From the NCBI GenBank assembly GCA_030141605.1, contig JAQGDQ010000523.1, positions 1 through 64,000 on the forward strand: a stretch of DNA of 64,000 nt, read 5' to 3'. The stretch comes from Tubiluchus corallicola. Its lineage: Eukaryota; Priapulida; Priapulimorpha; Priapulimorphida; Tubiluchidae. A program made the position numbers and the translations under genes. The notes beneath the pieces were generated by a model. The model was not told the origin of the DNA, did not search any database, and was given only the letters and a program-made list of their open reading frames with translations. Positions 1 through 64,000 of the stretch are shown piece by piece. The first letter of the stretch is position 1. Every line of letters begins with the position of its first letter.

Positions 1-412
1 CGTGGTCTATATGTGTTCCTATGTGGTGTCCATATAAAGTGTTCATATGTGGTCTACATGGTCTCGACAGTTCCTTTCGACAAAATTCACGAAATGTGCG
101 TTCATTCCATCACATTATAAGGATATTATGAGAGTGCAAAATTCTCATTACCTTGATGTTTGTATTAAAGTCAGGATTGGACTATCTTCGGTAGTTTAAG
201 TTGCAATAACGATTGCTGCCGTTTGTGAGCAAATAGCAGCTCCAGCTCAGCAATAAGAAGCTTTTGCAGAAAATTTAGTTTTGTTCACAAGAATGATATT
301 GTTGGTTTTCCCTGCAAGAGTGGCTGGGTGGCACACGGCAATAGAGTTTTGTTAAAGGAAATGACAAGTCACTTAACATGTTAGGTCTATTTTATTGTTA
401 TCCATTAATCTT
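1..412. other. Left-edge flank, no gene seen
   Basis: I see no convincing exon on either strand. The first 70 bases are mildly repetitive, with 'atgtggt' recurring. The stretch is probably an intron of the PDZ gene that runs in from the left. Confidence 0.4.
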
Positions 413-532
413 AACTATGGCCATATCACGTTGAAAACACCGGTTCTGATCTGATCACCGAAGTTAAGCAACGTAGAGCCTGGTTAGTACTTGGATGGGT
501 GACCGCCTAGGAATACCAGGTGCTGTAGGCTT
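413..532 (+). pseudogene. 5S rRNA-like sequence (head of the SINE)
   Basis: About 120 bases match the 5S rRNA layout. The block from 'ccatatcacgttgaaaacac' is followed by the internal control region, with 'gaagttaagcaacg' (box A) and 'ggatgggtgaccgcct' (box C), and ends 'ggtgctgtaggctt'. A few positions differ from the usual animal 5S sequence, and the first bases diverge (aactatgg where gtctacgg is usual). There is no T-run terminator after 532; the sequence runs straight into the SINE body. It is therefore read as the SINE's promoter, not as a functional rRNA gene. Confidence 0.85.
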
Positions 533-965
533 GCGGGATGCCCACGCTGTATCTCGACACTAGGCGGAGGAGCTGCACAAGCAGCCAACGGCTAGATGGC
601 GGAGGAGGTCAAGTGACCCAACAGCCATGTGTAGAGGAGTAAACCTTTCAAATCAGGAGTGGAGCCCAGAAGGCGGACCAGTGCAGCATGCTCACTGACT
701 CCGGTAGCTCCTGCAGTCAACCTGGTGCCAAACGTATCGCTCCGCTTTCCTTTGGACTACACCAGGGAGGAAGAGAGGGGGTTCCTGTTGTCTGGACAAC
801 TCAGGATTTCCATACACTTTGCCCAGGCGTGCGCCCTGGAGAGGCTACTCCAGTGGTTCAAGGATCGGACTGCTCAGCCACCGTTGACGCTGCAGCTCCA
901 TCAATGTGATCAATAACTGACTCTCTTGGCGCACACTCCATTGTCTTCCGAGACAGAAGGATGCC

Positions 966-1008
<43 letters not shown>
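413..1008 (+). mobile_element. 5S rRNA-headed SINE (SINE3-like) with (CAA)n tail
   Basis: The element opens with a nearly full 5S rRNA-like sequence (413-532), continues through about 430 bp of non-5S body, and ends in a (CAA)n run at about 965-1008. A Pol III type-1 promoter head, a unique body and a short simple-repeat tail are the layout of 5S-derived SINEs (SINE3/DeuSINE type). The body holds only short chance reading frames. I could not identify the partner LINE or a clear target-site duplication, so the exact ends are approximate. Confidence 0.8.
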
Positions 1009-1519
1009 TTAATCTTAGAAAAATATAACAAAGAAATTTGCAAAAAAAACTGTCTATAAAGCATAAACTTAACCTATACTACTGCTGAATAGAAGATTAA
1101 AGCTGATGGCCGCCATTCACTTGAAAATCAAGACGTAACTGGTGGACTGCCGGACCTTCCGTAAGCAAACGCAGTTTAATTAATTCAATTAATTCTGCAG
1201 CTTATCTAAACAGCGTTCAAATTTTTCCCGATCATTGAAATAAGCTTTATTTCCCGGAAGGCTTGGCGTTTCCTTTAAGTAAAAAACGAAAAAATAACAA
1301 ATAGGAAAATACTTTGGCCAAAAAACTTGATCAAATCTTCTGGGCTCTTAATCTAACGAATACTGTCCTATAAGCAGAAAAATAGAGCATTTCATTTGTG
1401 AATGTATGGAGAAAAAAAGAACAGCGAACCTAAAATGTTTCAACGTGTGTATCCTATAAATAGCTGTACTACATGTATTGTATATTTCATTTCCATTTTA
1501 TTATTTTATTATTTTCCAG

Positions 1520-9200
<7,681 letters not shown>

Positions 9201-12200
9201 AATGGGATCTATTGTTGTTCATTGTTATAAAGTGTAAAATTTTTAATAATAATCGGTCTGCACGCATTCCTGGCAATCATCTATTTTCGAGGTAAATGGA
9301 TGTTACGCAGGTTTTTTGTGAGCATCGTAATTTTCAAGTTTCAAATTTTCCTGACGAACTTACGACTTTTAACACGGCTTCAATGCATTTTTTAATGCAT
9401 TAGAGTTCTTTATAAGTAACTTGACAATACGCCTATAGGATGGATTTAGTGTACAAAGTCTACATACAACAAATTTAAATAAGGTAAATTGTATTCATCC
9501 TCGTACACAAAAATACTTTGGCTGCAAACATGCGTCTCCGGGCTTTGTTTTACAACACTTTGTACGCCACATTTTCTTTTTGAACTGATGTTATGTGAAC
9601 AACCTTGATTTACGGCTTTAATGTTTGTATCAGTAATTATGATGGTATAAAGTGTTCTTTAAGCGTTCCTATATAAAGTATGTAAAAATGTTTTGCTTGG
9701 TGGCATATTGATTTACATATATCGATTGTACATTGCTCTAAGATATATGAAACTTGAAACGTTAATGTGTTCTACGATAATAATTGTAATTAAAGTACTT
9801 TAGTTTTAAATTTTTGTTCATAAACTCTCATAAAAGCGAGTTTTTTCAAAGATCATAACAAATTGTCATAAATTAGTGCATAATTATGTAAAAAAAGATC
9901 AGGTCACTATTTTATAGAAAATATACATGTTGTCAGTGATCGTGCAATTTTTATTGTGTGTTGATTTTGTTTTTCTAATGTATAATGATAGTACTCAATT
10001 TTAGATAATATGAAAAGGAAATATTCATGGACATTTTTATAATTATGACAGTTTTTTATTGCATAGACCTTGATTTATTTTTATGATATGCGTAAAAGGT
10101 TCTCGACATTGATCGTAGGTCCGCCTAAGAATAAATTTTGCATCAAAATTATTATTGTAATTATTAAACAAGAAGCGTTTTTATTAAAAAATAATTTTTT
10201 GTTTAGTGATATTGTTCGATTCAACAGCAGCATATGATGGTCCCTGATAACTTTGATTTTCCGCATTTTATAATTTCAGACACGTTTACAGCATGAATAC
10301 ATGTCTTACAGTTTTACATGAAGAAAGTTTGTGGGCACCTTACCAATTGTTTCATGTCACGATTTTCTTAACATTTTTAAAATACTTGCAACTGAAAACA
10401 GTAATGATCTATTTATACGTAAGTAAGTAACCCGACGGTTAGAAAAAACTTTGTAGCGATCGTGATGATATGATAAGATGCAGTACGATATTATATCGTA
10501 TTGTTATCAGTTGTCATCTGTGTTATTTATTTGTGGCGTCTCAGTGTTCATGTATTCGTTAAGAATCGCTTATAGTAGCCTATGGCTAATAGTATGGCTA
10601 ATGTTATCTATTGCCCCAGCGACTATAAATGAGTGTCTTTTTCCTTTTGATATGATGTAATATTTGAAAAAGAAAAACATTGAAAAAGATATTGATTATT
10701 ATTACTAACAATAACCAAAAACAAGTCTTGTACGTGTACAGTAGGTAGTTGAAATTTCTTCGTTTTATTTAAATTATTCTTTTTTCAAACCAGTAAATAA
10801 AAAAAGACAAACCACAGCTAAAATTCCCTAATTTTCTCATAAAAAGATTTCTGCAAGAGGTATATAGCTGGACGTGGATGAAAAATAAAAATATTGCGAC
10901 CAAGTTCACCTGACATAACAAGTCAGAAAGTAGGCGCAGATCACCAAAACGACTCTGTTTTTATCTTTCCTCAAAACACTTCCGCAGACTAGTAGTGTCC
11001 TGGTGATCAGTATTATAGTTTCCAGACCAAAGCTTGAGACTTCAGACTTAGACCAGATCTTCTCATTTGTGAGAGCTAACATGATTACGCGATTGCAGTT
11101 TGGAATTCATATAAAGGGCACTGATGTGTATCAATCAGTACAGAAATACTGATTGACATGCAGGGTTTCAAGAACGCATTTAGCTTGGCACAATGGCAGA
11201 CACGCTTAAATTTGATGCTTTCTTCTGCTGGGCCAGACTAAATTAAGTTACACACTTGGGGAAACAACAGACTTTTCGATGGACTTACCAGGCTTAAACT
11301 CTGTCAAGGTAGTTTTGTTAGTAAGGAACAGGGCCAGTACAAAACCACTTGTGTCGTTTTTATCCTAATCTTATCTGTGCTAATTCTTTTAATAAATATT
11401 AGTCTTCTCCGCCATCATGTTAAGAATGTGAATCATGAATGCTTTTTGAAAGACACTTCTTGGCAAAAGTCTGATGATAAGTGTTTAGTTAGCACCAGAC
11501 AAACCGGCTTTTTAAAAGCAGGATACATGCATTGCTGGTATTACATCATTTAATTTTTTTACTTGTTTAAATTACTCATATGATTATAGGTGTAGTGTTT
11601 TGGAGCAGTGTAGAATCTACATAACTGTTCATTTATTCATTGGGCGTCCTGGAAAGAGCGCGAAGCTTAGAAAACAGAAAAAGAAGTTTGCTTGGGTTGA
11701 TGACATTCGTTCGTTTGTGCCGTTTGGGTGGATTTCTGATGCAGCAGATACTCTAAGTAAAATCAAAAGCAAAATGTATTGTTGTTGTAAGTTTATTTTA
11801 GATATTTGTACATTTTGTTGGATTTTGAATGCAACTGAGAAGATGAAAGTGAAATATTTTGTTGCGGTGAATTTTTATTTGTAATTTTGTGTACTAGTGA
11901 ACGTATACTATAAGCTATTTGTTAGGTTACAAACGTCTTTGCAAGACGTTTGACGTTTGTTTCCGATTTGTTGCCATTTTGCACTGGTTGTGAATTTTCC
12001 CGTTTTTCTAATCAGAAAAGCACATCTAATTTTGATGAGTACACCACTTTTTTTCGCATTTATAATTGACTTAAAAGTGTATTTTCTTAAAATAAAACAG
12101 TTCTAAATAATTAATTAAAATAGATATAAACATGTAACGGTAGCCTTACCACTACCACCGCTCACATTGCCACTCTCGTCACCAGATCATTCACATTTTT

Positions 12201-13308
12201 ATACGATTAACATTAGTGCACCTTGACTACACTGCCGTGGCGAGTTTTTAATAAACTATAAAACTTTGTTGTTTAATTATTTTTTTTATAATTTAATTTT
12301 TTTGATTTGACTATAATTTTTATTGTGAGTACTAATTTCCAACATGAATTTGTATTCATATGTAGTTGTGCTAGATTGATGAACTAGGGACAGTCTTTCC
12401 ATTTCATGGTTGAATAAATTTCTTACGTCCATGATTTCAACAAATTCTGTTTGTTGATGGCATGAAAAGTGCTTGTTAAGAAATCATGTCAGCCAGATTG
12501 TATGATGCTTGGCAATAACAAGCGTTACATTTACGTTAACTATGGCCTGAAACCACAAGTTTCTGGATTCTGACTGAGGCACTTTTTTCAAAAACTTCCT
12601 TTTCCTAAAATATCCGAAAATAAAATATTCCTAATATTTCCTAACTATTGTCAATTGATTTTACTTTTACACAAATTCAAAATTTCTGCTTATATATTTA
12701 TCAGTAGACAAAATAGTTCATTTTCTTTTTGATATAATTGGCCCAAGTAATCTGCACTTTATAGAAGGCTTACGATTGTATCAACAATCGGACTGTTAGA
12801 GTGTTTCTTTATGAAACACATTGTGAAGGTTGTAGGGGATATCAGACAGTTACTACGGTAACAGGCCTGTGTGGGCAAGCTCTGGACAGTTAGTATCTGC
12901 ATAATAAAAGCAACTGTACAATATGTGAAGCTGGTCAACAATCAGCATTTAGCAGGCAAATAAATTTGAGGCACACGTAAAATGTCACAGTCATTCTGCA
13001 TCTGGAAACTAACATATGTTTTCTAAACCTAATCCAATTTTGCGACCGTAATATATGATTTCTTGCAAATTCGTTCGGTGGCAATGATGTCTTTAAAATG
13101 GCTCAAACAATAATTATTTAAAATTTTGCAGCTTTCGGAAGCACCAAGCAAGTTTTTGACATTAATAATTTTGCTCTTAGTTGTTTTGCTTGTAGTGATT
13201 TTGATTAGACATTTTATGGATTTCGAACTTGTTCTGCCAAATGAAGTACCTTTTTTACTTTTTACTTTAAGTCTAAAATTTAAAGACCTACATTCAGCGA
13301 TACAGACT
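9201..13308. other. Intergenic region between the PDZ and PLEKHB-like genes
   Basis: The region is AT-rich. Near its left end is the second copy of the direct repeat (9720-9814). An open frame at 11,600-11,884 (+) is Lys/Arg-rich in the middle ('KSAKLRKQKKKFAWVDDIR') and then becomes Cys/Phe-rich. It has no recognisable domain and may be chance. Upstream non-coding exons of the PLEKHB-like gene could lie here, for example one ending at the 13,309 start codon after a possible acceptor near 13,130. Confidence 0.5.
9720..9814 (+). repeat. Direct repeat copy 2, after the last exon of the PDZ gene
   Basis: Partner of 8811-8892. The identical 39-base core is at 9776-9814. The 5' portion is slightly longer than in copy 1 because of an insertion after 'aagatat'. 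Confidence 0.85.
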
Positions 13309-16300
13309 ATGTCAAACAAGGTGAAATCTGGTTATCTTCGAAGATATCAAAGTAAGTAGCTCCACGTTATGGTGTATTTACAATTAACACATTTCTAAAG
13401 TGAAAGGTCCCACAATGACTTTGTATTGTACACAGTTGATACGACTACATTTCTTATCTATAAACTAACAATTTAACACATAAACTTTTATTATCGTAGT
13501 GCATAGACAGATTAAATTATTCAAACTAAACTGTTATTGTAAGATGGCTAAGTTGGTAAGATGGATATAAAAGACAGTTAAAATTAAAGTAATCGTGATT
13601 TTAATTAATGTTTCTTAGTTGTTTGCAAAATCTCATGAGAAAAATTCGAGTAGAATATAATTTGATGTAATGTGTCGTAAAGAGTTTTACATTGCCTAAA
13701 ATTTTGACAACAAACAGTGTTCCTCTAAGGCAGATGCTGCATATTACCTTAGCTTAGCTATTTGATAAACTGCAATGAAACTGGCATACTTTACTAATGC
13801 TTCCCCTTATCCTTATACATATAAAAGTGATACAAATTCATAGACATAGACATTTTATTTTTCTCCAATTTGTGTCACAAATTTCCATTTTACAAAAAAA
13901 TAACTTTGTCTGTGGAGATGGGGCGAGGAAAGACCGTAGGTCATCTACTCACTCACCCCTTATAATTTGATATTGATGACAGAAAAAAGAATTGATGACA
14001 CAGGATGCAAATAAACTAATCAAAATAAAGCAATAACAAAAGCAAAATTATAAAAACAAACATAACAACAATAGGATAAGTGAAAAAAAAGAATAATAAT
14101 AAATGAAGATGATGAATAAGTATCACAATAATTAGTTACGAATTAAATAAAATGATAATAATGTACAGTTGTTTACAAAATTCTCGGCAACAAAAAATAA
14201 TGTGAACATGATTATATAAGAGAAACAAAGAATTCAGAGTTATAATATCTCCCTGATTCATTCTGTTTTGATTCTCTTTGTTATTTGCAAATTTATTTAT
14301 TACAGAACGAATATTTGGGAAGAACTGGAGAAGAGAATTTGTTATTTTATTTTCGGACAGTACCTTAGCTTGGTATGAAGACCAAGGAAAATCAAAGTGT
14401 GATGGAAGCGTTTTCCTGAAGGTAAAATATTTGGTTTGCTTAAGTAGGAAGCCTGTCGGTTTAAGATTTGTTGGGTTACACAAGTTTTTATCTTTTATTG
14501 TCACTCTTATCTAGTTTCCATTTTAGGAGATTGAACTAAAGAAATTCATAAGTATTCCTCACTGTGTTACTGAACTTAAAGAAACATCTGCTTTTTGCGT
14601 TACAAAATTTGTAAGTAAACTAATAGTAATGCCTAATTAGGCTGCAATCTTCCCCATTATTGTGGCAGTTTGAAAGATAGCTGGATTATGAATGTCAGTG
14701 ATACAACTAATGAAAGTATCTGTGATGTGGGATATTTTTCCTTCATGTTTAACAGGATGTTAAAGAACTGATAGCCGTCGGAGAGTATACAAGGCATGCC
14801 CCGGGACGTCCAGATTTGCCTACGGGTGCAAGTATGAAAGAACTCATTGCCGTTGGTTCTAAACAGAGTAAAAATAAAGTGCACTGGTTCCTTTGTACAG
14901 ACGAAAATGATGTTACGTAAGTTATCAACCCTTTGCAGAGCTTCTACTAACCTTTTATTGTAAAGCATTATGTTACACATATAAGCCACAGAAGCTTTCA
15001 AATCGTCTCGATCAACAGAGTCTCTAAAATAATTACAATTACTGCATTACAAATATTTCCATATAAAGAGTTTGGAAGTTTAGTTCAACACAGTGATTAA
15101 CCTCTTGTGATTCTGTTACCTCCAGTAAACATTCGTTGAGTTACAACCACATCCAATTCCGACAGTCTGGTTGTAAAGCAATTTGAACCAAAGTCAAACA
15201 CACGTGTTCACTAAATAGCTTAAAACAACATTAGCGTCATTCATAAAGCATTGTACCCTACATGTCAAATGATCTGTGTAAAAGTGTACTGGGTGTGGCG
15301 GCTCCTGACACGTTTCATAAAAATATAGGACAATCAAAATTTAATTTACTTCAAAAATAGAAAGTTGCAAGCATTATAAAAAAGTTTGCAATGTATCAGT
15401 AAAGTTGATCAGTTTTAATTTCCAATGGTTATAAGTTGACGATTATCTAAGTGTTGTGCTTGTGTATCTCATTGGTCTAGGAGTTGTAAGCCTGTCTATT
15501 ACTGTAATGATATTATTAGCAAAAATCTGTCTGCTTCTTGTGTAATTGCAATACGACCCACAATCCGAAGGTCCTGTGTTGCACAATAGTGCTTTTTTCT
15601 TGTTTTAACATGCGTCGTGATTTGTATGCGTTGTTATGTAATTCTTATTACATTAATTTTTATATGTGTAGGGCCTGGCTACAAGCAATTGTCAGCACGG
15701 TATGTACCATTAAAATTCACATATTTTTGCATTATCTCAAGACGCACAATCGTAAATCTTCTTGAAAGTGAGTTAGGGTTTTAAGAACTTCTGACTTCTT
15801 GAATAAAACAAATCTAATAGTATAGATAAGCAGAATAAGCAACAGGTTTAACTGAGAGTGAGATGATGAGTTATTTGAAGTAACAGCAGTAAAATCTAAA
15901 CAGAAAGTTACTTAAGTTAAAAATCTCAGTTAGTGAAGTTAAAGGAAGACAGGATGAGTTTTTATATACTACCCATTTTCAAGTAAAGTAAAAAGTATAC
16001 ATTTTTATGCCATTAATGCTGAAAAAGCATTTCTGATAATTAAATAATAGATTGAAATCTTAATTAATGGCGGGCGAGCTCAATTAGTGATGACATCACA
16101 AACTAATATGATTTTCAACAGCAAAGCGTGTTGCACGTGTTTGTGAAAGTGAAGATTGAAGTACAGTGCTACTGTAAGATATTCAGTGTATTGTACTAAA
16201 ACTAGGCAAGTTTTAAGATAAAAATTCAAATTTCAAATTTACTGCTTCACTCACGCATGAGTTGTCGAACATGTGCAGTATGTCACAAACTAACATGTCT

Positions 16301-18441
16301 GAACTGTGAAGTACAACACGTATTTTTGTTGTGCAGGCGCAAGTGCCCGTCTAACCTGCGAATGGCAAAAAACATGTAACAGCAAAAAATTAGTGACATG
16401 AATGCGAAATTGCATTTGTGTGGTAATAATTGTTTTACGTACCGTATATACTCGCATATAAGCCGAATTTAGAACTATAAAATACAATACTGAAATCAGG
16501 GGGTCGACTTATATGCGCATGAAACAAAATGAACACAAGGACAGACACTAATGCCAATTTTCCAGCCACACATTTTCATCGCTATCTGACTCTTTATTTG
16601 GTTGTGTGTCACCAGTGGTGTATTGGAGGGAGATCGTGGGGGATCGCCGTCCACCCACTTTTTTTTTAGAAAAAATTCACATTTCAATAAATGTCTGCTT
16701 TTTGTATTCATTAGATAAAAAATATTAAAAATGTATACAGGTTTAATATTAAATCTACTTGTTTTCCTTTTTTCAAAAAACGGTTTTAACTAATGTCAAT
16801 TTGTGACAAAAAGGGATCAATTTTGTTGATCGGGTATGGAGTAAAATTAGACAAGTTGATGGTCGGCTTATATACGGGTTTTTGCAAAAACTGGCCATTT
16901 TAAAGCAGTTTTAGGGGGTCGGCTTATATGCGAGTATATACGGTAAGTCATTCTTTAAAAAATAGTATGTTTTCTTTCAATGTTGTAAAGCATAGGTTGT
17001 TTTGACCTACAGTTTAACATTGGGTTTGGTTTTGCTTTAAGGTTGATAATCTCTGCTACATCCTGCTTTTAGGGGATGATATTTATTGACTTGTGTGCAG
17101 TGAGACTTTATTTCTATACAGCCAGTTTACTGCAGCGTTCCACAAAGGAAAATAAACGTCAAAGTAATGTAGTTTATGAGTTAGAGTTATTGTAACTGCA
17201 TGATTTTTGTAACACTAACTGATTTTCATTTTTCTCTAATGTAATTTTGTTAAATTTGCTGTTGCTCATGTTCATTTTGTTATATTTTAGCTTCCTCCAC
17301 CGCCTCAACCACCACCGCAGCAAGGGGGACAACCTCCTCCATACACGCCTAATGCTCCGCCGCCGCCAGGGTTTAATCCTGCATACTCCAGTGGAGGTTT
17401 GTCTTGTTAAATGCAATTAGTTAGTTAATGTGAATTTTTCTTGAAATAGCTAAGCTTTGCAGCTGATAAAAGATTAAGTGATGTTTTTTGTATCCACCTT
17501 TTCTGTAATTTACATTTAGAATTTCTTTTATGTTTTGTTAACTTGTTCTGAGAAGTAAATTACTGAACTCTGTGTGTACAGTGTACATGTAAATTTGTAA
17601 CATATATGGTACATCTTAAGTACTTTATATATTTATTTGTGTAGGTCCCCCAGGTGGATATCCTCCTGCTCCAGCTGCCGGTTACCCTCGGCAACAGTCA
17701 CCTTATCCACATCCACCACAGCAGCAAGGAGGTTATGTCCCACAGCAGCAGGGAGGTTATGTCCCACAGCAGCAAGGAGGGTATGGCTACCCACAGCAAC
17801 GTCAGCAGGCATCTCCGTACCGACAGCACGGTTATCAGCAACCTGGTGGTACCACAGTGGTCGTTCAGGGAGATCGAGGGGGCGGGTACGGAGGTGGTGG
17901 TGGCTGGGGCGGTGGTTTAGGTGGTTTTGGAACAGGCATGTTGCTAGGAGGTGCGCTAGGTTATGGCATGGGACATGGATGGGGTTGGGGCCACGGGTGG
18001 GGATGGGGAGGGCATCATCATGGTGGCTGGGGACATGGGGGTTATCAGGACAATGATGTTACAAACATTACAAACGTCACTAATAATTATGACAATGACA
18101 CTTACAATCAGTATGGTGATGCAGCAGGAACAGATGCTGCTGGTGTAGATAATGGAATGGGTGGAGACGTGATGGGCCAGGATGCTATGGGTGGAATGGA
18201 TTCTGGTGCAATGGGTGGGATGGATCCCGGCATGGGTGGGGACATGGGTATGGGTATGGGAGATGACATGGGGATGGTGGGAGGCGATATGGGAATGGGA
18301 TATGATGACATGGGAATGAGTGATATGGGCGGTGGCATGGATACCATGGATTACGGAATGGGTGATATGGATATGGGTGGAGGATTCGATGACTTTGGTG
18401 GAGGAGACTTCGATTTTGGTGGTGGCGATTTTGACTTTTAA
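13309..18441 (+). CDS. PLEKHB: PLEKHB/evectin-like PH-domain protein with Gly/Met/Asp-rich tail
   Basis: Seven exons join in phase: 13309-13351, 14306-14421, 14527-14610, 14756-14916, 15672-15699, 17291-17396 and 17645-18441, giving 444 aa. Exons 1-5 encode a PH domain. It starts 'KSGYLRRYQKRIFGKNWRR' almost at the N-terminus, as in PLEKHB1/2, and ends in the helix 'ENDVTAWLQAIVS' with the invariant Trp. Exon 6 is Pro-rich with 'QPPPYTP'. Exon 7 has three QQQGGY repeats, then 'TTVVVQGDRGGG' and the Gly-zipper-like 'GFGTGMLLGGALGYGMG', which fits the C-terminal hydrophobic Gly motif of PLEKHB2. This family binds phosphatidylserine on recycling endosomes. The protein is about twice the usual vertebrate length because of Gly/Trp/His-rich and Met-Gly-Asp-rich extensions ending in repeats of Gly-Asp-Phe-Asp-Phe. 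The start ATG at 13,309 is chosen because it opens directly into the PH domain. Confidence 0.85.
15949..17045 (+). repeat. Dispersed repeat, copy A (interrupted by a MITE)
   Basis: The sequence outside 16,442-16,943 matches, in reverse orientation, the copy at 30,733-31,306. Shared blocks include 'tttctgataattaaataata', 'aaaactaggcaagttttaag' and 'gttttgacctacagttta'. Length without the insert is close to 0.6 kb. No coding potential is evident, and the ends are approximate. It lies in the intron between exons 5 and 6 of the PLEKHB-like gene. Confidence 0.85.
16442..16943. mobile_element. 502-bp TIR MITE with TA target duplication (Tc1/mariner/pogo type)
   Basis: The element is bounded by perfectly inverted repeats of about 25 bp: left from 16,442 ('ccgtatatactcgcatataa') and right ending at 16,943 ('ttatatgcgagtatatacgg'). 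TA dinucleotides at 16,440-16,441 and 16,944-16,945 flank it. Sub-terminal motifs 'gtcggcttatat' and 'gtcgacttatat' repeat inside. There is no transposase. The boundaries are confirmed by an empty site in the related repeat copy at 30,823-30,824. TA duplication points to the IS630/Tc1/mariner superfamily. Confidence 0.88.
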
Positions 18442-18744
18442 ATGAAGTTTTATAGACCATCTGCCTATAATCATGTGGGTAGATAACAGTTTATGTATTG
18501 GGAGCTTTGAGATTTGTGTATTGCCAATAGACTGTGAGTTCCCGAATAGAGTTGTGCGATTATTGAGTAACAGACAGTTGGGAATGCTTCTTTGAAAATT
18601 TGTGTTTGTAATGGAATGATTCTGCATCTTATAATTAAGTTGTAATTGTTATTTCGTAAATTGTTAATTAATGAAACCTAATCCACCAAATCCACATCTA
18701 AGTTTTTTTAAACCAATTTCTGAACAAATCGAATGAAGTGTGAA

Positions 18745-18750
18745 AATAAA
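18745..18750 (+). terminator. Candidate poly(A) signal of the PLEKHB-like gene
   Basis: AATAAA about 300 bases after the stop codon is the first canonical hexamer seen downstream. The cleavage site itself cannot be seen. Confidence 0.4.
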
Positions 18751-18755
18751 TTGGA

Positions 18756-18823
18756 CCTTGCCTAGCCTAGATTTGAAACTGGGACTTTTTGATTACAAGT
18801 CAATGTCACAACCGCTAGACTAG
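18756..18823 (-). pseudogene. tRNA-Thr(TGT)-like fragment (SINE head or tRNA pseudogene)
   Basis: On the minus strand the sequence has a box-A-like 'tagtctagcggttgtgac', an anticodon-loop-like 'gacttgtaatcaaaaag' (TGT) and a box-B-like 'agtttcaaatct' in tRNA order and spacing. The 5' acceptor half is replaced by an A-run, so a cloverleaf cannot close. It is most likely a decayed tRNA-derived SINE. Confidence 0.45.
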
Positions 18824-21800
18824 TTTTTTTTTAATTCCAATAGCTTGCCGAGCGGTTCAATTTTTCACAGTATTGCTTTTTTCTTGCTAGAGTAATTTCT
18901 AACTGATTTCGTTAATTTTTAATTCACATAATCATTTATTCACAATACACATACAAAATTTTCAATTAATTACAAAATCTAATCTGATCACTTCTACTAT
19001 TCATGTAATAACACTTAGAAATGTTAAATAAATTTGTAAACTATAAAGATTGACTTTTAATACCAACCATACACAAGGTGCTGTGTAGTCTACTAGTGAT
19101 GCTATTCGACTTAATAGTCCAAAGGTGCCTAGTATAAATCAAGCCTCGCTTCCGCTTTTTTACCTTGCCATTCTTTTAGGCAAAGTCACATATATTTGTG
19201 TGGTAAATATTTACTGACTTACGATAGTCACACATTGCAGATGTCCTTATATTGATATCTTAAAAATAATTTTGGCTCAGTTTTCATGGTCTGCAACTTT
19301 CTGTGGTTGGTTATGATAGTTGCAGCTGCTTGATGTGTTTTAGTTCAATTTTGGCAAAGATTGTCACATTGAATTTATTCATACTCATTTGTTTATGTAC
19401 TGTTAAATTATTATAATGTAGTTCTGCTAGTGTTTTTCCTGTTATCCCAATATTTATTTGTTGTTATTTTGTTTTACTGATTTAATTCATAATCTCAGGC
19501 AATATTATCGCATAACGTAATATAATGTGTAAATATTTGAAGGTTTTTTTATTTGTGTTAGAAATGAATTGGAACCAACCTCTTGTTAATGTCTGACAAC
19601 AGTTTTAAAAATTTTAGAAATGTAAGTGAGGATTGAATTTTTAGTGTTTTCACTAAACAGTGGCTAAAGATTCAAATTTCGAATCTAGTCATTTATTGCA
19701 TGCTGTAAATGCTTTTGACAAATGTATGTTGTGATAAGCTTGTTTTCTTTCGAGGTACTGATATTATTTTAATATTGTTTAACATTGGAAAAAGTTACTT
19801 ATTGATATTATAAGTCTTAAAACTCACTACATTGCAGGAAGAAGAGATCTTGAACTATTGTGTTGTAGTCTAAAAACTTCAAAATTGTTGAATTGTAAAA
19901 TAGCTTTGTAAAGTAGTAGATAACAATGATTTTTCTGTCATTTAGGCATGGCCACAAGTTATGATTGTGAAAAGTTGTAATTAATAATTGATACTGACTG
20001 TTCAATCTTTTTGTTATTTCATAATTGTTTTAGATTTCAGTAGGAAATTGTCTTAAGCGACATGGTAACTATTTAATAAGACTGTATTGTCAGTGTGAGT
20101 GTGTTGCTGTGCAAGGAGCCATCGTTAAATTTTCTGCCTTTGATATATTTGATTTACATAAACCTAACATTTTGGTTTATTTTGCAAAATAGTCAAACTA
20201 AATATGGCTGTTATCCAATTTGCAAGCCGGAATTCATCACTTAACGGCAGTACCATTTAGTCTTCATGATTGTGGAGGAGCTGGGACCTATCTTATTAGA
20301 AAGAATTATGTCTGTAACTACATATCTTAAGACATTTCGATGGGTGTGCCTCCCTCCCCAGCAAGGTAAATGTCTAGTGGCACTGTGACAGATGAAGCTA
20401 CCTATCCTGTCTTGGCTTCTTGACAGTCACTAATCCATTAATTGGTTAAGCTTAGTGTCGCTTAATTTGTGGACCTAGCTATTCCCTTCACTTCGTCTGA
20501 GTTAGTATTAATTGCTTTTTTATTGTAAATTGAGGCATTTGTGAAAAAATAATCTCGTCGGTATTGAATTTACAGATTTTTGTGATGCATTTTGTTTGTT
20601 TCGTTGTTTTTCTGTGAGGATTGTAGTCGTCTTTTTGTTTCATACAGTTGCTGTGCTTATTAGACTCATTAGTTGAAAGGAAATGCAAGTTACTCTTTAA
20701 ACATACTGGTATTTTTTCTCATATTTTTACAATGAATTCGTGGTAAACCCTTATGATACAGCTACAGTAGATAACAAAAGTGTAGTTAAGTATGTTTTCT
20801 TTCTTTGGAAATTTTATAGTTACTTTATGTAGTAAATATATTACTGATTCATGCCGCTAAATGTTCGAAAAAAGGACACATGTAGCGGTTACAGTTGGTC
20901 TCTTCAGTTTCGTCCTTTCCAAGTTAAAGCAAAACCGGATGATTGTTTTGACTCTACCTTATTTTAATTTACTGTCCAAAATATACGTTTTCTTGCCTAT
21001 AAAAGTTAGCAATTATTTCTAATATTTGAATAACTTGCTTTGAAAGTTAATTAATAGCAACCGAACACAGCTATTGCTTACGTCAGAAACTAACAACAGT
21101 TTGTGCAATAGCAGGCATCTTCCCTTGCGCGTCAAGCATGTTTGCAAAAGTTTTTCAGAACGGCTTAAACGCATGATGTCACGAAAATGGGCTCTATGTC
21201 ATGCAATGTCTGAAACTAACACTGCAGTTCATGATTGTGGTTATCATGGAGCCACCTCCTATTTGTCTTTCACGCGCATGTGACAAAAGGGTGGCGTTGC
21301 CAATCTTAGTAGATTCACTCAGCCGCTCATAGCTTTGAAAGTTTAACGAAATTTGAGTATCCGAAGTAATTATTATTATTCAATGTAAACTTCGTTTCAA
21401 AAAAAGCTATTGTAGTTTTCAATGTTTTAGAGCATACTTTATTCTGAACTAATGTTTGCACAATCGTCCGGTCTTCATTAATCCAGTAATATTTAACCCA
21501 TTAATCCTCCTAACCTGTATTGCTTTACATTGCATTATATAGCTACTATGTAAGCTGCTCCCAGAATTTTTAATACTGCAAACTACCCCATGTAGAAATG
21601 AATATAAGTTCAAAACCAAAACGTCATATAAAAGCATAATATACTTTATTTCTTGTACAAATTTTAATTTGTCTATTTGTTATGTTTTTGTGTAGAGAAA
21701 GTTTATTGTTTCAAATGCCTGCAATTTTTTTTGCTTATTTTCTCTAAAACTTGTGAATTTTTTGTCGTGTGTTTAATCATCATGTTCTGTTCACTAATAA

Positions 21801-21870
21801 GTAGCTTACTTACATATTACCGTCACTTATTAGTTGCTGAAGTTTGATCTGATATAACAATTTTAACAGT

Positions 21871-22022
21871 TATTAAAGTATATAATTTATATCTATTACT
21901 ATTTGACTTGTTTACAATGAAGCTTAGTAATGCTTTCAAGTATTCTTATTAAAGTATATAATTTATATCTATTACTATTTGACTTGTTTACAATGAAGCT
22001 TAGTAATGCTTTCAAGTATTCT
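21871..22022. repeat. Perfect 76-bp tandem duplication
   Basis: Bases 21,871-21,946 are repeated exactly at 21,947-22,022. No mismatch was seen, so the duplication is recent or an assembly artefact. Confidence 0.95.
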
Positions 22023-24231
22023 GAGACATTTACTTTGTCAAAAATAACACATAAACACCACGAGTTCATGTTTACTATAATTTGTATTTAAGAGACAATT
22101 TGAAATACAGCGTAGTATCCAAAGTTGAATCTACTTACACAACCAGATTGTTCATTCTCCTGATTACATGTATAATACAGTTACATAACTTGATTTTTTA
22201 CATATAACTGTTCTACTAACTGAACACATACAATAACAGTTTGCATACACATAAATTTAACTGCAATTCTTTGGTTTTCAAAAGGCGTGAAAATGGAAAA
22301 TGCCATTCAGCCACATGTATCAAAACTCAACAATAATTAATGCAAACGTAAAAATTATATTAAAAGTCTTTGGTATTTGTATTGAAACCACAGGTAAACT
22401 TGTAATGATGCATGAAGTAACATTAAAAATAAAAATTCAGCTGCAAAACATGATGCAAGTACAATACGAGGAAATCAGACTTTCTGCATAGAGTACACAA
22501 TAACAACCAGTCTTGCGAAGACAACTAAATGTCTTAATGCATTAAATTCATTTAAATAAACTTAGCTTGAACAAATGTGACTAGGCATTTAGTGTACATC
22601 CCATTTACAAAATAAGTGTGTGGCATTTTAGCAGTAAGAAATTTACAACGGCAAGTTAATGGGCACAAATGTGAAAGACAGCACCACTGGGTTCAGGACT
22701 GTAACACAATGTATAGTATTTCACAAAAATGTTTTGTACTGCAAATATTCATGAAGTAAATATAATTACAATACCGCTTGCATTAACAAACTGCCAAAAT
22801 TTAAGGTAGTAATCAGTTTGTTTCTTTATGCCTAATGATAATACGTCTCAATAAACACAATTTTAGAATTTTTATATTCAAATTATATATCAATCTTGAT
22901 TATTCACATATTGGTTAAATATAACTTTAATTTCATAAGTTCGATAGATATCTTTAGGTGGAAAAATGGGTTGTTAGTTGAACTTATATAAATGGAATTT
23001 GTTATACTAATATTGAAAATTTATGCACAGTTTCTACGGAAACTAAAGCACAATTACGTTTCAAAATAAGATCTAAAAAGTTTACTGTGTTTGGCAAACC
23101 AGAAGCACAAGAAGCTATCATTCTTTAATGTGCATATTACTCAACAATGTAGCAAGAACTGAGTACAATCCACTTACGAGTTTCGGTCAGGGAGACCATC
23201 AAAATTTGTACACTAAAACTGAGGTCAATTGCTTAAGTGCAAGCTGTACAAGATGAAGCTTGTTTGGCATTTTGTCTTGGTGTTATAAACTTACCGCACA
23301 TGCAGTAAGTCTGCAAATCATTGTTTTAGAACTCATTGTTCTAAAAGTACAATCACCCAGCAGTAAAATTCCCTCATAAATAAAAATTCGAAATATCAGA
23401 GCTCACTGTAAGTGATGTTTAAATACATTATGTAAGCCTAAGATTTGGTGGGACTTTCAAATTCATTCCTAATAATCAGAGGCTTGTTATGACAGGGTTT
23501 ATTATAAGTGGATTATACTGTAATAATGTGCCAAATTTCTGCACAAGACTTCAGAACATGCTGGACTCAATAAACATGACTTACCCTGGGTTGAACAACA
23601 TAACAGAAAGAAGACTAGATACCATAACAATTGCATCCTATACAGGACAAATAAGCTTTAGTCTAAGAAATAACTCAACAGTTTGCTGCAATCAATCAAT
23701 GCACCATTAACACAATTTTTTGAACATTTTCTGTAAACAACAAACAGAAATGGACAACTAGGCTACATGACTTAGAAGACTTCGTCACAAAAACAAAACT
23801 AATGATGTAAAAACAAATTGCACAAAAACAAAGTTGTCGATTTATCGATTTTATCAGTTCTTATCGATTTAAAGTAACTTGACAGTCTGTTGTTTTCAGA
23901 TCTTGTTTTCATGTTTGCATGAACCATGTTAACACAATAAGCAAGGGAAGCCGATTGTGTAAACAACTGTTAAAATCATTTAACAGAATCGTTAAAGTTC
24001 AAATAAATTGAATGGTATACACATCACACAATTCTAAGGAAGCTAATAACACTGCAGATATACCTTTATAATGATTATCCATAAATAATACCATTTATAA
24101 ATACATAATATGTCAAAATGGGAATGTAAGTAATTGTGCGACATGAAAGTAGTGTCTCTAGCACCCATTCATCAGTAAACGGCAAACGTTTAAAGAAACA
24201 TTAGCAATGCACTTGTTTTTTACAAAGATGA

Positions 24232-27200
24232 CTATAAATACATGCCGTTAATGAGATAATCTGCATCGTTTTCATTAACAGGACGGCCGCGGCGCAATCT
24301 GCGTTTGAAGCTCCTTAGCCGACATCCGACAAAGACTAGAAGTAAAAATGTGACACCGAGCCCCAGAGAGAGAGCAAGCACTGCTCCGGAATTTTCTGCT
24401 GCTTGGGTGGAATAAAAATCATCCACAATTTCCAGGGCATGACCTTCCACTTGAATGTTAACTGGAGAAACTAAGCGTTCGTCTTTCTGTTCTTTCTCCA
24501 GAGTTACCACTGCTTGACTAGTTTTATGTTCTTCACTGCTGACAACCTGACCAATTGGATTTGTCAAATCGTTTTTCTGAGATCCGTATTCCTTGTAACC
24601 AGTGTCACTTTCAATATTTTCATTCTACAAATAAAATACAAAAGATCAGGGTACAATCAGATATTACCCAGTTTAACAAAAAAACTGACAAAAGCAAAGG
24701 CAAAATTAAAATATGGTACTTGCCAAAAGTAGACAAATTCGCCTGTTTTATTGTTTCTGCCTTACCTCGTGAGCTCAGAAGATGTCAGTAGGAAGAGAGG
24801 AATACTTTTAAATTTTTTTTAAAGCTTTATTAATGCTTAAAGCTGAATCGTGGAATATTTAACATTAGCTGAAATCAAAGTTGTTTATTTCCCAGTGGTT
24901 AGAGGTAACGTTCTAAATTTTTTTCAGTGCACATTTTTTCATGCTTTGTTTTTAGTTTTTCCTTTCACATTACTATATTATCGTATAATTATCGATTATC
25001 GTATCATCTTTTTTTTAGTACGGTATAAACATATGTTCTGATAGTTATGGTATGTCATCACTACTCAGCCGTTAGTATGCTGATTTGGCAGAAAATACGA
25101 TGCTTTTTAGCCTCCAATATAATAATCAGCATTGTAAAAAACAGCAACTCTGGCTGGGAATTAGCTGTAGAAAAACATGGTTGCAGCTTCACTGATACAA
25201 CGATGTTACAACAATTATCATGTTTTACATTTTAAATTTAAAAAATACGTTTATATTACTGCGTAAGATGAGTATATCCACGTACAAAAAAATTATAAAA
25301 TTCCCGGCCGGGTGTGCAATAAAAAAATATTACTCAGCTGACTAGACGGAAACAGAAGTATTTTTATCGTAGTGTTTCCATAGGGTACCCAAGTAATTAC
25401 CCACATTGAGCTGCCAGTAAGGAGCAGGCCAATCAAACCGTTTTGCCATAGGGGTGATTTACAAAAAACAAACTATGATTTCTTTACCAAGAAGTTAATT
25501 ATTAAAATGAAATTGTTCATTATCTTTTAAAAACTTATTTCAGGCCACCAACAAAGACATGAATAAATGGACTGTTAAGTTTAACAGCACACAAAAGATA
25601 AAATACATTATATTTTATTCCCCCAACCCACATGCTGTATCAATAGAGCTCAGTGAGGTAACACTAAAGCTGACGAAGCTGACTCATTGATAAAGCATGT
25701 AATGAAGTAATTAGGAAGTCTAGCAGTTAAAAAATCAGTCAAATGCATTGTGGTGAAAACACTAACCTTCTTGACTTACAGCTCATGTGTTCAGGCTTTC
25801 AGGGTATAATAAATGAATGCTTGTAGTTAATACAGCAGTGCAGTTAGTTAAAATGTACCAGTGGTTGTTTTTATTTGTGAATATAAATGACTACAGTTTC
25901 TTTACTGCCGCTGAATCTTAAGAATCGGGTACCCGAAGGGTATAAAGAAAAGGTACTCAGGTCTGATTTTTGTTACCCATATAAACAGTATTTTTATGAC
26001 GGCCTTATATGTCATGACTAGATTATTATAACTTCATAAGTAAATTGCTTTTATGAAAACTGAGATACAACAACCCAATAAAATCAGATTTATTTACTTG
26101 ATTAGTTTGCTGTTGAGATGACTGTGCTGCTTGTCCCAGTTGTGCTTGCTGTGAATCACCATATCCATCTAAAGGCCGATTTCCGCTAAGTTGCCCATAT
26201 GGATTCTGATTGGTTAATAAACCATTATCGGAATGTGAATTATAACGGCCCGCAACATCAGCGTACGTGTTTTCATTACTTATGTGTTGCTTAGGTGGCA
26301 AGTCCACTTGCGGCTTTGCGAGACGTGATGGTCCGGTATCTGTAACATCAAATTTCGGCAAAATATATAACTACCACAAGCACATATCATTTTCCAAAGT
26401 TGAACCTAGGTTTAAGCTGTCAACTCAAATCAGCCATTAGGTCTTCAAACAATTTATGTAGGTTAAAGGGGAAGAAAAGCAAATTTTGAAGTATGTCTCA
26501 AAAAGATTTTCATACAAAGTTACACTCATTTCTCGCTTTGCCAGACAAAAACGGGGAGATGTTGGTCCGAATTTGCTGATTGTCCATATTTACCGATACT
26601 AAGCTAATGTATTAGACTCGTGGTAATATAGAATCTCAAAAATGTCTAGTACGAGCCGTTCCTGACATATAAACTACACACGTGTCGTTACAAGCGCCTC
26701 GGTTGCAATGATGTAATGATGTAAACAAAGTGACGGTCCTCCAACTAGCGGTCAGCTCGCAAAACAACAGGCTGTGTCTGTAAAATGGGGGACTTTTAAT
26801 GGTCCAGATTTTGTCCGATTTTTTCAATATCCATAAAACAGAGGTCCGGCGAACCGAGATGTGAGTGTATATTATTTGCATTACGCTTGTCTGTCTGAAA
26901 GACTTATGTAAATGGAATAGAAAGATTCTTAATAATTTAAAATATTTGCCCCACTCGGTAAAGGGTCGCCATCCCAGTGTGCACCACTGGTTCACCAAAA
27001 ACACAAAATCAATCTTAATGGACAATATAAAGTAATTCAAACTTTTGCTTAGTCAGCGAAGAGTGTGCTATGAATGTTGCGATGCTTTTTTCAAATTTAA
27101 GCAATGTTATTTAAACTTGTTTCAAACGACTTATCTTAAAATGGCTGTGCCTATAGCTAATAAGGGAGTTTAAATTTAAATGTTTGTATGGCGTTACTGC

Positions 27201-30200
27201 AAGAGCAGCCTCTGTATGCAATAAGATAGCATGTAAAAATTTCTAGGCGAAAACCAACTTCTTCGCGAAGAAATGAAGCAACTGACCTCGCACGAATTTT
27301 TGTAATTTTAGTGGTAATAATCAGATTTCAGCAGTTTTTTCATTTTGTTTACTAATTCACTTACATAAATTAGTATTCTTAAATAACAATTACACATAGG
27401 AATTTTGACTTTAATTCCTTTCTGAAATTCATTTAAAGCCTTTGTAATGCATACTAAGGTGATGAGTCATGACTTGTCTATTAAACGGCGCCTAGTGTAT
27501 TTCAATTCATTAATTTCAACTATATTGTTTCAATTTCAAGTACCTCCGTGGTTCAGACGGGTATGAGGAATGTCCGATTCTCTGTCAGCATTTGCGTTCT
27601 TTATTGCTTGATAATGTTCAGCTGGACTGATGTTGCCATGAGATTGTGACGCATCCATGCGAGATTCTTTACCTAAACATCGATGTTAACAGTGTCAAAA
27701 ATGAAGTTTAGAAACTTTTTCTTAAATTCTCTTAAAATTTGTTCTACTCGGCAATAAGTTTTTTAGTTATACCATACACAGCTTGCAAATAAAACAAGAT
27801 GGAACTTACTAAAAGGTACACCTGAAAAAGCAACTCATAGTCGGGGGCAGACTGGCTTCAACAAGGCACCCATGGGGAACAGAAGGCCCCTGGGAGATTC
27901 AAAACGTTCAGACTGGGGAGGGTCAAGATTCTTTTGTTTTTAGGCATAATTGAAGAATTACTGAATATAATCTTTTCTAGTGTCTATTCTTTCCCCCATA
28001 CTGACGAGAAGCATCAACCAAATTCAGGCAGATACATGTGGTCATGCCCCATTTTCAGATGGAAAACTTTCGCTCCAAAAATGCATCAAAATCAATAGAT
28101 TTGCACTTTTTATATGTCCACAGCTTTAGCAAAACTGATCTGTGCATAGGACTTTTATGTTCAAAATGATTTAATTCATTTTAAAACCAGTACATACTAA
28201 GACGTAAACACATATGCCTGCCATACATTGTAATTTCCAGCATAAATAATGCGCTTAAACACGTTCGGAATTTTTTGGCTACCTGTGAAAACATGCCAAA
28301 GGCCCCAAAATTTAAAAGGCCTGTGGGCCCCTGACACACGGGTTTAATAGTCAGTTCAGGCTTGCTGATAATTACCTATAGTGCAGATAAAAAAAGCACA
28401 TGAAAAACACAGAAAAAAGATCATATGTGACGTGACTAACAGGCACTTTTATAATTTGGATAGTTGCAGAGCTTATTCACAGACAATAAAACACTCAAAT
28501 AAAGAATATAGTTGACATAATCACTACATAATATTAAATAAGAAAATAAAGTAGAAAGCTATAACATACATAACATACAAAACAAAAGTTGTAAAGAATG
28601 TATACAAAAGCTTCTATCTGCTAAAAGCAGCAGTCAAATATTCAACAAAAACACTAAAAGAAAAAAATCCACAATTAAGAAATGTAGAGAAACACAATGT
28701 TTCAAACTACTGCTGTAACTTACCTTCATGTGAAAACATAAAAGAGAAAAGGGAGTTTCCTTATATCACGAACGCATAAAGATATCACTCTTCAAAATGA
28801 CACAATCACAACACAAACGCACAGCTAATAACAAACACAATGGGAAAAACACAGGAGTATAAAATCACTGACACCAGAGTCACAGACTATTTTCAGGTAT
28901 CTCACTCTAAGGTTGAGTGTACACAGTCTACACACAGCAAATAAAAAGCATATCGGAAACACAGGAGTATAAAATCCCTGGCAACAAACACAGAACCTTA
29001 GAGTAGGTCTCAATGGAAAAGTTCTGTGACTGTGGCCAGTAATTTTGTTGTGTTTGTTATTTGTTGTGTGTAGACTGTGTTTTTTTCTATGTGACAATAT
29101 TTTTAACACGATACCTTTATGCATTAATAATATAAAAAATCCGCCACTTTTAGTATTAGTGATGTCACGTGATCTTTTTTGTTTCTTATTCTTTTAACTG
29201 AAGATAAAGTACAGCGGTGTTGTGAAACGTTGTTTTTTCTCGTTTTTTAACTGCAGGACATTTTTCACTAACTGTCATTGTTTTTAACATGAAGAATGAA
29301 ATTTGTATTGTTAACAATAACTACATTACTGAAAACAACTTGCTTTTATTAACAATTGTGAAACAATAATAGTGGACTCAACTCACTGCCAGCCAGTCAG
29401 GCTGTAACAAAAATTTACTGATACAAAGCAGTGTTAATATAAAATGACAGAATAATAACTACGAGAAAATATGCCAAGTACGTAATGTAACTTTCGCAAT
29501 TTTTATTTCAAGTCTACTTCAGTTACTTTTTGCTCCAGGACTGTAAATGAGTGATGAGACAACTGAAAAAAAATTTCACAAAAACAATAAAACCATGTTG
29601 TCATTTCACTACATCGTTCATGTTTTTTCATTATTTATAAAAAAGTTTTAGTAAAAGTTACCAGGATGGTCAGCAGCAGGTTGGGTTGGTCCTTTTTTGC
29701 CAGTGTGAGTTTTTATAATGTCGGAACTAATTTTGCTGGTTTGATGCTGTTGTGGTGTGCCTTCCTCCTAAAATTTAAATGTGAACTAAGTGGTGTTCCC
29801 CTTGTCATCAAGCGACAATGAAAAAGAAAATTTGCACATCGTACTGTGCCATATTGACAATTCTTTTGCGTGTTAAAATTATATATAAATTCAGTTAAAA
29901 TAATAAGCCTTTTCACAGCTTCGCTGGATGCACGCACAGTTGTTGTAAGTCAAAGGTTAAGTGTACCAAAGCAATGCATTCTAACTACAACAGTCAAGTG
30001 ACATGTGGGTAAGGCAAAGCCATCTGCCACATCAGTTCAGTAACTTCAGTTGTTTTACATGGACTTTACTTAATTATGCATTAGTCTGTGTGTAGAGTGA
30101 TTTACTAGCAGGATCTTGCTTGGGAACAAGAAAATATGAATTAGGCAAGGTTTTAGCTAGCTGCCGAAACTGTTACGATTACAATAGCATGGGCTGCAAG

Positions 30201-33200
30201 GCATTGCCAAGTGCACACAAATGCGTTGTCTGGTACACTTAACCTCTGACTTTCACGAAATCTTGCCATCAATCGCTGGAATTGTGAAAAAGCTTATTCC
30301 GTCAGCCCAATGACAAAGAAATCAGTCAATTATAAAATAAAAAAGCATCAGTTTCTTAGTGCTCAATTATTTTCTCTATTGAAAATTTACATAAATTTTT
30401 AATTGAACAGACACAACTAAAAATATCTTTATAGTTTCACAGGAATAAAATAAAAATTACCTGTTCTTTCTGTGCATAGTTTTTCCAATTAGTATCTCCT
30501 GAAACTCCAGAGTTGGAACTGTAATACTTGTCATATTCTCCACTATAGTAATCTGTTCCACTTGGACCATATCTAAAATATATGCAGCTAATACAACTTA
30601 AGGAAAACACACAAGTTTATTTATATTTGGTGATGCCTAGCAAACCATACTCTGAATCTTTTGCTATGCAACATTTTTCAACATGCACAAAACAACATGT
30701 AATAGGCATAATGTTTATTTGACAAACATTAGAGCAAACCTGGACCCAATCTTAAACTGTAGGTCAAAACAATCTACTCTTTAAAACATTGAAAGGAAAC
30801 ATACCATTTTTTAAAAATGACTTACATGAAAGCATTATTGCCACACAAACACAATTTCACATTCGCGCCACTAGTTCTTCACTGTTATGTGCATTTCGCC
30901 ATTCGCTAGCTAGACGGGCAGTGCCGCCTGCATTTCAGAAACGCATTGCACAAAAACAGGTGCTGTAAGTTCAGATGCGTTAGTTTGTGACGAACTACAG
31001 ACGTTCGACAGCTCATGCGCGAACACAGCAGTAAATTTGAAATTCTATCTTAAAACTTGCCTAGTTTTTGTACAAACAATGAATACCTTACAGTACCACT
31101 GTACTTCAATTTCCGCTTTCGCAAAAACGTGGAATATTTTTGCTGCTGAAAATTATGTTAGTTTGTGATCTCATCAATAGCTGTGCTCGCCTGCCGTTAA
31201 TTAAGTTTTTAATCTATTATTTAATTATCAGAAACGCTTTTGCAGTATTATTGGTATAAAATGTATACTTTTTATCAGAATTGAACATATGAAAAATTAT
31301 CCTGTATAAGCTAAACTGCACACATATTATATCTATAAATAAATCTATACTTAACACATATAAAATCTATCTTGACAAGGTTATTAAGTTGAGAAATTAG
31401 CTTCTATAAAAACGTGTTATTAGTGCCTAATATACCAAAATGCCCTTGATATGCCCTTACCTATAAAGTTGAATGTGAGCAAAATGGAAAAAGCAAAGTA
31501 ATACTGAAAAACATATAATTTAAAATATGCTTTTTAATACCTGTTTACCGGCGGATATGAAGGCACACCTTTATCTGCATAAGTGCCTGCAAAAGACTGC
31601 TTGTTGATTTCCGCAGATGGCACCACTGGTTCTGGACGAGGATAATCATACTTTGTTCCATACTTATTCGGATAACTATAGCCTTGAGCAATGTTACCCA
31701 AGTATGACCCATCATATGGTGATTGCACGTCGCCATAACGGCCAACATTCGCGGAATACGGATTCAAAGCATAACTATCTTGATAAGCGTTCTTGAAACT
31801 AGTGTCATATAGATTGCTGCCCAAGTAACTTGGGTCATAAGGATATGCATCACCATAAAATGGCTGCTGATTTGTACTATCAAGTGATTGCTCTACAAAA
31901 AGAAAACACATCAAATTAGTGCTTCTTACGTGCAATAAAATGATGGCACGTCTTACTCAAATTGGATGATCGTGGTAAGACCAGAACCCGACTTATTCTC
32001 AAGCTATGATTTTAAGAGGAGCCACTGGATCACCAGAGGTATCTTAAAATTGTTTGGATGTGTTTACATCCTCCATCTACAAGGTAAACAGTCACAATCA
32101 TACGACAAATGAAACCGCTCAAAAGTGCAAGAATAGGGACGACTCACCCATTCCACTCACTGACAAGTCTAGTGCCATTCTTAACTTTGGACACCGTGAC
32201 CCATGAGACATGCGCCTTGTCTCAAAGACTTTTACAACACCCATTTGGGACAAAAAGCAGTGTGCAAACCCCACCAGATGAACAAAAATGCCAACAGATA
32301 CAGCTATAACTAGTGAGTCACTTGTAAAAATGTAATCATGTGTATTCACACATTTGCTTTTCTAATTTAACCTTTCACACTGACTAGCCATTGGTCATAT
32401 TTTGACCAGTTTGCACAAGAAAGACATGTAAATGAAATGCATCATCTTCAGAATCTCACAAAAACTGATTATTACCGTGGTAGTGATCACTGACACCTGG
32501 ACAACCCGTTTCATCGCTTTGATCATCACAGTGGGAAACTCCGTCACACACATCATATATAGCAATGCATTTTGTGTTTCCTGTTTCACAAGTAAACTGA
32601 AACTTTCCACAACCTAAAAATAAGTTAATACTAAGTACTACAAAAATTTTACTAGACATCAAAATAACAATGTTTGCATTGCCATAAAGAGAAAAAGAGA
32701 ACAAGGAAGAGGTAAGAAGATGAGAAACAGACAGAAACGAGAAAGGAGGAGAGAGAAAGACAGAGGTATTAACTCTCTCACCTCTATTAGGTTCAGAAGC
32801 AGCAGCAGTAGTTGATGGTTCTTTGGTTGTAAGTTTTGGTGTTGTTGTTGGTACTGAAGTGGTAGTAGTAGTGGTGGTACTAGGTGTTGTTGTTGTAGTT
32901 GTTGTGGTCGTTGTTGTCGTCGTTGATGTGGAAGTGGGCACATCATTTATCAATAGCTGTAAATCTTTTTCATGTTTGGAATCAGCCTGCAATGATTGCA
33001 AAACAAAGGGGCAATTAATTGCTACAACTTTCATTCTTTGTTTGATCACGAGTGATGTTCAATGAATAGTATACTATAAAGCACACACTTACATACATAA
33101 ACAAATATGTAAGACCAGCAACATAAAAGTAGTACTCACACGACATAGAACCACTGATCTAGATTCAGAACCAATACCTTAAGTTTATCCAGGCTGTATT

Positions 33201-34311
33201 CATGAGCACTGATCTTCCTGTTCATGACGACATAATGAGGGTGCGGAGTAAATTTACACTTATTGGGAATTCCACAGTCAAACAAGTAACAGCTAGACTT
33301 GTTCTGAAAAAAAAGTTTGAATTTTCAGTGTTGCAAACTGGTGCTACCATAGCTTTCATGGATTAGACTAACCAAATATGTAACCGCAGAACAGGAATAA
33401 ACTATTTAAGGACCAAAGTGTCAGAACATTGTACAGCAATCATTGGTCAAATCAGAATTAAAAACAAAAACTAGGCAGATGGACATGAAGTGCTCCTAAC
33501 ATGTACAGTATAAAAGCTTAACAAATCATCTTTTCTCTCTTATAAAACACAAACGATGATATTAAATTAGATTATATGCTAATGAATTTAGAAGAACTCC
33601 ATTCAAGCAGCAAATTATTATTATCAAACAGGCAAGAAACCGAAGAAAGTAATAAAATGTTCATTTGCACACCAGAAATTCAACTCAGAGCCGCAGCATT
33701 TACAACAACATTTTGGAAAGAGTTAACACGAGAACAAAGTATATACGATTAGGTTTTCTGCCCCAATTTTAGTGAACCAGTTTTAATGTATGTTGCTTTT
33801 AAATAGTAATGTTAATTTTAATGTTCACACTGTTTTTTATGTGCTATGTAGGAAATAAACTAACGAATGCTTTTGGGGAGACAGTAAAAATGATCACTCT
33901 TGATTAAACTTTTCAATCATTGTCCTTAATTAAAAACCTAGAAGTCAAAAATAGTCATACTCGGTCTTCATAGACAGCAAGGTTGCACCTTTCTGTTTCG
34001 CAGCAGACCAGCATACATTCTTCAGTTGACTTTGCTGCAGGTGCAGTAAGAAACTCGGCTCCATTTTCACGGGAATCATAAGTTCGGATGATGGTATCTT
34101 CTTCTAAGGAAAATTCTGGCATGCAGTGAGTTAACTCGTAACCAGTAGCAGTTTGGTCGTCTCCGCCGTCGGCATCTACATCAGTACTCCCCCCATCATT
34201 ATATCTTTCCCTATCTTTTGATTTGTGATGTTTCGCACTGTTGACCAAACACAATGCAGTAAAGAAAGCAAACAACACGTAAATAGACCTCAAGCGCACT
34301 GCAGTAATCAT
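24232..34311 (-). CDS. LRP11: LRP11-like receptor: MANSC + LDLa single-pass membrane protein
   Basis: Ten exons join in phase on the complement: 34311-33961, 33303-33178, 32986-32782, 32613-32476, 31892-31541, 30572-30461, 29767-29662, 27672-27544, 26339-26098 and 24624-24232 (717 aa). A signal peptide ('YVLFAFFTALCLVNSA') precedes a MANSC domain with eight Cys over exons 1-2 ('CMLVCCETERCNLAVYEDR', 'SCYLFDCG'). Exon 3 is a Thr-rich, mucin-like linker. Exon 4 is one LDLa repeat with six Cys and the Ca-binding 'CDGVSHCDDQSDETGC'. Exons 5-9 encode a long Tyr/Asn/Gln/Pro-rich stalk without a known domain. Exon 10 has a TM helix at about residues 667-688 and a short basic tail ending 'DADYLINGMYL'. 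MANSC+LDLa+TM is the LRP11 architecture, but vertebrate LRP11 has a PKD domain that I do not see here. HAI-1 is excluded because no Kunitz domains are present. Confidence 0.85.
27842..28368. mobile_element. Possible decayed hAT-like MITE
   Basis: An intronic block begins 'cgggggcagactggct' and ends in a GGCCCCTG-rich segment with 'gtcagttcaggcttgct'. The ends are weakly inverted, and GGCCC motifs near both ends recall the 'ggcagactgg' families of non-autonomous hAT elements. No clear target duplication was found. Confidence 0.3.
28921..29080. repeat. Inverted repeat with 24-base arms
   Basis: Bases 28,921-28,944 ('acacagtctacacacagcaa...') pair with 29,057-29,080 with one mismatch. Just left of and inside it, the motif 'cacaggagtataaaatc' occurs twice as a direct repeat (near 28,852 and 28,959), so the region has been rearranged. 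It lies in the intron between exons 7 and 8 of the LRP11-like gene. Confidence 0.8.
30733..31306 (-). repeat. Dispersed repeat, copy B (uninterrupted)
   Basis: This is the reverse-orientation relative of 15,949-17,045, diverged by scattered substitutions and small indels. It carries the unoccupied TA at 30,823-30,824 where copy A has the MITE. It lies in the intron between exons 5 and 6 of the LRP11-like gene. Confidence 0.85.
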
Positions 34312-34801
34312 TTGTTGATAATGCAGCTCAACCAGATCTTTAACAAATGCAATTAGATAAAATAAATTTAACAAAATATTACATATTTCCTACGAGCAGA
34401 AACAAAATACAGTAAAATACATTGGCTTTATTCGCATGCGCACAAACACTGTTCCGGCAATTTATTTAGAAAAAAATAAACCTTTCACAAATAAAATGTA
34501 GATACTTGTAATTAGTACTTTAACTTGCAACATAGCTTGTAAAACTAATCATGTTCTTAAATTACGAAATAAAGATTACGCGTTTTGGGTTAACAAATTA
34601 TTCGCTAATTTATCAAAAAATAGTCCAGAGAAGCATCCGCGTGTAGAACTGCTTCCGGTCGCTGCTGTTGTGTTGTGCTGTACGATCATACAGTGTACGT
34701 TGTGGGCAGTGAAAAGTTGAAAAGTTAATGGGAAATGTGAGAAAAGTCTGGTTCAAGGCGTGATCGTGGCAGATTTTTATTAGAACTTGAATCGTGGAAT
34801 T
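34312..34801. promoter_or_regulatory. Bidirectional promoter between the LRP11-like and PPP1R14 genes
   Basis: Only 490 bases separate the two divergent start codons, so both promoters and 5' UTRs must fit here unless distant non-coding exons exist. There is no TATA box in a convincing place. An NRF-1-like palindrome 'cgcatgcgca' lies at 34,433-34,442 and an ETS-like 'cttccgg' near 34,652. Both are typical of TATA-less bidirectional promoters in animals. Confidence 0.6.
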
Positions 34802-37800
34802 ATGGAAACACAGCCTACAGGTTACACAACTACAAAAAACACTGACTTACATGTAAAGTTTCAACACAAGGAAGAAATCGTTGAAAGAAAAAAGAAATAT
34901 CTGACTGCAAAGTATGGACAACATCAAATGGCTCTGATCAGGAAAAGGTTGGCCGTAGAAACCTGGCTTTTCGATAATTTACAAGATCTATATACAAATG
35001 ACTCCGCTCAGGTGAGAACCCAATACGTGTGTTTACTGTACTAGGTGACTGCATTGTCAAAGTGATTTTCCCTGACATTGACGTTATACTTTCTTGCTTG
35101 CTTGGGAAGTCTAAGAGACCTAACCATAACACGGCTATTGACGGTCTCTCCTCAACAATTTGCGAAATAGCGGCAGATTTGATGCGTAAACTGTTTCACT
35201 ATTAAGTGAATTCCAAGGGCCCACAACACAAGAAGAGAAGAAATGAGCTCTGATATTAGTGCGAGAGTATTGTACAAATATTTTAGAATTGTGTCCACGT
35301 AAATCAAGTAGTGGTCTGCAAAAAAATTTGTCACTACGCAAAATAGAACTATCACTAGTAACAGTTAATAAGTTCTATTAGTATCACGGGGTTGTTCAAG
35401 AGAAAATTCAGAGTCAGGTTGAATATCAGAGACCAGACTAATACACCTTCGATTAGGGTTCTTTCTAAAGCATTTTTAAGAGTACCATACTGTGGTGACC
35501 AAACAACGCATCCATATTCAAGTATTGGTCTAACTACAGCTTTATAAAGAGGTACAATATCTTTTGCATTACGTGATGAAATACAGCATTTTATCATTCC
35601 AATGCTGAGAAATAATATGCTCTACATGTAATTTCCACTTCATGTTGTTTATGATTAACACACCCAAATTAACATGATGCTTATCTGCCAGCTGAGCTAA
35701 GCAAACTAGGCAATGCCGTATCTTGCAAAACAAGATAAAAAGGTTTAAGGCATAACCAACAAAATTTATAAATGAACTTAAAAATGTAAAAAAAATCATA
35801 TCTTATATAATTATACAGGAAAATTAATTAGGCAAACATTTTAATGTAGCTGCACTTGAACAGGTTCTGTGTAAGTTTATAAAAATATGAATTAGCTGCC
35901 TGTGGAAGGCTGATTTTCCAGAAACTTTTGGCTCCCTGCATTGAGCCCAATTCTATGACATGTCAGGGGAAATCTAGCTAGTCATGCTATTAACTAAAGT
36001 TTGACTCAATCACTTAATATTACTATAACACTTAGTATGAAATTTGCCAACTTTAATATAATTAGTATACATTGGCTTGACATAGGATTTCTAAGTTGTG
36101 TTCCTAGTGTGATACTATTCACCTGTCTAATCTTCCATGCAGATTCTTGATGTACATTAGAAAAGAAACAAAAAAGCATGTTTGTTTTCCCGAGACAGTA
36201 TGCTTTAGTTAATTGATTCGCCTTGGTACAAGTGTTAAGTGAATTTATTAAGCAGCTAGATTTATAAATTGAAAGGAGTATTGGTAGGTTCATCATCCAC
36301 TGATTTCCTGTTATTGCCTGTTACCGAATCAGCTTTTTTAACGACGTTATAAATGTCGAGGTAGTGCATACCATTCACCACAAGTGTAATCAATTTGACT
36401 GGCTGAGCCAATTGCTGGTGCAATTAGGAACACAGTGAAAACTGTGTGTAGTGATAATTTGTAGTAGGCCTATTTAAATCTACAGTATAATAATAATACT
36501 GTAATCATATATACCAATCTTAATCGTCTGTAAATGCATCATTTACGTAATTTGCTGGCAGCTAGATAGAAATGTTTAATGCATCCGGTAACCTGTTTGT
36601 TTAACTTGCATTATACAGGTGTAACTTTAATAGTGTCAAACACTGCTGTTACCTCATTCTATATGCTTATGATATGCTGTGTAATGCCTCTATTTATAAG
36701 ACCTGGAGCAAAGTACACCCTTGCTTTTATTTATAGTCTGCCAGGTTATTAACACTTGCCCTAAGTTTCTTATAAAATGTAATATGTCGGGCAAAGTTTT
36801 TTTTAAATTACAAACAAAACAGCAAACTTGATTGACATTAAACCAAATACTAGATTATTTTGTATTTGTCTGTTTCTGCAGCAGCACTCAGCATCCAAGA
36901 TATCTGCCTGATATTAACAATTATCCTCATGTTCACTTTTACTGCAACTGCACGCTTTGTACAGCATGCTTTAACATAAGTCATCTAATAATTTCAGATA
37001 ATTAATTTGATAGTCATTACTTAGGGTTGGATTAGCTGACTCTTGGACTTTGGAAATCTAATTAGTAACATAGCTTCTAGCAAAACAAAGTAATCAAAAA
37101 TGTTTACTTGTTTTTAATTAAGGCCCAAGAACTCTTGTTTCTGAGCTCACGGTAAGTGTGCTATACACATCTGTAGTCTCCTAGTGCTGTGTTGTTCTGT
37201 TCTTTTGCCACTTTGCTGCCTTAAGTCCTGCATTATATTTTATCTAAAATGCATTGTTTGTGAATGTGCTTGCCTGCCAAAGCATTATTTGTGGCCTTAC
37301 ATCGTGAATATACTTTCACAAAATACAGATTGAAGATTTTGTGACCATAAACATGGGTATGTTCACAACATAAGTGCTATTCGAAGTAAGTTTATGTTAC
37401 TCATTTAATACTGACGCAAGCTGACTATGCTACTGTGATAACTGGTTAATTTTCCTGGCATTTGATTTGACTCAAGGGCAGCGTAATTAGTTTATTTAAT
37501 GGCTAGATAAAAACCTGTTCAGCTGCATTGTCAGTCAGCAAGAAAGAGTTAAACAACGTTTCAGTGGTTTGCGAGATGAGAAGATTATAACCAGTAGTTT
37601 GTAAACTTGTAATTATTTATGACTAAAATCAAATTTTAACTTTTACCTTCTATACTTGCAATTGCATTTAATTTAACTATTTACCTCTATAGATGTAATT
37701 AACTAGATTGAGTGGTCCACTTGTATATTTGATTTTAGAAACATATTTTTCTAAAACATAACAATAACAATGAAATACGCTGATATTTTTATTCTGCAGA

Positions 37801-40800
37801 TTATACATATTTTGGTGTTAGTAATAAATACACAGTTAAAGGCCTGTAAATACCACACTTGCAGAAAACTTGACGCTGTTTTGGTCAGTTACTCGGACTG
37901 CTGATCTGGGCAGCATCAGCATCCGGTTATTAGATTTAGATTATATCCAGTTGCAATCTGTCGAAATAGATCTGTACTGAGGAAATTGCAAACACTTGTT
38001 AAATGCAGTGTATAGATCACTTTAGTTTAACATTATAAAAATAATATTTGTCTGGTCCAAAACTTCAGATTGAAATCCTAGATAAAAACAAGTAACTTTC
38101 AATGCACGAAAAAGAAATTGCCAAATGCTTACAGCCTAATTTTTTGTCTTGTTTATGTTTGAATTTTGAAACTTGTGAATGCTCATTCCATTTGATGGTA
38201 CCTTTGGTTATACACTTGTTTAATCTTAGTAACCAAGTTTGTTATCATCGTTGTCATCATCATCGTCATCATCACCACAGTCAGCACACCTTACAACAGC
38301 AACCCCACGATATGGGTGACCATAGTATCCGCCATAGTTACCATATCCTCTCAAACCACCATAGCCGGTACCATATCCGGCCCCGTATCCAGCGCCATAT
38401 CCAGCGCCATGTCCCAAACCACCATATCTGTATCCTAAACCACCAAGTCTGGCACCAACAACTCTAGCAGCACCAGCATCGATGACTGCACCTGCACCTG
38501 CACCAGCATCGATGACTGCACCTGCACCAGCACCGATGAATGCATCTGCGCCACCATCTACGGCAACACCATTACCGACTGGAGTTTCAACAGTAGCTGG
38601 ACCAGGGGCCACTGCTGCTGGTTGTATGCTGACAGCTTGGATTCCACTGTATCCAACTGGTCTGGCAAAACTGTAAGCAGCTCCAGCAGATCCTGCTCCT
38701 TGACTGATGGCAGTTTGGGTGAAGCTGGCTTGGGCTTCCTGTTGTGCAGTTCTGTCTGCTTGACGAGCAGATGCAGCAACACCTGAACCAGAGGCAGCAC
38801 GATCAGCAGAAGCAGCTTGCCATTGGCGTGCGAATCCTGCACCCCACTGACGACCGATGACAGCACTTTCTCTCGCTGGAGCACTGCCAGCTGGTGCTTG
38901 AGCTGCAGCTTTTGCTTTAGCTCCGGCAAAGTTAAAGTTGCCATTTCCAACAAATTCGTTGCTGCCTTCAAAAGAATTTTGAAGACCGATGTTAGGTCCA
39001 TGGCTAGTGTAAGTACCGAATCCTACATTACCAACAGCTCCACGTGCAGCAAAAACGCGTCCATCATGAATTGCAGCTCCATATCTGAGGTATGGGCGAC
39101 CAACATGGCCATACCCCAAACGGTGTCCATAGCCTAAGCGCCCGCCCAGACCATAATAACCAAGTCCACGGTGTCCGAGGTGACCACGATATCCAAGTCC
39201 ACGTCCATAACCGTATCTGCCATATCCAAGACCACGTCCGTAACCATATCCAAGACCACGTCCGTAACCATATCCGAGACCACGTCCGTAACCATATCCA
39301 AGACCACGTCCGTAACCATATCCGAGACCACGTCCATAACCACCATATCCCAGACCATGGCCATATCCTAAACCACGGTGTCCGCCATAAGAACCACCAT
39401 AGCTAAGAAACATTTTAATAGCAAGTTTAGATTACTTATAATTATACAACTTAAGGTATGTTTATAACTGTCTGTGATAATTACATAGGAGTAAGTATAT
39501 AATGCTACATTTTGTTAACAACGTAGTACTCAAAAATGTTCAGTACAAGTTATTCTCTATCTACATGCTTCATTAAGTTTTTAATTAAGAAATTTAGTAA
39601 CATTATAATACCAAGCCAAGGTAATTACATAACCTATGGAACACTTATTTCTGCCATAAATAATTGTGTCACCTCATGTTTTACTAACAACATAGTAAAA
39701 ATAAGACTTTAAACGTGGTTTTCGCAACATTTTTCGATATTCGTCATTAAATTTCGCTGATTTCAAGCTTACAGCGGTGCTTAATTTTTGGTTTGATTTA
39801 AGTCTTAAATCAGAAAAGCATTTAACAGTACTGTGCTAGAAATTGGAAAACTGTATAGAAGCACTGCATTGAGCTCTGAGGTATAGCATTTATAAAACAC
39901 AATAAACAGATACTCACCCATCTCCATATACATTGCGAAGATACGCACTTCCGCCAAAAACACTAGCAGCCTGTGTGAATAAGAAACAAAGGTAATCAGG
40001 GGAACTTAGAAAGAGCATTTACAATTGTATATTCAACATTGCATAAACACTACAAAAAGGAGCAACAAAAAACATTAACCAGAAATGCAGATCAGGTTTT
40101 GGTTAATTTGTACCTGGGTTTGTAAACACAAAACCAGGTTTAAAGCAGAAGAAAGCCTTTGACTTACATCAAGCTTAAAAAATTCGTCTTGAAATTTTAT
40201 GCCACTTACGTACTGCCTTTTTGCATGCAGGACTTGCATTGGCAGTAACGCTATATAAAACGTAAATTTAAACTCCAGCGATAACCGTTAGATGCAGCCA
40301 TTTTGATGATAAGTCATTTGAAAGAAGTTTAGATAACGCTGAGTAAAGTTTGAAAAAATAATTCGTAGCGCACAACTAAGTAAAATTTTAAATTACTACA
40401 TCTTGTCAATAAGATTAAAATACGTTTTTGGTTAGTGAGCGGTGCACCCTGGAGGGTGAGTCAGCGACATTTTACCAATTGGTGAAAGCATTTTAAATAA
40501 TTAATTTAATAATTTTCTTTTTTAGTTACATAAGTCTTTCAAGCAGGAAAGCGAAATGCTAGGTAACATCATTTTTGGGACATAGTTAAACGTTTCCTTT
40601 TCTTCGCCTGATTTACGTTGTGCGTATATGACGTCATGTAATTGCGCGGTCGGTACAATGTCGCGGGAAGCTTAAAATGAAAACAAACAAAAAATCATTT
40701 CAACGCGAGTACGATGTGCGCATAAAATTGCTATAAAGTAATGTAATTTTTCGAGGCGATTTTTCTGAAACCTACTTCAGGTCCCCCTTCTACTTGTCCT

Positions 40801-43800
40801 TCACATAATGGCATTAGGCAATTATTAGAATTTGCAGATCAAGCTCAGGTTGTGACTCTATATAGTTTTCTACAACGGTTTTTAAAAGAGAAACCAATGT
40901 TAGAACACACTGTTCATGTGGTTTTTAAGGTCAAGTAACTAGAAATACACTTACACAGCCCAGCAGTAGAAGAGTGACCAAAGAATTCATGATGACCTGT
41001 AAGTTAAAATATAAGCGCTGTTTACAAATACAATCACTGAATTATTTCATGGAATCAAAAACAATGTACGATTCCCCCATTGGTTAGCAAGAGACCATGA
41101 TATGTAAAAAAGCTAGCAAATTCTTTACTTCGCAAACAACTTGTTAGATATGAAGTTAACTTAAATAACAAGAATATTTCTTACTTTTCATTGTACGTAC
41201 TATATGAGATTTGCTATGATACGGTAGGAAACAAAAAACGTATGATGCCATTCTCAAAGTCTCAACACTTTTTTTTCGATTCATAATTAGAAAATAAATT
41301 ATAATTAATTGATTTCTGCCATTTCTTCAGTTAAAGTTAGAAAAAATAATATTATAAAAAATTATGCGTTTGCAATTCGATTTAGAAAAGTTGGTATTTT
41401 GCAGACAGTTAATTTTAAACATAAAAATGGGATTAAGCATGCAAAGAGAATACTGTTATTTTAATTTTTAAAAACATTTATTGTGTTTTAATTTCATTTG
41501 ATTATTTTAATACCTGCGAAGAGTTTCTCACAAATTTTAAAGACTCGTTTAATAATGAGTGTATCTTGTTTTTTTCAATGATTTTTGTTGAAATTTGAGT
41601 TTAAAGCTAATTACGTGCAAGTAGAAAACTTACCTGTAAACGATTAGCTCCCGGACCGCAACAGCTAAAGTAATCTGCAAGTGCTGACGATTGCTCCCCG
41701 CCCTGGCTGTTTTATACCTACCGTCCTCCGCAACGACCTAGTTGTTCGATGTTCTTTTTTGTGAAAAGTAGATAATTTTTACGTTTGTCATTTGTCAGCT
41801 GGGTCGCAGTTTGTCATCTTGACGACGCTGCGTCCTTGGCGAATTGAATGAAAACGTGTCCGACTGCATGGCCTACCTTGCCCCAAGTAGGTGTTCTTTC
41901 TCTTGTTTGGTATGGTCGAATAACGTGATCTCCTGAACTTTTTGCGTATGTCACAGAAGAGAATAGCACCTAATATGCAAATGTCCCATAAATGTGTTGG
42001 GTTAAAGAAAGTAACTTATATTTTTATGCTTGAAATTGTCAAAGGTCGAGCATTGTCATGTTTGCAAGCACCGATTCCTGCCAAATTTATAGCAAATATT
42101 CGAATCTGACTCTCGTAGTACCTGTCCATTTTAAAAGTTTTTTTCATTTTTGAGATTACAATAGCAATGAATCTAGAATACAATTTCCAGTATACCCTTC
42201 CCCTTATGGAAGCTTAGACAATGCCTTGCTTTGGTACGAAGTAAATTGGCTTTTTGCAAATAAAATTGTTTAACAGCTCCCACGCCACTAAAGTCAACCT
42301 TGAGAGTTCTTAACCTTTGTGGAAATTACACTATGTGCTTCTTCAAAGCATCTCCTTGAACGTTAAACGCTAATAAATCAGTCTAACTCTGCGAGCTAAT
42401 GAGAAGAAATTTTCTTTTTTAGCGGTGAAAGGTGCTGCTGGCTTATTTCACGAATCTGCCTATTTTAATTCTCTGGCGACAGATCTCAATCACAAAACGT
42501 ATTTTTATTAAACTTATTCACATACAGTTTTTTGTACAACAGAAATTTGTGAGAAATATATGTATTTACATTTATGTGTATAAAATTTTTATTTTTTGAG
42601 CTTGGAAATTAAAAAGAAATAGTGAAATAACGCAGTAGGATTTTTAACACCAGTATCATTCTCTAGCACAAATTATTAATCACTTTCAAATTTCAATAAA
42701 CTTTATGTCATCAGTTTTACTTTTGTATTATAAATTTGCATTATTTTGTTTGATTTTTGTACATTTTGCTAGTTTCCTAGCTAGAATACGTCCATACGCT
42801 TCTAATTTTACGCGCCTATACACGTAATTGAAACCCTATTTTTCTAGTATTTTTGAACTGACTATGTAATAAATAATAAGCGTCCTGTTTCCTTAGTCTT
42901 GTTTGGAAGTAATGAACTTAATTTCAACTCTCTGTTTGAAAGATCATATTAGAGCATAATTGCCGCTCTGAAACTGGTTATTACCCAATTTTCGTTTATT
43001 GTACCAGTAGTTTCGATACTGTAACATTTGCAAGAACGTGAAATGTGCCGTAATGATCGTGTAATAGCTCAATTTAAAAATGTCGATGCACTGCGTAGTG
43101 TACACGGTCTATTGATTTAGTGATCAGCTTTAAAATAGTATTTGTTTGTTTCATGGACACCTTCTTTTTTAAATATAGAACTGTTGTATCATAAAGTTTA
43201 ACGCACAACTGACGCCTTTGTTTGAAAAGTATTTACTGAGAGCCTTTGTTTGCAATTTTAAACTGCAGGCGTTGTATTGATCAGAAAACAAAAAGAGGCA
43301 TAATATTTACAGGAGTCAGTGTTTTGGCATCAAGTTGAAGTTAATTTGAATTTAGTAAAGTGAAACAGAAAACAAAAAGAGGCATAATATTTACAGGAGT
43401 CAGTGTTTTGGCATCAAGTTGAAGTTAATTTGAATTTAGTAAAGTGAAACATTACATGAAGTGAACAAATATTCACATTCAATTTTACAATCATTGGAAA
43501 AACATAGAAGTTCGCGAACTCATTCAAAAAAGCATAATATTGTAAAAATAGATACAGATGAACGTTGAACTTGAGTATTTTAGCGTGTAGCACTCATCAC
43601 ACATTTCTGTCATTGTACTATTGAAATATTCCTACTAGATTAATATCGATCTTCGTGTGATTCTTACTTCTTAGAGCTTTATTTCAGTAAAATACACATA
43701 ATTTACGTGCTTCGCTGTGGAATACTGATATCACAGATACAATATTTGATTCTCATGTCTTTTAGCTTTAATGCTTGTATCTTTTATAATATTTGATTTT

Positions 43801-46800
43801 TTAAGTCTTATAGCTTTATGTTTTGTATCTTTTCTCTGAATTAATGTCTTATAAATAATGTTTCTTGATTCGATTTGCAACAGCGTCATTCCATGTATAC
43901 TGAAAAAACGGTGACTGGTAATAAAGTCATCGAAAAGAAATCACAATTTTAGCTACGAAAAAAGTCACAGGGAAAAGCACAATTAATTTGTGGTGGCCGG
44001 AAAAGCCAAAATGTTGGCTAGGAAGGAAAGTCTGGTAATGAAACAAAAAAAATATTCAAGTCATTTAAGTGCCATAAACAATTAAAGTAATAAATGTATT
44101 GCCTAATATGTAATATTAGGCCTTTACCTAATTGTAATAAAACAGAAAATATTTTAAATCAGTTTTTCACAGGCAATACGTAACTTGTAGATATTGACAG
44201 CACTATTTATATATGGTGGCATTACATACATGTAAAAAGTCACATTTTGTTAAGTATCTTAAGGTTAGGATTATTTCTTGTTCCTGTGATTTTTTTAAGG
44301 TTGACTTTTTTACTTGGATTCGAAAAAACATTCCTGATTTTCCAATTTGAAGTTTAGAACAATTCATGTGTTTTGTCTAGGAAATTAAAAATCTAAAAAC
44401 GCGAAGAGTCATAACGGGAGACAAAGAAATCTGCAGCGCATTATGTACTGCGGAAGATTTTTATAAACGTAATTTTTGGAGGCTCATTAAATTAAATTGT
44501 CTGTGTTAGCATTTTCCCATGAGAACATTTCAAACACTCGTTCTTGCCTCTGTTATTAATTTCCATTCAATCTTCTAGTGAAAACACTTTAATTTCGCCC
44601 TCCCTTCAAATGCTAAACATTGTGCGTTACGTAAATGAGAAAATGACTGAGAAGAGATAAGCAACCTTGCCTGAACATGCGACTTAAATATTTCTTAGAG
44701 CTCATTACTGGGCGCTTGTCAAGTTTTTGCGTCGAGTTTCGTCGTCCTTGAAATCATTTTCGGCAGCTGTTGGCAAAGTTAAAAAGCTAAGAAAGAAAGA
44801 AACGTTGCAGAGCTAGTGGGAAAGGATTACCAAACAGTGCCTGGGAAAGGGTTCACCATTAAATCTCAACTGTGGCTGCATGTAAATAGGATAATGACCG
44901 AAGAATATAACGCAAGAAGAAAAAATATTATCTGTTTGATGTACCAGTCATCAGTTGATTGCATTTATCTGTTTATTTACACTTTTGTTATTACCTTTGC
45001 CAAGACGGTTATATTTTCATCGCCTATGATTTATTAATTAGTTGGCAAAATTATCCAAAAACTACTTTACCGATTATCGTGAAACGTTCTGAGGTGAGGT
45101 ATAAAGAATATCGCTTTCAATTTTGACAATTACTGACAAGAATTACGAAATAAAATCAATTTTTATTGATAAACTGTTGGCTTATATGCCTAACGTCGTA
45201 ATAAGCCACTGTAGAGAAATATCAGATGACGTCAAAACAGTGTACAATGTGTGACGTCGTAACAATTGTGTACAATGTGTGACGTCGTTACCTAAGCGGC
45301 ACACTGTTGTGTAGTTTTACTAGTTTAGTAATAATTATAGTCCACAAGTTTTGGCGGATGTCTGAACTCTGTTGAGTGACATTCCAGTGTATTTAGCGAA
45401 TTAGCAACGATGACAGTAAAACCTGAACATTTGTAATAAAAAAGCTCTAAACAAAGAATAGCATTAAAAATTTCCCAGTAAGTTAATAAAAAAAAATTAA
45501 AAGTGAACAGTTAGAGTGGAAGAGGTGTGCGTGGTGCTGTTGAGCTTTGGTCCTCTTGCCCTCAAGCAGTAATGGGAAAGCTTTGTTTGACAGGAAGTGC
45601 TGTTGATAGGAAAATCATTGTTGGGTTATTGATGAGCAACTCCCGTGCATCTTGTTCTGTGATCTGTTGCAGCTGTTGGGTTGGAAAAACTCAACTTGCA
45701 GGCTTGGTTACAGGATTTTTGCCTATTCCAGATGTAGAAATGAACACATGCCATACTTTAACACTATTAAACCCACAATAACAATAATTATTTGATTAGT
45801 GTTAGAACTATTTGATTATTTTTCACAGTGATTGTGACTATTAAATTTTATTCTCATCTTACCATGCATTTTTCAAATGTAATAATTTTGGTATCTCGTT
45901 CAAATAAACGTTCATTATTACCGAATGACGTAAATATTAAAACTGCGTTGATGTGACGTGACGTGTGTAACTCCACTAAAACGGATCTGATTAACTCTGC
46001 TGATATTAGCAACTTTACAGATCCCAAATCCATATGGCCTTAGCTCCATATATAAACAATTGCCTAACATTATATACAGTAACCCCTGCAATTTCTTCAG
46101 TCACCTGAGTTAACGAGTTAAGCTGATTTGCTCATACATGTATCATATTTTAAATCTAAATACATTTTTGTGCTACAAAGTTTTGTCAGTAGTTTGTCTT
46201 GTTCCATTATCAGTATGTCTGACTCTTGAATTTCAGTACCAATCGTTAGCATTAAGTATTGTAATGTTTCTTACAATGAATTATAAAAAAATAAAACTAA
46301 TTTTCCAAGAACCTGTCTTTCAACAAAGCGATTTGTACCATTGACATTATTTGGACAATAATCTGGATTGATGTTCTTTTAAGAAAGGGTATCTGTGAGG
46401 GCAATATTAGTTGGGGTGTCAAATGAAGAGTGCCTGTGCTTAGTTACCATACAAAAAGTGCAGAGCCTACTTCTTGACTGTTTATTTAGTCAATTTAACT
46501 AAAATATCTGAAAGCATAATGCCTGCAGAAAGTAATACTGTATTATTTAATATTTGTAAAGGTGCATTCCTAAACCACTCTTTACAAAGTTCTGTAAACT
46601 TTGTTGAATAGATAATAATCCACCTGGTATAAAATTATAAATTTATGAGTTATATCTCCCTTGCAGGACTCTTCGAGTGGGGACGATATAGAGATAGATT
46701 TGGACAATTTATTAGATTTAGATACAGACTCGGAACGACGGCAGTTTGTAGAGGTATGTCACTATATCAAGTTGCATGAAGTTGAAATCTTGATATTTAC

Positions 46801-48587
46801 CTTGCTAAGCTTTCACTACACTTTTGTTCGTAGATTTTTAAATTAAGTGCTTTTTGAGCAGAATTAAATGTGTGCAGCCGTATCAGGCCTTTTTTCGTAA
46901 ACATTTTAACATTGTCAATGTTTACTAACAGTACTAATATAGTACTGTACACACTGCAGTTCAATTAGGGCTAATACAGACAGTAATAGTTTTGTTATTA
47001 CAAGACAGTAATGTACTTGTGTAGTCCGCCTATCCTGTATTCTTGTTTAAGAGCAATCTTGTTGCTCATTTTACCAGTACAGCAATCCCAGTCCAGCATT
47101 AAAGGTGACAAAACTAGATTAGGTGGTTCCAGAAAACTGTCCAGTTCAGGACAAGAACCTCTCCAGCAATTTACTGATTGCTGACTATTATGTTCCACCA
47201 CACAGTAAAGTTAAGAACTTCTTTTGTTACTGTTACAGTGCAGTTTATCTGTTGGTATGTTTCTATCACGTGTGTATAACGATTACTTAATATTTTTCAG
47301 AATCTTTTGGTAGGCTGTCCTAAATCTAAAGATGTTGTAAATGTAAGTATTTTTCTTCATAATTTTTTCTCATTGCTATTTATTGATACTAATTTACAAT
47401 TAACACCAACAAAAGCACAATACAAATGTAACATAAATTGTATGGATGTGACATGGATTTGCATAAGGGGTGTGCCTGCTCCTGTTGTACGGCTTTGTTA
47501 TTTGACCTGTCGCTGCTCACTTGCACTTAAACATAAATTATTAGCTCATTAAAAGCTTCGTTATTCACAATAATTTACATTGTACACGAACATTTATAAA
47601 CGAACATTTTGTAAGCATTTCTCCTAGTCATTATATAGTGGCTACCGTGATACCACTCCCTGATATGATTTATCCTAGTTTGGCAAACAATGCACATTTT
47701 GTTTATAATATTGCTGGGTGGATCTTGGTCCAGATGGACCTTCAGCATTGTAACCTGTATATATGTGTTTTGTAGCCTGTCACAGTATTGTGAACTGTTT
47801 TAAATTTTGCTGTTGTATAGCTTTTACTCACTTTTCATATTTTTATACATTCTTCAAATAATTCTACTTCCAATGAGGTAAAAACTGTTTGTTCATCTTT
47901 TGTGCTTTATAACGCTCTATAATTTACGATTCAGTTTTGTGTTTGCTCGTCTTGTTACCGTGTAAGTTACTGTAGGTATTGTTCAACTCTGATATTTTAA
48001 TATTTTAGAGGATCCGCTTGTACCATAACCGATCAGCCACATTATGAATTTTGAATAAGATTTATCAGTTTACAATTTTTTCTCATAACTACTGTGTTAA
48101 GCAGAATCTGACTTAACTAAACATCTTCTGCATCAAAACTCAGCAATGAAAAATGTCTCACGATAATTTACAGTGGATTACTAGCCATGGGGAGACAATT
48201 TTTCAGTGACTTGAAATAATATTGTGCTTGTTATTTTTGGTTGAACATTACTGAGAAATAATGTTTGAAACTGTGCCAAGACAAATTCGCTCACTGTCCC
48301 ACTGAAAATACGTATACTGGGGTAGTTCATTAACGTAAAGATAAAATACACGTTTGTGCATACAGATTCCTTTCCGTCTGACTCGTTTGACCAGAATCAT
48401 TTAGGTCAGACTCCTTTAGGTCCTAAATGTAGCTTATGTTTATGTAATATGTAAGAGCCTAAAAGATGACTGATCTTGTCTTTAAGTTGTTTCAAATAAC
48501 AGTTTAGTTGTCTTTTTGTCATCACAAACTATTTTCTCTTTTTAGAATTTCATAGAAAATCTTCTTACCAAAGCAAAGACATTGTAG
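34802..48587 (+). CDS. PPP1R14: PPP1R14 family (PHI-1/CPI-17-like) protein phosphatase 1 inhibitor
   Basis: Four exons join in phase: 34802-35011, 46667-46753, 47301-47342 and 48546-48587, giving 126 aa. The core reads 'KKYLTAKYGQHQMALIRKRL' then 'VETWLFDNLQDLYTN', and the later exons give 'DIEIDLDNLLDLDTDSERRQ', 'NLLVGCPKSKDVVN' and 'NFIENLLTKAKTL'. This is the complete PHIN domain of PP1 inhibitors, with near-normal length for PHI-1. Thr35 in 'LTAKY' aligns with the activating phospho-Thr38 of CPI-17. The Asp that follows the conserved KY in CPI-17 is Gly here. The family controls myosin phosphatase and PP1 when phosphorylated by PKC/ROCK. ATG 34,802 is the first in-frame Met. Intron 1 is 11.6 kb and carries an opposite-strand gene and a LINE fragment. 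Confidence 0.9.
35135..35800 (-). mobile_element. LINE reverse-transcriptase C-terminal fragment, decayed
   Basis: Translated pieces on the minus strand, in order, are 'NLGVLIINNMKWKLHVEHI', 'LYKAVVRPILEYGCVVWSP' and 'HFFSSCVVGPWNSLNSETV'. These are the standard C-terminal segments of CR1/Jockey-like non-LTR RTs. They fall in different frames with internal deletions, so this is a dead copy in PPP1R14 intron 1. Confidence 0.8.
38226..40990 (-). CDS. Secreted repetitive Gly/Tyr-rich protein (shell-matrix-like), nested gene
   Basis: Three coding exons join in phase on the complement: 40990-40955, 39970-39918 and 39402-38226 (421 aa). A signal peptide begins 'MNSLVTLLLLGCAASVFG'. It is followed by tandem GYGRGLGYG units (about residues 45-90), a middle part rich in Ala, Gln, Ser and Arg, an 'AGAGAVIDAGAG' repeat, a second Gly/Tyr block ('GAGYGAGYGAGYGTGYGG') and an acidic end, 'CGDDDDDDDNDDNKLGY'. 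Cys is almost absent outside the signal peptide and 'RCADCG'. Composition and layout resemble extracellular structural proteins such as shematrins (shell matrix) or cuticle, tube or byssus Gly-rich proteins. No catalytic domain is visible. It lies inside intron 1 of PPP1R14 on the opposite strand and has its own non-coding exon and TATA box. The function is inferred from composition only. Confidence 0.8.
41634..41685 (-). other. Non-coding first exon of the Gly/Tyr-rich gene
   Basis: A strong donor, 'tttacag|gtaagt', lies at 41,634/41,633 on the minus strand. Its start, near 41,685, is estimated from the TATA box about 30 bases upstream. It would splice to the acceptor 'aacttacag' just before the ATG at 40,990. 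Confidence 0.6.
41709..41716 (-). promoter_or_regulatory. TATA box of the Gly/Tyr-rich gene
   Basis: TATAAAAC on the minus strand, about 75 bases before the donor of the non-coding exon and just downstream of 'taggta', is the only well-placed TATA box in the window. TATA promoters suit a strongly, tissue-specifically expressed secreted protein. Confidence 0.6.
43282..43449. repeat. Perfect 84-bp tandem duplication
   Basis: Bases 43,282-43,365 are repeated exactly at 43,366-43,449. It lies in PPP1R14 intron 1, upstream of the Gly/Tyr-rich gene's promoter. Confidence 0.95.
45227..45291. repeat. CRE palindrome followed by a 24-base direct repeat containing CRE-like halves
   Basis: A perfect TGACGTCA lies at 45,227-45,234. 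The unit 'gtgtacaatgtgtgacgtcg' then occurs twice, 29 bases apart, each time ending in a TGACGTCG. It lies in PPP1R14 intron 1, about 1.4 kb before exon 2. Confidence 0.6.
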
Positions 48588-50782
48588 CGTGCGCAGTAGT
48601 GCCATCTACATTGCGAAAATGGTACTTTTGGTACCTATTACTGGTCAAGTGACTGGACAAAATAATTACACATTTGATTAATATAGAAGCTTGTGAACTG
48701 TTGTATATGAGAAAAGAATTGCAGTGTGTACAGATTCTTTTCAGTAATGTATATTAAGCTTTTCAGCTGCTTCCTGTTTGTGAGCATGTAAGGACGGTTA
48801 GTGAAAGGCGTTTTAATATCTAATACTCAAGTTAAGATAGCTCGGAACTTTGTGAAACGTGGTAAGGACCTGTTTAGGCAATTTTTGTGAAGAAACAAAA
48901 AGTTCAGTTCAGCACTAAAATATTTAGATTCACAACATTATTATTAAAGAAGTTACAAGCTCTTTTTCAAGTGCCTTTAACTGTGCAATAATTGACGCAT
49001 TAGGAGTTAACACTTCTAGGGGCACACGCTCTCATCATTTGCAACATCACCTTTCTTCATATTTCGAAATGTAAAGAAACTTTGTCTCACCTTGACAACT
49101 GTACATAACTATAACACCATGCATTATTTGTTTGTAAACAAATTGTTATTATTATGATTGCTGATAAATGGAATTATTTGATTGTAAACAAATGGAAACC
49201 GTTAACACAATTTTATCACTGCACTATCAGTCCAGTTCATATTAAAATGAGTATAGATAGTAGATGTCTATAGTTTAAAAGTAATTGTTGTGTTATTAAT
49301 ACTGTATATTCAGTATTTTCACTATCAGGGACCCTGGAAAAGGTTTTATTAAGTTGTACAGTAAGAAATATATCAGGCATCTGTTTGTGTAATTTTTTCG
49401 GAATGGGAGGGCATCAGTTACTATTCTAAGTGTTCTTCCACCTAGGAGCGAAAAACAAAAATGGCTAGAAAGTTATTGTTCGAAATTTTGTTATTACAGA
49501 CTGTTGAAAATTTCAATATTTAACTTACTCTCTTGATATTATATTTTAATCTTGACTCCTTGCCTTAATAGAAGTTGATCTCAATAAATACTCCAAAGAA
49601 AATTATTTTAATAGTGGCCTTTTTCTGTTACATGGTAATCACACTGTTACATGTATCTCTGATTGATGTTGCTCAATAGTAAAAACATAATTTGAAGAAC
49701 TTTGAATCCTTAATGTGTTGAGTGTGCTGACAATTTGCGATGCACAAAGGCAGGGTTCGAACCACCTTAAAAATGTTTAACATCGAGTATTAGGTCAGAA
49801 GAAGATGAGAATTTTGCATTTTATTTTGGAAATTGATTGCTATTGTAATAGCTGGTGATTAAAGAATGTAAGATTCTTAGAATTTGTTTGGCAACTACAA
49901 AAACATTTAGCAATTCTCAGACATATAACCCGACAAACGGTACAGTAAACTTGAGAGCCCCGGTACAACACTGTATGCCAAACATTAGTTGTTTGTACAG
50001 AATTCCAGTTGTACATTTGTGTTTACATTGGTTTTAGCTAAAAAAATTATGCTTTATTTTTTAATTGAAAAAATGGGCATACTTACTTATCTGTTAGAAT
50101 TTTATATTCTTGCCCTATTGTAAATTTGTTATAAATCGATAAGTATATGAAAAGGCAGTTTTATCTTTGTGTCTTAGTAGGATTTATTAGTTTTATCATG
50201 TATTTTACACTTTACACTCATTGTATTAGACAGGTGTGCACAATTTTTCAACCAATCACTACTATACCAAAGTTTATTTGATAGTCTCTATTTATTTTTA
50301 ATTTATATCTTAATTTTAAAGGAAAACAGGTCTGTATACTTGATCATTTGTGTTATTCTTGAAGTGCACGGTACTCTTATTATCTAAACGATTAATTAGT
50401 ATAATAATTAGTGAACAGCATTATATTAAGCAATTTTACTTTTGAAATTATTTGTCCACATTGGTTGTAAAAAAACAGTAAATGATATTGTAACAATTGT
50501 TTGCATTCTTATTTACGTGAGTAGCTTTGAAGTATTTGTGTTTAAGCAATTCTATTTGATAATTTAATTAGCCCAATAGACAATTTTGAAAACATAATAC
50601 TTTCAACTATTTCTTGCCATCAGATGTATAAAATATGCAATAAATTGGTAATACTACAGTCATAACCTGTTGTGGTCTGCAGAACTGTATAGTTTAACCC
50701 AAGTCTGATTTTAGCATTTATAACCTGTCAGGTTGAAGGGCATCACAAATTGTCACTAAATTGCTGTCCACAAGTTCAATAA
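48588..50782. other. Convergent intergenic region, PPP1R14 to EEF1G
   Basis: The region is AT-rich and should contain the 3' UTR of PPP1R14. I saw no coding exon or recognisable repeat on either strand. Confidence 0.5.
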
Positions 50783-50788
50783 TTTATT
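50783..50788 (-). terminator. Poly(A) signal of EEF1G
   Basis: AATAAA on the minus strand, about 40 bases after the EEF1G stop codon. Such a short 3' UTR is usual for translation-factor genes. Confidence 0.6.
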
Positions 50789-50825
50789 GTACCTTGTCAA
50801 AACAATAGAATTCATACAGAAATTA

Positions 50826-53800
50826 CTATTTATAAATCTTTCCTTGGTTGAACTTTTTTCCATCGAAATCTCCTTCCCAAGCCCAGTACTCGTTCACCAT
50901 TTTCTTTGTCTTCTCGTCATCTGGATCTAACTTGGTCCACTTGTATGACTCGTAATCAATTTGCCAATCAGGTGACAGCTAAAATATAAAAATGTAGCAT
51001 CATTGCTAAAATGTACTTCAGCACTTTTCTACTATAATATTTTTGTCTAAAAATAAATTTTTACAAGTGACTATCTGCAGGCTGTAATGAAAACTTAAAA
51101 CCTAGAACACATCACGTGAATGTCTAATTCATCTGCAGTACAAAAGTTGAGTACAAGAAGTCCTGTACTAGTGAAATTTGATCGTAAAGGTTAACTACTT
51201 TCACAAAAATCAAATACATGTAATTCATTTTGGGGCACTTACAGTAAAAGCCAGCTCGTGGCCCCTCCAAATCCAGATCCCTGAAATTGTACTGTTATTG
51301 TTCTCTCCAAAAACACAAACACTGGCAAACGCGTTCTTTCTCATTTTATCGAGCCTCTGAAACATGCCTGAAAAAGAATCGATAATTATCATTCGATATG
51401 ATTGGAAGTGGGTGGTTAATTCATTGAAGACAAGAAACATTGAAAAACTGTGAAACAAACCTAGATATGTACCCACCGTTTAGTGTAAGCATGCACATAC
51501 TGGTTAAAGTCATGCAGTTGGCCAAATTACCGAATCAGGTCTGAAACCCAATTTTAAACCTTGCAGTCAAAATGAATACTACCTAAGACTGCTACAAATA
51601 TACGGAGTGCCACCATCGCAAAGTTTTGTTGTGCTTGTAAGACACTGGTGTATTCTTGGTACTAACTAACCTTAATAATACATTAAAGACTGTGCAGATC
51701 GATTTACTATTTAAACCACTTACCACCAATAAGATTACAACTCATGAAGACAAGTGTTAAATCCTCTGGATATTGGTATTCGCTGTACCAAATTGAGTAA
51801 TTTTCCTTGTCAAAGTTTTCCCAAAAATAGGGTATAGCTACTTCGACAGTGTCTTCATTAGAATAACATTTTTTCCAGTCATCCATCACGAAAGTCCTAC
51901 AAAATATAGAAATATCAATTTTATCGTTGAAAGCATGTTTTTTCAAGCCTGCCAGAATCAGAAACGGCATTTAAATCATTTGCAGTAAACTCCACATAAC
52001 TCAAAGTCGCATAACTCAAATTTTTGCTAACTAAAGAATTTTAGCGAAACGGATGAAATCCTTTGTTTTGTCCACAAAAATAATTGCTTGACTCAAAATT
52101 TTGCCTAACTCAAATAAAAAACTATGGTTCATTTAACCAAAATACATGTATTTTATTTTGCCTAACTCAAAAATGCAATTTATACTATAGAAAGTATAGA
52201 AAGTACTATAGTACTACAGAAAGTTTCGTACCACTCAAAAACAGTATAGTCTTCCCGGAAAATTCTGATGTCTTACAAGTCGCCCCCCCCCCCCATTACT
52301 TTTTTATTGTCATATTGTTTAACAGTGTTGTGTACGTGTCCTTTTGTAACATAAAATAATCGTGTTTCACTACGTAATTTGTTATTCTTTATGTAACTGT
52401 CATCAAATCACGTCGTTTATGTATAGAAGAGTTGACTTTCTGCCTTCTATTTAGCTGGAGGAGGAATCTAAAGTTTCTATGCTGGAAAATGGCACATCGC
52501 CTAACTCAAATAATTGGATAACTCAGTTTTTTCGGTCCAGTTGGATGTAAAGTCATGTCCAAATGCACAAATGAATCATATTTACTCAGAAAGCCAAGCT
52601 CTTTGTAGCAAGCATAAACCTCGCTGCATAGCATATATACAATCATATTAAATAACTTTCGGGCAAAATTTTATATGAAAATCTTATTCACTTTTGATGG
52701 AATGTATATAATTATCAGTCAGATATTTTTTCAAGCCATCATGCACTATGGCAAAATAGGAGACAAACTCCAATGCCTAGATTGTACACTATCAACAATT
52801 CTGTCTTCCAGCCAATGATGTCAAAAGCTTTAAAGGCCAAGTTAGTTGACAAAAGTCTCAAAAAGAGGGCATGACCTTTGTTTATAAAACTTTTCCCTAA
52901 GCACACAGCAGCTTCAAGTAGGACGGACTTGATGCTGGTGCACAAATAGCGATTGCTAAAAGTACGTTGAAAGCACTGTAACGAGCGTACATTGATTTTG
53001 AATCAATTTTTACAGAACATAACTCATGCATTGCGTGCAGACGGCTTTTTGTTGTTTTTGAACGATATTTGTAGCTTCGGTAAATTTTTTACAACTAATA
53101 AATGGCATCTGAATAGTTTAACAGATTTACACTTTCTGATCATTCAAGAAGATGATTTTTAAATACCCTTTGGGAAAGGCCATAAATGGATCCTTTGACT
53201 TTGGTTCCTCTGCCATAGCTTTCTCCGTTTCATCCATCTCTTCTTCTGGCTCCGCCTCCTTTGCTTTTTTCTCAGACTTTTCTTTTTTATCTGGCTTCTC
53301 TTTCTTTTCCTCTTTCTTCTTCTCCTAAGAAAAGGAAGTCCTTCTGTTAGTAAACTTGATCAGTCGTCAACTCAATATGAGCAGAATATTCATGAATGTA
53401 TGCTGCATAACACAAGCAAAGTAACTACATGTTAAGCGGCATTTACCAGACATCAAGAATACGTTATACGTTATTGTGTATCTAGCTGCGTATAAACAGC
53501 TAAGTAGAAATAGTAATAATGCAGGCCTAAGATACGGGTTCATTGAAAACAATACAAAGTAATTTTTTACAATAACACATTTCAAGTGTCTGGTAAATGC
53601 CGCTTTAATATTCTCAGCAATGCTAAGTGTGATGCTAAAAATGGGCATCAAACTATTATCACAACCCGCTTACGTTGCCCAAAAAGCATTTGCAGATTTG
53701 TTTCCTTTGTGCTGCAAAAAAACTATAAAGTTTGTAATACAGTGCAACAGCTACTGTAAGCAATTTACAATCAGCTCATTGGCACTTCACTCTGTCTCAG

Positions 53801-56800
53801 ATTTGCTAAGAGCATGAAAACATTAGTACCCGATCGAACTGCACTAGACAAATTAGATCAATATGATTTGGTTCCAAATGTTCAGCAGGCAAGAGGTTCG
53901 CTGTATCACCTGATCGTAGTTAATTATTTCAACTAATAACGGCCGTATTAATGAATGCTCTGTAAAAAGAACACGAAATATGCTGCTAAAATATCATTTT
54001 CGTTTAACAAGGCAAATTACCACACTGACGTTATGTTTCCAACATCCAAGAACTGAAATTCTCAAAACACCCAGCAGTGAAACTCGAAGCAAATCACACA
54101 AAAAAACAAGAATTAATTTTTTTAACTTCTTTACCTTCAATTTTCACTTTTGTTTACAAAACTGAAATTGCACCTAGTAAAAAATATGCATTTCTATGGC
54201 CCTATACCTGTATGCAGGGTAACAGAATGCGTACGATGAGTCAGGATAATGTTTTGATTTTAGAATTATTAATTTTATAATGACTACCAGAGCACAATTG
54301 TAAGTTATAACAAAGTTGTAAAGAGCATCGAGATCACTCGTTGTGATGCGCTATATAAATGATAATTTATTATTAGTAGTAACAGTAAAGGCTAAGCAAT
54401 TTCTAAAAATTGGCAAAAATATTTTCTGAAGTTTACAACTAACTATATAAAAAAACAATAATTAGCTTACCTGCTTGGATTTTTCCTGCTTCTGATCTTT
54501 CTTATGAAGCTCTTGATACTTCTTGGCTATACAAAAACAAGTAGAACCATATATATTGCAAGATCAAATGACAACAAAATATTGATCTAAGCGGCTGATG
54601 CAATAGGAGACGTACTTGAAGCAAGTACTCAAAGAGCTACATTTCACTTACTGCAGGAAAATTGCACCACAAATTCATGACGTAGCTAAAACTGAGCTCA
54701 GTATACAAGAGTGCTAAATCAAGATTTCAATTTAAAGATTTGAATTTACCAATAACGCACAAAAATTTTTATTTATTACGTTTCTTCTCAGGTTATAACA
54801 CAAATTTTAAAGAAACACTTCTTACACAAACAACAGATTTTGTTTTTGCATGTCATGATCTTCTGTGTTATAGGTTTTTCAATACGTCAGTGCGCACCCG
54901 TTTCTACAATGACATATACTTTCTATGCATTACTGGCATTTAACATTATACACTGACAAATTTAACAATGTCAAAAACATAGTAAGAAAAGGTACAGAAG
55001 AAAGCTGACTGTATTCTTACCATCAAACTGCTTCATTTTTGTACAAAGGTGTCTTTCGCCAATCACAGTCAAAACCTCAGGCTGATTTATAACAGTAGTG
55101 AACCACCGGGTTACGTTTCCAAAAGGCTCTCGGAAAGAAGGTTCCAGAACGTTTTCGTATAAAATAAGCAGATCGCAAGCCACAGAAATATCAGCCTGTG
55201 AAATACGTTCGCCAACTAAAAATGTTCGTGTCTTGAGGTGAGCATTTAATACTCCTAATGCTTGTTTGATGCGCTCTTTTGCATCCTCGCATGCCTGTTT
55301 AAAACGAAATGAAAGATTTTAACAATAATATAACCCCAGTGGCACAGACCTCAATAATAGCAAAGTACCTGCAAGCATTAAAACAGACAAGGTAAGTAGC
55401 TCATCACAACAGAGGACTGAGCAAATAATCTACTTCAAAAGGAAGTGCAGTTTCGCAATTTAGTTATCCAAGCAGTCCGTCACTTGTAGAATTCCATTTC
55501 CCCATTTCAAATGTCCTTTAAGGTTATTTCATGTTTTGTCTACTCTAAGGATGTTCATCGATGGTCCTAAGCCATGTCAACAAATTGACGTAGCCATGTC
55601 AAGTCGCGTCGACATTTATTGATAATTAAAATAGTCTGCATGTTTAATACGGCAGTGTTTGCAGACCAGCAATAATTTGACCCTCAAATTCTCCGAGCGA
55701 CACTTACGGTATTTGAAGTAAATCATTTTTTCTAACCTAGACATCAGTTTAGCTATTTACTGTGGCATATTGAAATTAAGAAGTATGTTTTGCACTGTAA
55801 CTGCAGAAAGCACAGACATATAAGCTTATTGTGAAGATATTTAAAACATGGTAAAATTAATGGTTTAATTAAATAATCTCTTTAACAGCTAACTATTACT
55901 AAAACCGTGATCAACTTTGCAGTAATAACATAACAGCATTAAGAAAAATCATTGTTCAATTATCAACCAAGTTTGACGTCATTCGTCAAATGAATTACTC
56001 AAGCTTTTGACTGTCATTATATAACCATGCCGCACTACCCACATGATAACTCGTACGCTTCAAACTTACAGACTGATATATAGTCACTGATTTTTAAACA
56101 TGGAAGAATGCTTTAATTGAAATTTTAGCAGTAATTTGAGAACAGACAGTTTTCTTAACCTATTTGTAAAAAAAACTGATCATACTTGCTTATTATACTG
56201 TATAATGCCAAGGCAGGGAAACACCCAAGTGCAGGCTGCCGGCGTAATTTCATTATCACCAAAGCTAATCCACTGTAACACCCGTGCAGCATCTTCGCCA
56301 GTAACGCCTCTTAGCGCAGCATTGCCAACTAAATGCAACCAAATTACATCTTTAAAATATAAAAACCATTCTGAATTGCCTAAAAGCCATACAAATGCAC
56401 AGAACTTCAGATAATGGCTAGTGCAGTAAGTTATTAATGGCTAGTTAACTCAATGATGTCCAATGAACTTTCATTAATGATTATTGTAGGCTACACTATC
56501 TGTTAGCTATCTGTAACTGCTTCATAAATTTCAAAATATTACCATACTTACGAGTCTACACAGTACAGTGAGAATATAACGTACACATACTGTACATAAT
56601 AGTGATGAGACAACGTCATTAGTTAGACAAATGGAGTTAATTTATGATTTTATGCCATTGCTCAATAATGCAAGATTTTCGGGCAAAATTACTAGCGACG
56701 GAATCCTTTGTAATCCAGTTCAACATAAATTAAACCAAACATGGCCAAATTCAAGAACACAAATTAGCCAAAACAAGCCAAATGCATAAAGCGAATTCAA

Positions 56801-58570
56801 AAACGTTAGCTTAAAAAACTACATGTAATGGCCTACATAATTAATTTATTAGTGGGGCCATTTTGGTAGTCACTACCAACTTGCAGCTTGAACTAAGTTC
56901 ATTTTACTTTTGAAAAACTTGGAATTTAGACAAGTTCGTTCTAGTGAAACTTGCCCAACACTAAAAAGTATGTACAATTATTTATAATCGTGCAGCATTT
57001 ATTCTCATTTAGCTATTAAAACATACTTTACCTACCATAGAAGGCAATTGCATTGGTTTCAAAAAGACAAGCACCATTAGATGCTTCAAATGCTGGAACC
57101 TAAAACAACAAAATTTCTATCCTAGTCACCACTCAACAATATCATCTAAGATATTTTTTAAAACTTAAAATTAAAAATAATTTATTCATTTAACACGTAT
57201 CATAATCACATTAACTGACACACAAATTTGTATTTCAAAGGGATCATTGTTGTTAAAGCAAAAATTATGCAGGGAGATCTAAAAAAACAGTGGCTTATGA
57301 TAGGCCATCTACAAGTATTTTTCTAATAATTTTACAAAACAGATTTCCCAGATAAAATATAAAAACACAGTTAATAAATTTTGGGTTTTAAATCTCATCT
57401 TGGTTGTAGGCATTAACACAACAATAAAAATACCATAGTCACAGTTAGTAATGTACTACTGATCAGTAGCAAAATTTAGTAACAAAGGGACTGCCTAGAT
57501 CTCTAATACATGGCACATCAGATGGAACAGTGGTGTGCAACTGTCCCAAGTCAGCCAAGTATTCAGTGCATTGCACATGATAAAGCAAGAACTCATGTAT
57601 GAAATATGAACTAAATCCAGCAGCCAACAGATGAAAATCTTGGGACTCTCAGCATTTCGATTTCCAATGACTTGAAATGGAATAAGCGCATAATTAAATA
57701 GAAAAATCTGGAAATAGTGTCGTTCGAAATGAACTGTCGTTTCGAGATCATTTAAAACTCTAACGCAACCCAAACTGAATATGAGGCAATAATTTGCTCA
57801 CCAAGATATGTCACTCTTAGAAATCAATTCTAAATTCAAAAGTGGTGCCTCAATCCACATTACAAATAACTGAAGACAGAAGAGAGGACGTTACGGTTCT
57901 ATACTTGAGACGTGAGATAACTGACGATATATGACTTACCACAGAGGCAAGTTGGGCTATTATGGTCAGCGAATTGGTCGCCAATATTATTCGTTATCTT
58001 ATATTTTAGTGTTTAGAAGCTCAGCGCTATTGCAGTCTTTAAACTAAGGCGCACCTCCTAGTCCTAGTCTTTAAACTAAAGTTTTGTAGACTAAAGAGCT
58101 TCGATTATTTTTACGGAAGGGTTTTGCACTAACGGCATTTTGACATCATTAGTTCCGATGTGACTTATTTATCATAATTACGTTTAACGTTAATCATAAA
58201 ATTAAAAAGGAAACAAAAATGTTGATGTGTAAATTGCAAAACAAACCTTGCACAAGGGAAACTTCTCTCGAAACGAATCAGTTTTATTCGTCTCGCCTAA
58301 TTTAAAATCCTGAGCAATTTGTACATCAGCACCACTGTACTGTGCTGCAATCAGTACTTTAAAAGCTCGGAAGCTTCCTGCATACGTGTACAGCGTCTGA
58401 AATTATAAAACCGCTAACATTAATCAAAGCGTACAAAATAATAAAATTACAAAATGTGCACAACTAATTTGCGATAGAAAGCAAGCAGTTTCCTGTGCTT
58501 TCACGAAAGATTAACAAGTATTCATTAGATTTCAGATATGAAAATTAAAATTACATACGCCGGCAGCCAT
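50826..58570 (-). CDS. EEF1G: Translation elongation factor eEF1 subunit gamma
   Basis: Ten exons join in phase on the complement: 58570-58559, 58396-58247, 57099-57036, 56328-56186, 55294-55021, 54526-54471, 53324-53167, 51896-51724, 51367-51243 and 50978-50826 (435 aa; human is 437). The N-terminus starts '[20 protein letters not shown]', a GST-N fold, followed by a GST-C half with '[20 protein letters not shown]'. A Lys/Glu-rich linker (exons 6-7) precedes the conserved C-terminal domain: '[20 protein letters not shown]', '[20 protein letters not shown]', '[17 protein letters not shown]', ending '[11 protein letters not shown]'. The protein scaffolds the eEF1B nucleotide-exchange complex that recharges eEF1A with GTP. 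All expected segments are present and no break was found. Exon 1 encodes only four residues. Confidence 0.97.
51990..52560. repeat. Interspersed element with recurring TAACTCAAA motifs
   Basis: At least six copies of 'taactcaaa' or 'taactcag' cluster near the two ends and middle of this block in the intron between exons 7 and 8 of EEF1G, in the same orientation. Similar motif clusters occur in pogo/Tigger-related elements of other animals, but I could not define terminal inverted repeats. A C12 run lies inside at 52,283-52,294. Confidence 0.45.
54301..54380 (+). mobile_element. Possible L2-type LINE/SINE 3' tail
   Basis: 'gatgcgctatataaatgata' followed by a TTATTATTAG run is the kind of 3' end shared by many L2-clade LINEs and their SINEs. 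Only about 80 bases are recognisable, in an intron of EEF1G. Confidence 0.4.
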
Positions 58571-58680
58571 GACTAAACCCAAAAAGGAAGAATTTTAGAT
58601 CGCTGAAAAGACAACTGCAGTAACATTACAGTCTGCAAAAACTGGCGCGGTATCCAACTACACAGCTTTTGCGCTATTGG
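58571..58680 (-). promoter_or_regulatory. EEF1G proximal promoter with CCAAT box and possible TOP start
   Basis: On the minus strand a CCAAT box lies at 58,680-58,676, and a pyrimidine tract 'CTTTTCAGCG' at 58,610-58,601, 40 bases before the ATG. Vertebrate eEF1G mRNA is a TOP mRNA starting with C plus pyrimidines, so this tract is a reasonable candidate cap site. Confidence 0.45.
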
Positions 58681-59019
58681 CTACGCCGTTGGTACATTTC
58701 TTTTTTCAGAGGGGTGTGCTATTATAAAAACGAACCAAGCTGCATTACACATTTAACACAAATACTAACTGCTTCGTAACACGCAAACTCAGAATGAAGC
58801 CTATTTTATTTTTTAACACAAAGTTTTGTCACTACATTGCGTCATGCACTATTTTCTACTAGTAATTGCGTTCACCCCTATTTTGAAGACAAAATTCATT
58901 TAACCTTCTCTAGTTACCAAAAAGCCCGGATGTGAAGTATTCGCGGAGAGGAAACATTTCTACAGTCGTAGTATTCTGTAATAATAATTATTTTAGTGTA
59001 GTGGCAAAATTTTATCAAA

Positions 59020-59022
59020 ATG
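59020..59022 (+). other. Possible first coding exon end (ATG|gt) of an unseen gene
   Basis: 'tttatcaaaATGgtaagatt' puts a start codon in good context directly against a strong splice donor, a pattern seen in some ribosomal-protein and housekeeping genes. It lies about 450 bases from the EEF1G start on the opposite strand. I found no matching downstream exon in the window, so this may be chance. Confidence 0.2.
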
Positions 59023-59384
59023 GTAAGATTTTCAGTTACGATTGAGTGCTTATGATCATATCCTAATATTTAATTTGTTTCTATGCTCATCTGTACTTTT
59101 TATCTTACACTTGTGTGTTGGTACCTAGGACTAGTAGTGGTAAATACAGTGTTGACTGAGTTACAGAATACAGAGATGCACTCTCAACAGTGAGTCCGTG
59201 ATAAGCATTAATCTAACAACTGCCAGCTTAACCTTTGTTGCCTTTCCGTTCTGTCTACTAGGGAGTATGTGATTTTTCGCCTTGGCTTCTACAGTGGCCC
59301 GGATTTGAAAAATTGTTAGAACTGCGGCTGTAAAAATTATATATGTCATGAACATTTGCAGTTTAGGTGTAGTTAGGCAAATAG

Positions 59385-60326
59385 GGCGCTATTACACTTT
59401 TGCACCGCCTAGTTTTTTTCTAGCCTATTGGTTGTTTTCACGCCTGCAGGCCAGAAAGCAGACCAACAGGCGTAATATACACCATATTCCCATAATATTA
59501 TTGGTTTTTAGACCTTACAATTCCAGATTAAAATCATACATTACTTACCGTCACCATCACGCAAAAAGCTCCACGTGAATAACTGTGTTTACACCTCTAA
59601 TGCGCAATCGCTCTCGCGCAGTGACGATGTGGCCCTTTACATGTATTTTTAGTTTCTTCGCATAATTTATGATTATTAGGGTTGCAGCCACGGGAGTTTG
59701 TATCGTATCGCGGGTGGGCCTGGAACGGAACACTCACAATAAGTGAGGGAACACTGTATATAATAATTAATTACAAGCATACATATCTGTTTTTCATGTA
59801 TATTAAGTTGTTAGCTGGTCAACTTGTAACAAAAAATAAATTGCTTTCAATATTAAAAATATGTATGTTTATTTTTATTGTATTTTCCGGCTATTTTTTA
59901 TTAAACTTACTAAGTGACATCATCACTACCTATCAAATCGTCACTATCATCACTGCCATCGGTCGTAATGTAGTATTATTACTATTAGATTATAAAAAAA
60001 GTAAAGGTTTTTTCGTTATTTCGTAAATGCGGTCAAGATGAAAGTGTGTCACGTGCCTTTTAAGCTAGGCCCTGATAATGCATAAACTACTACGAAATTC
60101 GTCACGTGACTACACACACAAACAAGATGGCAATACGAACTGTATAGGTGTAGAACTGTGAATACAACGTAATTATTGGTAATTATACCTAAATATATGA
60201 TTAAATTACCACGAGATTAGCGGAAACATTCACTGATGACGTGAGAATAATAGAATAATGACCTACGAGCCTAGAAACGAGTAATAACCTAGAAAAAACT
60301 AGGCGGTGCGAAAGTGTAATAGCGCC
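59385..60326. mobile_element. 942-bp DNA element with ~40-bp terminal inverted repeats
   Basis: The left end ('ggcgctattacacttttgca') and the reverse complement of the right end ('ggcgctattacactttcgca') match over about 40 bases with one substitution and one indel. Internal open frames (for example 59,682-60,026) show no transposase motifs, so it is non-autonomous. The flanks show no obvious target duplication, and the superfamily is unassigned. An inner piece near 59,690-59,760 ('gtgagggaacactgtatata') looks like part of another MITE. Confidence 0.75.
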
Positions 60327-60440
60327 AGCAATTTGTGCCCAAATTATGTAAGAGTCTCTGTTATATTTGGTCTTTTTTTGTTATTAATTCTTTATTTGTC
60401 ATTAAAATGGTTCACTCATTATAATAAAATTGAGTAAGCC

Positions 60441-61400
60441 TCAGCGTAATGTTAAGATAACGACACTGTTCAAGACAAATGCCGTGCTTAATGCCATCTT
60501 GTTGTGTATTTGATGAAACTGTTCATCCCAAGTGAGTTTATTAACGACAGTAATGCCTAAAAATTTTACATTTTTTGCTTGTTCTATGGAACAGTCGCCT
60601 ACTTTTAGTGTTGCATTAGAATATATAATGTCATTTGATTTGGGTGATGTTACCATAAATTCTGTCTTATCATCATTCATTTTTAAACCAAAATAGTTAA
60701 ATGCTGCATTTATATTTGTTATGTCTTTTTCTAGATTATTTTTTGATGTTAGAAAGTCTGCGTGTGCTGTATAGATAGTTGTGTCATCGTCATATTGTGT
60801 TAAGTCTGAATTATGTAAAACTAAATGAATTTTATTAACGTGTAAACAAAAGAGTAAAGGACCTAATATCGTACCTTGCGGGATGCCTCTCTGTGGTGTG
60901 TCCAATGTTGAAAAAGTGTGTTTGTTCAGCTTGACTCTTTGTTTTCTAGTGTGTAGGTAATTATGAATTAGTTTGAGAGAAGTATAATCAAATCCTAGTT
61001 GGCGTAAGGTGTCTAGTAGTAAATTGTGATCGAGGCTGTCAAAAGCTTTACTTAGATGGAAAAATACTGCTGTTATATATTTATTTTTATTTAAGTTGTA
61101 ACGCCACTTGATTTTCAGTGGCACCAATTATTGCGTCTATTGTAGAATGTAGTATTCTAAAACCGAATTGATGATTTGATAGTATCACTATTTTCAATGT
61201 AATGGTTTATTTGGTTATAAATAACTCTTTCAAATACTTAGGCTAGTACATGCACTACTGAAATTGGTCTGTAGTTTTAGCGTCATCTTTAGCATCTTTC
61301 TTGTGTATTGGAGTCATGTTTGCTTGTTTACACACTGCTGGAAATTCTGAGCGCATTAAGACTTGGTTTCTGATATATGTTAGATGAGGAGCAATGAATC
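60441..61400 (-). mobile_element. Non-LTR retrotransposon RT fragment (CR1/L2-like), decayed
   Basis: Reading 61,127-60,441 on the minus strand gives RT core motifs: 'FFHLSKAFDSLDHNLLLDTL', 'GIPQGTILGPLLFCL', 'YFGLKMNDDKTEFMV' and 'KFLGITVVNKLTWDEQF'. The catalytic motif reads YDDD where YADD is usual. Further upstream, up to about 61,400, shifted frames give 'SEFPAVCKQANMTPIHKKD' and 'PISVVHVLA', so frameshifts separate the N-terminal RT part from the core. It is an inactive copy with no 3' UTR or tail defined. Confidence 0.88.
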
Positions 61401-61479
61401 TTTAGATCTTTGTATACTTTTCAAATTTACCTTTCAAAGATAATAACTCAGCTGTCCACATGGCTTTGATGCCGAGCCC

Positions 61480-61790
61480 TCAATTTGCTCGTAATGCACT
61501 AATCACATCTCCTGGCAAGGCATTCCAGCAGGGAATAATTCTTTCAATGAAAAAGTGACTACTTACGTTAATACAATAGAAACTTTGGAACAGTTTCATC
61601 GAATGTCTACTTAGATCATAGTGGCAATGAGTTGGAAAGAAGAAGACAGCTTTACTCAAGATGATCAACTCGTTCAAAATTTTGAAACAATGAATAAGAT
61701 CTATAGTTTTGCATCTCTGATAGAGTGGGGTAATGTCTTCAGCTTGTTCGCAGTCATAACTCAAAGGCAACGACTCTGAAACTTTTTAAG
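61480..61790 (-). mobile_element. Second LINE fragment: RT C-terminal end
   Basis: The minus strand gives 'CKTIDLIHCFKILNELI', 'RHSMKLFQSFYCINVSSHFF' and 'IIPCWNALPGDVISA', the typical end of a CR1/Jockey-type ORF2. It lies on the 5' side of the RT core fragment at 60,441-61,400, the wrong order for one element. It must come from a separate insertion or a rearrangement. Confidence 0.75.
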
Positions 61791-61998
61791 TCCAAGTAAA
61801 TGTGAGATTTCTCAATTCTATACTCCGAAAGGTTCAATAATCAATTTCCACATTGCAAGATGTTCCTTCAGGAATGAACTTAGTATCTCATGACAAAGCA
61901 ACTCTGTTTGGTACACCTTTGGGCGATCATGCCATTTTGCCTGTTTAGGGAAAAAATTTAGATCAATTAATGCTTTTTCATTCTTCGGCACATGCTGC

Positions 61999-62925
61999 AT
62001 GAACGTACTTCAACATTGTTTCTCGTTTCCAAAATTGGTCCATATGTTGAGATCTAAATCCGTTTTCCAAACTACATTTAGCCAATATGACTCTGTTCTT
62101 TGTGAAACTCTTCAGATTATACTAAACATACATAATTTATGTCTGATTCAGTTGGTGACAAGCTTCCTTGGCAGTTTCCAAAGGAGGACTTGGTATAAGA
62201 AGTACCACTCAGCTATCTCTCCCAGCCTTTCTGGCATCATCTAGTGGTTCTGCTTCTTTAGTACACAAAATCCTTTCCAGAGTTCCCACTGCTAGCTCTT
62301 ATGCTGCTTTAGATTTAGCAAAATCGATCTGGTTGGAAAAGTTGAAGCATTTGTAACAACCTTACCTGGTACATCTTCCCAAAAATTTTGGGATAAATCT
62401 CTAATCGAAGCATCATTTGATAGTTTGTTTGCCAGGATTTCTGAGGTTGATAAAGCACTGCTATTGCCAATGGCTTCTAGACATGCTGGTGCATGGCCTG
62501 ATTCTAAGTTGTTTAAAAAGCAGTGGTCGGTTTTTGAAATATCAGGCTGCCAATGATTTGATATGTTGTGCTTTAACTTCTCCTCATGTTGCTTCTGTGT
62601 TAGAGCCCACAAGGTTTGCCTAGGTCAGATGGCAAAAGGCCTGTCCAAATGCCTTTTATTCCTTGGACCAAACGTCGTTCACTTTTTTGGGATTTTGCTT
62701 GTGTGGATACATTGAAATCTTCAAATTTTGCTGTTTCAGCTGGTTCTCTAGGTTATGCGGAAATTAGGAAGTGGGAAATGGGAGATTAGGTCAACAAGTT
62801 TTTTTATTTCAAGGTTTATCCATTGCTTTACAAAGAGGTAATGCGATAAGCATCATGAGAACAATCCCTCCATCTGAAAGACTTGAAGAGGTTATGACCT
62901 CCTTCAAGTCTTAATACCGTCTCTT
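61999..62925 (+). mobile_element. Plus-strand retroelement C-terminal fragment, decayed
   Basis: In changing frames the plus strand gives 'HCFSFPKLVHMLRSKSVF', 'AVSKGGLGIRSTTQLSLPAF', 'PMASRHAGAWPDSKLFKK', 'FWDFACVDTLKSSNFAVS' and 'LSIALQRGNAISIM'. These follow the order of the C-terminal part of a widespread invertebrate RT protein family that carries 'GGLGIRS..LALPAFL' and 'IQRGNA'. Stops and frameshifts make it a pseudogene. Confidence 0.75.
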
Positions 62926-64000
62926 TCTTTTGGGAGCAATCTGAAAATTGTAAGCTGAAAGGTTTAAATAGTTAACTGTACTATTGTAACTTTAAATGAA
63001 TGTATGATGATTGCTAATCATTGCTTTTGAATACTGTTTATTTTACCTAGTGTAGAGTGAATATGGTTATTAGCATTTCAAGATGTCTATGATTTGTATG
63101 TAAACCTAGTATAATATTTAATATACAGTCAATTTGTGATATTTTTGCATTGATTAATGGCAGTTGTATCTCACCAGCTCTGCACCTGTAAATTTCGGTA
63201 ATTGTTTGATTTTTTATGTGAATCGAAGCTGTTTTAACATTAAAATTACGTTACATTATTTGCCATCTCAAAGTTGAAAGATAGTAGCAAGCAAAATATC
63301 TTGATTGTTAAAATTTTTTAACATAATATCTCTGTTTTGCCTAACACAAATTTAGCATGTACACATTAAGGTAGCAGTAATGTCTAACCATCATTTAGTA
63401 ACCTTTAACTTATTTCCTGTGATGTGTCACTAAAGTTTGCTTAAGTTTTCTCTAATCTGCTCCCAGAGCTTTCAAGACAATGATGTGTGATGTCGACCTA
63501 CATCTAGATCTGTGTGCAAAATTTTTGAGAGGAAGTTGAAAACTAAAAATGTGTGGTTCACTGCATATGTCTGTTAGCTATGGTTCCATAGTGATACATA
63601 ATTTGAATTTCTTCATGTGGTAAATTCATTGAGTTAAATTATGTCATGAATGTACAAGGTTGTACGAAGCTGATTGCTAACATGGTGTGGACTATTAGTA
63701 AATTGATAATAATGCATGCATAATGCTAATATAAAAGATATTTAAATATCAATTAATGTTAAAGGTGGTATGCACTGCTATTCTAATATATGAAAATATT
63801 TTATAATATATTAAAATGTATAATGAGTTACTACTGAGTAATTGTTTATGGTTAAACTTTACAGCTCGCTTTTTGTTTACATTTAAATGATGAACAGATA
63901 TTCTATTTTATTTTCAGAATTGTTTTTATAGCAGATAGCATCATTAGATGAAAATAACCAAGTTGATATTTCAATTTGTTATTTTCATCTTATGTGTGTA
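62926..64000. other. Right-edge flank, no gene seen
   Basis: AT-rich sequence without a supported exon, repeat unit or RNA gene. An acceptor-like 'attttcag' near 63,917 is not followed by recognisable coding sequence. Confidence 0.4.

Follow-up and report, generated by a model that had tools for sequence, protein, structure and literature searches.

The window, that is, the whole 64-kb stretch of Tubiluchus corallicola DNA analysed here, carries on its minus strand a gene, predicted from its sequence, that we regard as real and that is nested in antisense orientation in a PP1 inhibitor gene, PPP1R14. The predicted product shares a core under purifying selection with a large family in the same genome. 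On balance, we favour a silk-like structural role for this member of the family, which would be secreted, modular in build and a link from an organic scaffold to mineral.

The nested gene model

PPP1R14 consists of four exons, and its product matches Pfam PF05361 (E 2e-14, residues 2-126). These exons bear out the preliminary description, which had placed a Gly/Tyr-rich gene on the opposite strand, wholly inside intron 1 (35012-46666, 11.7 kb). The exon coordinates, the TATA box, the non-coding exon and the three coding exons proposed there also agree with the sequence and with the chance tests given below. The features of the locus are as follows:

34802..48587, plus strand: PPP1R14 (PP1 inhibitor) gene, exons 34802-35011, 46667-46753, 47301-47342 and 48546-48587
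41710..41716, minus strand: TATA box TATAAAA, from the sequence
41685, minus strand: A of the initiator-like TCAGCA, 31 bases downstream of the TATA box
41634..41685, minus strand: non-coding exon 1, its 5' end placed from the TATA box and initiator; donor CAG/GTAAGT
40955..40996, minus strand: exon 2, with the ATG at 40990 and the signal-like segment MNSLVTLLLLGC
39918..39970, minus strand: exon 3, AASVFGGSAYLRNVYGDG, the end of the signal-like segment
38226..39402, minus strand: exon 4, the rest of the protein; stop codon 38226-38228

The four exons, one non-coding and three coding, predict a product of 421 aa with 112 Gly, 63 Ala, 40 Tyr and 3 Lys residues and a pI of 9.3. The exon 1 donor has the top score among the 3676 GT sites of the minus strand, and the exon 2 acceptor reads TTACAG followed by GTCATCATG. 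The acceptor of exon 4 is weak (rank 1491 of 3426), and no alternative AG was seen by eye from the preceding stop up to the repeats. Since TATAWAR followed by TCAK 26-32 bases on occurs three times per strand within the window, the promoter alone is weak evidence.

The weakness of two splice sites and the low-complexity repeats would suit an artefact or pseudogene, in which a frame stays open by chance around a GC-rich repeat. We find this reading scarcely credible, and it is already contradicted by the resampling tests and by paralogues with intact frames under selection. With 401 codons between its two stops, the exon-4 frame ranks second in length in the window, and the longest frame in 20 first-order Markov resamplings of the window had at most 197 codons; when the region's own composition was resampled, none of 2000 sequences was fully open. 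Among 300 resampled upstream regions, 53 gave some two-intron model of any quality, one had a splice score alone as good as that of the real model, and none matched both the splice score and the N-terminal hydropathy. At a stricter donor cut-off the real model was missed, because donor 2 scores just 4.7 bits, yet 17 of 200 resamples yielded a model.

The paralogues offer independent support that is consistent with the predicted exons. The protein had been described as secreted, with a signal peptide; its N-terminus is hydrophobic (hydropathy 2.64) and resembles those of the 22 single-ORF paralogues, all of which are signal-like. By eye, the LLxC pattern in this part of the window protein recurs in 13 of the 22. 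A splice-acceptor-like YAG was likewise seen by eye within 24 nt before the ATG in 22/22, for a chance expectation roughly estimated at about half, which fits a non-coding first exon. Paralogue L010 reads MKILILLAC and then has a phase-0 donor, so that its intron lies at the same position as that of the window gene, and C-AASVFG in exon 3 is similar to C-AVGVFS (L022) and C-VVGTFAG (L010). The first coding exon of L009 was not found in its locus, where the stretch just upstream reads N.

Nesting as such is ordinary: a passage of PMC3786989 puts intronic genes at about 6% of Drosophila genes. The antisense position within intron 1 could be taken to mean that transcription of the Gly/Tyr gene controls PPP1R14, which we judge highly improbable, for nested genes are common according to that same passage, this one is protein-coding and under selection, and its paralogues sit at many other genomic places.

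Core and flanks of the protein family

The preliminary description listed a GYG-type repeat, a core, a second Gly/Tyr block and a poly-Asp end, all of which are present in the following layout:

39078..39402, minus strand: Gly/Tyr block 1, up to residue 138, with GYGYGRGL repeats
38601..39026, minus strand: conserved family core module, 142 aa, residues 156-297
38466..38573, minus strand: Ala/Gly segment with GAGAVIDA repeats, residues 307-342; tandem repeats at 38468-38558
38307..38465, minus strand: Gly/Tyr block 2, residues 343-395, 42% Gly and 21% Tyr
38229..38306, minus strand: acidic tail with poly-Asp, residues 396-421, Asp 10/26

Block 1, over residues 25-138, consists of 44% Gly, 21% Tyr and 12% Arg with a net charge of +13, and contains a 24-bp tandem repeat at 39220-39342. 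The core includes the tryptic peptide TAQQEAQASFTQTAISQGAGSAGAAYSFAR. No second strongly hydrophobic stretch was seen by eye in the translation. Counting the mature protein from residue 15, 164 of its 328 80-residue windows have at least 25% Gly, with a maximum of 48.75%.

Searching the genome (343.5 Mb) with the window protein located the core at 29 places, and searching it with the core of a paralogue located 37, which include all 29 and recover the window gene at E 3.2e-10. At most 34 of the 37 are distinct and one is a fragment; the total is a lower bound. With these relatives in its own genome, the reading of the protein as an orphan was dropped. The 29 places were read and 26 of them are distinct; their aligned cores have 10 invariant columns and a mean column identity of 53%. 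Against the core profile, every one of the 29 places reaches 109-210 bits, 21 of them being its own seed rows; the window core, itself a seed row, scores 130 bits. Within the window, a scan of frames of at least 40 aa with this profile found the core in the Gly/Tyr gene only.

What had been presented as a lone protein with an Ala/Gln/Ser core thus has to be divided: the core exists, but it is not merely compositional, being conserved at 37 places, and the protein is no isolated oddity, as some three dozen other genome places have the same core. The core is under purifying selection, with pN below pS in all 325 pairs of cores and, for the two cores on C1535, dN 0.064 and dS 1.07. The flanks differ among the genes and consist mostly of low-complexity sequence, of Gly/Tyr, Gln, Asn-Gly-Tyr, Tyr-Glu-Pro and Asp types. 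Between the window protein and its nearest paralogue, 128 of 142 core residues are identical without gaps, and the flanks have 62/113 and 47/104 identical residues with 29 and 71 gap columns. Judged from these sequences, the Gly/Tyr blocks and the poly-Asp tail are the variable part of the protein and the core is the conserved part.

In a tree of the 26 cores, the window gene joins L009, L010 and L011 (100/99); this clade meets a long branch, and its deeper position is unsure. By eye, long acidic tracts are present in the clade and in L021 and absent from most other members; mineral binding would then not characterise the family. The tracts of L009, L010 and L011 differ in form and place.

The earlier remark that this combination of parts was not recognisable as a described family agrees with our comparisons. 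The window protein matched 0 Pfam families, and the 26 cores gave no significant Pfam match; the six families reported, each in one of the 26 members with a best E of 0.046, were attributed to chance. The core had no significant sequence match in the PDB either. For the whole protein, the only PDB matches were stretches of ribosomal protein S10 aligned to the Gly/Tyr repeats (best E 0.0019), and for the core profile the nearest was eIF2B delta at E 0.69; both were set aside as composition or chance. A Gly-rich frame on the plus strand at 17.6-18.4 kb aligned to the repeats in tblastn run with no correction for composition (up to 47%, E 4.8e-10); kinship was likewise rejected as composition, because the core-profile scan finds only the Gly/Tyr gene. 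No relative of the exon-4 protein was found in viral contigs, nor any relative of the L027 core in prokaryotic genome contigs or viral contigs.

AlphaFold2 modelled neither the exon-4 protein by itself (pLDDT 39.9) nor the core, given 26 sequences (49.0), with confidence, and "module" therefore denotes here a conserved sequence rather than a fold. In open-access literature text, five core peptides had no match and four GY repeat peptides matched only a caddisfly genome paper. By Pfam and this literature text, the core family is apparently undescribed.

Proposed role of the family

The structural reading, which we hold to be somewhat the likelier account of the protein, is supported by Gly contents of up to 49% per 80 residues, by the conserved core and by the signal-like segments. 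As far as a structural role goes, it agrees with the preliminary suggestion of a biomineral, tube or cuticle protein. The protein would belong to a chitin-based or mineralised extracellular material, in which the core may be the common element for assembly or docking through which different members enter one material, and the flanks may give each member its own property. In the window protein, the Gly/Tyr/Arg blocks would attach to chitin and to partner proteins and become cross-linked at tyrosine, and calcium or a mineral surface would be the ligand of the poly-Asp end; the whole would then act as a linker from organic scaffold to mineral, or to another charged layer.

More tentatively, the core could be a new extracellular assembly module, some three dozen copies of which carry different "material" segments. 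With similar reserve, we suggest that these segments (Gly/Tyr, poly-Gln-Gly-Tyr, Asn-Gly-Tyr, Ser-Tyr-Glu-Pro and poly-Asp) would make up a graded set of building proteins for the hard or tough parts of this animal.

Less probable than the link to mineral, but a serious rival to it, is the reading that the same family builds a non-mineralised material, such as a tube, egg case, chaeta, cuticle, byssus-like thread or gland secretion, in which the poly-Asp tail merely tunes charge or assembly. Excerpts of PMC4944945 report silk-like proteins from many materials of this sort, and the long acidic tract missing, by eye, from most members would fit this version. Acidic tracts nevertheless recur in all three nearest paralogues, and no evidence here separates the non-mineral from the mineral version. 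Glycine-rich secreted defence peptides would also form an expanded multigene family with signal-like N-termini and basic Gly-rich parts, but these proteins are large, their conserved part is a long core instead of a short cationic peptide, and they have no Pfam match, which makes a defensive role very improbable.

The structural reading bears on a general difficulty: low-complexity structural proteins are hard to interrelate, as their repeats align by composition alone, and the Lottia proteome paper, in a section of PMC3374290, makes the same point about the Gly-rich proteins it lists. With a conserved, selected core, ordinary homology search can test which proteins belong to the family, how old it is and how widely it occurs. 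The many different flanks that nature has joined to a single core amount, moreover, to a ready-made test of how repeats determine the properties of a material, and should the core turn out to be an assembly module, it could also find use as a component in designed materials.

Comparison with known structural proteins

SilkSlider, as outlined in excerpts of PMC4944945, defines silk-like proteins by a signal peptide, no transmembrane domain and at least 25% Gly per 80 residues of the mature protein. The window protein shares with them a signal-like N-terminus, Gly well above 25% per 80 residues and a modular low-complexity build. It differs in that its family has a long conserved non-repetitive core; in addition, 11 of the 26 distinct members stay below 25% Gly in every 80-residue window, and the family is thus not uniformly silk-like.

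PIYR repeats, a feature of prismalin-14, are absent from the translation of the window protein, and the basic, R/K-rich C-terminus ending in Tyr that characterises shematrins is absent as well, the window protein ending in DDDDDDDNDDNKLGY. The conserved core is not known to occur in shematrins or prismalin-14. Prismalin-14, from the pearl oyster prismatic layer, is annotated "GY-rich, D-rich" in an excerpt of PMC4660305, and the window protein resembles it in combining a Gly/Tyr-rich region with an Asp-rich part; compared by description, the window protein differs in its 421 aa and its two GY blocks around a conserved core. Shematrins and shematrin-like proteins, according to passages of PMC9210306, are basic, with Gly-rich tandem repeats containing Tyr and an N-terminal signal. 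The window protein is likewise a basic Gly-rich repeat protein, but has a conserved core, an Ala/Gln/Ser segment and an acidic tail. Although the shared make-up of Gly/Tyr repeats, Asp-rich end and basic pI could suggest a true shell matrix protein homologous to the pearl oyster shematrins or prismalin-14, we consider this unlikely: the resemblance is compositional, the relatives are united by the core instead, and the zebra mussel "shematrin-like" proteins, in the same passages of PMC9210306, are similarly not alignable to Pinctada shematrins.

The Gly/Tyr region of KRMP is of the chitin-binding kind (excerpt of PMC4498902), and its GY domains are thought, in passages of PMC3120837, to serve cross-linking. 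Like KRMP, the window protein appears secreted and has a Gly/Tyr region of this kind; it differs in being without a lysine-rich region (Lys 3/421), its basic charge coming instead from Arg, much of it inside the GY repeats.

Structure and genomic position of the Gly/Tyr-rich gene

Exons of the Gly/Tyr-rich gene and of its host, PPP1R14
Last base 41634, minus strand: exon 1 of the Gly/Tyr-rich gene, non-coding
40996-40955, minus strand: exon 2, with the ATG at 40990
39970-39918, minus strand: exon 3
39402-38226, minus strand: exon 4, including the stop codon
34802-35011, 46667-46753, 47301-47342 and 48546-48587, plus strand: PPP1R14 exons, joined in frame

The three splice junctions proposed in the preliminary description proved correct; the spliced frame encodes 421 residues. 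The exon-4 frame (401 codons) is the second longest in the window; the longest frame in 20 Markov resamples of the window had at most 197 codons, and 2000 resamples of the exon-4 region's own composition gave no fully open frame. Among 300 resampled upstream regions, none gave a two-intron model equalling the real one in splice score and hydropathy, one did so by splice score alone, and 53 contained some weaker two-intron model. Donor 2 (TGT/GTAAGT) and acceptor 3 (TTTCTTAG/C) score poorly by a generic matrix; with a 6-bit donor cut-off the real model was missed, and 17 of 200 resamples yielded models.

Independent support for the small exons comes from L010, another family member of the same genome, because it has an intron at the same place as the one between exons 2 and 3: its MKILILLAC is followed by a phase-0 donor, and VVGTFAGF follows the acceptor. 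Matching exons were looked for in the members L009 and L011 and not found. Counted by eye, a YAG lies within 24 nt upstream of the ATG in all 22 distinct members whose coding sequence is one open frame, where chance would, on a rough estimate, place it in about half; this is compatible with a putative non-coding first exon like that of the window gene.

The joined PPP1R14 exons encode a 126-residue protein, whose residues 2-126 match the PP1 inhibitor family (Pfam PF05361, E 2e-14). Together with the MANEC-domain gene listed below, PPP1R14 suggests an animal source, perhaps a lophotrochozoan. The whole Gly/Tyr-rich gene lies antisense within PPP1R14 intron 1 (35012-46666), as first described. 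This nesting is real but unremarkable, because nested genes are common; intronic genes are put at about 6% of Drosophila genes in an excerpt of PMC3786989.

Other features of the window, in which ARAGORN found no tRNA
413-531, plus strand: 5S rRNA-like sequence, 105.7 bits, over the Rfam gathering score
21870-22022 (76 bp x 2) and 43282-43451 (84 bp x 2): exact head-to-tail duplications (100% matches), perhaps recent or assembly-made
24232-34389, minus strand: frames in which a MANEC domain (E 6e-15) and an LDL-receptor class A domain (E 1.5e-7) occur along with a Thr-rich stretch and a hydrophobic segment at the C-terminus; these may belong to a single membrane protein gene oriented divergently from PPP1R14
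54971-55318, minus strand: exon closely resembling the elongation factor 1-gamma GST domain (PDB, E 1.5e-33)
60441-61127, minus strand: fragment of a reverse transcriptase (PF00078, E 2.5e-20), which probably comes from a non-LTR element

A gene family and its conserved core

In the window's own assembly, 2344 contigs totalling 343.5 Mb, the exon-4 protein has matches at no fewer than 29 places, and a paralogue's core, the conserved module of about 142 residues corresponding to residues 156-297 of the window protein, matches at least 37, including all 29; both counts are lower bounds. Contigs C2196, C2262 and C2263 share at least 6.8 kb of identical sequence and carry one member (L015, L016, L017), and C1545 and C2286, 99.97% identical over 6.95 kb, carry another (L018, L019). 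These contigs are either duplicates made by the assembly or segmental copies of very recent date, and therefore at most 34 of the 37 places are distinct, a count that includes one fragment spanning 34 query residues. We read the sequences of the 28 places that the exon-4 search gave beyond the window. The core lies within an open frame at 29 of 29 places. The C1731 paralogue and the two on C2265 can be aligned to the greater part of the exon-4 protein; the remainder align over the core, some also with the Gly-rich part preceding it. Close tail-to-tail pairs of members, each a little less than 3 kb apart, were seen on C1535 (L022) and C1248 (L028/L033).

The alignment of the 26 distinct cores has 164 columns, 10 invariant and 10 nearly invariant, and identity between the window core and the other cores ranges from 27 to 91%. 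One part of the consensus reads NFGNID..AFG..NFG..YI.VE.FDFN.WR..AA..AP, and another EQ.VIG.RYRSG.ARQ.E.S...R.GSGSGEAGI.LSA.R.A.QDATQQYTQTASGEG.TEQGAAYGFQR. The flanks comprise Gly/Tyr, Gly/Ser, Gln (46% in L031), Asn/Gly, Ser-Tyr-Glu-Pro and Arg/Asp-rich segments, and in a few members are short or less biased. At least 25% Gly is reached in some 80-residue window by 15 of the 26 distinct members; because the other 11 stay below this value throughout, the family is defined by the core, not by glycine. All 22 distinct single-ORF members have a hydrophobic N-terminal segment, with an LLxC pattern in 13 (counted by eye). A low-complexity open frame at 17620-18441 (plus strand) combines Gln/Pro/Gly-rich repeats (QQQGGYVP) and GWGWGHGWGWGG with parts rich in Asn/Thr and in Met/Gly/Asp; it lacks the core and has only composition in common with the window gene.

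pN is lower than pS in 325 of 325 core pairs, synonymous sites being saturated in several; dN and dS are 0.066 and 0.29 between the window and L009 cores, and 0.064 and 1.07 between the two C1535 cores. Window and L009 keep 128 of 142 core residues, gap-free, against 62/113 and 47/104 in the flanks, with 29 and 71 gap columns, a contrast that is only rough because low-complexity flanks align poorly. The core tree groups the window gene with L009, L010 and L011 (support 100/99); the deeper position of this clade is unsure because of long branches.

No Pfam family matched more than one of the 26 cores (best E 0.046), and the core profile had nothing significant in PDB (best E 0.69). The core family is apparently undescribed, in that it is absent from Pfam and the core peptides tested had no match in open-access literature text. 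AlphaFold2 confidence is low, with a mean pLDDT of 39.9 for the exon-4 protein by itself and 49.0 when the core was modelled from 26 sequences; the core may therefore be disordered or acquire a fold only upon assembly, or 26 paralogues may be too few for the model.

Composition of the window protein and comparison with structural proteins

Parts of the window protein
Residues 25-138: Gly/Tyr block 1, 44% Gly, 21% Tyr; the repeat GYGYGRGL includes Arg; net charge +13
Residues 139-306: 24% Ala
Residues 307-342: GAGAVIDA repeats
Residues 343-395: Gly/Tyr block 2, 42% Gly and 21% Tyr
Last 26 residues: Asp-rich end, 10 Asp

The protein matched no Pfam family, and its sole PDB match was ribosomal protein S10, against the Gly/Tyr repeats. 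Its N-terminus suggests that it is secreted. By analogy, chitin binding and cross-linking would fall to the Gly/Tyr blocks, and calcium or mineral binding to the Asp tail; KRMPs are thought to connect acidic with framework proteins (excerpt of PMC3120837). The conserved core and changing flanks suggest that the core would serve as an assembly module common to the members.

PIYR repeats are a feature of prismalin-14, and a basic C-terminal end is one of shematrins; unlike these, the window protein has neither, and its assignment to either was set aside. In make-up, its Gly/Tyr-rich and Asp-rich parts are like those of prismalin-14, annotated as GY-rich and D-rich in PMC4660305, and it also resembles shematrin-like proteins as presented in PMC9210306. 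By the Gly test of SilkSlider, a criteria set for silk-like proteins (PMC4944945), it falls among silk-like structural proteins; by hydropathy, its N-terminus is a candidate signal peptide. For the Gly-rich shell proteins of Lottia, homology is described as hard to prove absent similarity outside the repeats (passage in PMC3374290); the core is similarity of the kind wanted for such proteins, within this genome.
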